Below are positions 1-49,762 of a stretch of 49,762 bases of DNA, in pieces. The stretch covers positions 1-49,762 of the forward strand of contig JAEUUF010000014.1 in NCBI GenBank assembly GCA_016787645.1. The letters run 5' to 3'. Both the position numbers and the translations under genes were made by a program. The DNA is from Cyclobacteriaceae bacterium. GTDB taxonomy: Bacteria; Bacteroidota; Bacteroidia; Cytophagales; Cyclobacteriaceae. Under the pieces are notes generated by a model that searched no databases, had not been told where the DNA came from, and saw only the letters and a program-made list of their open reading frames with translations. Numbering within the stretch: the first letter of the stretch is position 1; each line of letters starts with the position of its first letter.

Positions 1-15
1 TCCGCTCGAGACCTC
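1..15. repeat. attL core of the integrated island (probable tRNA 3' end)
   Basis: The sequence TCCGCTCGAGACCTC is repeated in the same orientation at 16229-16243, next to the tyrosine recombinase gene, so the two copies bracket the island. At the right end the repeat extends to GATTCCGCTCGAGACCTC, which fits a tRNA 3' end: the end of a T-loop (GATT), T-stem strand CCGCT, acceptor strand CGAGACC and discriminator T. The tRNA body would lie left of base 1 and is not seen. U73 would fit tRNA-Cys or tRNA-Gly; that identity is a guess. Confidence 0.7.
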
Positions 16-17
16 CG

Positions 18-56
18 AAACCCTTGAATCTTAATTGATTTGAGGGTTTTTTGTTT
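18..56 (+). terminator. Intrinsic terminator directly after attL
   Basis: Bases 18-30 pair with 37-49 (13 pairs including two G-U) around the loop TTAATT, followed by a T-rich tract. It starts two bases after the att core, so it would end transcription of the tRNA presumed to lie to the left. It probably came in with the island and replaces the native terminator now displaced to 16253. Confidence 0.75.
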
Positions 57-537
57 TATAGTGACACGCTTTGTGTCACAAGATCATCTACTGGAACCGA
101 ATCTGCATCAATGCAACACAATTTTTCAGAGTAATAGCGTCCAGTTCCAGTATTCCCAATTTTCTGTGTTATTCATTCTCACCATTGCGAGAATCGTGGC
201 CGATCCAGAACAATTGTTTCGCATACGTGAGGCCCATTTTTGCGAGTCGGTATCATCTAATGGCAGTGCCCCTTGGTAAGTCTTCATAGATTCTTCTTCA
301 AGTCGGGCCATCTTTTTGGACTGATGATCGGGGTTACAGTACCGATCACTGTACGGTTATCCTGACAGATTGCATAAGTCTGCTTGACGGCGGAAGCCTC
401 CACACTAATTTGGCCTCATGGACATCAAGATAACCAAGATCGACACCGTGGAGGACAAGGAAATCTATGCGATTGATCACTCTGAGGAGGTCGCTGATGC
501 AACCCTATTGCATACTTTTTCTGTTTATCTTTGCATT
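57..537. other. Non-coding left flank of the island
   Basis: No convincing gene is seen; open frames here are short and unlike known families. It contains a perfect hairpin at 61-79 (GTGACAC, five-base loop, GTGTCAC) just inside attL, which could be a recombinase or excisionase site. A dyad TACAGT-N7-ACTGTA lies at 335-353 and a candidate promoter at 384-412. The dyad could be an operator for the metal cargo, but no regulator gene is encoded beside it. Confidence 0.4.
384..412 (+). promoter_or_regulatory. Candidate promoter of the metal-resistance cluster
   Basis: TTG at 384-386 is followed by 19 bases and TAATTTG at 406-412, close to the Bacteroidetes -33/-7 pattern. It is the only such match noticed between the left end and the DUF6660-like gene. 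If that gene starts at 538 the leader would be roughly 120 bases. Confidence 0.3.
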
Positions 538-858
538 GTGAAAGGCATCTGTTTCATCTTGGCTCTATTTATAGCTTTCATGACGGTCTATCCGTGCAGC
601 GACGGTCATACCTGCCAGGATGAACAACGAATCGAGATTTCTACACATGACCAAGCCAATCACGGACACAGCAGTACTAAGCAAAATCTTTGTACACCTT
701 TTTGTATCTGTGCTTGTTGCGCATCACATGTTCAGGTCAGTAACCTCACCAATCCAAACTTTTCAGGTCGATCTCACAACACTAAGTTAGTTACCCTCTA
801 CCAGGAAAGGCCTGTGCTCAACAGCAGCCATTCCATCTGGCAGCCGCCCAAAATTTAG
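538..858 (+). CDS. Small DUF6660-like exported protein of a metal efflux locus
   Basis: The predicted protein has 106 residues. It begins with a hydrophobic signal-like segment (KGICFILALFIAFM) and has a Cys/His-rich middle (PCSDGHTCQDE, then His residues, then CTPFCICACC). This pattern resembles the DUF6660 family, small secreted or periplasmic proteins commonly found just before CusA/CzcA pumps in Bacteroidota; their function is not established. The frame is open from an ATG at 418, but those 40 extra residues precede the signal segment and are probably not translated, so the GTG at 538 is preferred. An 8-bp hairpin follows the stop at 869-887. A periplasmic metal-binding or sensing role is inferred only from composition and position. 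Confidence 0.55.
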   Translation: MKGICFILALFIAFMTVYPCSDGHTCQDEQRIEISTHDQANHGHSSTKQNLCTPFCICACCASHVQVSNLTNPNFSGRSHNTKLVTLYQERPVLNSSHSIWQPPKI

Positions 859-868
859 GTCCCATCCT

Positions 869-887
869 TTCCTTAACGTTTAAGGAA
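869..887. other. Hairpin in the 230-base gap before the RND pump gene
   Basis: TTCCTTAA and TTAAGGAA form a perfect 8-bp stem with a three-base loop, ten bases after the DUF6660-like stop. There is no T-run, so it is more likely an attenuator-like or RNA-stability structure than a terminator. Nothing else is evident in 859-1091. Confidence 0.35.
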
Positions 888-1091
888 CCAGTTTGCGTAA
901 GGCATACCTGTTTTCGGTATTCTACATATTCTGGTGTTCGCGGAAAAAACCAGAGACAAAAGCTCAAAAATCACGGCCATGAAAGTATTGCGATAGGTCT
1001 TAACAAGCATATTAATCGCTGCCATTGTCGTGATAATAATTGTGAGCCTCGTGTTCCAATTCATAAACATTAATGAAAAACTCTTGAAAAA

Positions 1092-4000
1092 ATGTTAGAC
1101 AGGATCATTCACTATTCAATAAACAATAAGCTGGTAATAGGCCTGCTGACGCTCGGCATCATTGCCTGGGGAGCATACTCTTTAACACAGCTCCCGATAG
1201 ATGCCGTACCGGACATCACGAATAACCAAGTTCAGATTTTAACCATGGCACCAGCACAATCCGCACTGGACATCGAAAGACAAGTCACTTTTCCTGTCGA
1301 GCAGACAATGTCCACCATTCACGACATCAAGGAGATCAGAAGTTTTTCGAGATTCGGGCTGTCGGTTGTCACAATCGTTTTTCATGACAATGTAAATGTG
1401 TATTGGGCACGCCAGCAAGTAAACGAAAGGCTCACACTGGCTTCAAACCAGATTCCTCCAGGTGTAGGTACTCCGGAAATGGCTCCAATCATTACCGGCC
1501 TTGGTGAAATTTACCAATACATTATTAAGCCGGAGAAAGGTTTTGAAGACAAATACAGCGCAATGGAGCTTCGCAGCATTCAGGACTGGATCGTGCGGAG
1601 ACAACTGTTGGGCACACCTGGTGTCGCTGATGTCGCCAGCTTCGGAGGCTACTTGAAGCAATACGAGATCGCGCTTGACCCTGACAAGCTAAGAAGTTAC
1701 GATCTCGGCATTAATGATATTTTCACTGCACTTGAAAAGAATAATCAGAATACAGGAGGCGCCTACATTGATAAGAAACCCAATGTCTGGTTTATTCGGA
1801 GTGAGGGCCTTATTACTTCGGTGGATGACATCGGAAAAATAGTTGTGAAAAATACATCAAGCGGAATTCCCGTTCTTATCCGGAACGTAGCGGATGTTCG
1901 CTTCGGGTACGCCAATCGCTATGGCGCCATGACTTATAACAATGAAGGCGAAGTTGTAGGGGCAATTGTTCATATGCTGAGAGGTGAGAATTCCAACGCG
2001 GTGGTTGATCGCGTGAAAGCTAGAATAGAGCAGATCAAGAAGAACCTTCCTAAAGGTGTAACGATTGAATCCTTCATCGACCGGAGCAAGTTGGTAACCC
2101 GCGCAATTGGTACTGTCGAGAAAAATCTGATTGAGGGGGCTTTGATCGTAATTGGAGTGCTGGTTCTTTTTCTCGGTAACCTGCGCGCTGGATTAATTGT
2201 GGCTTCGGTTATTCCGCTCGCTATGTTGTTTGCCGTTTCGCTGATGCACGTCTTTGGCGTCTCTGGAAACCTGATGAGCCTCGGGGCTATAGATTTTGGA
2301 TTGATTGTGGATGGCGCGGTAATTATAGTGGAGGCAACCATGCATCATCTTGGCCTCAGGAATATTTCAGCAAGGATGTCGCAAAGAGAAATGGATGAAG
2401 AAGTCTACTTGTCGGCATCGAAGATCAGAACTTCAGCAGCCTTTGGTGAGATCATTATTCTTATAGTTTACCTACCCATTCTGGCACTGGTTGGCATCGA
2501 AGGCAAAATGTTCAAGCCGATGGCGCAGACGGTAAGCTTTGCAATTTTGGGAGCTTTTCTTTTTTCACTCACCTACGTACCGATGATGTCGGCCCTTTTC
2601 CTGAGCAAGAACCCACAACATAAACGTAACTTCTCCGACAGGATGATGGATTTCTTCCATCGTATCTATCAGCCGGCAATTAACGGGGCTTTGCAAAGAA
2701 AACTTATAGTGGTGGTCACGGCAATAGTACTTTTTCTCGTGAGCCTGTTTTTATTTCAGAATATGGGCGGTGAGTTTTTACCTACGCTCGAAGAAGGTGA
2801 TTTTGCCCTGGAGACAAGAACCCTCACGGGAAGCAGCTTGTCGTATACCATTGACGCGACTCAAACGGCAGCAGAAATTCTATTAAAGGAATTTCCCGAT
2901 GAGGTGAAGGAAGTAGTAAACAAAATTGGAACATCTGAAATTCCCACGGACCCCATGCCGATTGAAGCCTGTGATATTATGGTGATACTCAAGGACAAGA
3001 GCAATTGGAAAAAAGCTCATGGAAGAGAAGAACTGGCGGAGAAGATGGCAGAGGCATTGGAAGACCTCCCGGGCGTTACGTTCGGGTTTCAACAGCCGAT
3101 CCAGATGCGGTTCAATGAGTTGATGACAGGAGTTCGTCAAGATGTTGCTGTGAAAATATTTGGAGAGGATCTGGAGGTGCTGACCGGACTCTCACAACAA
3201 ATGGCAAAGATCGTCGGTACCGTTGAGGGCGCTCATGATTTGTATGTGGAAAAAATGACCGGCTTGCCTCAAATCGTCATTAACATCAATCGCGATGAGG
3301 TGGCCAAGTATGGTTTAAACATTGAGGATATAAACCGGGCGATCAAAACGGCATTTGCCGGACAATCTGCCGGACTGGTATACGAAGGAGAAAAGCGATA
3401 TGACCTAACTGTCAGGCTCAGTTCGCAAAGTCGTCAGGGTATTGAAGATGTTCAAAATTTGTTTATCACTTCGCCTGCCGGAGACCAAGTACCACTCAAG
3501 CAATTGGCGGACGTTGATTTCAAGATTGGGCCGAATCAGATTCAACGTGAAGATGCAAAGCGAAGAATAATTGTTGGCTTTAACGTAAGAGGTCGTGACG
3601 TGGCCAGCATCGTTCAGGAACTTCAGCAGAAAGTAAATAGTCAAATTAATTTTCCGCCCGGCTATTTCCCGACCTACGGAGGTCAGTTTGAAAACCTCAA
3701 AGAGGCACAGGCAAGATTGTCTATCGCTGTTCCAGTGGCTCTCCTGTTGATATTTCTTTTATTGTTCTTCACTTTTCATTCGCTGAAAGAATCCGCGCTC
3801 ATCTTCATGGCCATTCCGATGGCAGCTATCGGTGGGGTCTTTGCCCTGTTAATTAGGGGGATGCCCTTCAGTATTTCGGCCGGTATTGGGTTCATTGCCC
3901 TGTTTGGCGTGGCAGTGTTAAATGGCATCGTGCTTATAGCTGAGTTCAACAGGCTGAGGAAGGAAGGAATGACAGACCTTTATGAAATTGTGAGGAAGGG

Positions 4001-4229
4001 AACACAAATCCGCTTACGACCGGTGCTCATGACGGCCGCTGTCGCTTCACTCGGTTTTCTGCCGATGGCCCTCGCAACCAGCGCAGGGGCTGAAGTTCAA
4101 AAACCATTGGCCACCGTAGTTATCGGTGGGTTGGTCAGTTCAACGCTGCTTACACTGATCGTGCTCCCTTGCCTTTATATATACTTTGAAAAGTTAGGAT
4201 CGAAACAAACGAGTACACAGACGATATGA
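1092..4229 (+). CDS. czcA: CzcA-type heavy-metal efflux RND transporter
   Basis: This is the inner-membrane proton-driven pump of a tripartite divalent metal exporter. At 1045 residues it has normal family length. It shows the RND layout: TM1 near the N-terminus, a periplasmic loop, a TM block around 345-500, a second loop, and a TM block around 875-1035. The TM4 motif DFGLIVDGAVIIVE (D401, D407, E414) matches the Zn/Co/Cd/Ni-type HME pumps rather than the Cu/Ag CusA type, which lacks the first acidic residue. Unlike many Bacteroidota homologues it is not fused to a TolC domain; that protein is encoded next, with an ATGA overlap. Divalent specificity is inferred from the motif; the exact metal is not determined. 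Confidence 0.93.
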   Translation: MLDRIIHYSINNKLVIGLLTLGIIAWGAYSLTQLPIDAVPDITNNQVQILTMAPAQSALDIERQVTFPVEQTMSTIHDIKEIRSFSRFGLSVVTIVFHDNVNVYWARQQVNERLTLASNQIPPGVGTPEMAPIITGLGEIYQYIIKPEKGFEDKYSAMELRSIQDWIVRRQLLGTPGVADVASFGGYLKQYEIALDPDKLRSYDLGINDIFTALEKNNQNTGGAYIDKKPNVWFIRSEGLITSVDDIGKIVVKNTSSGIPVLIRNVADVRFGYANRYGAMTYNNEGEVVGAIVHMLRGENSNAVVDRVKARIEQIKKNLPKGVTIESFIDRSKLVTRAIGTVEKNLIEGALIVIGVLVLFLGNLRAGLIVASVIPLAMLFAVSLMHVFGVSGNLMSLGAIDFGLIVDGAVIIVEATMHHLGLRNISARMSQREMDEEVYLSASKIRTSAAFGEIIILIVYLPILALVGIEGKMFKPMAQTVSFAILGAFLFSLTYVPMMSALFLSKNPQHKRNFSDRMMDFFHRIYQPAINGALQRKLIVVVTAIVLFLVSLFLFQNMGGEFLPTLEEGDFALETRTLTGSSLSYTIDATQTAAEILLKEFPDEVKEVVNKIGTSEIPTDPMPIEACDIMVILKDKSNWKKAHGREELAEKMAEALEDLPGVTFGFQQPIQMRFNELMTGVRQDVAVKIFGEDLEVLTGLSQQMAKIVGTVEGAHDLYVEKMTGLPQIVININRDEVAKYGLNIEDINRAIKTAFAGQSAGLVYEGEKRYDLTVRLSSQSRQGIEDVQNLFITSPAGDQVPLKQLADVDFKIGPNQIQREDAKRRIIVGFNVRGRDVASIVQELQQKVNSQINFPPGYFPTYGGQFENLKEAQARLSIAVPVALLLIFLLLFFTFHSLKESALIFMAIPMAAIGGVFALLIRGMPFSISAGIGFIALFGVAVLNGIVLIAEFNRLRKEGMTDLYEIVRKGTQIRLRPVLMTAAVASLGFLPMALATSAGAEVQKPLATVVIGGLVSSTLLTLIVLPCLYIYFEKLGSKQTSTQTI

Positions 4230-5452
4230 AAACGATAATCATAATTATTTTGGCCTGTTTTTCTTTTCGAACATTTGCTCAGTCCGGCAAGATCACAATT
4301 GACCAGGCTATTGAAATTGCACTGAAGAATAATGCAGGGATAAGGTCAGCCAGGTATGAAGTTGATCTTCAGAAAGAGTTGAAAAAAACTTCAATCGATC
4401 TACCCAAGACAAATATTTCTCTTCTCTATGGGCAATATAATAGCTTCGTGAATGACAACAATTTCACAGTAACTCAGGTTATACCTTTTTCAGCCCTTGG
4501 TAGTCAAGGCGCACTCAACAGATCCCTGGTGGTTTCAAGTGAATTGAAAAAGGCATCAACAGAAAATGAATTGATATACCAAGTCAGGCAGACTTATTTT
4601 CAACTTGCCTATTTGCAGACAAGGCATGGGTTGCTCATCCAGCAAGACAGTATTTATGAGGGTTTTCTGAAAGCAGCATCTGCCCGATACAAATCGGGTG
4701 AGGCTTATTTGCTTGAGGAAACGACCGCAGAGACCCAGCGAAACGAAGTACGGAATCAACTTCGGTTGAATGAGTCCTCCATAACGATCATGCGAACCCA
4801 ATTGAAGACATTGTTAAACAGCAACGTGTTGCCCGAGATTCCGCAAACCTCGTTGAGCCAGCTTTCATTTCCGGAAATGCCTGATACCACCGTGCTTTTA
4901 GCAAATCCGTCTCTGGCATATATGCGTCAGCAGGTTGACGTTGCTCAAAATCGCAAGCGGCTTGAGAACGCAAGGTTTGCACCTGATCTTATAGTGGGGT
5001 ACTTCAACCAGACACTTATTGATGTGGTTAATACGGAGAATGGTGCAGTGGCCAATCGCGGAAACCGCTTCACGGGTTTTCAGGTTGGTCTCGCTGTTCC
5101 ACTTTGGTTCCTGCCCCATCAGGGACGCGCCAAGGCGGCTGCATTTAATCAGAAGGCTGCCCAAAGTAATTACCAGTATTATCAGATCACTCTTCAGGGA
5201 CAATTGCAGCAGGCAGAACAACAATTCACAAAAAATATAAACAGTTTAGCCTACTATCAGACATCTGCCTTACCAAATGCTGATTTGATAATAAGGCAAG
5301 CGCAGATTGCATTTCGCCAGGGGCAAATTGGCTACACAGAATACCTGCTCAGTGTGAAAAACGCAATGAATCTGAGGGAAGGTTATTTGCAAACTCTTAA
5401 CGAGTACAACCAAAGCATTATTTACATAGAATATTTATCAGGCAATAAATAA
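4226..5452 (+). CDS. czcC: TolC/CzcC-family outer membrane efflux protein
   Basis: This is the outer membrane channel of the tripartite exporter, 408 residues long. A signal peptide is visible (IIIIILACFSFRTFAQ, likely cut after AQ). The mature part is the long, Gln/Ala-rich alpha-helical repeat typical of the outer membrane efflux family, with two repeats of about 190 residues starting ITIDQAIEIALKNN. The start codon overlaps the stop of the pump gene and the adaptor gene follows after seven bases, so the three are almost certainly one transcript. The family assignment is clear; the symbol is by context. Confidence 0.88.
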   Translation: MKTIIIIILACFSFRTFAQSGKITIDQAIEIALKNNAGIRSARYEVDLQKELKKTSIDLPKTNISLLYGQYNSFVNDNNFTVTQVIPFSALGSQGALNRSLVVSSELKKASTENELIYQVRQTYFQLAYLQTRHGLLIQQDSIYEGFLKAASARYKSGEAYLLEETTAETQRNEVRNQLRLNESSITIMRTQLKTLLNSNVLPEIPQTSLSQLSFPEMPDTTVLLANPSLAYMRQQVDVAQNRKRLENARFAPDLIVGYFNQTLIDVVNTENGAVANRGNRFTGFQVGLAVPLWFLPHQGRAKAAAFNQKAAQSNYQYYQITLQGQLQQAEQQFTKNINSLAYYQTSALPNADLIIRQAQIAFRQGQIGYTEYLLSVKNAMNLREGYLQTLNEYNQSIIYIEYLSGNK

Positions 5453-5459
5453 CAGAATC

Positions 5460-6674
5460 ATGAATCACAGATTAAAAACATATTATTCGCTCATCATATT
5501 TATTGTTTTCATTTTAACGATGTCATGTGTAAGCAAGACAAAAGAAGAGTCAACGCCAGAAGAAAATCGTCATAATGAAGAAGAGAACACGATTGAATTT
5601 ACGGAAGCTCAATACAAGACTGCTGCCATCGAATTGGGAAAAGTGGAACTAAAACAAATCAGTGGCACGATAAAAGTGAATGGCAAGCTGGATGTACCCC
5701 CACAGCAGATGGTAAGTATTTCTGTTCCCCTCGGTGGCTTTTTAAAAACCACTCCATTGCTTCAGGGTTCAAGGATCAAAAGAGGCCAGGTGATTGCTAC
5801 TATCGAGAATCTTGAATTTATTCGCTTGCAGCAAAATTATATTGAAGCCAGGAACCAGCTTGAGTTCGCCAAAGCCGATTACGACAGGCAACAGCAATTG
5901 GCTAAAGAAAATGTGAATGCACAAAAAACATTGCAGCAGTCGAAAACAACTTTTGCCAGTTGGGAAGTCAATCTCAGCAGCCTTCGTGAGCAATTAAAAA
6001 TGCTGAACATTGACCCAACTTCGTTGGAATCTGCTAACATAACCAGTACGATCAACTTATACTCTCCCATTGACGGCTACGTTACAGAAGTAAATGTAAA
6101 TATTGGGAAATACGTCAATCCTACCGATATTCTTTTTGAGATTGTTGACACGCAGCATCTGCACGCGGAACTCACGGTGTTTGAAAAAGATATTCCGAAA
6201 CTTAAAATTGGTCAGAAGGTTCGGTTCACATTGGCCAACGAAACAAAGGAAAGGATGGCTACGGTCTACCTATTGGGTAGAAAGATTGGTGCAGACCGAA
6301 CTATCCGGATTCATTGTCACATCGATAAAGAAGATACGAACTTGCTTCCCGGAATGTACCTGAAGGCCGTTGTTGAAACAGGAGGTTTGGAAGTTCAGGC
6401 CCTGCCAGAGAAGGCGATTATTGATTACCAGGGAAAGAAGTACATTTTCTATCAACTCACTGAACAACCCCACATCGCTATGAAAGATGAAGACCCCGGG
6501 CAACACAAACAGGAATATCATTTCACGATGATTGAGATTCAAACCGGCAATAGTGAATTAGGTTTTACAGAAGTGATGCTTCCTCGCGATTTTGAGACAG
6601 AAAAAGCTCAAATTGTAGTTAAGAATGCTTACGCCATTCTTTCCAAAATGAAGAATACTGAAAAGGAAGAATAA
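5460..6674 (+). CDS. czcB: Periplasmic adaptor (membrane fusion protein) of the metal RND pump
   Basis: The 404-residue protein begins with a hydrophobic segment ending at C23 (FILTMSC), which suggests a lipoprotein anchored in the membrane. It continues with a charged linker and an adaptor core: barrel-sandwich halves (VSISVPLGGFL; NLYSPIDGYVTEVNVNIG) flank a helical hairpin at roughly 120-185, followed by a beta-barrel domain. This is the CusB/CzcB/HlyD architecture. It bridges the pump and the outer membrane channel. No N-terminal metal-binding extension such as a CusB Met cluster is visible, in keeping with a divalent substrate. It is seven bases after the channel gene and 15 before the ATPase gene. 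Confidence 0.9.
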   Translation: MNHRLKTYYSLIIFIVFILTMSCVSKTKEESTPEENRHNEEENTIEFTEAQYKTAAIELGKVELKQISGTIKVNGKLDVPPQQMVSISVPLGGFLKTTPLLQGSRIKRGQVIATIENLEFIRLQQNYIEARNQLEFAKADYDRQQQLAKENVNAQKTLQQSKTTFASWEVNLSSLREQLKMLNIDPTSLESANITSTINLYSPIDGYVTEVNVNIGKYVNPTDILFEIVDTQHLHAELTVFEKDIPKLKIGQKVRFTLANETKERMATVYLLGRKIGADRTIRIHCHIDKEDTNLLPGMYLKAVVETGGLEVQALPEKAIIDYQGKKYIFYQLTEQPHIAMKDEDPGQHKQEYHFTMIEIQTGNSELGFTEVMLPRDFETEKAQIVVKNAYAILSKMKNTEKEE

Positions 6675-6688
6675 CAAACAGGCACCCC

Positions 6689-8692
6689 ATGATTAATACT
6701 AATCCGAACCACAAGCATACCTACGATGAGCATGGCAACATGACTTGCTGTTCGTTGGAGGAAAAAATATATGCAGTTACTGAAGGCCAGGATTTGTCGA
6801 ACCAAACGCATCAGCATGCAGGTAAAGCAACAGCTGGCATCGACTTGCGCCCATACCTGCCGGCTTCAATAAGTTTTGTATTGCTGCTGGCAGGAATTGT
6901 TGCAGACAATTTCATCAGGATAACTTTTTTTCAAGGATATGTGCGGCTGATTTGGTTTGCCATCTCTTATCTGCCAGTAGGCTGGCCGGTAATGAAAGAT
7001 GCGATCAAGGCTTTTAAGAAGAGTGAAGTCTTTACAGAATTTTTCCTCATGTCAATTGCTACACTCGGTGCATTCTATATAGGCCAGTACCCAGAAGGCG
7101 TGGCGGTCATGCTGTTTTATGCGGTGGGCGAATTGTTCCAGAGCGCAGCTGTAAACCGGGCCAAACGAAATATCAAAGCCTTGCTCGACATCCGTCCGGA
7201 CATAGCTATTGTGAAACGCAATAATCAATTCATTTCGGTAAAACCAGAAACAGTATCAATCGGCGAGGTCATACTGGTAAAAGCAGGTGAGAAAGTTCCC
7301 TTGGATGGGAAGATGCTAAGTGAAAAGAGCAGTTTCAATACAGCAGCTCTCACAGGCGAAAGCAAACCGAAAATCATTGAGGTCGGAGAAGATGTTCTGG
7401 CAGGGATGTTGAATCTCGACAAAGTAGTGGAGATAAAAGTTGCCAAAAAATTCACTGACAGTTCCATCGCTCGAATCCTTGAACTTGTTCAAAACGCCAC
7501 TTCGCGTAAAGCGAAAACGGAGTTGTTCATCCGCAAGTTTGCAAAAATCTATACACCAATCGTATCGGGGTTAGCTGTAGCCCTTACATTTGTTCCTTTC
7601 ATCTTCGTTCAGGAGTATATTTTCAATGAATGGCTCTACCGTGCATTAATTTTTCTCGTGATCTCCTGTCCATGTGCATTAGTGGTCTCCATTCCGCTCG
7701 GATATTTCGGTGGTATTGGAGCGGCCTCGCGCAACGGAATCTTGTTCAAAGGCTCCAACTACCTGGAACTGATGACAAAAGTCAACACAGTAGTGATGGA
7801 TAAAACAGGGACACTCACCAAAGGAGTGTTCAAGGTTCAAAAAGTAGAAACACCACTGGACAAAGATGAATTTATTCAGCTCGTTGCGGCCTTGGAGAAA
7901 AACTCTACTCATCCGATAGCGAAAGCCATCGCGGACTATGCTGAAACGTCATCACTTCAGGCTGCTAACGTTGAAGAAATTCCCGGACACGGTTTAAGAG
8001 GTGAGGTAAAAGGGAAACAAGTCCTGGCCGGAAATACAAGATTGTTATTGAGGTTTGGTATCGCCTATGATAAATCCATTGATGCGATTACTGATACGGT
8101 GGTGGTAACAGCCATCGATGGAAACTATTCAGGATATATTACGATTGCAGATGAAATTAAAGAAGATGCAGAACTTGCTGTCAAATCCATGCATGAAAAT
8201 GGGGTTGGGCAAATCGTCATGCTTTCGGGGGATAAAACCTCTATTGTACAGCAAATAGCAGCCTTTTTGGGAATTGATTCTGCTTTCGGAGATTTATTGC
8301 CTGAGCAAAAAGTCCAGAAGGTCGAAGAAATAAAAAAAGACCAATTAAAAGTAGTTGCCTTTGTGGGCGATGGAATTAATGATGCGCCTGTCCTGGCATT
8401 GAGTGATGTTGGAATTGCTATGGGGGGATTGGGAAGTGATGCGGCTATCGAAACAGCTGATGTTGTTATTCAAACTGATCAGCCTTCGAAGATTGCGACT
8501 GCCATCAAAATCGGCAAAGCCACTAACAAAGTCGTTTGGCAGAATATTGCGTTTGCTTTTGGCGTAAAGATAATTGTACTCGCCCTTGGCGCAGGAGGGT
8601 TGGCAACCATGTGGGAAGCTGTGTTTGCTGATGTGGGAGTGGCTTTGCTTGCGATTTTTAATGCAGTGAGGATACAAAGGATGAGATTTTAA
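6689..8692 (+). CDS. zntA: P1B-2-type heavy-metal exporting ATPase (Zn/Cd/Pb class)
   Basis: This ATP-driven metal exporter of 667 residues has all P-type motifs: TGES (222-225), the membrane CPC site (C327, C329, with SIP following), the phosphorylation loop DKTGTLT (D371), and GDGINDAP in the hinge. The terminal membrane segment has the Lys and Asp (KIIVLALG; DVGVALL) that mark the P1B-2 Zn/Cd/Pb class rather than Cu. The usual N-terminal HMA domain with CxxC is missing. In its place are about 50 residues rich in His and with a CC pair (NHKH, TCC, HQH), which may bind metal. It would move metal to the periplasm for the adjoining RND pump to expel. Confidence 0.92.
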   Translation: MINTNPNHKHTYDEHGNMTCCSLEEKIYAVTEGQDLSNQTHQHAGKATAGIDLRPYLPASISFVLLLAGIVADNFIRITFFQGYVRLIWFAISYLPVGWPVMKDAIKAFKKSEVFTEFFLMSIATLGAFYIGQYPEGVAVMLFYAVGELFQSAAVNRAKRNIKALLDIRPDIAIVKRNNQFISVKPETVSIGEVILVKAGEKVPLDGKMLSEKSSFNTAALTGESKPKIIEVGEDVLAGMLNLDKVVEIKVAKKFTDSSIARILELVQNATSRKAKTELFIRKFAKIYTPIVSGLAVALTFVPFIFVQEYIFNEWLYRALIFLVISCPCALVVSIPLGYFGGIGAASRNGILFKGSNYLELMTKVNTVVMDKTGTLTKGVFKVQKVETPLDKDEFIQLVAALEKNSTHPIAKAIADYAETSSLQAANVEEIPGHGLRGEVKGKQVLAGNTRLLLRFGIAYDKSIDAITDTVVVTAIDGNYSGYITIADEIKEDAELAVKSMHENGVGQIVMLSGDKTSIVQQIAAFLGIDSAFGDLLPEQKVQKVEEIKKDQLKVVAFVGDGINDAPVLALSDVGIAMGGLGSDAAIETADVVIQTDQPSKIATAIKIGKATNKVVWQNIAFAFGVKIIVLALGAGGLATMWEAVFADVGVALLAIFNAVRIQRMRF

Positions 8693-8894
8693 ATTTTGAT
8701 CACTCAAAGAAGAATTATTGTAGCAAATGCCTAAAAGCGGTTGTGTGTTCTGTTCTTATGGAACGGTTAAGTGCCCTCCCATGCAGATACAAAAAGATTG
8801 TTGTTCCTAACAACATTTGCCAGCTTCACAATCGAGGTGGAGCAAACGTGCATTAAATACCATAACTTTAGTGACTTAAAAGCTTCTCAGAAAA

Positions 8895-11261
8895 ATGTTC
8901 CGCTCATTCTTTCAATTAAGTCTCCGCAATCTATTTCGGAAAAATCAGTTGTTCACAGTAATTAATATCAGTGGATTGGCTATTGGGCTGTCCTGTCTTT
9001 TCTTAATTACTCTTTTCATTTACGATGAATATAGTTATGACACTTTCCACAAGAAGGCTGATCGTATCTATCGGGTAGTTTTGGATTTTAAAGAGGAGGG
9101 CAACACAGTAAAATGGGCGAGAACCAGTGCGCCAATTGGCCAATATCTAACAGGGGCATACCCGGAGGTGGAGCAAGTGGTTCGCTTGAGAAAAAATACG
9201 GGTACTGATTTGCTAAGCCGGGATGATCTTAAATTTTATGAAGAAAAAATATTTTTTGCCGATAGCACACTGTTTAATGTTTTTGACTTCAGCTTATCAA
9301 GCGGTGATGCGGCCACTGCGTTGTCAGGAAAGAACGCAATCATTATAACGGATGCGTTAGCAAGGAAATATTTCAATAACGAAGAACCTATTGGCAAAAC
9401 TCTTCGGCTCAATAATCTTATTGACTTAAATGTTACCGGTATCTTGAATAAGGTGCCTGCCAATTCGCATTTTGTCGCGGATGCTTTCATTTCCTTTTCT
9501 TCATTGGATGTATCGCTCGGAGAAAAAAGGCTTACGCACTGGGGATGGATGGATCATTATACCTATGTTCTGTTAACTAAAGGTTCAACTCCTCAACAGC
9601 TTGAAGAAAAACTACCAGAATTTATAAAGAGTAATGCACCAGAATGGGTTTCTGTCAAGGAAACACTCTACTTGCAGCCTTTGAAGTCCATCCATCTGCA
9701 TTCGGATCGGAAGGATGAAATAACTCCAAACAGTCATGAGAGCTACTCATACATATTAGGCACCATTGCCCTTTTTATTCTTTTAATGGCCTGTGCCAAC
9801 TTTATCAACTTATCCACCGCCACGCTTACAACCCGCTTCAAAGAAATTTCCATTCAGAAGGTATTGGGTGCTGGCAGATTTCAACTGACAATATATTTTT
9901 GGATTGAATCAATATTGATTTGCTCCATTGGGTTAATGATAGCATTTGTTCTTACAGTACTTCTGCTTCCTTATTTTAACCTAACCACTGGCAAGCAAAT
10001 TTCAACGGTGGATAATCTCTGGTTGATTGCTCCTGCTTTTTTATTAACAGCATCCATCGGTTTCCTTTCCGGCATTATCCCAACAATTCAGACAGGCACA
10101 TTGAATATTTTGAATGTATCTAAGTCGAGTGGAAAATCAAGTAGTAAGTCAGCGATACGAAACGCGTTAATCACATTCCAATTTTGTATTTCAATATTAT
10201 TGATTACAGGAACATGGATCGTATCCTCCCAATTCAGGTTTCTGAAATCATCCAGGTTAGGATTTAGCAGCGACCATGTTATTGTAATCCCTGTGAAGGA
10301 CCGATCGCAAAATGACAAGCACACCACATTTATAGACGAGATTAGTCAACTGCCGGGAGTTGCCAAAGCAAGTTATTCATCCAGTTCGCCTGGTTGTAAC
10401 AATGCATACACATATACCTACACACTCGCGGGTTCTGAAGCCGGAGAGCAATTAATGGCAGCCTTTTTTGTGGATGAGAATTTCTTCGACCTCTTCGAAG
10501 TTAAATTATTGGAGGGTCGCTTCCCCGATTTTGAAAAAAAAGATACGCTCGTAGATGTTGTACTTAATCAGGCCGCTGTAAAACAGTTGAACTTGAAGCA
10601 GCCCATTGGTCAACTCGTCAAGGGCCAGGTAAATGGAAGAGTAGTTGGTATTATTGAAGACTTCAATTTTGCCACTCTTCATTCGCCTATTGAACCGATG
10701 ATCCTTTATTCATACCTACAAAATTTTCGTTTTGTTTCTGTAAAATTCAATGAGGGAGAAATTCAAAATCAGTTGGCTGCACTTGATAAGCGTTGGCAGG
10801 AATTATATCCAGGGTATCCGTTAGAGTATTTTTTCCTTGACGACAAAATTCAGCAATTGTATGGGGCAGAGTCTCAATTGAGTAAAGCATACACTTCCTT
10901 TTCAGTGATTGCTATAATCATTGCTGGTATCGGCTTGATCGGGCTCACCACCTATTTGTTAAATCGTAAGCTAAAGGAAATTAGTATTCGCAAAGTGTTT
11001 GGGAGTTCTACTCCACAACTTGTCACATGGATTTATTCGGGCTATGTGAAAGTTGTTCTAATTGCAACATCAATCGCATGGGTTCTTGGCTATTACTGGA
11101 TGACCAAATGGTTAAGCGGCTTTGCATTCAAAACAGAGCTGACTTCAACTCAATTTATTTTACCCGCTCTCATAATGATTTCCATTTTGTTGTTGACCAC
11201 AGCAATTCAAACCATTAAAGCCTCAAGAACCAATCCTGTTGATAATTTGAGAGAAGAATAG
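8895..11261 (+). CDS. FtsX/MacB-like ABC transporter permease
   Basis: The 788-residue protein has the double MacB-periplasmic-core plus FtsX layout common in Bacteroidota. An N-terminal TM (FTVINISGLAIGLSCLFLI) precedes a large periplasmic domain. Three TMs follow around 285-395 with the motif FKEISIQKVLGAG, then a second core and a C-terminal FtsX block around 670-785 with LKEISIRKVFGSS. Such permeases normally work with a separate ATPase of the LolD/MacB kind, which is not encoded here. It is 200 bases from the metal ATPase gene. Its substrate is unknown, and a link to metal resistance rests only on its position. It could also be an inactive or trans-served permease. Confidence 0.85.
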   Translation: MFRSFFQLSLRNLFRKNQLFTVINISGLAIGLSCLFLITLFIYDEYSYDTFHKKADRIYRVVLDFKEEGNTVKWARTSAPIGQYLTGAYPEVEQVVRLRKNTGTDLLSRDDLKFYEEKIFFADSTLFNVFDFSLSSGDAATALSGKNAIIITDALARKYFNNEEPIGKTLRLNNLIDLNVTGILNKVPANSHFVADAFISFSSLDVSLGEKRLTHWGWMDHYTYVLLTKGSTPQQLEEKLPEFIKSNAPEWVSVKETLYLQPLKSIHLHSDRKDEITPNSHESYSYILGTIALFILLMACANFINLSTATLTTRFKEISIQKVLGAGRFQLTIYFWIESILICSIGLMIAFVLTVLLLPYFNLTTGKQISTVDNLWLIAPAFLLTASIGFLSGIIPTIQTGTLNILNVSKSSGKSSSKSAIRNALITFQFCISILLITGTWIVSSQFRFLKSSRLGFSSDHVIVIPVKDRSQNDKHTTFIDEISQLPGVAKASYSSSSPGCNNAYTYTYTLAGSEAGEQLMAAFFVDENFFDLFEVKLLEGRFPDFEKKDTLVDVVLNQAAVKQLNLKQPIGQLVKGQVNGRVVGIIEDFNFATLHSPIEPMILYSYLQNFRFVSVKFNEGEIQNQLAALDKRWQELYPGYPLEYFFLDDKIQQLYGAESQLSKAYTSFSVIAIIIAGIGLIGLTTYLLNRKLKEISIRKVFGSSTPQLVTWIYSGYVKVVLIATSIAWVLGYYWMTKWLSGFAFKTELTSTQFILPALIMISILLLTTAIQTIKASRTNPVDNLREE

Positions 11262-11324
11262 ATATCGTGCCACTCGAAAATACACTATCCTCGATAAACT
11301 CGATTTAATGCCCTTAGGACGTAT

Positions 11325-11404
11325 TTGGGTACGGGGCACCCAATTACACGGGTTATGAGGCGAAAGTGCCTCTGAGGGCCGCTTGGTTGAGCGTAGGAGG
11401 CCTT
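11325..11404. other. Cluster of three hairpins between convergent genes
   Basis: This short G/C-rich stretch in A/T-rich surroundings holds consecutive perfect stems: TTGGGT/ACCCAA at 11325-11343, GAGGC/GCCTC at 11357-11372, and CGCT/AGCG at 11380-11393 nested between GGCC sequences at 11377-11380 and 11399-11402. It separates the permease gene from the mobility module. It could be an RNA element, a replication or transfer origin, or a bidirectional transcription barrier; there is no T-run. Confidence 0.35.
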
Positions 11405-11442
11405 TGGCTAATTATATTGGTATATAACTAAAAATACTGGGA

Positions 11443-12444
11443 TTAAGATTCGATTTCATTTCCCTGCCGCAACAAATGATCCGTTGCCATAAATTCGCTT
11501 ATTCTGAACTTTTCTAAGAAATCCCGAATGTCCAAGCCTTGGGCTTTTTGCGATTCGGTAGCATTTAATTCCAGCATACTACTGCAAGAAAATCCCAATT
11601 GATCTGCTATTGGTTTCCATTTGAGGTAGGCATTCAGATCGGGAAACAACACAACCTTTTTGCCCTTCAGTACTTCGCATCTGCGCGGAGTAAGGTACGA
11701 AAGTGACCCGCTTGCCAACCAGGTGTACATGGGTAAGTAGACACTTGCAATAATAGCTGTAGCGGGTGCCTCGACGATTGCGATGGGCTTTTTACTATTT
11801 TGGAGGAGATGTTCACCAAAAAAACAAGTGACTTTTTTCTCTTGTTGTATGTACTTTGCCAACCAATCGGGATGCGGAAACGATTTACGTGCTAAAATGG
11901 AATGAACCCATGTTGTACATGAATGGTTCTCACCGTCATCTGTGCTGTATTTTGCAGTGTGGCCGTTCAAGAAAAGTTTGACTTGGCCTGCATGGACTCT
12001 TCCTTGAATGTCGATGAACCAAAAGACACAGGCTCCAGGCCATTGTCCTGAACTTGTTCCTAATTGGTAGGTTTGGATTAAAAGTTCTACGGTTTCAGAA
12101 TCAAATAAAGTGAGTAGATGGCTAACGAATGAATTTTTGGAATATGACTTGCGGCTCTTTTTTAGAAGGTCCATTGGAAAATATACCTTAGGTGTAGGTG
12201 ATGTAGATGATGTACCATTAAGAAAAACATTTTTGTGTGCCACCCCATTGTCAATAAAGTATTGTTTGGGTTTGTAGTGATAAGAGCATTTTCCCTCCCT
12301 ATCACACCTTCCAACCGTGTCGTTTAAATATTCAGAAGTCTCAGTGTCGATGTATTTGGTAAATGTTCTTTTACCACATTGAGGGCAGCGAAATTTTGTT
12401 TTTGACCCACTATATGTCTCCAAAGTAAATCTAAACTGGCCCAT
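11443..12444 (-). CDS. Zinc-ribbon and toprim-like primase protein of the mobile element
   Basis: The 333-residue protein begins with a four-Cys zinc ribbon (C20, C23, C47, C53: CPQC and CDREGKC), as in DUF6371-type and bacteriophage primase proteins. A central unrecognised domain follows. The C-terminal part resembles a toprim fold: IAIVEAP with E225, then a Gly/Ser loop (LASGS), then VVLFPDLN with D269. It probably primes replication of the excised element together with the helicase encoded upstream, whose frame overlaps this start by 14 bases. The DNA-processing role is inferred from these motifs and the neighbour; catalytic completeness is uncertain because the second DxD-type residue is not obvious. 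Confidence 0.65.
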   Translation of the reverse strand: MGQFRFTLETYSGSKTKFRCPQCGKRTFTKYIDTETSEYLNDTVGRCDREGKCSYHYKPKQYFIDNGVAHKNVFLNGTSSTSPTPKVYFPMDLLKKSRKSYSKNSFVSHLLTLFDSETVELLIQTYQLGTSSGQWPGACVFWFIDIQGRVHAGQVKLFLNGHTAKYSTDDGENHSCTTWVHSILARKSFPHPDWLAKYIQQEKKVTCFFGEHLLQNSKKPIAIVEAPATAIIASVYLPMYTWLASGSLSYLTPRRCEVLKGKKVVLFPDLNAYLKWKPIADQLGFSCSSMLELNATESQKAQGLDIRDFLEKFRISEFMATDHLLRQGNEIES

Positions 12445-14017
12445 ATAAAGTTTTTGTTGAACCTACATCATCTGCATCATCTACATCACCTTCTCCCTTG
12501 AAGACAAATGCTACATTGCCACCCTTCTTACGAATGACATCAATCCCATGATGCCGCAAACGAGTTCCTAAGTTTCGACTATTAACCTCTCTGTAACCAT
12601 TATATCGACAATAATTCCTATATTCTTGGAAGAGGTCTTTCAAGCTAATCCATTTATGGGTTGATTTTCGGTAGTTTTCGTCGACGAGGAACTCAGCTAC
12701 ACTATCAGAACTTATACGGTAAAGCTTTAGTTGATTACTGATTGCCACAGATTCAGTGAACGCCCTACTCAGTAATAAACGGTCAAGGCCTGTTAGTACC
12801 CAATTAAAAACTCCTGGGAGTTCAGCTTTAATTATCTTATTGGCAAGATCAACGTCTTGGTTCTCCTCCTTAATAGTTACATCAAAAGGGACGATCAAGA
12901 ATCTTCGGAAATATGCGTTTGTGTGCTCCACGTCCTGTGGTAGGGTATTGGTGTTAAACATCAGCTTTGCATATTTTTCTATAATCATAGGGTTACCGTA
13001 GGGGAGCCGCGCCTCCACAGGCTCGCCACTGACTAACTGCTTGAATAATGAGGCCTCTAAATTCCCGTTTATCTCGGAAGCGTAGTTGACTAACTTATTG
13101 GCGAGCATTGCGCGATAGTATCCGCTTTCATTGGTCAAACTGCTTAATGAAAAATTGCTAACACTGTTGTTGCCGAGGAGATTTGTAATGACTTCAAATA
13201 TCACACTCTTTCCGTTCGCACCGGACCCAAACAGAATTAGAGCCTTTTCGAGTTTAAGGTCCTTTGTGAACAGGTATCCAATAAATTCAGCAAGCACAAG
13301 TTGAGTGTTCTTGTCGGGTAACACCTGGTCTAAGAAGTTTTGAAATATTGGAGCAGTAGCCTTGGAATCATATTTGAATGGTAACTGAAATGTTAAGAAG
13401 TCACTCTTGTCAAAACCGCGTAATGACCTGTGGCCATCCTTGATTTCAAATGTACCGTTCAACAGTGGAATCAATACACTGTCTTTGTTTTCTGGTTTGC
13501 TGAAATAGGCCGATTCTAAGAATTGTTCATAAAGTGATTTGATAAAGACGTAATCTCTTGATTTGGTCCATTTGACGCCCATTTTCTCTGATGCTTTCCC
13601 TAAAAAGGCTCGAAGTTCAGAAGGCTCAATTAGAGACCAATAATTCCCGTTGTAGACATAAATGAAGTCATGATTTTTACATAAACCCCAACAGTTCTTG
13701 GCGGCCATCGCGAGGATGTGCTCGATTGTAAGAATTCTGTAGGCAGCCTTGGTGATCTTTGATTCATCTTCCACCCCAGACAGTTTAACGAAATCAATTG
13801 GCTCGATTTGATCAAGCAACTTATTGAGGATACTTGTTACAGGTGCCACTTCAGTTTCTCCCAACTGTACGGCCTCATTGATTATCATCTCAGGTGTAAA
13901 GATGTCATCTTCAAATTTTAGGTCTTCCACTATCTGCCCTGACGTTTTATTGCCAACGTCTATACCGACATTAGAAAAGTCGGTTGGCACTAAGTCTGTT
14001 TTGTCAATGTTAGTCAT
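12431..14017 (-). CDS. Phage/plasmid primase, P4-family SF3 helicase
   Basis: This 528-residue protein has an N-terminal region of about 190 residues, a D5_N-like middle region (KDSVLIPLLNGTFEI onward), and a superfamily 3 helicase core. That core has Walker A GSGANGKS (264-271), a Walker B-like strand LVNYASEIN (E316), and sensor region KLMFNTNTLP. A C-terminal winged-helix-like domain follows (WISLKDLFQEYRNYCR). These features match the P4-type helicases that drive replication of integrated plasmids and satellites. It sits between an excisionase-like gene, with a four-base overlap, and the zinc-ribbon primase gene, forming one operon with them. The N-terminal primase domain of P4 alpha is absent, so priming is probably done by the downstream protein. 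Confidence 0.85.
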   Translation of the reverse strand: MTNIDKTDLVPTDFSNVGIDVGNKTSGQIVEDLKFEDDIFTPEMIINEAVQLGETEVAPVTSILNKLLDQIEPIDFVKLSGVEDESKITKAAYRILTIEHILAMAAKNCWGLCKNHDFIYVYNGNYWSLIEPSELRAFLGKASEKMGVKWTKSRDYVFIKSLYEQFLESAYFSKPENKDSVLIPLLNGTFEIKDGHRSLRGFDKSDFLTFQLPFKYDSKATAPIFQNFLDQVLPDKNTQLVLAEFIGYLFTKDLKLEKALILFGSGANGKSVIFEVITNLLGNNSVSNFSLSSLTNESGYYRAMLANKLVNYASEINGNLEASLFKQLVSGEPVEARLPYGNPMIIEKYAKLMFNTNTLPQDVEHTNAYFRRFLIVPFDVTIKEENQDVDLANKIIKAELPGVFNWVLTGLDRLLLSRAFTESVAISNQLKLYRISSDSVAEFLVDENYRKSTHKWISLKDLFQEYRNYCRYNGYREVNSRNLGTRLRHHGIDVIRKKGGNVAFVFKGEGDVDDADDVGSTKTLYGPV

Positions 14018-14295
14018 AAATCAGACCCTCGGTTTAAAAAATCATCAATAGCCTTCTTGGTGTAGACCACCTTTCGCCCCGTGCGCTGTGGGATTAGACT
14101 ACCGTTCATTTCGTAATTGTGTAATGTAGGTAGCGACACTTTGAGCATGGCGGCGGTTTCTGCTCTACTGTATAAAACTGGCTGAGCCGCTTTTGATTCA
14201 AAATGTTTGTGTATCGCCTGTTGCACTGTGCGATCAATAACGTCTCCTAATTTCAAGTAGACGCTTTCAGGTATTTCCAACTCGATCTTGTTCAT
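14014..14295 (-). CDS. Excisionase-like helix-turn-helix protein (HTH_17 type)
   Basis: This 93-residue protein has a C-terminal winged helix-turn-helix: YSRAETAAMLKVSLPTLHNY, then a wing reading IPQRTGRKVVYTKKAI. This is the form found in MerR-like excisionase proteins of Bacteroidota mobile elements. The first 40 residues look helical and may dimerise. Its start overlaps the end of the preceding small HTH gene and its end overlaps the helicase start, so the module is one transcript. A role in directing excision or controlling the replication genes is inferred from the family. Confidence 0.75.
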   Translation of the reverse strand: MNKIELEIPESVYLKLGDVIDRTVQQAIHKHFESKAAQPVLYSRAETAAMLKVSLPTLHNYEMNGSLIPQRTGRKVVYTKKAIDDFLNRGSDL

Positions 14296-14492
14296 GGCTT
14301 CAGAGCGTTTATCGCGTCATCATGCTTTGCTATGCTCTCAAACTCACGCATGGAGATGTATGTCGCGGAGTGAATTTTGTAGCGTTTCAGGAGGCCTTCT
14401 TTAATAAGTTGTTTGATGAAGGTTGGGCTACAGCCTATCTCCTCACTTGCCTTCTTGATCGTGGTCAATTGCTTGTCCATACCTTTTTTCAA
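14292..14492 (-). CDS. Small helix-turn-helix protein of the mobility module
   Basis: The protein has 66 residues. The segment TIKKASEEIGCSPTFIKQLI reads as a helix-turn-helix recognition unit and is followed by a short wing-like part (LLKRYKIHSATYI). It resembles the small DNA-binding proteins that precede excisionase and primase genes in Bacteroidota elements. It is first in the minus-strand operon with the second HTH gene, the helicase and the primase, joined by overlapping ends. It may be the operon repressor, or a second directionality factor; the sequence does not decide. Confidence 0.6.
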   Translation of the reverse strand: MKKGMDKQLTTIKKASEEIGCSPTFIKQLIKEGLLKRYKIHSATYISMREFESIAKHDDAINALKP

Positions 14493-14665
14493 AAGGCGGG
14501 GATAATATGGCCGCCTTTATTGGACACAAATTTCGGGATATGCTAAGCACGTGATTCCGAAACTGAAATCTATTTTCCGTGGGCCTGAGTTGGGACAAAA
14601 ATCTTTGTATTCGAGTTGGAAAAAGATTTTCTTATGAAAAAATCAAAACGGAAATCAACGAGAAA

Positions 14666-14683
14666 CCCCCATGATAATGGGGG
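14666..14683 (-). terminator. Intrinsic terminator after the integrase gene
   Basis: CCCCCAT and ATGGGGG form a perfect 7-bp stem with a four-base loop. On the minus strand it is followed by TTTCTCGTT. It lies 42 bases beyond the integrase stop and separates that gene from the HTH/primase operon. The 14493-14724 interval otherwise shows no gene. Confidence 0.6.
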
Positions 14684-14724
14684 CGCTCGATGTATGAAAA
14701 AAGAAATGTTAATTCAAAGAAGCC

Positions 14725-16056
14725 TCACACGGCAATCTTCATATGAGCCTTTGGCTGAAAGAATTTCTGCTCACTCGCCTTAATGGCAAAGTCAATGCCT
14801 TCCAATTTCAGGTAACGCAAAAATGAGGATTCCGACTTGTGGCCACTGCATTGCATGATCTGATGGACATCCATACCTGATAAGTAAGCATTGGTACAGA
14901 AAGAACGCCTTGCGGTATGCGTGGTCAGGTCTTTCCAATTCTTCAGTTTTGCCTTTTTACCTATCTCTTTTAAATCAGCATTGAAGGTCTGATTCGGAAC
15001 TATCTTTGGTAATTGCCCACCATATTTCTTCAAAATTGTCTCAACAATTGGATGGAGTGGAACGTGAATCGCCTCGTTTGTTTTCTTCTGATTTATTCTC
15101 AATACAGCCTTGCCATCAATCATCTCAATGTTGACATTTTTGATTTGATGCCAATCTGAATGCCGTGCGCCAACATAGCAACCACATACGAATATATCCC
15201 TCTGTCGAATTTCGGCAGGTGTTAGCTGATCTTCAAATTTGCCTTCAAGAAGAACCCGCAATTGTTCTTCATTCAAATAAATGCTATCCACTTGTTGACG
15301 AATTACCTTGAAGGATTTTTTTAAATAGGCAGTATTGACTTTTAGATCACGGTCTGCGCATTCCCTCAGAATAGCTTTCAACTCCTTGATGTGCTTACCC
15401 ATTGTGTTAGGTTCAAGCTTCTCGGCTTCCATGTATTTAATGAAGGCGTGGTAAAAAGCCATGTCGATTGATTCAAGGGTTGGGGATATGCCATTGGCAT
15501 TACAGAACTCCTCTACCTTGTGTTTTGTCTGAGCCTTTGAACGCTTTGTGCCTGCGGTAATCTTCTGACCAGTCTTTGGGTTCTTGGTGGTGTCGATGAT
15601 GGTCTGCCAAGTTTGGAAAAAGTCCAACTCCCTTTGCAATTGATCTTCAGCCTTTTGCTTTTCTTCTAACTCCAAATCTTTCGCTTTTTTTCGATCATCG
15701 TTCTTGAAAGAATCCATATGGGCTTTCAATTCAGCTGTGTCCAGAGTTGAACTATCGAACTTCAGGGTTTCAAAGGCCTCAACCTGGGCACGTAGTTTTT
15801 TTAGGTGTTCATTTATTGCCGTCAGCTTTCTGGCCTCCAAGGGAGTAAGGTTCTTACTGATTTTTAGCTTTTCAAATGCCCCCTGTTTGATCTTGCTTCC
15901 TGTTTTGCTATTTGTCCATGCACAATACTGCGGCTCTACATAAAGCCCTGTTGCGTACCTGTATCGCCTGCCTTTGAGCCTTGGATCGAATACTTCAAGA
16001 TAGATGGCTCCCTTGTCATTCTGATTTTGGGAGCGAAGTGTGAATTGTACTTTCAT
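14725..16056 (-). CDS. Tyrosine recombinase (integrase) of the island
   Basis: This site-specific recombinase would insert and excise the island. From the chosen start it has 443 residues: an N-terminal arm-binding domain (MKVQFTLRSQNQNDKGAIYL onward), a charged coiled-coil stretch around 110-145, a SAM-like core-binding domain, and a catalytic domain. The catalytic set is complete: R298 (GARHSDW), K325, H380-x-x-R383 (HTARRSF), H406 (SGHKSESS) and Y415. The frame stays open to an ATG at 16113, but the arm domain begins at the internal ATG (16056), so those 19 residues are left out. It reads inward from the right att site 170 bases away, as is usual for tRNA-targeted islands. Confidence 0.92.
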   Translation of the reverse strand: MKVQFTLRSQNQNDKGAIYLEVFDPRLKGRRYRYATGLYVEPQYCAWTNSKTGSKIKQGAFEKLKISKNLTPLEARKLTAINEHLKKLRAQVEAFETLKFDSSTLDTAELKAHMDSFKNDDRKKAKDLELEEKQKAEDQLQRELDFFQTWQTIIDTTKNPKTGQKITAGTKRSKAQTKHKVEEFCNANGISPTLESIDMAFYHAFIKYMEAEKLEPNTMGKHIKELKAILRECADRDLKVNTAYLKKSFKVIRQQVDSIYLNEEQLRVLLEGKFEDQLTPAEIRQRDIFVCGCYVGARHSDWHQIKNVNIEMIDGKAVLRINQKKTNEAIHVPLHPIVETILKKYGGQLPKIVPNQTFNADLKEIGKKAKLKNWKDLTTHTARRSFCTNAYLSGMDVHQIMQCSGHKSESSFLRYLKLEGIDFAIKASEQKFFQPKAHMKIAV

Positions 16057-16180
16057 AATGAAAAATGTTTTGACATACACAAAATTACCAGTACTGTTCA
16101 CCAGCTGGGCCACAACTCTTTTCTTTAGTTTAGTTTTGTTAGCCTACTGGGTGTTTGCCAAAAGATTCCAGTCGTTGTTT

Positions 16181-16197
16181 TTTGCTATGATAGCAAA
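16181..16197. promoter_or_regulatory. Palindrome between the integrase gene and attR
   Basis: TTTGCTATGATAGCAAA is a perfect palindrome of two 8-base arms around one G. It lies about 30 bases from attR and 125 bases upstream of the integrase start. It could be an operator for the small HTH proteins or an arm site for recombination. A related site was not found at the left end, which has a different hairpin at 61-79. Confidence 0.35.
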
Positions 16198-16225
16198 GCT
16201 GAGTTAAGTAGAGGTAAACAGATGT

Positions 16226-16243
16226 GATTCCGCTCGAGACCTC
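16226..16243. repeat. attR core of the integrated island
   Basis: GATTCCGCTCGAGACCTC contains the full 15-base left core at 1-15 in direct orientation. The extra GATT is what a tRNA T-loop would contribute, and cannot be compared at the left because the window starts inside the repeat. It marks the right boundary of the island. Confidence 0.72.
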
Positions 16244-16252
16244 AACCGAAAG

Positions 16253-16290
16253 AAACCGTCCTGACTAAGTCAGGACGGTTTTGTTTTTTA
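16253..16290 (+). terminator. Strong terminator just outside attR (displaced tRNA terminator)
   Basis: A 13-bp perfect stem (16253-16265 with 16269-16281, loop TAA) runs into a tract of T residues. It begins ten bases after the att core, the distance expected of a tRNA terminator. It was probably the native terminator before the island came between it and its gene. Confidence 0.8.
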
Positions 16291-16327
16291 ACGGGCGAAC
16301 AAAATGTCTCATTTTGGTGAGCACGGT

Positions 16328-16354
16328 AAAAAACAAAACCAGCCCGTCTCGGGC
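16328..16354 (-). terminator. Terminator of the minus-strand gene at 16478-17281
   Basis: On the minus strand GCCCG-AGA-CGGGC is followed by TGG and a long T-rich tract. It lies about 125 bases past the stop of the membrane-protein gene and faces the plus-strand terminator at 16253. Confidence 0.5.
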
Positions 16355-16402
16355 GGGGCTTCTGAAGGTTGATGCGCCCACCCCCAGGATCAGCGAAGCT
16401 AA

Positions 16403-16418
16403 TCCGCTCGAGACCTCC
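16403..16418. repeat. Third copy of the att core
   Basis: TCCGCTCGAGACCTCC is identical to bases 1-16 and lies 160 bases beyond attR, in the same orientation. The bases before it (GAAGCTAA) do not resemble a T-loop, so it is not a tRNA end itself. It may be the remnant of an earlier or tandem integration, or a secondary attachment site. Confidence 0.55.
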
Positions 16419-16428
16419 AGAGAAAAGA

Positions 16429-16461
16429 GCCAACACCCAAAAGCCAACCGCCAACAGCCAG
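16429..16461. repeat. Interspersed GCCAAAAGCCAAC repeat
   Basis: This short run is built of variants of GCCAANNGCC words. Related runs occur at 17388-17410 (opposite strand), 20231-20258 (opposite strand), 20323-20353 and inside the tandem array to 20550. All are intergenic and on the chromosomal side of the island boundary. Confidence 0.5.
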
Positions 16462-16477
16462 TCTGCGAGATGAGCAG

Positions 16478-17281
16478 CTACGAAACCGCCTCCTTCTGAT
16501 CCACCAGTCCCTTCATCTTGGTGGCCAGCACAGCGCCAAAGTCAGAGAGAAGCTTCACTTCGGCAGGGCTGGTCATGTTCGCCTGGCAGGTGAGGATAAC
16601 ACCGTCAGGAGCGAAGAGCAGGCCGAACTGGTCAACCTGCTGCTCTTTTGAAAATCCCTGGCTGCTTTGTTTCCAGCCGGAGATAACGGTGGCGGTGGGT
16701 TCATCCAGGAAACGTTCAGCGAGCTCAGGGTGGTTAGTGAGAATGGTGAAATCGCGCAGGGTTTCCCGCTCGATCTTCACGCCGTCTTCACCGATGTTCA
16801 CAAGATCTTTGTATTCAGAACCAAAATAAACGCCTACGTAAACATCAAGCAGCATATCGGCCGCCTTGTTGATGAGGGTATTCATGAAGCCACCCCGTTC
16901 AATTTTGCCGGATTTCATGTCGGCAGGAGTGGAGATGAGCAGCAGGAATTTTCCTGTCGGCCATTTCACAGCCGAAGTTCGCCACATGGATTTGCCAATC
17001 TTCCGGCCTTTCTGCCCAGTGCTCAAGCTTGAACGCAGGGTCCAATCAATACCCCCGGTATTTCCCTGGAAATCGTTGGTACCCATCACTTCGCCGCCGC
17101 GCACGCTTCCATCCGCTTGTTGGTTGACCTGGATACCCAGTGCCTTGGCTTCTGCTTCTGTCTTCTGCTGTACATCCTGCCGGATGACATTGTCTTTCTT
17201 TTGTTGCGACCGACGGATGAGAATGAACGCGATCACTACTACCACGGCGATCGGAATGAAATTGGAAATAATGAAGTCCAT
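16478..17281 (-). CDS. Membrane-anchored protein of unknown function
   Basis: The 267-residue protein is not assigned to a known family. It starts with one membrane helix (FIPIAVVVVIAFILI) followed by basic residues (RRSQQKK), then a hydrophilic linker of about 50 residues. A folded region of about 180 residues follows, with strands and helices (WPTGKFLLLIST; GVYFGSEYKDLVNIG; LFAPDGVILTC). The topology predicts an N-out or N-in single-pass anchor with a large soluble domain. It is the first complete gene on the chromosomal side of the island and is divergent from the lipoprotein gene at 17649. No partner is suggested by context. Confidence 0.7.
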   Translation of the reverse strand: MDFIISNFIPIAVVVVIAFILIRRSQQKKDNVIRQDVQQKTEAEAKALGIQVNQQADGSVRGGEVMGTNDFQGNTGGIDWTLRSSLSTGQKGRKIGKSMWRTSAVKWPTGKFLLLISTPADMKSGKIERGGFMNTLINKAADMLLDVYVGVYFGSEYKDLVNIGEDGVKIERETLRDFTILTNHPELAERFLDEPTATVISGWKQSSQGFSKEQQVDQFGLLFAPDGVILTCQANMTSPAEVKLLSDFGAVLATKMKGLVDQKEAVS

Positions 17282-17648
17282 AATTGGGTTGGATTGATGG
17301 GATGATATTAGCTCCCAAACAGCTATTTCACCATGACTTTGGTCACCGGGGTGGATTGGGCTGCCTGGGCAAGTAATTGCACGACTAGCGGTTGGCTATT
17401 GGCAGTTGGCAGAGATGGCTAATGGGGTAAATAGGATGATTTGCGATAAACGCAAAAAGATGCGTTTGAATTTGTCCATGGCCGCTTTACTCAGGTTTTT
17501 GGGCCAACTCCAGCGGTGGATTTGAAGCTCGCTTCCTGTGAATCCTCGGCAAACCTGTTAACTTCCAAAGGGAATTACCCATCCGGCTATTCATCGACAC
17601 GCGTGTCTTGATTGCCGGATATTCTACTCACCAAACCTAAAAACCTTT
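17282..17648. other. Divergent intergenic region
   Basis: The two flanking genes read outward from here, so promoters for both should lie in it; no clear TTG-N19-TAnnTTG match was seen. It holds one opposite-strand copy of the GCCAATAGCC-type repeat at 17388-17410. No gene is supported. Confidence 0.4.
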
Positions 17649-18152
17649 ATGAAACGTATTGTCGGGATTCTTCTCGTGGTATTGCTGTTTGCTTCCTGCA
17701 AGCAGCAGCCCAAGCAGTGGTACAGCACTTCGCCAGAAGTTGACTTGGTCAAGCAAGTCGATGCTTCTTTTGCCAGTGGTGACTGGGCGACATTCCGTGC
17801 GGCATTTGCAGATACAGCCAAGATCTGGGTCAATACAACCTGGAATGAACCGAGCATGTCCGCGGATACACTCACGGCTAACTATAAGTCCGCCCGTGGC
17901 AACATGACGGAAGCTAAACTCACCAATAGTGTTTATGAGATGATCGTCACCGATGAGGGTAACCATTGGGTGCACCGCTGGGGAGTGTGGGAAGCCAAGC
18001 TGGCCAATGGAAAGACATCGTCATGGGCAAGCAATTCCAACTTCCTTGTGTCTGACGGCAAGATCAGGATGGGCGTTTACATCTTCAACGCACTGCCCAA
18101 TTACCTGGCCAGCCAACCGGATCCTACGCCGGCAGGAACACCGGCTAAGTAA
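17649..18152 (+). CDS. NTF2-like (SnoaL-type) lipoprotein
   Basis: The 167-residue protein has a lipoprotein signal (VVLLFASC, C18). The mature part begins with the helix-turn pattern of NTF2-like proteins (VDLVKQVDASFASGDWATFRA, then FADTAKIWVN) and continues with strands such as GNHWVHRWGVWEAKL. This cone-shaped fold often binds small ligands or has unassigned roles in Bacteroidota. The C-terminus is a short Pro/Thr tail. A strong terminator lies about 100 bases downstream, so it is probably monocistronic. No catalytic residues can be named from the sequence. Confidence 0.7.
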   Translation: MKRIVGILLVVLLFASCKQQPKQWYSTSPEVDLVKQVDASFASGDWATFRAAFADTAKIWVNTTWNEPSMSADTLTANYKSARGNMTEAKLTNSVYEMIVTDEGNHWVHRWGVWEAKLANGKTSSWASNSNFLVSDGKIRMGVYIFNALPNYLASQPDPTPAGTPAK

Positions 18153-18249
18153 CACGGGTAAATAAGTCGCTGACTACACAATCCACGCGCGGTCGTAGTT
18201 TACAGGCTATCCCGGTTACCAGGGAATGTGATGCGTCAGCAAAAAGAGA

Positions 18250-18281
18250 GGAGCAGGGCGAGAGCCCTGACTCCTTTTCTT
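18250..18281 (+). terminator. Intrinsic terminator after the NTF2-like gene
   Basis: A stem of GGAG plus CAGGGC pairs with GCCCTG plus CTCC (one bulged A) around a GAGA loop, followed by TTTTCTTATT. Confidence 0.8.
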
Positions 18282-18327
18282 ATTCCATAACAATAGCACT
18301 CCATTCTTCGTTGTGGTCCATGAGGAT

Positions 18328-19284
18328 ATGAAGACATATTTAGCAATCCTTTCGGCCTTGTTGTGTTTTTGGGCACCTTCACTCATTGCCCAGCAAACAG
18401 CTTTTACCGTTCGTGAATCTGACTTGATCGCCGAAGGGATTACCTACGATCCAACGGCCGGTGACTTCTATATCAGTAGCATTCACAAAAACAAGATCAT
18501 TCGTGTCAGGAAAGGGGTAGCCTCTGACTTCATTACCTCTGGTGAGCACGGATTCATGGGCGGCGTGGGCCTGCACGTGGATGCTGAACGCAGAATATTG
18601 TGGGCCTGCTCTGGGAATATCATGGGAAAGCGAATGCAAGCGGGACTTTTCGCTTTCTCCCTTGCTACCGGTGCTCTCCTGAAAAAAGTTGTTTACCCTT
18701 TGGATACCGTACGTAGATTTTTCAACGACCTGGCCATTCTTCCAGATGGCTCTATCTGGGTGACCGACACCTACGGCCATGGTATCTGGAAGTGGAACCT
18801 GACTATGGACCTTCCTGAAAAATTGCCCATCAAAGGAAGGATCAGTTATCCCAATGGAATCGTTCTTGCCCCTGACCAGAAGACAGCTATTCTCGCAGCT
18901 GATGAAGGATTGGTGCGGGTTGACCTGGCCAGCATGACGGTTTCCTATCTAAATGCCCCAACCGGGAATGTGCCGACCCGTGATATCGACGGTCTTGGAT
19001 TCATTCAGAATACATTAGTGGCGATTCAGAACTCGTTTGACGCGCCTGAAAAAAACAGGCTGGTGCGCTATGACCTTGACCCCGATCTCAGAACTATCCT
19101 CTCCGCAACAGTGATCGATGAAGCGAATACACTTTTTGATTTGCCCACCACACTGGTAACGCAGGCTAGCGACGTATATGTAATCGCTAACAGCCAGCTC
19201 GGCAACCTGGATCAGCGCGATAACAAGATCGTGGATCCTGCAAAGCTTCGCCCGCTGGTGGTGCTCCGTTACCGTGTAAAATAA
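18328..19284 (+). CDS. Secreted SMP-30/gluconolactonase-like beta-propeller protein
   Basis: The 318-residue protein has a signal peptide (YLAILSALLCFWAPSLIAQ). Propeller-blade repeats follow: LIAEGITYDPTAGDFYISS, FFNDLAILPDGSIWVTDT, ISYPNGIVLAPDQKTAIL and DIDGLGFIQNTLVAIQNS. These match SMP-30-like six-bladed propellers; Glu and Asn-Asp residues at the family's metal positions are present (AEGI, FFNDLA, YPNG). Such proteins include lactonases, but several only bind ligands, so the reaction is not assigned. The ATG at 18328 is chosen over one 15 bases earlier because it opens the signal peptide directly. Nothing nearby suggests a sugar pathway. Confidence 0.8.
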   Translation: MKTYLAILSALLCFWAPSLIAQQTAFTVRESDLIAEGITYDPTAGDFYISSIHKNKIIRVRKGVASDFITSGEHGFMGGVGLHVDAERRILWACSGNIMGKRMQAGLFAFSLATGALLKKVVYPLDTVRRFFNDLAILPDGSIWVTDTYGHGIWKWNLTMDLPEKLPIKGRISYPNGIVLAPDQKTAILAADEGLVRVDLASMTVSYLNAPTGNVPTRDIDGLGFIQNTLVAIQNSFDAPEKNRLVRYDLDPDLRTILSATVIDEANTLFDLPTTLVTQASDVYVIANSQLGNLDQRDNKIVDPAKLRPLVVLRYRVK

Positions 19285-19553
19285 CCAGTTGTGTTCAACA
19301 TGCTGTTCCGTAACACACTGTTCGTTGACCCCTGATTTAATTGCATGCAAATTTTGGTTTCGGGTTGGATTGACCAGCCAGGTTATTCAGTGGTTCTGTT
19401 CTCGCTCTTCCATTGTGTAGCGACAAATTAAGTATTGACCGGTTGCGTTTTCTGCAACTTTTCGAATTCTCTTATGCGATTCGTCATTGTTTAGGATTGG
19501 GGGCCGGCTGTATCTTCCATAAAGGCAGCCCAATTCCACTTTGGGGTAAGCGA

Positions 19554-20189
19554 ATGAGAAATACCCTATTCTTGATGATGTCCACCTGGTTGCTTGGCGG
19601 TTGCATCGCACCTGTTAACCTGACCTACGAAAGCGCCCGCACGTTGGCCAAGGGCCAGGTGGATGTGCAGGGCAATTATGGCAGGTATTACTACGCTGAT
19701 AAATATGGGGGAATGACCAACGAGAATTACGGCGCCAAGATTGGCTACGGCATTACCGATGACTACACCCTTAAGTTTAGGTACGAGCACATCGCGACGC
19801 CGAACCAACAGTGGTTCATGGATATCTTTGGAACGACGTACCCTGTGAAGCTTGAAATGGATTACTATGAAGTGGAGAATAAGATCCACTTCAGTGATAG
19901 TTGGGGTGCAGTGGGTATCCCGATCTCCTATTATTCCAGGCTACAGGTCTTCTCTTTTGATCCGCGCTATTACTTTACCTTTTCGAACCGTAAGAATACC
20001 CTGGAGGCCAGCATTATTCCCAAAGTGCACCTCCTCTTTGCCAAAAACATTGCCTTTATGCCCGGCTTGAGTATTGGGTTCGGCATCAGCAGTAACCTCG
20101 ACCGGTGGGCTTTCCGTCCGGAAGTAGGATGGGATGGATATGCTTCTTATGGCGCTGCCCTTACATTCAATTTGTCTCCCAGGAAGTAG
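19554..20189 (+). CDS. Outer membrane beta-barrel lipoprotein-like protein
   Basis: The 211-residue protein has a lipoprotein signal (FLMMSTWLLGGC, C16). The mature part is a series of amphipathic strands rich in Tyr, Gly and Asn (VQGNYGRYYY, YGAKIGYGITDDYTLKFRYE, FMPGLSIGFGISSNL) ending in ALTFNLSPRK. This is typical of small outer membrane barrels of Bacteroidota. The frame is open for another 47 residues upstream, but the signal begins at this ATG. No specific function is recognised. It precedes a 480-base repeat-filled gap. Confidence 0.65.
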   Translation: MRNTLFLMMSTWLLGGCIAPVNLTYESARTLAKGQVDVQGNYGRYYYADKYGGMTNENYGAKIGYGITDDYTLKFRYEHIATPNQQWFMDIFGTTYPVKLEMDYYEVENKIHFSDSWGAVGIPISYYSRLQVFSFDPRYYFTFSNRKNTLEASIIPKVHLLFAKNIAFMPGLSIGFGISSNLDRWAFRPEVGWDGYASYGAALTFNLSPRK

Positions 20190-20670
20190 AAAGCATTTAC
20201 CCCTACGATCCAATTGCTCCCACGACAGGCGGTTGGCTGTTGGCTATTGGCTGTTGGCTTCCCCTGCGTGAACAGTGGTGTTTTGTGGATAAAGTTCTCG
20301 CACGTGGACCCTTCAGTACTCTGCCAATAGCCAAAAGCTAATAGCTAACAGCCTGCATTGGGTTCACTTAGCTTCGCTACCGCAAACCCAAGATGATTCC
20401 TCACGCTCCCCAATACCCAACCGCCAAAAGCCAACAGCCTGCATTGGGTTCACTTAGCTTCGCCACCGCAAAACCCAAGATGAGTCCTCACGCTCCCCAA
20501 TAGCCAACCGCCAAAAGCTAATTGCCTGCATTGGGTTCGCTTCGTACTGCAAGCCTTGTTGGTGATCATGTTGTAGGTGGCGAACCTGTTCAACTGACTT
20601 CCGTCATTAAGTTTAATATTTCCTTGGCCTAATTTGGCCATCATCCTGTAGCTTTAATGTACACCCGGCT
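20190..20670. other. Repeat-filled intergenic region before the SulP gene
   Basis: It contains an opposite-strand GGTTGGCTGTTGGC-type run (20231-20258), its complementary counterpart (20323-20353), and the tandem array at 20351-20550. The first two could fold against each other over a 65-base loop. A TAATTTG word at 20630-20636 lies 34 bases before the SulP start and may be its -7 element, but no matching TTG is at the usual distance. No gene is supported. Confidence 0.55.
20351..20550. repeat. Tandem array of about 86-base units
   Basis: Unit 1 begins at 20351, unit 2 at 20437 and a partial unit 3 at 20524, each opening GCCTGCATTGGGTTC. The units differ at a few bases and by one indel. Each contains complementary TTGGGTT and AACCCAA words, so it can fold, and ends in GCCAAAAGC words of the interspersed family. 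Confidence 0.75.
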
Positions 20671-22356
20671 ATGGCATTCAACCAGATCAAGGTATTCCCG
20701 ATGACGCAATGGCTGAGTGTGTACAGCTTGGGTAAGGCGAGGTGGGATATTATCGCGGGCATTACGCTGGCTTCTTTTGTGTTGCCGGAGAGCATGGCCT
20801 ACGCCTCGTTGGCTGGCGTTCCGTCTCAATACGGGATTTATTGTTGCATCGCGGGTTGCCTTTTCTTCGCGCTCTTCACGCAATCCCGTCAAGTGGCGGT
20901 AGGTCCCACATCGGCTATTTCACTAATGGTAGGGACTACTGTAGCCGTGATGTCAGGCGGAAACCTCGAACGATGGGCGGCCATCGCCTCGCTCACTGCC
21001 TTTGCTGTGTTCTTGTTTTGCCTGACAGCGTATTTTCTCAAGCTCAGCAGCCTGGTGAATTTTATCAGTGAGAACATCCTGCTGGGATTCAAAGCGGGGG
21101 CGGCGCTCACCATTGGAGTTACACAACTTCCCAAGTTGTTTGGCGTCGAAGGAGGCGGTCACAATTTCTTTGAGCGGATAACCATTTTGGTCAGTCACTT
21201 GCCTGAAACCCATACCAACATCCTGTGGTTCGGCCTGGCGGCGCTGGCACTCTTAATTGCCGGAAATCATTTTCTGCCGGGACGGCCGGTATCGCTGGTT
21301 GTAGTTATTGTCTCCATCGCGGTCGTCTCGTTCTTCCCGGAAAGTTTCAACCAACTTCATCTCACCGGCGAAATCCCGTCCGGCTTGCCTTCTGTGGGAC
21401 GGCCTTCACTTCGCATGGTCGACGTGGATGGCATTCTCGGCCTGGCTATGGGTATTTTCCTCATGGGCTACATTGAAACGATGGCCGTAGCGCGGACTTT
21501 CGCGGAAAAGAATGGCTATAGTGTGGATCCCCGGCAAGAATTGCTCTCCCTGGGTGCTGCCAACTTTGGCGCAGCTTTCTTCAGTGGGTACCCGGTCTCC
21601 GGGGGTATGTCGCAATCGACGGTCAATGACAAGGCTGGAGCAAGAACACCAATGGCGCTGCTGATTTGCAGCGCCACCTTATGTATCCTTTTGCTGTTCT
21701 TCACCGGGCTGCTGCGAAACCTGCCCGAAGTGATCCTGGCAGTAGTCGTTTTGGATGCAGTGTCCGGACTGATCAAGGTAAAGGAATTGAAGATCGTGTA
21801 CCGGTTGGACCGCAGGGAGTTTTACATCGCCATGCTGGCAGTCGTGGCGGTGCTTGTATTTGGTATTTTGAAAGGTGTACTGCTGACAGCCGTTGCCTCC
21901 CTTTTACTGATTATCGCGAGGACATCCTCGCCGGCGGTAGTGCTGCTCGGGAGGGTGCCCGGTACTTTACAATACTCCGATATTGAACGACATCCCGATA
22001 ACGAATCGATTGCCCACACGAAAATTATCCGCGTCGAATCATCCATCTTCTATTTCAACCAGCAGTTTGTCTTCGACAGAATCAGCGATCTTGTCGGCAA
22101 GGATAACGGGACCCGCTTGTTGGTGCTTGACCTGAGTGCCAGCCCGATGGTTGATGTATCTGGTTCGGCCATGCTGACGAAACTTCAGCAATGGCTTAAC
22201 GAAAGAAACATCGACCTTCGGATCGTTAACGCGTTGTCGCACGTACGTGAACTGCTCCGAAAGCGTGGGCTGGAGAACGCCGTAGGCCACATCAGCCGCC
22301 GAGTGAGCATTCAGCAAACCATCGATGACTATTTTGAGTCCCCGGCGAATAGCTGA
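20671..22356 (+). CDS. SulP-family inorganic anion transporter with STAS domain
   Basis: This 561-residue inner membrane protein has the SulP layout: about 12 hydrophobic segments over residues 20-430, with the signatures LPESMAYASLAGVPSQYGIY and AVGPTSAISLMVGT near the start. A C-terminal STAS domain follows (about 445-555: ESSIFYFNQQFVFDRIS, LLVLDLSASPMVDVSG). Family members carry sulfate, bicarbonate or dicarboxylates; the substrate cannot be read from this sequence and no carbonic anhydrase or sulfate assimilation gene is adjacent. Its stop is only eight bases from the end of a convergent gene. Confidence 0.9.
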   Translation: MAFNQIKVFPMTQWLSVYSLGKARWDIIAGITLASFVLPESMAYASLAGVPSQYGIYCCIAGCLFFALFTQSRQVAVGPTSAISLMVGTTVAVMSGGNLERWAAIASLTAFAVFLFCLTAYFLKLSSLVNFISENILLGFKAGAALTIGVTQLPKLFGVEGGGHNFFERITILVSHLPETHTNILWFGLAALALLIAGNHFLPGRPVSLVVVIVSIAVVSFFPESFNQLHLTGEIPSGLPSVGRPSLRMVDVDGILGLAMGIFLMGYIETMAVARTFAEKNGYSVDPRQELLSLGAANFGAAFFSGYPVSGGMSQSTVNDKAGARTPMALLICSATLCILLLFFTGLLRNLPEVILAVVVLDAVSGLIKVKELKIVYRLDRREFYIAMLAVVAVLVFGILKGVLLTAVASLLLIIARTSSPAVVLLGRVPGTLQYSDIERHPDNESIAHTKIIRVESSIFYFNQQFVFDRISDLVGKDNGTRLLVLDLSASPMVDVSGSAMLTKLQQWLNERNIDLRIVNALSHVRELLRKRGLENAVGHISRRVSIQQTIDDYFESPANS

Positions 22357-22364
22357 GCGGCTGG

Positions 22365-23153
22365 TTATTTTGGCTCGACGAACGAGTAGCTGGTTTCGTA
22401 TTCCTCGGTAGTTCCGTTAAACACCGACTTCGTCACCTTGCGGGAAGCAAAGCCTTGTGGATTGTAGTCATACGTATACGTTTCAACCAGGCCCAAGATG
22501 TTGTTTCCGTTCCGCACTTCGAGTCGCGTGGGGTTGTTCCGGAAGGGGCGGAGCTGAGGGTTGACCGCAGTCACTTCGAATGCGCCCTCGGTGTGCACCT
22601 TGGAATCGTACCCACTGAATGTGTGGGTGGAGAGCAGCACCGCGGATGCTCCTCCGGTGGTGTAGTAATACAGCTTGTTTTCCAGGACGTTGTCGTTTTG
22701 ATCATATTGATACGTTGCTTTCTGTACCGGGATCAGGCCGCCTTCTTCCGGAATATCCTGGTAGGTGATGGTTTGAATAACCCGGTTACGACTGTCATAG
22801 GTAAAGCGATGTTGCTGGCTCAAAGACTCGTTTACATATTCATAAGTTTCAGTAATCCGCTGGCCGGTGTAACGGTACTCGAACCTCCATCCCGAACTGG
22901 TAGTTGAAACAATCAATTTGCCTTCGTCATCATAGAGGAAATACTGTGAATGAAGGGTTGTGCCTCCCGGGTAGCTTGTCGAAAGATCAATCTGTGCCAG
23001 CCGATTTGAGACATCGTAACTGATTTCGTAGGACATGTTTCCCTGCACCAACCTGTGCGGCAGAAGGGTTGGCTCGGCAATGGGGACGATGGTTTCATCC
23101 TTGCTGCAGGCGAGAATGAGGATGGCAAAAAACAGGGCGTGAATGCGGCTCAT
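22365..23153 (-). CDS. Lipoprotein with YD-like beta-strand repeats
   Basis: The 262-residue protein has a lipoprotein signal (HALFFAILILACS, Cys at about 17). It consists of repeated strands of the YD type: YDVSNRLAQI, YDDEGKLIVS, YDSRNRVIQTITY, YDQNDNVLENKLYYY and YDYNPQGFASRKV. Similar cell-surface lipoproteins are common in Bacteroidota and have no assigned function. The repeats resemble single-chain versions of those in Rhs proteins, but there is no Rhs core or toxin. The frame is open 12 codons further upstream; the ATG that begins the signal is preferred. Confidence 0.7.
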   Translation of the reverse strand: MSRIHALFFAILILACSKDETIVPIAEPTLLPHRLVQGNMSYEISYDVSNRLAQIDLSTSYPGGTTLHSQYFLYDDEGKLIVSTTSSGWRFEYRYTGQRITETYEYVNESLSQQHRFTYDSRNRVIQTITYQDIPEEGGLIPVQKATYQYDQNDNVLENKLYYYTTGGASAVLLSTHTFSGYDSKVHTEGAFEVTAVNPQLRPFRNNPTRLEVRNGNNILGLVETYTYDYNPQGFASRKVTKSVFNGTTEEYETSYSFVEPK

Positions 23154-23361
23154 AGACGAATTGCTCAGGTCGATTTTTACGGGAAACACCGTTGAGGGGT
23201 TACACCACCTGTATCCGTAAATCTGGCCAGCGGTTTGTATAGGGCAGAAGCGACGTCGTCAACAGGGAAAGCCGATGTCAGTACACGCGCACTGTGACAA
23301 AATGTTACAATTCCGAGCCGAGGTCGTATCAACAATCAATGTGCGTCAGGGCTCAATCACT

Positions 23362-23390
23362 TTGTTCAATGAAGTGCTGGCTTTAACTTG
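23362..23390 (+). promoter_or_regulatory. Candidate promoter of the TspO-like gene
   Basis: TTG (23362-23364), 19 bases, then TAACTTG (23384-23390), the same spacing as at 384, 24246 and 34912. The gene starts 18 bases later. Confidence 0.35.
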
Positions 23391-23407
23391 TGGTGTAAAT
23401 CCAAACC

Positions 23408-24139
23408 ATGATCAAGAAGTTTGTCAACATCATTGCCCTGATCGGGGTGCTTGCAGTAAACTACCTCGCTAACGCGCTTCCGATCAATGGCAAGAATACC
23501 GGCGAACTGTCGGATCAGTATCCCAATTTGTTTGTTCCGGCAGGTATAACCTTTTCGATCTGGGGGTTAATCTACTTGTTGCTGATCGTATGGGTGATTG
23601 CCCAGTTTATTTCCAAAGAGGCGAGGCGGGTTGACCTTGGATGGCTGTTCGCCCTGAGTTGTGTGCTTAATGTGTCATGGATTTTCTTGTGGCACTATGA
23701 GCAGCTGGTGATCGCGATGATCATCATGTGGTGGCTGCTGCGCACATTGGTGGTGATCAACCAGCGATTGCCATCGGGGTCAGACGGCCTGGCAAGAGCA
23801 ACCTTTGGAATTTACCTGGGTTGGATTTGTATCGCAACCATTGCCAATGTCACTGCCGTGTTGGTATCTATTAATTGGAATGGCTTCGGTCTTTCCGAGG
23901 TAATGTGGACGATCGTTCTGATCGCGGCTGGAACGGGCATTGCGATTTGGCTAATCCGCACACTGAATAATTCATTCCTGGCCTTCTCAGTAGCGTGGGC
24001 TTTCGCGGGCATTATTCTTAAACGTCAGGGGGATTTTCCGGCCATTGCGTATGCAGCCGGAGCCGGCGTGATTTTGGTGGTAGCGCTGGTCATGTTTCGG
24101 ACCTTCAGGCATCAGCACCCTGGCGTTGATCTTTCATAA
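23408..24139 (+). CDS. TspO/MBR-like membrane protein
   Basis: The 243-residue integral membrane protein has about seven hydrophobic segments. The segment NLFVPAGITFSIWGLIYLLL matches the conserved PAG-x-x-F-x-x-W-x-x-I-Y region of TspO/MBR-like proteins, and Trp is frequent (WIFLWHYEQ, WWLLRTLVV). Typical TspO has about 160 residues and five helices, so this is the longer form seen in many Bacteroidota. TspO proteins bind porphyrins and other ligands and affect stress responses; what this longer form does is not known. It stands alone with a candidate promoter in front. Confidence 0.7.
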   Translation: MIKKFVNIIALIGVLAVNYLANALPINGKNTGELSDQYPNLFVPAGITFSIWGLIYLLLIVWVIAQFISKEARRVDLGWLFALSCVLNVSWIFLWHYEQLVIAMIIMWWLLRTLVVINQRLPSGSDGLARATFGIYLGWICIATIANVTAVLVSINWNGFGLSEVMWTIVLIAAGTGIAIWLIRTLNNSFLAFSVAWAFAGIILKRQGDFPAIAYAAGAGVILVVALVMFRTFRHQHPGVDLS

Positions 24140-24245
24140 GCAACCTGTGGGTCACTGAAAAGTAACCTCCTGTAGCTACATTTTTTTTCATCGTGACAAT
24201 TCTGTCTTTTATCTGCGATGAGGTTGTTTCGTCGTTTCAGCCATC

Positions 24246-24273
24246 TTGATTGTCAGTGCACTCCATTTATTTG
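24246..24273 (+). promoter_or_regulatory. Candidate promoter of the repeat lipoprotein gene
   Basis: TTG (24246-24248), 19 bases, then TATTTG (24268-24273), ending 14 bases before the start codon. The -7 match is weaker than at the other candidates. Confidence 0.28.
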
Positions 24274-24287
24274 CCTACTAATGGATT

Positions 24288-26345
24288 ATGAAGCCAAGAA
24301 GAATGATCATGGAGACGAGCAAACGCAATAAATGGTGGCTGGGATCGGTATTGTTCCTCTCCCTGGCCTTTCTCTTATCCTGCGAGCATCCGCCTGAGCC
24401 TACTTGCGTGGATGTGGTCATCAAAGTTGAGCTGACAAAGACCGATGCGACCAAAGGAAAGATGGATGGTACGATTTCGGTTGTGGCTGAGGGCGAATCC
24501 AAATTCTTCACCTATAGTATTAATGGTGCCGCTTTCCAGGCCAGCAGCAAATTTGCAGGCCTCGATACGGGAACCTACAGAGTTACCGTGAAGAACTCCT
24601 GGGGATGTCTAGGTGTTGGTGATATCCACGTCGGTCAGACTGATCCGTGTCTTGGTGTTGCCCTTTCGGCTACCGTATCCAATTCCACGCAAGGACAGTC
24701 AACCGGAACAATTACCGCCGTAATCTCAGGCGGCACAGGGTATACGTTCTCACTGAATGGCAGCCCTTTCCAGGCAGGAAATGTGTTTAACAGTCTGGCT
24801 CCAGGGAATTATTCATTAGCCGCGAAGAACCTGGCCGGCTGCTCTTTTACTGTCCCGGTTACGGTCGGGGCGAATGATCCATGTAATGGCGTGACGGTTA
24901 CGGTTACCACCACTGTCACGAACCCAACTCTCGCACAAAGCAACGGGAGTATAACAGCCACGGGGGCGGGTGCAACGGGTTTTACTTATAGCCTGAACTC
25001 CGGTGCGTTTCAATCGTCAGGAGCGTTTACAGGTTTAGCCGCTGGTAACTACACAGTAACTGCTAAAAGTGCGAATGGTTGTCTTGGAACGACACAGGTC
25101 ACGCTCAGTGCGACAAATCCATGCGCCGGTGTTACGGTAGTGGTGACGGCCACCTCAGTCAACCCAACTCTCAATACGAGTGATGGAAGCATTACCGCGA
25201 CGGCGACTGGTGGTACCGGGTTTACGTTCAGCAAGGATGGCACCACCTTCCAGGCTTCAGGCACGTTCAGCAACCTGGCAGCAGGGAACTACACGATTTC
25301 TGCAAAGAATTCAAATGGCTGTATTGGCACAACACAGGTGGCGCTGGGTTCCACCAATCCTTGCGCTGGCGTTACGATCTCGGTTACCGCCACATCCACC
25401 GGAGCGACGATTGGATCTTCCAACGGTAGCATAACCGCGTCAGCTACCGGAGGCACGGGCTTTATGTTTAGTCTTAACAACGGTACGTTCCAATCCAGTG
25501 GTTCATTCGTGAACCTGGCGGCGGGGAATTACACCGTGACCGCGAAGAATTCCAGCGGATGTCTTGGATCGACACAAGTATCTGTAGCTTCGATCAACCC
25601 TTGCCAAGGCGTAACCGTTCTTGTCACCGGTACGGTGATCAATGCCTCCGTCGGGCAATCCAATGGCAGTATAACGGTTAATGCTACGGGTGGCACAGGA
25701 TTCACCTATTCATTGAACGGCGGGGCTTACCAGGCCGCGACCGTTTTCCAGGGGCTTGCTGCAGGCAGTTACACCGTGACCGCGAAGAGTTCGGCAGGAT
25801 GCATGGGATCGGCTACTTATACTGTGGGCAGCGTCGATCCTTGCCTCAACAATTCCATTACCATTAGCAGCACTACAACGGCGTCAGCGAACTGTATTAC
25901 GCCAGGTACTGGAAGCATTGCGATCTCAGCGACCGGCTCGACGGGGTTCACTTACAATCTGAACAACGGCACTTACCAGGCCGGTGCGACGTTCAGCGGA
26001 CTCGCACCAGGCACGTACACGGTTGGTGTGAAAGATGTAAACAACTGCACGAAGACGACAACGGCAGTGGTCCCAACGGTTCCTGCCGGCCCAACATTCC
26101 TGGCCGCCAAAGCACTGGTGCAAAGCCGGTGCGGCGGGTCGGGGTGTCACATGAATGGTCAAACCCAAAAGGGTTACAACTTCGACACTGATTGTAACAT
26201 TGTGAAGTTCTGGAGCGGCATCTACGGGTCAACGGTTACGCATACTTTAAACACCATGCCTTTGTCTCCACAGCCTCCATTGACAACCGCTGAAAAGCAG
26301 ACCATAACCAACTGGATCAATGCAGGCCATGGTTTCGGGAATTGA
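24288..26345 (+). CDS. Seven-repeat SprB-like lipoprotein with a C-terminal cytochrome c-like domain
   Basis: The 685-residue surface lipoprotein (anchor at C32, AFLLSC) consists of seven tandem repeats of about 80 residues (39-597), of the SprB kind. Each has the pattern PC-GV...GSITATATGGTGF..SLNGG.FQ...F..LAAGNYTVTAK...GC; two Cys per repeat could form an internal disulfide. The last 88 residues differ: RCGGSGCH (C615, C620, H621) followed by LNTMPLSPQPPLTTAEKQ (M657) and ITNWINAG match a cytochrome c domain with a Cys-x4-Cys-His rather than Cys-x2-Cys-His haem motif. A second start is possible at M8. Extracellular electron transfer or an adhesin-cytochrome role is a guess; no type IX sorting tail is present. 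Confidence 0.8.
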   Translation: MKPRRMIMETSKRNKWWLGSVLFLSLAFLLSCEHPPEPTCVDVVIKVELTKTDATKGKMDGTISVVAEGESKFFTYSINGAAFQASSKFAGLDTGTYRVTVKNSWGCLGVGDIHVGQTDPCLGVALSATVSNSTQGQSTGTITAVISGGTGYTFSLNGSPFQAGNVFNSLAPGNYSLAAKNLAGCSFTVPVTVGANDPCNGVTVTVTTTVTNPTLAQSNGSITATGAGATGFTYSLNSGAFQSSGAFTGLAAGNYTVTAKSANGCLGTTQVTLSATNPCAGVTVVVTATSVNPTLNTSDGSITATATGGTGFTFSKDGTTFQASGTFSNLAAGNYTISAKNSNGCIGTTQVALGSTNPCAGVTISVTATSTGATIGSSNGSITASATGGTGFMFSLNNGTFQSSGSFVNLAAGNYTVTAKNSSGCLGSTQVSVASINPCQGVTVLVTGTVINASVGQSNGSITVNATGGTGFTYSLNGGAYQAATVFQGLAAGSYTVTAKSSAGCMGSATYTVGSVDPCLNNSITISSTTTASANCITPGTGSIAISATGSTGFTYNLNNGTYQAGATFSGLAPGTYTVGVKDVNNCTKTTTAVVPTVPAGPTFLAAKALVQSRCGGSGCHMNGQTQKGYNFDTDCNIVKFWSGIYGSTVTHTLNTMPLSPQPPLTTAEKQTITNWINAGHGFGN
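24402..26079 (+). repeat. Seven tandem coding repeats of about 240 bases
   Basis: The units begin at the successive T/D/N-PC positions of the encoded protein. Units 3 to 6 are most alike and the first, second and last are more diverged, as expected from expansion in the middle of an array. Confidence 0.8.
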
Positions 26346-26423
26346 TCATGCTGGCGGTTAAGAAGTGCCCAGCGGTAAGCGGCGCATCACAATTTGGTGT
26401 AATTTTGGACCACGCCAATTACC

Positions 26424-26960
26424 ATGACTCGCTCCCTCAATGCCTTCGGATTGGTAGCACTCGCGATCCTGATTGTCGCCGGGACTATTTTTGTGTTGTT
26501 CAGGGAGGGACCGCCCAAGTTGGTCATCAACGAGTTCATGGCCGACAACGCCACCTGTTGCCCGGACATCAGCAGTGGCACCAACGAGTTTGACGATTGG
26601 ATTGAGATTCACAATTACGGCACCGTGCCCGTGAATATCGGGGGTATGTATTTCTCCCAGCACAAATCGAAACCTACCGCCCACAAAATTCCCGACACTC
26701 AACCCGAACTTACCACCATCCCGCCGGGCGGGTTCTTGCTGCTTTGGGCGGATGGCAGTCCTGAACAAGGAGTACTTCACCTGAAGTTCAGGCTCGACCA
26801 GGACGGGGAGTTCCTTGGATTCTTTGACCAGCATGGCCGCACCATCGATACACATTCCTTCCGCAACCTGTCCCCGGATGTTTCAGTTGGCAGGAGGCCG
26901 GATGGCAAAAATGAATGGGTTGAGTTCAATTCCCCAACCCCAGGCAGGTCCAACCAGTGA
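26424..26960 (+). CDS. Membrane-anchored lamin-tail-domain protein
   Basis: The 178-residue protein has an N-terminal hydrophobic anchor (FGLVALAILIVAGTIFVLF). A lamin tail domain follows from about residue 32: LVINEFMADN, DDWIEIHNYGTVPVNIGGMY, IPPGGFLLLWAD, HLKFRLDQDGEFLGFFD and VEFNSPTPGRSN. This immunoglobulin-like fold occurs in secreted bacterial proteins, often with nucleases or CotH kinases; here it stands alone. Two Cys (CC near 45) are unusual for the domain. A TAATTTTG word 16 bases upstream may be part of its promoter. No function is assigned. Confidence 0.8.
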   Translation: MTRSLNAFGLVALAILIVAGTIFVLFREGPPKLVINEFMADNATCCPDISSGTNEFDDWIEIHNYGTVPVNIGGMYFSQHKSKPTAHKIPDTQPELTTIPPGGFLLLWADGSPEQGVLHLKFRLDQDGEFLGFFDQHGRTIDTHSFRNLSPDVSVGRRPDGKNEWVEFNSPTPGRSNQ

Positions 26961-26969
26961 CCTTTGTCA

Positions 26970-27001
26970 TTGGGTCTTGCGATCGTATTGAGTAACCTTT
27001 G
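26970..27001 (+). promoter_or_regulatory. Candidate promoter of the small membrane protein gene
   Basis: TTG (26970-26972), 20 bases, then TAACCTTTG (26993-27001), one base longer than the usual TAnnTTTG. The start codon is 25 bases further. Confidence 0.25.
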
Positions 27002-27025
27002 TTGCGCGGCAGCACACCGTGCAAC

Positions 27026-27400
27026 ATGTCGGATCCTTACAAATTACCCCGTTGGATTGCCCGCATTGGCGGCTTGCTGTTCGGAGGTATTTTCCTGTTC
27101 TTCCTGATTTGGGAATCTGTAGGTTCCATGCTCGAGGGTGACAACCAGCCCCTGGGCATGGATGCATTGATGCAACTTACTATTACCATCATCGGCGTTG
27201 CAGGGCTTTTCCTGGCCTGGCGCTGGGAACTGCCCGGCGGAATCATCGCCAGCGCCGCTTTCGTTGCCTTGGGTCTGATCAACCCGCAAACTATGCCCTT
27301 TCCACTTCTTGCCTTCTTGGTCCCTGCGGTGCTTTTCGTAGTGATCGGTTGGTTTGGCAGTCACCATACGAGTCAACGCAATGCCAGGGGAAAGGCATAG
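27026..27400 (+). CDS. Small four-helix membrane protein of unknown function
   Basis: The 124-residue protein has four predicted membrane helices (GGLLFGGIFLFFLIWESV, LTITIIGVAGLFLAW, GGIIASAAFVALGLI, LLAFLVPAVLFVVIGWF) separated by short loops. The second and third are joined by RWELPGG. Similar small membrane proteins are common in Bacteroidota without a known role. The ATG at 27026 is chosen over one 27 bases earlier because it removes a non-conserved basic stretch before the first helix. Confidence 0.6.
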   Translation: MSDPYKLPRWIARIGGLLFGGIFLFFLIWESVGSMLEGDNQPLGMDALMQLTITIIGVAGLFLAWRWELPGGIIASAAFVALGLINPQTMPFPLLAFLVPAVLFVVIGWFGSHHTSQRNARGKA

Positions 27401-27523
27401 CTCTTGCAAAGTCAAATGATAGTTCAAGTTCCGGTTTTCCTGACGTAAATCAGCGGTCATCGTGACCTGTGACATCGGCCCCGAGGGCTCAAAAGGCCAA
27501 TTTACATCCATCAATCATATGCC

Positions 27524-30500
27524 ATGAAAAACCAGTATATAAACACCGATGGCAATACCGCGGTGGCTAATATCGCCTATGGATTCTCGGAAGTAGCTGC
27601 TATTTACCCCATTACACCTTCATCCGACATGGGCGAAAGGGCCGACGGATGGGCCACCGAGGGCAGGAAAAACATCTTCGGTGAAAAGGTGGATGTCGTC
27701 CAAATGCAATCTGAAGGTGGGGCCGCTGGGGCTATCCATGGATCACTCACAGCCGGAGCCATGTCTACGACGTTTACAGCCTCGCAAGGGCTGATGCTCA
27801 TGGTGCCCAACATGTTCAAAATCGCGGGCGAAATGCTTCCTGTGGTTTTCCACGTCTCTGCCCGTTCACTCGCCTGCCAGGCACTTTCTATTTTTGGCGA
27901 TCACTCTGACGTGATGGCTACCCGGGGAACCGGTTTTGCCATGCTCTGTTCGGCCAATGTGCAAGAAGCCCAGGACTTTGCCGCTATATCCCACCTGACC
28001 ACCCTCGAAGCCCGGATTCCTTTCCTTCACTTCTTTGATGGATTTCGCACCTCACACTCCATCCAGAAGATACTCCCGTTGAGTTACGACGAATTGAAGA
28101 ACATGCTGGACATGAAGTTCGTGGAAGAATTCCGTGCCATGGCCCTCAAACCGGAATCCCCGGTCTGTAAAGTGGGTGCGCAAAACCCGGATGTCTATTT
28201 CCAGGGCCGCGAGACCGTGAATAAGTACTACGACGCTTGCCCCGGCCTCGTGCAGAAATACATGAAGTTGTTTGCTGAAAAGACAGGGCGTACTTACAAA
28301 TTGTTCGAATATGTCGGTGCACCGGATGCAGATCGCATGATCATCGCCATGGGTTCCGGCGTGGAGACGATCGAAGAAACCATCAATTACCTCAATAAAA
28401 AAGGGGAGAAGCTGGGCCTTTTGAAAGTAAGGTTGTATCGTCCTTTCTCGGTGCGCGATTTCCTTGGCGAAATACCCAAATCAGTTAAGAAAGTCGCGGT
28501 ATTGGACCGCACCAAGGAGCCAGGTTCTATCGGCGAACCGCTTTACCTCGACGTGGTTGCTTCTTTGCTGCCCGAACGCCCCGGCATCCGCATCATCGGC
28601 GGACGCTATGGCCTGTCCTCGAAAGAATTTACGCCCTCCATGGTGAAAGCCGTCTATGAGCATCTCCAAAACGACGGTTGGCACAACTTCACGGTCGGCA
28701 TCAATGACGATGTCACCAAGAAATCCATCACCGTAAAGGAAGAAATTGACACGGAGCAGGAAGGTATTGTGCGCTGCAAGTTCTGGGGCTACGGCTCCGA
28801 CGGTACGGTGAGCGCCAATAAGAATGCCATCAAAATCATCGGTGACAATACGGACCGTTTCGTTCAAGGCTACTTCCAGTATGACTCCAATAAATCAGGA
28901 GGCTGGACGATATCCCACCTCCGTTTTGGCAAAAAGCCGATTCACTCGGAATACCTCCTTAACAAAGTTGACTTCGTAGCGTTGCACCGTCCGCAGTATA
29001 TCGGGCAGTATGATATCCTCGAGGGAATTACCGAAGGAGGTACGTTCCTCATTAACTCCAGCCAGAAACCGGAAAACATCTTCCGCCTGTTCACCAAAGA
29101 CATGCAGGATACCATCCGGCAGAAGAAGATCAAGGTCTATGCCATCGATGCTTCCAAGATTGCCAAGGGAGTTGGTCTCGGCGGACGGATCAGTTCAGTC
29201 ATGCAAACGGCCTTCTTCAAGGTCTCCGGTGTATTGCCCGAAGACGAAGCCATCAAGCTCATCAAGAAATTTGTGGAGAAGCAGTTCGCCCGTAAAGGAC
29301 AAGAAATTGTCGAAATGAACTGGAAGGCCATCGACGCCTCAGCGGCTGCGGTTATTGAGGTGCCAATTCCTGCCGAGTCCGACAAATTTGCTGAAGTCAC
29401 GCAGGTGGTTCCCCCGGGTTCAGGTTGGTTTGCCGATCACATCGTCGACCCGATCCTGCGACTCAAAGGTGACTCTATTCCCGTCTCTGCAATGCCGCTT
29501 AATGGCGCCGTTCCTACCGGCACCAAACGGCTGGAGTATCGCGGCGTTCCTGGAAATGCAGCTACCTGGATCGAGAAGCTGCCTTTTGTCGAGAACCCCT
29601 ATATCGCCGAACCCTACATCGAGTATCCACCCAGCTGCTCGGGTTGTGGCGAAGTGCCTTATATTCACCTCGTTACGCAGCTCTACGGCGACCGCATGGT
29701 GATTGCCAATGCCACAGGTTGCACTTCTATATATGGTGGTACATTCCCGCTTATTCCCTACACCAAAGACAAAAACGGCCGCGGACCCGCCTGGGCGAAT
29801 TCGCTCTTTGAGGACAATGCGGAGTTTGGAATGGGCATGCGCCTGGCCATCGATGCTAACCGCCGTCAATTGAAGACCAACGTGGAGGCTTATTTGCCCA
29901 CGCTGGCTGACGGACCGCTAAAGACTGCACTGGAAAATGGACTGAGATTGTTTGATGAAGTGAACAAGGAGGCCAAGGAAAACGCGGATGAGATTCGCAA
30001 ACAGTTGGCCGAACAAGGCAAGAAAGATAAGAGCGCTGCACTGGCCAAGATCACGGAGCTGGAAGATTATTTTGTAGACAAGAGTGTATGGATCTTCGGT
30101 GGTGACGGATGGGCCTATGACATCGGCTTTGGCGGACTTGATCACGTGATGGCCTCCAATCGGAATATCAATATCCTGGTAGTTGACACGGAGGTCTATT
30201 CAAATACTGGCGGCCAGGCTTCCAAGGCTACACCTCGCGGCGCTGTAGCGAAGTTCGCCTCCGACGGCAAGAAGCTCAGCAAGAAAAATCTTGGATTGAT
30301 GATGTCATCGTATAGCAACGCGTATGTGGCTTCGGTGAATATGGGAACTGACCGCGAGAAAACGGCACTGGCTTTTGTGGAAGCTGAAAAGCACAAAGGA
30401 CCTTCCATCATTATCGCCTATTCTCCATGCATCGCCCACGGGTACAATATGGTACTCGCCAAGAAGCAATCTGAGAAGGCGGCGAAGAGCGGCTATTGGC

Positions 30501-30721
30501 CGATGTATCGCTTTAACCCGGACCTGAGGGCCAAAGGACAAAATCCGTTCTGCTGGGATGGTGCCGAGGTAGATACTAAATTTGATCAGTACCTCGATGA
30601 AGAGATACGTTACAAGACGCTGAACCTCACCAACCCCGAGGAAGCAAAACGGCTGGTGGAGTTGGCGGAAAAAGACAACGAACAACGGTTCAAGGACATT
30701 AAGCATCTTTCAGAAGTATAA
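27524..30721 (+). CDS. nifJ: Pyruvate:ferredoxin/flavodoxin oxidoreductase lacking the internal ferredoxin domain
   Basis: This enzyme oxidises pyruvate and CoA to acetyl-CoA and CO2 and gives up two low-potential electrons. Domains in order: pyruvate-binding N-terminal (AAIYPITPSSDMGERADGW), domain II, the gamma-like domain (SDGTVSANKNAIKII), then directly the thiamine diphosphate domain (GDGWAYDIGFGG from 860; NTGGQASKATP). The four Cys of the proximal cluster are present: C705, C708 (CSGCGE), C733 (NATGC) and C969. The eight Cys of the two-cluster ferredoxin domain, normally between the gamma and TPP domains, are absent: about 40 residues without Cys join VPTGTKRLEYR to CSGCGE. Length is 1065 against roughly 1170-1230 usually. 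The reading frame is unbroken. The DHOD-like gene follows after 11 bases, then a flavodoxin gene. Confidence 0.93.
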   Translation: MKNQYINTDGNTAVANIAYGFSEVAAIYPITPSSDMGERADGWATEGRKNIFGEKVDVVQMQSEGGAAGAIHGSLTAGAMSTTFTASQGLMLMVPNMFKIAGEMLPVVFHVSARSLACQALSIFGDHSDVMATRGTGFAMLCSANVQEAQDFAAISHLTTLEARIPFLHFFDGFRTSHSIQKILPLSYDELKNMLDMKFVEEFRAMALKPESPVCKVGAQNPDVYFQGRETVNKYYDACPGLVQKYMKLFAEKTGRTYKLFEYVGAPDADRMIIAMGSGVETIEETINYLNKKGEKLGLLKVRLYRPFSVRDFLGEIPKSVKKVAVLDRTKEPGSIGEPLYLDVVASLLPERPGIRIIGGRYGLSSKEFTPSMVKAVYEHLQNDGWHNFTVGINDDVTKKSITVKEEIDTEQEGIVRCKFWGYGSDGTVSANKNAIKIIGDNTDRFVQGYFQYDSNKSGGWTISHLRFGKKPIHSEYLLNKVDFVALHRPQYIGQYDILEGITEGGTFLINSSQKPENIFRLFTKDMQDTIRQKKIKVYAIDASKIAKGVGLGGRISSVMQTAFFKVSGVLPEDEAIKLIKKFVEKQFARKGQEIVEMNWKAIDASAAAVIEVPIPAESDKFAEVTQVVPPGSGWFADHIVDPILRLKGDSIPVSAMPLNGAVPTGTKRLEYRGVPGNAATWIEKLPFVENPYIAEPYIEYPPSCSGCGEVPYIHLVTQLYGDRMVIANATGCTSIYGGTFPLIPYTKDKNGRGPAWANSLFEDNAEFGMGMRLAIDANRRQLKTNVEAYLPTLADGPLKTALENGLRLFDEVNKEAKENADEIRKQLAEQGKKDKSAALAKITELEDYFVDKSVWIFGGDGWAYDIGFGGLDHVMASNRNINILVVDTEVYSNTGGQASKATPRGAVAKFASDGKKLSKKNLGLMMSSYSNAYVASVNMGTDREKTALAFVEAEKHKGPSIIIAYSPCIAHGYNMVLAKKQSEKAAKSGYWPMYRFNPDLRAKGQNPFCWDGAEVDTKFDQYLDEEIRYKTLNLTNPEEAKRLVELAEKDNEQRFKDIKHLSEV

Positions 30722-30732
30722 ACCCAAATCGT

Positions 30733-31779
30733 ATGGCCATTGATCTCACCACTGATTACGGCGGACTAACGCTGAAAAATCCCATCGTCATGGGGGCCAG
30801 CAACATTGTTACCGATGTGAACAACCTCGTGAAACTGGAACAGGCCGGAGTAGGGGCCATTGTGTACAAATCGCTGTTCGAGGAACAGATTCAGCTGGAG
30901 TCCTATCAACTGGACCAGGTGCAGGAGACGTACAGCAACTGGGATGCCGAACATGAGTCGTTCTTCCCTTCCGCGCGCCACGCCGGTCCTACTGAGCACT
31001 TGCGCCAACTGAAAGAAGCCAAGAGCAAGCTCTCCATTCCCCTCATCGGCAGCCTCAACTGCGTCAACGACGATTCCTGGCTGGAGTATGCCTTGAAGAT
31101 GATTGAAACCGGTATTGACGGACTCGAACTTAATTTCTATAACAATAACGTTGACTTCAGCCTGAAGTCCGCCACGATTGAGGAGCATCAGTTAAAAACC
31201 CTGGAACTCGTGCGTGCCGGTGCGCGACAGATTCCGTTGTTTGTCAAGCTAAGCCCGTTCTATTCCAATACCCTTCGCATGATTTCAGAAATGGATCGCA
31301 TCGGGGTGGATGGCGTGGTGCTGTTCAATCGACTCTTCCAGCCTGACATCGACATTGACCTGGAGGAGCATCATTTCCCATACAACTTCAGCAGCGATGC
31401 CGACAACCGGCTTGCCCTGCGGTATTCCGGACTGTTGTACAAGAAGATCAAGGCAGGCATTATTGCCAACACCGGGATTTTCAGCGGACGGGATGTGGTG
31501 AAGATGATATTGGCCGGGGCTACCGGTGTTCAAGTAGTCAGCACCGTGTACAAGAAAGGCATTCACCAGGTGGAGGTCATGCTGGAAGAAATGACAGCAT
31601 GGATGAAGAAGAAGAAGTACAACAGCCTGGATGACTTCCGCGGCAAGCTCTCCAAAGAGAACCTCTCCGACCCCTTCGCCTACAAGCGCGCGCAGTATGT
31701 GGACATTCTAATGAAATCAGAGATGTTCCTTCAATACCATCCCAAGCGCGGAGGCCTGGCTCATAAAGACGACATTTAA
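30733..31779 (+). CDS. Dihydroorotate dehydrogenase-like flavoprotein
   Basis: The 348-residue TIM-barrel protein resembles class 1 dihydroorotate dehydrogenases in the FMN regions (LTLKNPIVMGASN; PLFVKLSPFYSN; GVVLFNR; IIANTGIFSG; GATGVQVVST). The catalytic Cys/Ser loop and orotate-binding residues are not clearly conserved, and the protein is often annotated only as DHOD-like. It lies 11 bases after the pyruvate oxidoreductase gene, and this pairing is frequent in bacteria, so a redox role tied to that enzyme is more likely than pyrimidine synthesis. The substrate is unknown. Confidence 0.8.
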   Translation: MAIDLTTDYGGLTLKNPIVMGASNIVTDVNNLVKLEQAGVGAIVYKSLFEEQIQLESYQLDQVQETYSNWDAEHESFFPSARHAGPTEHLRQLKEAKSKLSIPLIGSLNCVNDDSWLEYALKMIETGIDGLELNFYNNNVDFSLKSATIEEHQLKTLELVRAGARQIPLFVKLSPFYSNTLRMISEMDRIGVDGVVLFNRLFQPDIDIDLEEHHFPYNFSSDADNRLALRYSGLLYKKIKAGIIANTGIFSGRDVVKMILAGATGVQVVSTVYKKGIHQVEVMLEEMTAWMKKKKYNSLDDFRGKLSKENLSDPFAYKRAQYVDILMKSEMFLQYHPKRGGLAHKDDI

Positions 31780-31852
31780 ATTGAACTAGTATATTCGACC
31801 TCAACCACTAAACTTCAACACTTCAACAACTTAACACGTAAACACTTACACT

Positions 31853-32356
31853 ATGGCAAAGATTGGAATATTCTTCGGGTCCACGGAAGGCAACACAGAG
31901 CGCGTCGTCGGCCAAATTCAGGAGGCGTTCGGCGCTGATGCAGAGTCATTTAACGTCAACTCGGCCACCGCGGATGATATGCAGCCGTTCCCATACATCA
32001 TCTTGGCTTGCCCCACGTGGGAGATCGGCCAACTTCAGGAAGACTGGGAAAGCTTCATCGACGAGATTGAAAAAGTAGACTATACCGGCAAGAAGGTAAC
32101 CTACCTTGGTCTTGGCGATGCAGATGGCTATCCTGACACTTTCCTCGATGCGCTGGGAACGATTCACGACCGCATTAAAGACAAAGGAGCCAAGTTCGTG
32201 GGTGCATGGCCTACCGACGGCTACAATTTTGAAGCATCCAAAGGTGTGGTCGACGGCAAGTTCCTCGGCCTGGCGATCGATGAAGACAACCAGAAAGATC
32301 TCACCGCCGGCCGCGTTGAAAAATGGGTGGCCGAGCTGAAGAAAGAGTTCGTTTGA
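31853..32356 (+). CDS. fldA: Flavodoxin, long-chain type
   Basis: This 167-residue FMN-binding electron carrier has the phosphate loop GSTEGNTE (9-16), the 50s loop PTWEIGQLQEDW and the 90s loop GLGDADGYPDTF. An inserted segment after it (VGAWPTDGYNFEASKGVV) marks the long-chain class. The protein is acidic, as expected for docking to redox partners. It lies 73 bases after the DHOD-like gene in what is probably one operon with the pyruvate oxidoreductase. It is the obvious electron acceptor for that enzyme, which lacks its own ferredoxin domain, and a candidate donor to the NADH-module-free complex I encoded downstream. Confidence 0.92.
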   Translation: MAKIGIFFGSTEGNTERVVGQIQEAFGADAESFNVNSATADDMQPFPYIILACPTWEIGQLQEDWESFIDEIEKVDYTGKKVTYLGLGDADGYPDTFLDALGTIHDRIKDKGAKFVGAWPTDGYNFEASKGVVDGKFLGLAIDEDNQKDLTAGRVEKWVAELKKEFV

Positions 32357-32357
32357 T

Positions 32358-32433
32358 GAAGTGCTGAGGTGTTGAAGTGCTGATGTGTTGACGTTATCTG
32401 GTCCACCTCAACACCTCAACACTTCAACACTTC
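32358..32433. repeat. Imperfect inverted repeat of CTTCAACA words
   Basis: Arms at 32358-32387 and 32404-32433 match at 25 of 30 positions around a 16-base loop and would form a long hairpin immediately after the flavodoxin stop and before the next start. A related run of CTTCAACA words lies at 31800-31850 before the flavodoxin gene. It may act as a terminator-like or RNA-stabilising element. Confidence 0.6.
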
Positions 32434-32442
32434 CGCACGTTA

Positions 32443-33495
32443 ATGGCTGCTATTCGGTTCAAGAAGCCCGTCTTTCCCATCAGCGAGCCGCTGTTGGGTT
32501 ACCTCCGACAAACACACCGGGAGACCGACGTGCCCATTTCTTACGGTGATCTCCTGCATCATAACAGTGCCGTAACCCTCTTTGACAAGAAAGGGAGAGA
32601 TACGCTTTGGGAGACGCTGATCTACGGGGAGGCGGACCGGCAGTTTATCCACGAGTGTCTAAGGAAAGTATACGCCGAACTGAAAGTAGGTGGTGATGTA
32701 GGCGTCATTGATCACCTCTACGTGGACCGGGTTGACTACTGCCTGTATGCCAACACCCATCCCGTACGGGTGAGGATCGTCAATCGCCTGAACGACCTTT
32801 TTGACTACTTCTATGTCAAGCATGCCGATGCCTCGCGTATCTATGGGATGGAGCTCGAGCACTTGCTTTCGCCGAACCGGATCGGTTACCTGGTGAAAGG
32901 AAACACACTTATCGAAGAGCATATCCCGGGAGTCCCCGGCGATTCATTTATCAAAGAGTACCTGCCGCGCCAGGATTACAACCCGTTGCGGGTGGCTAAG
33001 GAGTTTGTGAAATTTAATGAACGAAGCCTGGTGCAACTACTGGGTGATATGCGCAATGATAACTTCGTCGTAGAGGTGATACCGGATTTCGATGAACTGT
33101 ATTTTCGTCTTCGTGCCATTGACTTCGACCAGTTTTGTTTTGAAGGTGATGTAAAGATTTACATGCCCCAGTTCTTCAAGGAGAACAACCCGATCATCAA
33201 CATTGGATTGAAAAACCTTTCTTCTGTGCTGGAATTGCAGTACCAGCGCGAGGAACGCCAGCGGCTGCTCACGCGCGTGCGGGCCGGTGGTGCACACCTG
33301 GCAAACCTGCTGGAGGCGATGCGTGTGGAGGAACTTTCCACGAAGGAGAATGTCAAAATACTCCGTGAGTCACTGGCTGACCTTTACCAAGACTCCTCTT
33401 TTCTGCTGGCCGCTACCATGGGAGAGATCTTGCGAAATAGCCTACGAATGCTTGAAGTGTATCCGATACGGAAACGGAAAGCGTTGAAGGAATAA
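32443..33495 (+). CDS. Protein of unknown function with a kinase-like catalytic loop
   Basis: The 350-residue soluble protein was not recognised. Residues 201-230 read GDMRNDNF (D202, N207), then after about 20 residues LRAIDFDQ (D227, D229). This resembles the catalytic D-x4-N and metal-binding D-F-G/D-W-D elements of aminoglycoside phosphotransferase or HipA-like kinases. A candidate substrate or nucleotide segment IEEHIPGVPGDSF (157-169) lies before it, and the last 90 residues are helical (YQREERQRLLTRVRAG). A Gly-rich loop is not evident. It follows flavodoxin after the inverted repeat and shares its strand. A kinase fold is inference only; a role linked to the redox genes is possible. 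Confidence 0.6.
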   Translation: MAAIRFKKPVFPISEPLLGYLRQTHRETDVPISYGDLLHHNSAVTLFDKKGRDTLWETLIYGEADRQFIHECLRKVYAELKVGGDVGVIDHLYVDRVDYCLYANTHPVRVRIVNRLNDLFDYFYVKHADASRIYGMELEHLLSPNRIGYLVKGNTLIEEHIPGVPGDSFIKEYLPRQDYNPLRVAKEFVKFNERSLVQLLGDMRNDNFVVEVIPDFDELYFRLRAIDFDQFCFEGDVKIYMPQFFKENNPIINIGLKNLSSVLELQYQREERQRLLTRVRAGGAHLANLLEAMRVEELSTKENVKILRESLADLYQDSSFLLAATMGEILRNSLRMLEVYPIRKRKALKE

Positions 33496-33521
33496 ATTTC
33501 AGAATTTGAAAGTGAGTTGAA

Positions 33522-33540
33522 TTCTTTGCGACTCTGCGGT
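33522..33540. repeat. Interspersed repeat word related to TTTGCG-CTCTGCGGT
   Basis: TTCTTTGCGACTCTGCGGT resembles one arm of the inverted repeats that frame the GxxExxY gene at 46.7 kb. It stands alone in the gap between two genes. Confidence 0.4.
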
Positions 33541-33597
33541 AGATCATCCGATTCTCCCATTACCTTGCAGTAACACTGAGCAGCTCTTCCAATAGTT

Positions 33598-34773
33598 ATG
33601 CACTCCTTTTTTCAATTCTTTAGCAAACAAACTCGGAGATCTGGATTTGGATTTATATTGGCTTTATCATTTTCCTTGCCCATCGTTGCCTTGGGGCAGT
33701 CGGTTGCTAGTACAAAAACAAAATTCACTAACCTTGAGACTTACCTGGACAAGGCCACGCGCGATGGCCTGTCCGGAGTTATTGTTCTCATTCAGCAGGG
33801 CAGTGAACCAGCTTGGATCGGGCATTCGGGTTTTTCGAATATTGTCACCGGGGATGTATTGCATAGTGAGCATATCCTCTCCTTGGGCAGCGTGGGGAAA
33901 ATGTATAATGCCGTGGCGGTCATGAAACTGGTGGAAGAAGGAAAGTTGAACTTGGATGACCTGGTAAGCAACTACTTGCCGAAAGAGATTATTGACAAAC
34001 TCCCGAACGCAAGGAGCGTGACAATCCGCCATTTGCTGGGTCACACATCGGGTTGGCAGAACTATGATACCGATACTGCCTTGAACCGGTTGTATCTGTC
34101 GGGCAAATTGAAACTGGATACCCTGAGCCGCATGGACGCATTGCGACGGTATGGCTACGGCAAACCTGCCCTCGCGGTACCGGGCAAGGAATATCACTAC
34201 AGCAGCACCAACTACCTGGTACTATCCATGATCATGGACAAGGTGGTCGGCGAAGGCCATACGGCTTACCTAAGGAAATTGCTGGCGCAGCACGGTCTAG
34301 CCCATACCTACTACCGTGAAACACCTCCCATAAACAATGTGCACTACTATGGTGATCTCAATCTGGATGGCGTGGTGGAGGACCTGACCGCGCAGACCTT
34401 CGAAACTACCAACTGGTTTACCGGCGACGACGGTATCTATGCCAGTGCCCAGGATGCAGCCACATTCATTCGACAATTGATGAACGGCAACGTCCTTACC
34501 CTGGAGTCATTGACCCTCATGAAAACCGGCAACACCGGGATCAAAACGGACACGGGCCTGGGCCTGATGGCCGACAAATCATTCCCGTATGGCCAACTCT
34601 ACGGCCACTCGGGCAGGGGCATCGGCACCACCGCTGATGTCTATTACTTTCCGAAACGGGATATGACCGTAGTAATTTTGTGCAACACGGGATTGAGAGG
34701 CTCTTCTCCAAAATTCAAAAAGGCATACTTGAAGATGCGGTCCCGAATCGTGAAGAAGTTGTTCTTGTTCTAA
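33598..34773 (+). CDS. Secreted serine hydrolase of the beta-lactamase (class C-like) family
   Basis: The 391-residue protein has a signal peptide (FILALSFSLPIVALGQ). The catalytic motifs of the S12 family are present: S98-V-G-K101 (ILSLGSVGKM), Y201 in YSSTNY, and HSGRG near 340 in place of KTG. The segment IRHLLGHTSGW is also typical. Family members include class C beta-lactamases, D-peptidases and esterases; the sequence does not single one out, and most such Bacteroidota proteins are not resistance enzymes. The C-terminus is short, without a lipid or sorting tail. Neighbouring genes give no clue to a substrate. Confidence 0.85.
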   Translation: MHSFFQFFSKQTRRSGFGFILALSFSLPIVALGQSVASTKTKFTNLETYLDKATRDGLSGVIVLIQQGSEPAWIGHSGFSNIVTGDVLHSEHILSLGSVGKMYNAVAVMKLVEEGKLNLDDLVSNYLPKEIIDKLPNARSVTIRHLLGHTSGWQNYDTDTALNRLYLSGKLKLDTLSRMDALRRYGYGKPALAVPGKEYHYSSTNYLVLSMIMDKVVGEGHTAYLRKLLAQHGLAHTYYRETPPINNVHYYGDLNLDGVVEDLTAQTFETTNWFTGDDGIYASAQDAATFIRQLMNGNVLTLESLTLMKTGNTGIKTDTGLGLMADKSFPYGQLYGHSGRGIGTTADVYYFPKRDMTVVILCNTGLRGSSPKFKKAYLKMRSRIVKKLFLF

Positions 34774-34775
34774 CC

Positions 34776-34832
34776 TCCTTTTGCCTTCTCCCTTTGCGCC
34801 CTTATTCCTTAGCGCCTTTCCGCCTTTGCGAG
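34776..34832. repeat. Interspersed CGCCTTTGCGAG repeat
   Basis: The run contains AGCGCCTTTCCGCCTTTGCGAG and shares its right half with a run at 36664-36700. Both lie between genes, flanking the secreted propeller gene. Confidence 0.45.
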
Positions 34833-34911
34833 AAATAATACACTTTTCGTTTTTACCTCTTTGCAATTAAGCACCCTAACTGTTCCGTCTCTCGTGTCGC
34901 CTCAACTTTGA

Positions 34912-34940
34912 TTGGCAATGCGCGGAAAAAACATATCTTG
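34912..34940 (+). promoter_or_regulatory. Candidate promoter of the secreted propeller gene
   Basis: TTG (34912-34914), 19 bases, then TATCTTG (34934-34940); the start codon is 18 bases on. Spacing and distance equal those of the TspO-like gene. Confidence 0.4.
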
Positions 34941-34958
34941 CCAGCTTAACACCCCATT

Positions 34959-36170
34959 ATGAACAAGACTTACTTGAACTATTGCCGTCTCGTGATGGCT
35001 GTCCTATTATTTATTTCGCCTGCTTCCACGGTCCTCGCACAGTGGGAACCTACTGGCAAACTGGAGCGAAAAGAGAAAGCCATCGACCCTCGCGCCGATC
35101 CGGACATCATTGTGGCCAAACCCACGAGGGTCGCGGCGGACAACACCGGAACTGTCGCCATTACTTTTCAAAAAGAGATCTGGAAGAACCCGGGAACGGG
35201 ATGGTTACGGGTTGAAGTACCCCGCTTTCCCTTTAGCGCCGTGGATGAGTTTGAATTTCAGGACGTTGCTGCTTATCAGGGCGTTACCTACCTGATCGCC
35301 GGCAGCGGCAAGATCTACCAGGTGGATGAAAAGAATGGCTGGGTTGAAATGAGTGGGGATGAGCGCGCACGGCGGATTGCCACGGATAACAACGGCCAGG
35401 TGTGGATCATCGATAGAAATTATGCCGTGAAGTATTTTGACTCCGGCAACGGTGTCTGGACCGTATACCCCGGCAATGCCAAAGCCAACGACATCGCTGC
35501 TTTCAATGGCACTCCGGTGATCGTTGCGCAACCGGGAGGTAATCTGTTGTATGGCACTGGTGGCCGCTGGGAGCAACTGGGCAACCTGGAGTGGAACTGC
35601 AGCCAGGTCAGCATCGACCCCACCAACGGAATGGTGTGGATGATCACCGGCACGAAGAGCAAAATTTGGGCATACACAGCAACTGGTTGGATGGAATACC
35701 CAGGCGGCGGCACGGCGATCGATGTGTGCGGCTATAACGGCAGCCCCTATATATTGACGCCGACCATGCAGGTCATGAAAGGCAAATCAACCGATCCTGC
35801 CTTCTTGAGCGCTGGTGCGATTGGCAATAACGCCGTGGTAACACCGGCACCGGCTGCTGTTGTGGCAGCGCCTGCGGCAGTTGCAGTGGCTTCTCCCACT
35901 GACCCTTACCTCCGTACCGCAAAAAGTACCTACAAGGCCAATGAATACTTCGAAGTGGAATTTGGCAACTTCGAGGGAAGTCTTTTTGATTCCATTACCC
36001 TCATTGAAAAGGATAAGCCCGATGATGAAATGGGGACCTTCAAGTATACGGGCGGCGGAGCGAATGGTAAAGTGGCTTTCTCCTATGCGTGGACCGGCAC
36101 CTATGAACTGCGCGGGTTCTTCAATAAAGGCAAGGAGGTCAAAGCAAGGCTTACAATTAAGATCGATTAG
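34959..36170 (+). CDS. Secreted tectonin-like propeller protein
   Basis: The 403-residue protein has a signal peptide (AVLLFISPASTVLAQ). Short repeats of about 40 residues follow with a conserved Trp strand: GWLRVEVP, NGWVEMSG, NGVWTVYPGNAKANDIAA, GRWEQLGNLEWNCSQVSID, TGWMEYPGGGTAIDVCG. These resemble tectonin/WD-like propeller blades used in carbohydrate binding. An Ala/Pro linker (about 285-305) joins a C-terminal beta-sandwich-like domain of about 100 residues (YKANEYFEVEFGNFEG; YAWTGTYELRGFF). The ligand is unknown. It is probably monocistronic. Confidence 0.65.
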   Translation: MNKTYLNYCRLVMAVLLFISPASTVLAQWEPTGKLERKEKAIDPRADPDIIVAKPTRVAADNTGTVAITFQKEIWKNPGTGWLRVEVPRFPFSAVDEFEFQDVAAYQGVTYLIAGSGKIYQVDEKNGWVEMSGDERARRIATDNNGQVWIIDRNYAVKYFDSGNGVWTVYPGNAKANDIAAFNGTPVIVAQPGGNLLYGTGGRWEQLGNLEWNCSQVSIDPTNGMVWMITGTKSKIWAYTATGWMEYPGGGTAIDVCGYNGSPYILTPTMQVMKGKSTDPAFLSAGAIGNNAVVTPAPAAVVAAPAAVAVASPTDPYLRTAKSTYKANEYFEVEFGNFEGSLFDSITLIEKDKPDDEMGTFKYTGGGANGKVAFSYAWTGTYELRGFFNKGKEVKARLTIKID

Positions 36171-36214
36171 GAGAAGTTCTGGATTTAAGAAACAAGAAGA
36201 GGTTGGCAGACGCT

Positions 36215-36607
36215 TTACTTCTTCTTGTTTACTGCTTCTTTCTTCAAGATCACATTTTCAGCCTTGAATACGCCATCCTCCAAACGGAAGTCAGTGAGTA
36301 GTTCGCCATCCGCAAAGCCATCGATAAAGATCTGAATGAGGCCTTCACTGGCAGTCCACTTTCCGGGTTTCTTCTCCGCTTTCTGGGGAACGGATCCATC
36401 TTCGCTGGCTGGGGTGAAGATCGTCCACATGCATGTGCCGTTGGTCGCAAGCACGTATCGGTCACTATCTTTCGTGACACTATCCCCCTTCGTAACCATG
36501 CGGTAGGTGCCCGCATATTTCTTCAGGTAGGAATTGGGCGTAGTCGTTTGTCCGATGGAGGTAAGTGTGACAGTTAACAAAATGATCAGGGTGCAGGCAG
36601 TTTTCAT
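36215..36607 (-). CDS. Small secreted protein of unknown function
   Basis: The 130-residue protein has a signal peptide (ACTLIILLTVTLTSIGQ). The rest reads as a small beta-rich domain (YLKKYAGTYRM, SDRYVLATNGTCMWTIF, PGKWTASEGLIQIFI, DFRLEDGVFKAEN) ending in a Lys-rich tail, loosely like lipocalin-type proteins of Bacteroidota. It is convergent with the propeller gene and 115 bases downstream of nuoN on the same strand. No role in respiration is suggested. Confidence 0.55.
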   Translation of the reverse strand: MKTACTLIILLTVTLTSIGQTTTPNSYLKKYAGTYRMVTKGDSVTKDSDRYVLATNGTCMWTIFTPASEDGSVPQKAEKKPGKWTASEGLIQIFIDGFADGELLTDFRLEDGVFKAENVILKKEAVNKKK

Positions 36608-36663
36608 TGCTTCGGGGTGAAGCAGTAAGGTAGGAATTTCCCTTTCAATTTTGAGCCACCATC

Positions 36664-36700
36664 CTTCGCGCCTTTTAGCGCCTTACGCGCCTTTGCGAGA
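36664..36700. repeat. Interspersed CGCCTTTGCGAG repeat, second copy
   Basis: It contains AGCGCCTTACGCGCCTTTGC and resembles the run at 34776-34832. It sits just beyond the end of nuoN. Confidence 0.4.
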
Positions 36701-36722
36701 GACTTCCCTAATCTCGCTCAGA

Positions 36723-38132
36723 TTAGATCAGGCTGGCAATGTAATCGTACACCCCGCTCACAAACCCGATGGCTGCGATACCAACGAGACAAATCGTGAA
36801 GGCGAGCTTCTCCTGCCAGGTAGAAGTAAGAGTGGCCACGGGAGCCTCGCTCTTGTTGATGAACATGGCCTTGACCACCAGGAGATAGTAGTACAGTGAG
36901 ATGGTGGCGTTGATCACCGCAATGAAGACGAGGATGTAGAGCCCTTTTGCCGCTGCGGCGGTGAAGAGGAAGAATTTTCCAAAGAAACCGGCCACCGGCG
37001 GGATGCCCGCCAGCGAGAACAATGCCAGCAACATGATCAGGCTCAGGCGCGGGTTGGTGAGGTAGAACCCGTTGAAGTCTTCGATGTTTTCCTTGCCGGT
37101 TGCATTGAACACCATGCTCAGCACTCCGAAGACGGCCAGGTTGGAGAGAGAATAAATCATCATGAAGTAGACCACGGTGGTCATTCCGAGGTTGTCATTG
37201 TTCACAAAACCCAGCATCATGAAGCCGGCTTGCGTGATCGATGAGAAGGCCAGGAAACGTTTCAGGTTCTTCTGGCGCAAAGCGAAAAGGTTACCAACGA
37301 CCATCGTAGTCACCGACAGCAGATAGGCCGCCAGTGTCCATGACTTGGGGTAGAGGGTGAATACATTATAGAGTACCAGCATCAAAGTGAAGAGCGCCGC
37401 ACCTTTGGAGACCACGGAGAAATACATGGTCACCGGCAAAGGCGAGCCTTCGTACACATCGGCTGTCCACAAGTGGAAGGGAACAAGCGAGAGCTTAAAT
37501 CCGAAACCGGCCACGAAAAGCACTAGCCCAAAAACAGAAAGTGCCTGCGCATCTGTAAGGGATGCCATTTCACTGAAGTAAAGCGTACCGTACGAACCAT
37601 ACAGCAACGACAAACCCATCAGCAGCACGGCAGAAGATACCGCGGACGACATCAGGAGTTTGATGCCTGCTTCAGCGCTGCGGCGAAGTTTCTTGTCAAA
37701 TGCGGCGAGGAGGGTGAGGGGAAGCGTGGCCGTCTCCAGCCCGAGGTACAACATGAGGAAATTTCCCGCTGAAATCATGAACGACATACCCATCAACGTG
37801 GAAAAGATCAGCATGTAAAAGGCACCGGTCTTGGGTTGGTTCTCAGGCTTGCGCAACCAGCTTGCCGACTGCAGCAGGATGATGAAGGTCGATATGTTCA
37901 GGATCAACTTGAGCGTATTGCGCAGTGGATCACTAAGGAACATCTGGCCAAACAGGCTGGTGGTCTCTACCGGGTAGAAGCCAACCGCTGTAACGAGACC
38001 GAAACCAAAGAGGGTGCCATTCACCAACCTGCCGTTGTCTTTCCCTTCCGTGAGATCAACAATGAGGTGGTAAAGTACAAGCAGGGTAAGCAGGACTTCG
38101 TTCCGTAGAATATATACATCGGTCCAGGTCAT
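36723..38132 (-). CDS. nuoN: NADH-quinone oxidoreductase-like subunit N
   Basis: This antiporter-like membrane subunit of complex I has 469 residues and about 14 helices. The characteristic segments are visible: LMLYLGLETATLPLTLLAAF with the TM5 Glu, LVPFHLWTADVYEGSPLPVT, and FLAFSSITQAGFMMLGF. It is the last gene of the nuo operon; its ATG overlaps the nuoM stop. A perfect 7-base inverted repeat (36708-36726) overlaps its stop codon and may help end the transcript, though no T-run follows. It forms part of the proton-pumping arm. Confidence 0.95.
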   Translation of the reverse strand: MTWTDVYILRNEVLLTLLVLYHLIVDLTEGKDNGRLVNGTLFGFGLVTAVGFYPVETTSLFGQMFLSDPLRNTLKLILNISTFIILLQSASWLRKPENQPKTGAFYMLIFSTLMGMSFMISAGNFLMLYLGLETATLPLTLLAAFDKKLRRSAEAGIKLLMSSAVSSAVLLMGLSLLYGSYGTLYFSEMASLTDAQALSVFGLVLFVAGFGFKLSLVPFHLWTADVYEGSPLPVTMYFSVVSKGAALFTLMLVLYNVFTLYPKSWTLAAYLLSVTTMVVGNLFALRQKNLKRFLAFSSITQAGFMMLGFVNNDNLGMTTVVYFMMIYSLSNLAVFGVLSMVFNATGKENIEDFNGFYLTNPRLSLIMLLALFSLAGIPPVAGFFGKFFLFTAAAAKGLYILVFIAVINATISLYYYLLVVKAMFINKSEAPVATLTSTWQEKLAFTICLVGIAAIGFVSGVYDYIASLI

Positions 38133-39628
38133 AGTCTTGCAATTAGGTGTTGAATAATGTCGCCGAGCGGTTCGCGGATGAGGGCCGACAACCAGAAGGG
38201 CGCCATCCCGATAGCGGTGATGGAGATCACCAGGGTGATGGTACTTACTTTCTCAAACCACTTTGCATCCTTCAGTTCGTTGTAGTGCTCGTTCTTGATC
38301 GGCCCCAGTAACAGTATGCCCACCACGCGCAGTATGTATACGGCGGTGATGACGATGGACGAACAGGCGACAATCGTGGCGATACGATGGAAGGTATCCG
38401 AATTCTGGAAACTCCCCACGAAAATGGTCATCTCGGCAACGAAACCACTCAGGCCTGGCAGCCCCAGCGAGGCAAGACCGGCAATGACGTAGACCACAGA
38501 GAGGAAGGGGATCACTTTCATTAGTCCACCCATCTCGTCGATCATCCGGGTGTGGGTGCGACCGTAGATCATCCCTATCAACGCAAAGAAGAGTGCCGTC
38601 ATCAGTCCGTGGGAGATCATTTGAAGAATCGCGCCAGTCGTGGCTGTCTCATTCATCATGAGGAGTGCGAACAGCACCAGCCCGCAGTGACTGACGGAAG
38701 AATAGGCGTTGATGTACTTGAGGTCTTTCTGCCAGATCGCTCCAAAGGCGCCGTACACCACGCTGATGGTCGTGAGGATAATGAAGATCCAGGCCATTGC
38801 ATGTGCACCTTCGGGCAACAGGTACATGGCTACCCGGAAAGCGCCATAGCCGCCGAGTTTCATCAATACGCCTGCGTGCAGCATCGATACTGCCGTGGGC
38901 GCCGACGCGTGACCGTCGGGCGACCAGGTGTGGAACGGGAAGAGAGCACCGAGTACTCCAAACCCAATAAAGGTGAATGGGAAGAAGAACAGCTGCGCAT
39001 CGCGGGGAATGCTCACCTTGGCTATCTCGGTAAGATCGAAGGTAAGACGACCACCTTCCGGCGAAGAGTTGAAGTAGATGCCAAGCAAGCCAACCAACAG
39101 CAATGCCGATCCCGCCATGAGCATCAACGTCAGTTTCATGGCGGAGTATTCTTTCGGTCCGCTGCCCCAGATTCCAATTAACAAGTACATAGGAATCACC
39201 GCCACTTCGTAGAAGAGGAACATAGTGAAGAGGTCGAGCGAAATGAAGAACCCAAACACCCCGGAAGCGAGGATGATCAGGGAGATAAAGAACTCCTTGG
39301 TTAGAAAATCGACCTGCCATGAGGCAAAAACGCCTGCGAACGTGACCAGCGAGGTCAGCACGATCATGGAAAGTGAGATGCCATCAATGCCGAATTTGTA
39401 CTGGATATTGAATGCTTCATACCATGTTGATGTAGAGACCAGGAGCATTGCATCCGTGTTGCCTGCATTGCGCAAGCTATAGAAGAGATAAACGAGGTAG
39501 AAGGAGAACAGCAACTGTGCACCCATGCCTACAGCGGAAATGACACGGACCTGCTTGAGGTCTTTCACCAGGGCAATACCTGCTACGGTGAGAACCGGGA
39601 TGAGGATAAGAAAGAGTAGGGGATTCAT
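38129..39628 (-). CDS. nuoM: NADH-quinone oxidoreductase-like subunit M
   Basis: This antiporter-like subunit has 499 residues. Landmarks are FLFYEVAVIPMYLLIGIWGS (TM5 Glu), FPFHTWSPDGHASAPTAVSM (TM7-8 with conserved Lys replaced locally by the usual FHTWLPDAH-type sequence), and INAYSSVSHCGLVLFAL. It belongs to the pumping arm of complex I between subunits L and N. It starts eight bases after the nuoL stop. Confidence 0.95.
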   Translation of the reverse strand: MNPLLFLILIPVLTVAGIALVKDLKQVRVISAVGMGAQLLFSFYLVYLFYSLRNAGNTDAMLLVSTSTWYEAFNIQYKFGIDGISLSMIVLTSLVTFAGVFASWQVDFLTKEFFISLIILASGVFGFFISLDLFTMFLFYEVAVIPMYLLIGIWGSGPKEYSAMKLTLMLMAGSALLLVGLLGIYFNSSPEGGRLTFDLTEIAKVSIPRDAQLFFFPFTFIGFGVLGALFPFHTWSPDGHASAPTAVSMLHAGVLMKLGGYGAFRVAMYLLPEGAHAMAWIFIILTTISVVYGAFGAIWQKDLKYINAYSSVSHCGLVLFALLMMNETATTGAILQMISHGLMTALFFALIGMIYGRTHTRMIDEMGGLMKVIPFLSVVYVIAGLASLGLPGLSGFVAEMTIFVGSFQNSDTFHRIATIVACSSIVITAVYILRVVGILLLGPIKNEHYNELKDAKWFEKVSTITLVISITAIGMAPFWLSALIREPLGDIIQHLIARL

Positions 39629-39636
39629 GACCGGGT

Positions 39637-41547
39637 TCAGTTAAGGTATAAGATCAACAAAGCCAGCACAAGCACACCGGAGGCGAAATACCAGATATAC
39701 AACTGAACATGTCCCGACTGCATCCGCTTGATGGCGGCGGAACCAGCCACGGTGGAATTGCCAATGAAATTCATCGTGCCATCCACAATATGCCGGTCGA
39801 ACCAGGCGACAGGGCGTGAGATAAACTGGAAGATGATGCTCTTCGTGATGAAAAGATAAATTTCATCGATATAGAACTTATTGTACGCTGCTGTATATAC
39901 GCCACTCAAGCTCTTTGAAATGGCATCCGGACGCAAGCTTGGTCTTGCATAGAGCCATGCAGCAGTCAGGATGCCGATAACGGCAATAGCAATGGACGGT
40001 CCAGCGATGGACCAATGGAAGGCTGTTTCGAACGGTTTGTTATCGCTCGTCACCAGGTCATGGAACGGCACAAAACCGGCGACAACGGAAGCAATCGCGA
40101 GAAACATCAAGGGAACGGTCATGACTACCGGCGACTCATGGGGTGCATGATGATAGGCGGGTGTCTGGTTCCAGAAGATCCGGAAGTAGAGACGGAACAT
40201 GTAGAAAGCAGTGATGCCAGCGACCAGCCACTGCACAGCGAAAATCAGTTTGTTGTGCTCAAATGCAGCGACAAGAATTTCATCCTTGCTGAAGAATCCT
40301 GAGAGCGGCGGGATGCCCGCGATAGTCAGGCAGGCAACGAGGAAGGTAAGGTGGGTGACGGGCATTGACTTGCGCAGACCTCCCATCTCGGTCATCAGGT
40401 TGCTGTGCACGGCATGAATCACCGAGCCTGCGCCGAGGAAGAGGAGTGCTTTGAAGAAAGCGTGAGTGAAGAGGTGGAAAAGGGAAGCCATGTACCCAAG
40501 GCCGGCTTCTCCGCCATATCCGGAAACGCCGAGGGCCACCATCATGTAACCGATCTGCGATAAGGTTGAAAAGGCGAGTACTCGTTTAATGTCCAGTTGT
40601 GTGCAGGCAATAACCGCCGCAAACAACGACGTGAAGCTGCCTACGTACATGATAACAGTAAGGGCATCTGGTGCTGAAAGGGCGTAGGCGGGGAACAACC
40701 TGGCCACGAGGTACACACCGGCGACCACCATGGTGGCCGCATGGATAAGTGCGGAGACCGGCGTCGGGCCTTCCATGGCATCGGGCAGCCAGATGTGCAA
40801 GGGGAACATGGCTGACTTACCGGCACCACCCATAAAGATGAGCAACAAGGCCCATGTAGTGACTGACAAGCCCATGAACGCGGCTGTGGAAGCTTGCCCA
40901 ATAACAGGACCCTGCAAACTAGTCAGTGTTTGGAATTCAAATGTGCCAGTGTTGAAAGAGAGAATGAGTATCCCGACCAGGAAACCCAGGTCAGCAAACC
41001 GGGTGACGATAAACGCTTTCTTGGAGGCGGCGACTGCGGAGGGCTTTTGATAATAAAACCCAATCAGCAGGTAGGAAGAAACACCGACTAGTTCCCAGAA
41101 GATATACATCTGGAAAATATTGGTAGCCACCACCAAACCAAGCATGGAGAAAGTGAATAGCGACAGGAAGGCAAAGTACCGGGTGTACCCTTTTTCACCC
41201 TTCATATAACCAATGCTGTACAAGTGCACCATCGCGGAAACAAGCGTGATGACCACCAGCATCATCACGGAGAGCGGATCAAGCAGGATGCCGAGATGAA
41301 TAATCAATTTGTCCGTCAGCGGCAACCACGTAATCTTGTAGGCCTCGATGGCCTCAAAACCAGCTTCGCCAGCCTCTTGGGTGAAATAGGTGAATGCGGT
41401 GGCACAGGACAGCGCGGCAATGATAAACAGGTTAGCCGTTCCAATGATTCCGGCAAGGGCAACAGGAAGCCTTTTGCTCAGCAGGCCAAGACCCAGGAAC
41501 GTGACCAGCGGAAGAAGAAGAATGATTAAGGTGTACGCGTAGTCCAT
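39637..41547 (-). CDS. nuoL: NADH-quinone oxidoreductase-like subunit L
   Basis: This is the largest antiporter-like subunit (636 residues). It has IFWELVGVSSYLLIGFYYQK (TM5 Glu), GKSAMFPLHIWLPDAMEGPT, ALIHAATMVVAGVYLVAR, and the C-terminal extension with a final membrane helix (YIWYFASGVLVLALLILYL) that forms the lateral helix along the membrane arm. It lies between nuoK and nuoM with tight spacing. Its presence with M and N shows that the full set of pumping subunits is kept although the NADH module is not encoded here. Confidence 0.96.
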   Translation of the reverse strand: MDYAYTLIILLLPLVTFLGLGLLSKRLPVALAGIIGTANLFIIAALSCATAFTYFTQEAGEAGFEAIEAYKITWLPLTDKLIIHLGILLDPLSVMMLVVITLVSAMVHLYSIGYMKGEKGYTRYFAFLSLFTFSMLGLVVATNIFQMYIFWELVGVSSYLLIGFYYQKPSAVAASKKAFIVTRFADLGFLVGILILSFNTGTFEFQTLTSLQGPVIGQASTAAFMGLSVTTWALLLIFMGGAGKSAMFPLHIWLPDAMEGPTPVSALIHAATMVVAGVYLVARLFPAYALSAPDALTVIMYVGSFTSLFAAVIACTQLDIKRVLAFSTLSQIGYMMVALGVSGYGGEAGLGYMASLFHLFTHAFFKALLFLGAGSVIHAVHSNLMTEMGGLRKSMPVTHLTFLVACLTIAGIPPLSGFFSKDEILVAAFEHNKLIFAVQWLVAGITAFYMFRLYFRIFWNQTPAYHHAPHESPVVMTVPLMFLAIASVVAGFVPFHDLVTSDNKPFETAFHWSIAGPSIAIAVIGILTAAWLYARPSLRPDAISKSLSGVYTAAYNKFYIDEIYLFITKSIIFQFISRPVAWFDRHIVDGTMNFIGNSTVAGSAAIKRMQSGHVQLYIWYFASGVLVLALLILYLN

Positions 41548-41553
41548 AGGTCA

Positions 41554-41877
41554 TTAGAATTTCAGTTCGTCAACATCATCCACACTGACGGTGGCAAACT
41601 GCCGGTAAATATTAATGATCAGGGCGATCGCCACAGCGGCTTCGGCGGCGGCAATGGCCATGACAATAAGTGCGAAGAAGTGACCTTCCAGCCGATGTGG
41701 GAAGAGGTAGTGGTTGAAGGCAGTAAAATTGATGTTGACCGCATTCAGCATCAGTTCCACTCCCATCAGCATGGTGATGAGGTTCCTCCGGATCAGCACG
41801 CCCATCAGCCCGATGAAGAACACGAGGATGCTCAGGATGATCATGTAGTCGAGCGGTATTTCGGCCTGTAGGTTCAT
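41554..41877 (-). CDS. nuoK: NADH-quinone oxidoreductase-like subunit K
   Basis: The 107-residue membrane subunit has three helices. The conserved Glu residues of the proton path are visible in LITMLMGVELMLNAVNINF and IAAAEAAVAIALIINIYR. It contacts subunits J and L in the membrane arm. The start overlaps the end of nuoJ by four bases. Confidence 0.95.
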   Translation of the reverse strand: MNLQAEIPLDYMIILSILVFFIGLMGVLIRRNLITMLMGVELMLNAVNINFTAFNHYLFPHRLEGHFFALIVMAIAAAEAAVAIALIINIYRQFATVSVDDVDELKF

Positions 41878-42383
41878 GTGCGATTTTTTAAGGCGATGAA
41901 GATGGACCCTACCAGGGCGGCCAGCAGCAGGATGCTGATCACTTCAAAGGGTAATGCGTAACCATTTTCTCCTGTACCCATCAGTTGCAGTCCAATGGTG
42001 CGCATGTCCGTGCCAATGGCAGGTTTCGAGCTTGGCTTGAAGGCAAACTGAAGGATGGTGACAGCCGATAGGGCAATTCCCGCGATCGCTGTAAGGGCAC
42101 CGGAGAGCAAGTGACTGCGCCTGGGTGGCTCAAGCTTGCTGTTGATCTGGCTGGTGAGCAAGATGGAGAAGATGATCAGCACGACGATACCGCCGGCATA
42201 TAAAATCAGCTGGACAGCCGCCAGGAACGGGAAGTTCATCATGTAGTACAACCCGGCCATCGCCACAAGCACAAACAGGAGATAGATAGCCGCACGGAGG
42301 ATCTTCCGGCTCGTGATGGATAGAATAGAAAACACCACGATGGAGATCGCAAGAATAAAGAAGATGATCTTGGGGCCGGTCAT
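41874..42383 (-). CDS. nuoJ: NADH-quinone oxidoreductase-like subunit J
   Basis: The 169-residue membrane subunit has five helices. The conserved segment FLAAVQLILYAGGIVVLIIF (TM3 pi-bulge region with Tyr and Gly-Gly) is present, and the final helix FEVISILLLAALVGSIFIAL is typical. It overlaps nuoI by four bases and nuoK by four, so it is translated in the same operon. Confidence 0.94.
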   Translation of the reverse strand: MTGPKIIFFILAISIVVFSILSITSRKILRAAIYLLFVLVAMAGLYYMMNFPFLAAVQLILYAGGIVVLIIFSILLTSQINSKLEPPRRSHLLSGALTAIAGIALSAVTILQFAFKPSSKPAIGTDMRTIGLQLMGTGENGYALPFEVISILLLAALVGSIFIALKNRT

Positions 42384-42877
42384 TCGTTCGTCGTTATGGA
42401 GGAGGACCCTGGTTTGTTCAGCACTTTGACCAGTTTCGACTTGTCAAAAACAGCATGCTCAAACGTGTTGTCAAATTTCAGCGCGTTTTCGTCACAAGCC
42501 GGAACACAAAGTCCGCAGAACGTGCAGGTATCGAGGTGATAAATGTATTGGTCAAGTATCTTCTTGGTTCGGCCATCGGCGCCGACCACTTTCTTGGCGA
42601 TGACTTCGATGGAGCCATTCGGGCAGCGGCGTGCACAGGTATTGCACACGTTGCATCGATGATGATTGTTCTCGTCGTGGATAAGAATGAGTTCGCCTTT
42701 GAAATTGCCGAACATCTTTAGTTCAGCGCGGTTTTCGGGATACTTCTGTGTAACGATGGTGCTGGGCTTTACAAAGTATTTGCCCGTCACTTTCATGCCG
42801 TTCACCAGCGAGGCTACTCCCTGGTAAATTTCCCGGAAGTAGTTGCCAACTTCTTTGAGAGTGCTCAGAAGTGCCAT
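42380..42877 (-). CDS. nuoI: NADH-quinone oxidoreductase-like subunit I (two [4Fe-4S] clusters)
   Basis: This 165-residue ferredoxin-like subunit of the hydrophilic arm has both cluster motifs intact: [12 protein letters not shown] and [11 protein letters not shown]. With B, C and D it makes the quinone module. The frame is open to 42943, but that start would run 79 bases into nuoH; the ATG at 42877 leaves a 13-base overlap and gives the usual N-terminal helix. In complexes without subunits E, F and G, as in chloroplast and cyanobacterial NDH-1, this subunit receives electrons directly from the carrier; the same is inferred here. Confidence 0.94.
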
Positions 42878-43941
42878 TGCATGAGGATTAAGAAGGAAAT
42901 GAGAATCAGGTTCATCAGGTTGATGGGCAGCAAATATTTCCATTCCAGCGCCAGGAGCTGGTCAATGCGCAGGCGCGGGAAAGTCCACTTGAACCACATC
43001 ATCAGGTAGATCACAAAGGCGGTCTTGCCGAAGAACCAGAACACCGGCGGAATGTAATCCATCACTTTGTTGAAGGCATCAAAGTGCCAGATATGAAAGG
43101 GCAGCCATCCGCCCAGGAATAACGTGGTGGCGATGGCGGCGATGATGAACATGTTCATGTACTCGGCGAGGAAGAAGAACGCGAACTTGATGCCGGAATA
43201 CTCGGTATGAAACCCGGCCGTGAGTTCCGATTCTGCTTCCGCCAGGTCGAAAGGTCCGCGGTTGGTCTCCGCAGTGCCGGCCACCAGGTAGATCACAAAC
43301 GCGATCCAGGCCGGGATGTGGCCTTTAAAGATCCACCAGCCATCTTCCTGCGAGGCGATAATTTCTGAAAATTGCATGGAGCCTGCGTAAGCAATGATGC
43401 AGAGGAGGGCAAGGCCCACAGAAAGTTCATAACTGATCACCTGGGCACCGGAGCGCATTGCGCCGATTACTGAATACTTGCTGTTGCTGGCCCACCCGGC
43501 AATGAGTACGCCAATCACACCCATCGAGGAGATGGCAAGAATGTACAGTACACCGATGTTCAGATCGATGGCCTGAAGCCCCTTGGCAAACGGAATCGAC
43601 CCGATGGCCATGATGGAAGCGACGATGACGATAAAGGGAGCGATGTTGAAGAGAAAGCTGTCAGCGTTGCGGATGAAAATCAATTCCTTCATCAGCAATT
43701 TGATGAGGTCGGCGATAGTTTGAAATACTCCGCCGGGCCCCACGCGGTTGGGACCGAGACGGTTTTGCATGCGTGCGCAAATCTTGCGTTCGGCGTATAC
43801 AAGGTAGAGCCCAAGCACAGCGTAGAAAGCGAGAAGAACCAGCCCTAGCAACACCATGGAAATCAAGCCTGCCCAAAACGGGCTGAAGGTGGTGTCGAGC
43901 CAGGAGGTAATGGAGTTAACAAGTGGGCCAAAGTCGTACAT
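42865..43941 (-). CDS. nuoH: NADH-quinone oxidoreductase-like subunit H
   Basis: The 358-residue membrane subunit joins the quinone site to the pumping arm. The signatures [20 protein letters not shown] and [20 protein letters not shown] are present, with the conserved acidic residues of the E-channel. It has eight or nine membrane helices. It follows nuoD after only three bases. In 14-subunit operons the genes for E, F and G lie exactly between D and H; they are absent here. Confidence 0.96.
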
Positions 43942-43944
43942 ACA

Positions 43945-45066
43945 CTATCGGTCAATATCAGGTATCACCAGGTCAAGAGATCCGCTGATGGCCACGAGGT
44001 CGGCGATCTTGTGCTCGGCAGCGATCTTATTAATGATAAACAGGTTCGAGAAATTCGGCGTGCGGTACCGGATGCGCGCCGGGGTAGGACCTCCATCACT
44101 CACGATGTAGACGCCAAGTTCGCCGCGGGCAGTTTCTACGCGCTGGTAGAACTCACCTTTTGGCGGCTTGATGGCTTTGAGTTCCAGCATGATGGGCCCC
44201 TGCGGAATGTTGTCGATCAACTGATCGATGATATCAAGCGACTCCCACATCTCCCGCATCCTAACCAAGTACCGGTGGTACGTATCACCTTGGGTGTAGG
44301 TGACTTCATTGAATTTCACCAACGGGTAGGCGCTATAGGGAGCGATCTTGCGAATGTCACAATGAAATCCTGAACCGCGACCACTGGGACCCGTGACACC
44401 ATAATTGATGGCGTCTTCCAGGCTCATATACCCGATGCCTTTGGTGCGTTCCTGGAAAATGACGTTGCCCGTGAGCAACTGGTCGTATTCAGGAAGCTTT
44501 TTGCGGAAGTAGGTAATGAATTCCCGTGTGCGTTTTTGAAAATTCGGATGCACATCGGCCATGAGGCCGCCAGGAGTGATAAAACTCTGCAGGAGTCGTG
44601 ACCCGGTAGATTCTTCAAAGATGTCGAGAATCTTCTCGCGGTCGCGGAGGCCGTAAAAGAACGTGGTCAACGCGCCAAGGTCCATGCCGAAGGCTGACCA
44701 CCAAAGTTGATGGGAGGCGATACGATTCAGTTCGGCGAGTATGGTACGAATGTATTTTACGCGATCGCTGACTTGCACACCCATCGCATTTTCAACGCAA
44801 AGGGCAACGGCTTCATTGTTGATGTGTGCGGAGAGGTAATCCATCCGGTCGGTAAGGTGTACCAACTGCGGATAGGTGAGTGATTCACTCATCTTTTCGA
44901 TGCCGCGGTGAATATACCCGCAGTGCGGCCGGATCCATTTTACTTTCTCTCCCTGGAGGCAAGTCTCAAAGCGAAGCACACCGTGAGTAGACGGGTGCTG
45001 AGGCCCCATGTTGATCACGTATTCTTCGCGTTCCTTCAGGTCAAGATCCATCAGTGTTTCTTCCAT
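43945..45066 (-). CDS. nuoD: NADH-quinone oxidoreductase-like subunit D (49-kDa)
   Basis: The 373-residue subunit lines the quinone pocket. Landmarks are NMGPQHPSTHGVLRF (quinone-site His), HCGYIHRGIEKM, and the C-terminal RTPNFSNL...SLDLVIPDIDR ending. It is separate from subunit C, unlike the C-D fusion of some other bacteria, including Bacteroides. The start lies just past the nuoC stop. Confidence 0.96.
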   Translation of the reverse strand: MEETLMDLDLKEREEYVINMGPQHPSTHGVLRFETCLQGEKVKWIRPHCGYIHRGIEKMSESLTYPQLVHLTDRMDYLSAHINNEAVALCVENAMGVQVSDRVKYIRTILAELNRIASHQLWWSAFGMDLGALTTFFYGLRDREKILDIFEESTGSRLLQSFITPGGLMADVHPNFQKRTREFITYFRKKLPEYDQLLTGNVIFQERTKGIGYMSLEDAINYGVTGPSGRGSGFHCDIRKIAPYSAYPLVKFNEVTYTQGDTYHRYLVRMREMWESLDIIDQLIDNIPQGPIMLELKAIKPPKGEFYQRVETARGELGVYIVSDGGPTPARIRYRTPNFSNLFIINKIAAEHKIADLVAISGSLDLVIPDIDR

Positions 45067-45069
45067 CGC

Positions 45070-45525
45070 TCAGCGTTCAAGGGTGAATGAATCTTTGTAG
45101 TCCTTCCGCAGGGGATAACCAACCCAATCGTCATCAAGAAAGATTCTCCGCAGGTCAGGGTGGTTTTCAAATTTTATCCCCAGCAGGTCGAAGGCTTCCC
45201 GTTCGAAGTATTCGGCAGCTTTCCACAGGTCGCTTACGGTGGCGACCATCGGGTTGGTTTTGTCAGCGAGAATGACACGCAGCACTACGATGTGGGGAAA
45301 CTTCGTCGAAGTCAGGTGGTAGACCACATGGAAACCATCTTTGCGGTCGAGTCCCGTAAGGCAAAAGAGATAATCCAGATAGGTATCCGGGTTCTCTTTG
45401 AGGTGTTTGGCTACCTCATGAAGTCTCGCCGCTGGGATAATAAATTCCGGGTACTGTTTGCTGATGCCGGGTTGGGCCTCAGGAACCAGGGTTTGGATGA
45501 CGGTGGTTAGTTGCTCGACTTGCAT
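45070..45525 (-). CDS. nuoC: NADH-quinone oxidoreductase-like subunit C (30-kDa)
   Basis: The 151-residue hydrophilic subunit has the family signature [20 protein letters not shown] followed by the DDW-x-GYPLRKDY ending. It supports subunits B and D in the quinone module. The start overlaps the end of nuoB by 19 bases. Confidence 0.95.
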
Positions 45526-46151
45526 GCTTCATCAAGGTTCTGGTTGTCATGAGGTTCTACGTACCGGGATTTGTCTTCAGTAGACGTGTCCAAGGTCGGC
45601 TCGGGGCGTGCTTCGCCAGATTTGGCGAGGCTTTCGGCTTTGATTTTTCGTTGTAGCTGCATGATGCCATACAAAAGCGCCTCCGGACGGGGAGGGCAGC
45701 CGGGGATATACACATCAACAGGAATCACCTGGTCAACACCGCGAACGACAGAGTAAGAGTTATAGTAAAAGGGTCCACCGGAAATGGCGCAGGCCCCCAT
45801 GGCAATTACATATTTTGGATCGGCCATCTGATCATACAAGCGTTTCAGTACCGGAACCATCTTGCGTACGATTGTACCGGCCACGACAATTACATCTGCC
45901 TGGCGGGGTGAGGCACGGTACACTTCGATGCCGAAGCGTGCGAAGTCGTGGCGCGGTGCCCCTGTGGCCATCATCTCAATACCACAACAACTCGTGGCGA
46001 ACGTGAGGGGCCAAACAGAGTTCGAGCGTCCCCAGTTAATAATTTCATCCATGGTCGATACCCAGACGGGTGCGCCGCCCTTGCGGAGTTCTTCCAGCGA
46101 CTCGTTGTCGTTGAAGTCTTCGTACGGTACCGATTTGATGTCTATTCCCAT
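45507..46151 (-). CDS. nuoB: NADH-quinone oxidoreductase-like subunit B (cluster N2)
   Basis: This subunit holds the terminal [4Fe-4S] cluster that reduces quinone. The ligands are present: the Cys pair in [19 protein letters not shown], and PGCPPRPE. From this start it has 214 residues; the frame is open seven codons upstream (46172), which would overlap nuoA by 31 bases instead of ten. After the core, a hydrophilic tail of about 45 residues (from [15 protein letters not shown]) extends the protein beyond the usual end. The tail has no obvious motif. Confidence 0.94.
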
Positions 46152-46492
46152 ATCAAAGCTTTTTTCTTCCACGCATACAACAGACCCAGGCCCAGAACGG
46201 TGAAGAAGATGAGGATTTCAACAAAGGCAGTCAGCCCGATCTCCCGCATCACCACCGCCCACGGATAAATAAAGACAGTCTCCACGTCGAAAATCAGGTA
46301 GATGATGGCGAAGAGGTAGTAGCCGACGTGGAATTGGATCCAGGTGGGTCCTTCGGTGGGTATCCCGCACTCGTAGGGCTCTGATTTGGCGGCGTTAACG
46401 GAGTGAGGAGCAGCGTAATGGGAGAAGAGGATGGCCCCACCCACCAGCAGCGCGGCGGTGAGGAAGAAGGTGAGTAGCGAATAACTTTCCAT
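46142..46492 (-). CDS. nuoA: NADH-quinone oxidoreductase-like subunit A
   Basis: The 116-residue membrane subunit has three helices and the conserved loop [14 protein letters not shown] with the functional Cys near the quinone entry, followed by [18 protein letters not shown]. It is the first gene of the eleven-gene operon. The 160 bases upstream hold its presumed promoter, but no clear match to the local pattern was seen. Confidence 0.95.
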
Positions 46493-46652
46493 AGGTCTTT
46501 TTCGGCGTTTTTCGAACCCTTCTGGCCCGATCTTCAGGATCCAAGTAGCCCGTTTCCGCTCGTCTATGGTATGATATTCCCGGCTAGGGAGGGGTGACTT
46601 TTGTCAGGTTAGCAAGCCATTGCAGGTTGCGATTAATGGAGCGATTCAGTGA

Positions 46653-46680
46653 TTTACCGCAGAGGCGTGGAGGCGCAGAG
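46653..46680. repeat. Left inverted repeat framing the GxxExxY gene
   Basis: This 28-base sequence (core CCGCAGAGGCGTGGAGGCG) matches the reverse complement of 47132-47159 at 25 of 28 positions. It lies 64 bases before the enclosed gene. Confidence 0.75.
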
Positions 46681-46744
46681 ATTGTCAGGATTTCCTTACA
46701 GGGTGAAGAATTGAGTTCTACTCCCTTCATGGTTTATTGCCAGC

Positions 46745-47131
46745 GTGGAAAAAGACAGATACTTCGAATTATCGGGCGCAATCTTGGATGCCTCTATTGC
46801 TGTGCATAAGGAAATGGGACCAGGATTACTTGAAGCTGTTTACCAGCATTGTTTGATGAAGGAACTTGAAATGAGGGGCATCGAATTCGAGGCGATGGTA
46901 ATGGTTCCTTTGGTCTATAAAAGTCATGTATTGAATAAGGAATATGTGATTGATATCCTGGTGAGTAACGAGATTATTATTGAACTGAAAGCGGTTGAGG
47001 GAATTCTACCCGTGCATGAGGCACAAATAATCAGTTACCTGAAATTGGCGAAGAAGCGACTTGGGTTCTTAATCAACTTCAATGTTCCTCTCCTGAAGGA
47101 TGGTTTCCGTAGATTCGTCAACGGCTTCTAA
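46745..47131 (+). CDS. GxxExxY protein, PD-(D/E)xK nuclease-like
   Basis: The 128-residue protein has the family motif G27-x-x-E30-x-x-Y33 in GPGLLEAVYQ. It also has a nuclease-like core, D70 (YVIDILV) then E80-L-K82 (IIIELKAVE), followed by EAQIISYLKLAKKRLGFLINF. All candidate catalytic residues are intact. Family function is unknown; many copies occur as stand-alone intergenic genes. Here the gene reads opposite to its neighbours and is framed by 28-base inverted repeats, the right one starting at the base after its stop codon. This suggests a small mobile or mobilised unit rather than part of the nuo operon. Confidence 0.85.
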   Translation: MEKDRYFELSGAILDASIAVHKEMGPGLLEAVYQHCLMKELEMRGIEFEAMVMVPLVYKSHVLNKEYVIDILVSNEIIIELKAVEGILPVHEAQIISYLKLAKKRLGFLINFNVPLLKDGFRRFVNGF

Positions 47132-47159
47132 CTCTGCGTCTCCGCGCCTCTGCGGTTAA
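47132..47159. repeat. Right inverted repeat framing the GxxExxY gene
   Basis: It opens CTCTGCGTCTCCGCGCCTC and is the reverse-complement partner of 46653-46680. It abuts the TAA stop of the enclosed gene. Solitary related words occur at 33522, and more distant ones at 34776 and 36664. Confidence 0.75.
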
Positions 47160-47173
47160 TCGTCTCATCAACA

Positions 47174-47899
47174 TCACAACCCCCCACCTTCGTACACCTT
47201 CACCACAACTTCCAACGCCAACCGCGCCATGTCATTAGTCTGCTTTTCGCGCTCAACCGGCGTGGACTCTTGACCAGTAAGGAGATTATCACTCACCGTG
47301 AGGAGAGAGAGCGCCTTGAAATTGTTCCGTGTACCCATGGCATACAACATGCTTGTCTCCATGTCCACCCCCAACACACCTTGCATACTCGATTGACCAT
47401 ACCTCGAATTGTCTTCGCTGTAAAACAAGTCTGTACTGTAAAGTGGTCCTTTTTTCAGGGATAGCCCTAATTCTTTGGCGCTGCTTTCGGCGAAGGACAA
47501 TAGCTGCGCGTTGGCTTTCGGGAGTGAATGCGGCTGACGGATAAACTTGGCAACGGCGGCTGAATCTGTTAGCGCTTCCGTCGCCGCCACAATATCCCCC
47601 AGTTGAAGATCCTTCTGCAGCGCCCCGCAAGTGCCAATTCGGATGATGCAGTTCGCGCGATAGCCGTGGGTCAATTCATGGACATAGAGCGCCGTACTGG
47701 GTATGCCGATGCCGGTACCCTGGATGGAAACCCGTTTTCCCCGGTACGTACCCGTGAATCCCAGCATCCCCCGTATCTGGTTGTAACAGAAGGAGTTCTC
47801 CAGGAAAGTTTCCGCAAAGTGTTTGGCCCGGAGCGGATCACCGGTGATAAGCACCGTCGGTGCTACTTCCCCAGGTTTAGCTCCAAGATGTAAACTCAC
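47174..47899 (-). CDS. deoD: Purine nucleoside phosphorylase, DeoD type
   Basis: This enzyme splits purine nucleosides with phosphate to free base and ribose 1-phosphate. The 241-residue protein has the family landmarks SLHLGAKPGEVAPTVLITGD, GTGIGIPSTALYVHEL, IRIGTCGAL and GVDMETSMLYAM, and the late catalytic Asp in LTVSDNLLTG. The frame is open 50 codons upstream, but those residues match nothing. The GTG at 47899 is preceded by a strong GGAGG and begins exactly where the family does. It lies 46 bases after korB on the same strand. Confidence 0.92.
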   Translation of the reverse strand: MSLHLGAKPGEVAPTVLITGDPLRAKHFAETFLENSFCYNQIRGMLGFTGTYRGKRVSIQGTGIGIPSTALYVHELTHGYRANCIIRIGTCGALQKDLQLGDIVAATEALTDSAAVAKFIRQPHSLPKANAQLLSFAESSAKELGLSLKKGPLYSTDLFYSEDNSRYGQSSMQGVLGVDMETSMLYAMGTRNNFKALSLLTVSDNLLTGQESTPVEREKQTNDMARLALEVVVKVYEGGGL

Positions 47900-47903
47900 C
47901 TTT

Positions 47904-47908
47904 CCTCC
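47904..47908 (-). promoter_or_regulatory. Strong ribosome binding site fixing the deoD start
   Basis: On the minus strand AAAGGAGG lies with its GGAGG core four bases before the GTG. Such a strong site is unusual in this window and decides for the GTG over the longer frame. Confidence 0.65.
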
Positions 47909-47945
47909 TTTAACTCCTTGAATCCTGACCCCTAGCCCCCGACCC

Positions 47946-48989
47946 CTAATTGATCGCCCAACTGCTTCCGCCAGCAAGAAGCGACTCAAGGTTTCCTTCA
48001 CCTTTGGTCTCAATCTCGTGTTGGATTTGTTCGGTAACCCGCACATCATACGGTTTGATGGGCAACGCCTGCAGAACTCCCATCGGGCGCGGCAGCGTTT
48101 CGCTGTAGGTCATGTTGGCCAGGATGAAGGCAAGCGTGGAGTCCTTCTCGTTGTGAACGAGCAGATCGCTGATCGAGTAGGTATCCAGTGAAACAACTTT
48201 CGGAGTATACCCGTCGAGGATGATGCCTTTGTCTTTCTTCTTCCCGAATACCAGGGGTTTCTCGTGCTCGAGGAAGATGGTGTGCTCATCGCGTGTGTCC
48301 GCGTTGGTGTAAAGGTCAAATGCGCCGTCGTTGAATATGCGGCAGTTGGTATAGATCTCCACAAAAGAGGTGCCTTTATGATTGTAGGCGCGCCGCAGCA
48401 ATTCTTGTAACTGGGTGCGGTCCTTGTCGTGACCGCGGGCAACGAAAGAGGCACCGGCACCCAGGGCCAATCCTACCGGGTTGAACGGGTCGTCCAGCAC
48501 ACCGAGCGGAGATGACTTGGTAACCTGGCCACGGTGGGAGGTAGGAGAGTATTGTCCTTTGGTGAGGCTGTACACCTCATTGTTGAACATCATGATGTTG
48601 AGATCCACATTTCTCCGGCAGGTGTGAATGAAGTGGTTGCCGCCAATACTCATGTTGTCGCCGTCGCCGGTGACTACCCATACGCTGAGATCGGGGCGCG
48701 CAATCTTCAGTCCCGAGGCGATGGCCAATGCACGTCCGTGGATGGAGTGGAAGCCATATGTTTCCATGTAATAGGGAAAGCGTCCGGAGCATCCGATACC
48801 GGATACGTACACAATCTTTTCCTTGGGAAGGCCCAGTTCAGGCATCAGCCGCTGCGAGGGCGACAGCACCGAAATGGCACCGCAACCGGCGCACCAGCGT
48901 ACGTCGACGTTGGGCTTGAAGTCTTTGGCAGTATAAATGAGGCTCCCTTCATGGGGACGCTCGAGGAGATTATCAATGGCGGTCTTCAT
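47946..48989 (-). CDS. korB: 2-oxoglutarate:ferredoxin oxidoreductase, beta subunit
   Basis: This subunit binds thiamine diphosphate and one [4Fe-4S] cluster. The 347-residue protein has W32-C33-A-G-C36-G, GIGCSGRFPYY and the TPP motif GDGDNMSIGGNHFIH followed by FNNEVYSLTKGQYSPTS, the form typical of KorB. With KorA it converts 2-oxoglutarate and CoA to succinyl-CoA and CO2 while reducing ferredoxin or flavodoxin. The start overlaps the korA stop (ATGA). Other 2-oxoacids cannot be excluded as substrates, but the sequence fits the 2-oxoglutarate group best. Confidence 0.9.
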   Translation of the reverse strand: MKTAIDNLLERPHEGSLIYTAKDFKPNVDVRWCAGCGAISVLSPSQRLMPELGLPKEKIVYVSGIGCSGRFPYYMETYGFHSIHGRALAIASGLKIARPDLSVWVVTGDGDNMSIGGNHFIHTCRRNVDLNIMMFNNEVYSLTKGQYSPTSHRGQVTKSSPLGVLDDPFNPVGLALGAGASFVARGHDKDRTQLQELLRRAYNHKGTSFVEIYTNCRIFNDGAFDLYTNADTRDEHTIFLEHEKPLVFGKKKDKGIILDGYTPKVVSLDTYSISDLLVHNEKDSTLAFILANMTYSETLPRPMGVLQALPIKPYDVRVTEQIQHEIETKGEGNLESLLAGGSSWAIN

Positions 48990-49762
48990 ACGGTGACTTC
49001 TTTTTCGGTGAGTATTGAGGTGATCTTGTCGACAAGCTCGACGGACTTGAACGGGCGGCCCTGTATTTTATGGATGCCGGTGATGGGCTTGAGGAATTTG
49101 GCCTGCAGCATCCATTGGAGATGACCGGAGTTCAATTCGGGAACAATTATTCGGTTAAAGCGCTTCAACACGTCGCCCAGGTTTTTGGGGAACGGGTTGA
49201 GGTAACGAAGGTGTAGGAAAGAAATAGGTGTACCATTAGCTTTCAGCTTTTCGAAAGCTGTCCGCGCTGCCCCATAGGTGCTTCCCCAACTCAACAAAAG
49301 AGTTTCGCCTTCTGAATCTCCTTCAACCACCGCCTCCGGTATGTCGTTGGCGATGCCGTCGACTTTCTCCTGGCGCAGGCGTACCATCTTTTCGTGGTTA
49401 GCTGAGTCGTGCGATACGTTGCCGCTGCCGTCCTCTTTTTCAAGACCGCCGATGCGGTGTTCCATTCCCTGGAATCCGGGGATGGCCCACATGCGGCGAA
49501 GGGTCTTCGGATCACGGCGATACGGTCCGAATTCTTCGATGTCTGTAGCGAAATTGGCTTCCAGATCGGGCAGCTCGGAGATTTTTGGTATCCTCCAGGG
49601 CTCAGAAGCCTGCCCGATGTAACCATCAGAGAGGAGGAGTACCGGTGTCATGTATTTCAGTGCGATCCGTGCAGCCTCCATGGTCATGGCGAAGCAATCG
49701 GAAGCACTCGCCGCGGCGAGTACCGGCATGGGAGCTTCCCCATGGCGACCGAACATGGCCAT
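48986..49762 (-). CDS. korA: 2-oxoglutarate:ferredoxin oxidoreductase, alpha subunit (C-terminal part)
   Basis: Only the last 258 residues are in the window; the gene runs off the right edge, so the first Met seen is not its start. The part present has FGRHGEAPMPVLAAASASDC, MTPVLLLSDGYIGQASEPW, then a C-terminal domain (LLLSWGSTYGAARTAFEKLK; LHLRYLNPFPKN; IIVPELNSGHLQWML) as in KorA. In the fused two-domain form typical of Bacteroidota the gamma-like domain precedes this part. It supplies the substrate-binding half of the enzyme. Confidence 0.9.
   Translation of the reverse strand: MAMFGRHGEAPMPVLAAASASDCFAMTMEAARIALKYMTPVLLLSDGYIGQASEPWRIPKISELPDLEANFATDIEEFGPYRRDPKTLRRMWAIPGFQGMEHRIGGLEKEDGSGNVSHDSANHEKMVRLRQEKVDGIANDIPEAVVEGDSEGETLLLSWGSTYGAARTAFEKLKANGTPISFLHLRYLNPFPKNLGDVLKRFNRIIVPELNSGHLQWMLQAKFLKPITGIHKIQGRPFKSVELVDKITSILTEKEVTV

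Follow-up and report, generated by a model that had tools for sequence, protein, structure and literature searches.

Ferredoxin is the electron donor of the 11-subunit NDH complex of plants. Among bacteria, Bacteroides fragilis and Prevotella are described as having a headless Nuo of 11 subunits, without NuoEFG and alongside NQR; the B. fragilis complex is reported to give no NADH:quinone activity (PMC7002350, PMC6560451), and its donor was left as an unknown X(red) (PMC7002350). In Campylobacter jejuni, electrons are described as passing from the 2-oxoacid oxidoreductases Oor and Por through flavodoxin to Nuo and menaquinone (PMC4257069), the complex keeping NuoG and totalling 12 subunits (PMC7002350). 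A nuoABCDHIJKLMN set without EFG also occurs in a system from a different phylum, for which PFOR and ferredoxin were proposed as donors from protein abundance, the available text reporting no gene linkage to PFOR; the same 2024 paper mentions that a search for one donor protein shared by every bacterium with an 11-subunit complex had failed (PMC11238625). The general idea pursued here is thus not new, since both the headless Nuo (Bacteroides, Prevotella) and the flavodoxin-fed Nuo (Campylobacter) appear in these reports (PMC7002350, PMC6560451, PMC4257069). We describe a locus of a Cyclobacteriaceae bacterium with the same 11 subunits that, unlike those of B. fragilis and Prevotella with their unknown donor, is flanked by a PFOR-flavodoxin cassette and korAB, and whose relatives carry Rnf in the place of nuo.

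An 11-gene nuo operon flanked by 2-oxoacid oxidoreductase genes

The window analysed (49,762 nucleotides) is the entire contig C8 of a genome that is 99.83% complete. With gene families assigned by NCBIfam and Pfam profiles, the following features were recognized:

27524..30721, plus strand: PFOR, 1065 aa, without Fer4 domain (TIGR02176 above cut-off; Pfam)
30733..31779, plus strand: DHOD-like cassette protein, DHODl (NF005741 above cut-off)
31853..32356, plus strand: long-chain flavodoxin, fld, net charge -15 (TIGR01752 above cut-off)
32443..33495, plus strand: cassette protein p350 (no family matched)
36723..38132, minus strand: nuoN (TIGR01770 above cut-off)
38129..39628, minus strand: nuoM (TIGR01972 above cut-off), with L226 in place of the TM7 lysine and a new H251
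39637..41547, minus strand: nuoL (NF005141 above cut-off)
41554..41877, minus strand: nuoK (NF004320 above cut-off)
41874..42383, minus strand: nuoJ (top match NF005168, below cut-off)
42380..42943, minus strand: nuoI (top match TIGR01971, 74 bits, below the cut-off of 113), all 8 cluster cysteines (N6a, N6b) present; true start probably an internal ATG at 42877
42865..43941, minus strand: nuoH (NF004741 above cut-off)
43945..45066, minus strand: nuoD (NF004739 above cut-off), quinone-site H28, Y77 and D129 retained
45070..45525, minus strand: nuoC (TIGR01961, 117.9 bits, below the cut-off of 122.45)
45507..46172, minus strand: nuoB (NF011391 above cut-off), 4 of 4 N2 ligand cysteines retained
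46142..46492, minus strand: nuoA (PF00507)
47946..48989, minus strand: korB, 2-oxoacid oxidoreductase beta (top match TIGR02177, 246.6 bits, cut-off 261.9)
48986..49762, minus strand: korA, truncated by the contig end (top match TIGR03710, partial)

The nuo genes (36723-46492, minus strand) form a single operon of 11 genes, all open, in the order A-B-C-D-H-I-J-K-L-M-N and with intergenic gaps of -79 to +8 bp. Only 3 bp separate nuoD from nuoH and the operon holds no nuoE, F or G, just as a sequence-only reading of this DNA had described it. The gene set A-D plus H-N is that of an 11-subunit (headless) complex I; the NuoEFG part with the NADH site of a 14-subunit NADH:quinone complex I is missing, and NuoD, which scores above the NF004739 cut-off, lacks the CxxC nickel ligands of group 4 [NiFe] hydrogenases. 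A promoter scan found 12 sites, not above the shuffle mean of 13.3; terminator-like sites numbered 32, versus 15.8 in shuffles.

The same reading had placed a pyruvate oxidoreductase with flavodoxin on one side of nuo and KorAB on the other. The former holds by NCBIfam and Pfam, PFOR, the DHOD-like protein and a long-chain flavodoxin lying together on the plus strand. This PFOR has a single CxxC motif and no Fer4 domain, and therefore lacks the usual 2[4Fe-4S] domain. On the other side korB and korA are indeed present on the minus strand, but korB does not adjoin nuoA: the two are separated by a gene that we take to be of the GxxExxY type, enclosed by 30-nt inverted repeats, and by a nucleoside-phosphorylase gene. 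The contig edge cuts korA. No match to p350 was found in Pfam or NCBIfam, and its AlphaFold2 model (5 sequences) is poor (mean pLDDT 39.3); the gene adjoins fld also in L019, L020, L022, L043, L126-L129, L133 and L135.

NADH-module and other respiratory genes in the same genome

Genome-wide, PF01512, PF01257 and PF10588 have one match each, all in one HoxEF-HoxUY [NiFe] hydrogenase cluster on contig C13, so that NuoE, F and G are missing from the operon and have no free-standing copies elsewhere. PF10588 matches only the HoxU-HoxY fusion; unlike C. jejuni, this genome thus has no NuoG outside the hydrogenase cluster, and it also carries OGDH and PDH-type genes. A second NuoD-like gene, on C3 (24% identity), sits in a hydrogenase-4/group-4-like cluster. 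Searches for RnfC and RnfD returned no match in the genome, PF01512 and PF03116 hitting only the hydrogenase and NqrB, and tblastn revealed no rnf remnant in the window.

As the sole NuoE/F/G-type proteins found in the genome, HoxEF-HoxUY might bind to the headless complex and supply it with electrons from NADH or H2, and a NuoF/HoxF-type protein does occur in 11 of 15 headless genomes. Yet these Hox genes cluster with, and are fused to, those of a hydrogenase of their own, and the other four headless genomes (G220, G268, G313 and G321, G220 being a single contig) have no PF01512 match, on which ground we rejected a detachable Hox head as a general answer; such docking seems to us very improbable.

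SucA and SucB of OGDH were found above cut-offs, together with a third, Lpd-like gene. A PDH-type E2 and NqrA-E are also present (NqrF was not located). PFOR and KorAB are thus not the exclusive 2-oxoacid route, a possibility that we had to reject, and NADH has another way to quinone; the chain from PFOR and KorAB to the headless Nuo would accordingly be one branch of metabolism. Among the PF12838 matches in the genome there is no clear small 2[4Fe-4S] ferredoxin, one open 133-aa frame having a weak match.

Rnf and headless complex I beside one cassette

A comparison of gene order across related Bacteroidota revealed that the same cassette adjoins either Rnf or headless nuo. In G064, a genome of the same genus without a NuoD match, PFOR-DHODl-fld-p350 and korBA are accompanied by rnfBCDGEA where the window has nuo. 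The cassette adjoins Rnf, a ferredoxin:NAD+ oxidoreductase, in nine loci (L126-L134) and headless nuo in six (the window, L019, L020, L022, L043 and L102/L135). NCBIfam identified RnfC in G064 only; in L127-L134, L136, L140 and L141 it was assigned from gene order. RnfC was split from NuoF/HoxF by PF01512 match length (432-441 versus at least 500 nt, fragments excluded). NuoF-like genes adjoining PFOR in relatives had been considered as NADH heads; they are RnfC within the rnfBCDGEA run, and this candidate was rejected. In the cassette tree the nuo-linked rows do not form one clade (AU p 1.9e-6, the groups for this test and for that on the nuo tree having been named after earlier trees were seen), and three Rnf/nuo switches are seen, two of them forced by starred branches. 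The presence of Rnf in the nuo slot of the same cassette within one genus, and its repeated exchange, are new here. Rnf and headless nuo are not strictly exclusive, since RnfC also occurs in 6 of the 15 headless genomes, including G019 and G078, where the cassette adjoins Rnf and headless nuo occupies a different site.

Across 148 genomes of the family, all 50 PFOR-positive genomes have RnfC or headless nuo versus 4 of the 98 others, among the matches listed (Fisher p 4e-35, kinship ignored); by genus the same association is 35/35 versus 3/49, again among the matches listed. Of the 83 genomes with any match among those listed, 50 (52 loci) were scored as carrying PFOR, by a line at E 7.1e-26 set after the list had been viewed; the other 33 have only weaker matches, which resemble KorB, KorA or Vor in size and position. 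Three of the 15 headless genomes (G204, G268, G313) have no PFOR match among those listed, and six PFOR genomes have no RnfC on the same basis, three of these being only 90-95% complete (G279, G303, G318). KorB, counted at E < 1e-90 (52 loci, 48 genomes; weaker KorB-like matches excluded), lies within 10 kb of nuoD in 12 of 15 headless genomes versus 0 of 86 other nuoD loci, and the KorB proteins adjoining headless nuo belong to two deep clades. E-value and query coverage served to assign the NuoD types, with short fragments excluded; of the other types, four loci of the 45% type and two of the 14-gene type were inspected.

None of PFOR, kor, fld, DHODl and p350 was labelled in the available DNA around nuo in 69 of the 80 best-matching relatives, many of them on short contigs, or within the flank of L021, which belongs to the window's own nuo clade, and in many Bacteroidales the genes next to nuo are unrelated to this set. 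The window's nuo clade falls among Bacteroidia sequences in a FastTree phylogeny, in which two of the nodes leading to the window were weak (0.35 and 0.46), and in its repeat with IQ-TREE.

The exchange with Rnf suggests flavodoxin, rather than NADH, as the source of electrons for this complex I. Two further observations speak for such a route. PFOR of a second type (1546-1547 aa) lies after nuoN in G248 and G303, and its relatives of 1637-1652 aa, which end in a ferredoxin-like tail, are placed before rnfC in G302, G050 and G199. In the nuo sister locus L066, nuoN is followed by HdrC, HdrB, HdrA, MvhD and a [NiFe] large subunit. The donor could instead be ferredoxin or some other protein of low potential, with PFOR and KorAB still as the electron source. 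The ferredoxin-like tail fused to the longer PFOR relatives may be a sign of this; the 133-aa frame mentioned above and the ferredoxin use of the plant complex, as described (PMC12170339), point the same way. Against this, flavodoxin is retained beside PFOR in the Rnf and Nuo forms of the cassette alike, and we regard a donor other than the cassette flavodoxin as improbable. The net charge of NuoI, tried as a docking clue, gave no clear signal: by a crude whole-protein count the window's group does not stand out clearly from the rest as more basic, and the mean of the N14 group is unusable because L145, labelled N14, is a headless locus.

Cluster ligands, quinone site and a NuoM variant

Compared with E. 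coli, all 12 Fe-S ligands of N6a, N6b and N2 are retained (8 of 8 cysteines in NuoI, 4 of 4 in NuoB). H28, Y77 and D129 of NuoD, which we take to be quinone-site residues, align with E. coli H224, Y273 and D325. NuoA, H, K, L and N likewise keep every residue tested, and NuoM keeps three of four (Glu-TM5, Lys-TM8 and Glu-TM12): the TM7 lysine, present in NuoL and NuoN, is a leucine in NuoM. All 90 headless relatives that were compared have Leu or Ile at this position, and all 90 carry a histidine in the TM8 region at the position of E. coli L259. Of these, 79 are the sequences that best match the protein of the window itself (80 less L090, removed by a length filter) and 11 come from the family search, so that the change characterizes a single clade and does not represent 90 events. 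The TM7 lysine is described for each antiporter-like subunit and is key in pumping models (PMC10212512); its loss might weaken pumping. This loss, together with the gain of the histidine, is new here.

The missing lysine would also fit a headless complex that is a mere secondary ion antiporter, or neighbours that share no pathway. Antiport has been raised for Prevotella (PMC6560451), and the unrelated neighbours at many Bacteroidales loci agree with this. An antiporter, however, would have no need of the Fe-S ligands and tested quinone-site residues that are all retained, and the co-occurrence with PFOR (among the matches listed), the KorB adjacency and the repeated exchange speak against unconnected neighbours, so that we give this explanation hardly any credence.

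A putative route from 2-oxoacids to quinone

We consider it probable that the locus encodes an ion-pumping complex I of 11 subunits without NADH module, fed by PFOR and KorAB via the cassette flavodoxin and running forward to quinone; the most likely chain leads from the 2-oxoacid oxidoreductases through flavodoxin to the headless Nuo, as in C. jejuni but here deduced from genes. PFOR and KorAB would oxidize pyruvate and, as predicted substrate of the latter, 2-oxoglutarate at low potential and reduce the flavodoxin of the same cassette, which would pass electrons to NuoI (N6a/N6b), NuoB (N2) and (mena)quinone at NuoD/NuoH, the drop in potential powering pumping in NuoL, M and N. Flavodoxin as the direct donor, the forward direction, menaquinone and the ions per electron pair are the parts that we infer. 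Rnf links reduced ferredoxin or flavodoxin to NAD+, and is described as an ion pump unrelated to Nuo that delivers electrons to NAD+ and not to quinone (PMC12174285); a headless Nuo in its place may thus be one machine for the work of Rnf and an NADH:quinone pump. The core of the sequence-only reading, a flow from 2-oxoacid oxidoreductases via flavodoxin to Nuo, has strong comparative support in the Rnf exchange, in the PFOR association (50 of 50, among the matches listed) and in korAB adjacency from two KorB lineages, and its mention of flavodoxin as a Nuo donor in Campylobacter agrees with the Oor-FldA-Nuo route in print (PMC4257069); OGDH, the PDH-type E2 and NqrA-E qualify it as other routes for 2-oxoacids and NADH, and with direct docking of flavodoxin on NuoI and the forward direction both putative, the reading as a whole is supported in part.

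Gene order is no guide to the direction, because both complex I and the oxidoreductases can work either way. Quinol and the ion gradient might drive the reduction of flavodoxin for CO2 fixation by PFOR and KorAB (synthesis of pyruvate and 2-oxoglutarate) or for other low-potential reductions, with PDH and OGDH as the oxidative enzymes. The genome does hold OGDH genes and a PDH-type E2 alongside PFOR and KorAB, and Rnf, found in the same place in relatives, is described as able to run backwards (PMC12174285), but the one direct precedent considered here, C. jejuni, runs forward (PMC4257069), and we find reverse flow rather unlikely.

Nature has in effect run an experiment here: Rnf and headless nuo have replaced each other repeatedly next to one PFOR-flavodoxin cassette, which indicates the class of donor and brings the donor question within reach of tests on membranes and a handful of soluble proteins. 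In addition, the altered NuoM provides a natural complex I without a lysine deemed key in pumping models (PMC10212512). More tentatively, the headless complex I of Bacteroidota may be a distinct pump variant, its middle module either conducting protons along an altered path, with His for Lys, or pumping at a lower stoichiometry, in adaptation to a flavodoxin or ferredoxin donor, and Rnf and headless Nuo may be interchangeable outlets for low-potential electrons.

Gene content and integrity of the headless operon

The sequence-only reading of the operon and of the oxidoreductase genes around it was confirmed as a whole: nuoA-B-C-D-H-I-J-K-L-M-N run unbroken on the minus strand (families by NCBIfam and Pfam), nuoD and nuoH lie 3 bp apart as claimed, and Pfam and NCBIfam recover the pyruvate oxidoreductase and flavodoxin on one flank and the kor genes on the other. 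The window is the entire contig C8 of a 4.02-Mb genome (28 contigs, completeness 99.83%), and the best named matches of its NuoM (84-86% identity) come from MAGs labelled Cyclobacteriaceae, Cytophagales or Bacteroidetes, which probably places the host in that part of the Bacteroidota.

27524-30721, plus strand, pyruvate oxidoreductase (PFOR), above the NCBIfam cut-off
30733-31779, plus strand, DHOD-like protein (DHODl), above the NCBIfam cut-off
31853-32356, plus strand, long-chain flavodoxin (fld), above the NCBIfam cut-off
32443-33495, plus strand, p350, no family match in Pfam or NCBIfam
36723-46492, minus strand, headless nuo operon
47946-48989, minus strand, korB
48986 to contig end, korA, truncated by the contig end

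Past nuoA the order is a GxxExxY-type gene, a nucleoside-phosphorylase gene, korB and korA. The GxxExxY-type gene (46651-47161) lies within a 30-nt inverted repeat whose arms are 90% complementary and whose core pattern has an expectation of 0 by chance; it resembles an insertion separating nuoA from korB.

Checked against the Nuo subunits of E. coli K-12, the complex is largely intact. The cluster cysteines of NuoI (8/8) and NuoB (4/4) are conserved, as are the aligned His, Tyr and Asp of the NuoD quinone site and every charged residue tested in NuoA, H, K, L and N. NuoD scores above the NF004739 cut-off, and no hydrogenase-type CxxC was seen in its sequence. In NuoM three of the four tested residues are conserved, the TM7 lysine (E. 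coli K234) being replaced by leucine.

Rnf and headless Nuo exchange places beside a PFOR cassette

In G064, a genome of the window's genus without a NuoD match, the window's nuo position is occupied by rnf, a few additional genes lying on both sides of nuo in the window:

G064 locus: PFOR-DHODl-fld-p350-rseC-rnfB-rnfC-rnfD-rnfG-rnfE-rnfA-(333 aa)-korB-korA

NCBIfam models identified RnfB, C, D and A, and the Pfam families RseC_MucC, FMN_bind and Rnf-Nqr identified RseC, RnfG and RnfE; identity to the window is 82% for PFOR, 77% for flavodoxin and 85% for KorB. No rnf remnant was found in the window, and two further genomes of its genus (G144, G173) carry a 14-gene nuo including E, F and G. 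The comparison of gene order in related Bacteroidota placed the cassette beside headless nuo in six loci (window, L019, L020, L022, L043 and G220, the latter being L102/L135) and beside Rnf in nine (L126-L134, with L134 fragmentary and missing PFOR, and no p350 seen in L130, L131, L132 and L134). Against this pattern stands L021, a member of the window's nuo clade whose flank contains no cassette.

In a phylogeny built from the concatenated PFOR, DHODl and flavodoxin sequences (14 rows, without L134 and with partial PFOR for L019 and L020), nuo-linked and rnf-linked rows interleave with three switches, at least two of them forced by the branches starred on it, and a single clade of nuo-linked cassettes is rejected (AU p 1.9e-6). 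The nuo genes have a history of their own. A 66-row tree of nuoD, H, L and M, where L103 forms a long branch, groups the window, L018, L019, L020, L021, L043 and L102 in a single clade (SH-aLRT 100), sister to L066 (support 100) and nested in the other Bacteroidia sequences (nodes 99 and 100). The family's other 10 headless rows diverge more deeply, and a topology uniting them with the window group is rejected (AU p 1.3e-6). The branching order was the same with FastTree, at lower node support. We infer from this that nuo arrived laterally beside a native cassette.

Association with PFOR and KorB

Among the 148 family genomes, all 50 bearing PFOR also carry RnfC or headless nuo, versus 4/98 of those without it; counted by genus, the tie is 35/35 versus 3/49. 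RnfC also occurs in 6 of the 15 headless genomes, and PFOR is absent from three. The other two nuo types show no tie with PFOR (Fisher p 0.08 and 0.14). Fisher p-values are too small here because of kinship among genomes, so that the genus counts and tree tests are more reliable.

In 12/15 genomes headless nuoD has KorB within 10 kb, against 0/66 and 0/20 loci for the other nuoD types; in the other three headless genomes KorB is on another contig (two) or represented by a weaker match only (one, with nuo on a 6.5-kb contig). The KorB tree has two deep clades. One contains G267 together with nuo-linked (window, G220, L019, L020) and rnf-linked copies (G064, G216); copies of the second precede nuoA in 10 family loci and in the Chitinophagales MAG L091. 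As nuo-linked KorB comes from both, nuo and kor probably met at least twice.

Other candidate donors adjoin these operons. Beside korAB-nuo in G321 lies a PFOR bearing a 2[4Fe-4S] domain. A PFOR of 1546-1547 aa follows nuoN in G248 and G303. Its relatives, about 36% identical and 1637-1652 aa long, precede rnfC in G302, G050 and G199, their extra length lying at the C-terminus (a single-cluster ferredoxin domain by Pfam in G302, the one scanned); no separate rnfB was seen at these loci, and in G199 the PFOR-rnf run lies downstream of headless nuo.

L136:2188-7146, ~1650-aa PFOR directly before rnfC
L140:6912-11861, ~1650-aa PFOR directly before rnfC
L141:2435-7348, ~1650-aa PFOR directly before rnfC

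Hdr-Mvh-type modules reduce ferredoxin in methanogens; in L066, a Bacteroidales MAG, genes for HdrC, HdrB, HdrA, MvhD and a VhuA-like [NiFe] large subunit follow nuoN (13490-20527). HdrA/B/C-like genes also lie upstream of nuoA in L031, L058 and L059. DHOD-like genes (32-36% to that of the cassette) adjoin headless nuo upstream in L045, L072 and L088 and downstream in L091, all Bacteroidota without PFOR in the locus DNA examined, and three Bacteroidia MAGs (L064, L065, L071) have a flavodoxin-like gene (33-37% identity) a few genes after nuoN. In 69 of the 80 loci of NuoM-matched relatives, the DNA examined bears no PFOR, kor, fld, DHODl or p350 label.

NADH head and other redox enzymes

The genome search for nuoE, F and G returned no separate NADH head: PF01512, PF01257 and PF10588 have one match each, all at C13:68.5-70.7 kb. 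Hox fusions beside a [NiFe] large subunit (492 aa) and a maturation protease mark this cluster as an NAD-type hydrogenase, not a spare head.

C13:66.2-70.7 kb (L007), NAD-type [NiFe] hydrogenase: HoxE-HoxF (598 aa) and HoxU-HoxY (425 aa) fusions
C25:77.3-81.9 kb (L014:6297-10874), nqrA-E, NqrA-E all above cut-off

A NuoF/HoxF-type protein occurs in 11 of the 15 headless genomes; it is not generally required, since four have no PF01512 match. Another nuo type, with NuoD about 45% identical, is widespread in the family (66 nuoD loci), and NuoF-type 51K protein is absent from 52/66 genomes with it; one such locus (L119, genome G119) has A-D and H-N without EFG and a NuoI of 371 aa. At C3:142-149.3 kb (L008:4079-11340) the window's genome also encodes NuoD-, NuoB- and NuoH-like subunits in a hydrogenase-4/group-4-like membrane cluster.

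The proposed route from 2-oxoacid oxidoreductase through flavodoxin to headless Nuo is partly supported. The Rnf exchange and the co-occurrence with PFOR and KorB speak for it; as a limit on it, the genome also encodes 2-oxoglutarate dehydrogenase (SucA and SucB above cut-off, with a neighbour resembling Lpd from its first residues), a PDH-type E2 and NqrA-E, no nqrF adjoining the latter in the ORF list there.

A lysine lost and a histidine gained in NuoM

A review pairs a key TM7 Lys with Glu-TM5 in each antiporter-like subunit (PMC10212512). Across 90 distinct headless NuoM sequences (79 best matches to the window protein and 11 from the family), the TM7 position (L226 in the window) holds Leu in 85 and Ile in five, and all 90 have His at the position of E. 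coli L259 in the TM8 region (window H251), one residue out of register with NuoL H254 in a joint alignment; E144, K265 and E407 are conserved in 90/90. Two 14-subunit relatives have Lys at TM7 and Leu at the L259 position. The lysine is also kept in the five best solved homologues in the printed alignments, four of them photosynthetic NDH subunits, and in L119, the only 45%-type complex examined. As read from these alignments, headless Bacteroidota complexes have lost the TM7 pump lysine and gained a TM8-region histidine.

Electron carrier and energetics

The cassette flavodoxin is most likely the direct carrier to the headless complex, judging from its net charge of -15, its retention in both Rnf and Nuo forms of the cassette, and the lack of a 2[4Fe-4S] domain in the neighbouring PFOR. 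No small free ferredoxin was clear among the PF12838 matches of the genome, the remaining candidate being a 133-aa frame that matches weakly and in part. From E0' values of about -420 mV (ferredoxin), -320 (NAD) and -70 (menaquinone) (PMC5861303), we computed two-electron yields of ~68 kJ for ferredoxin to menaquinone, 48 kJ for NADH to menaquinone and 19 kJ for ferredoxin to NAD, assuming that flavodoxin has a potential similar to ferredoxin. In a single step, a headless complex I can harvest what Rnf and an NADH:quinone pump would harvest in two.

The complex itself is of a known kind. Published work describes a headless Nuo without NADH activity and of unknown donor in B. fragilis (PMC7002350), a headless NDH-I in Prevotella (PMC6560451), an 11-subunit enzyme with PFOR and ferredoxin among its donor candidates in D. 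hafniense (PMC11238625) and Oor-FldA-Nuo in C. jejuni (PMC4257069). New are the Rnf exchange beside the PFOR cassette and the NuoM change, for neither of which a report was found in the open-licence literature searched, in itself weak evidence of absence. Together they make the identity of the donor directly testable.
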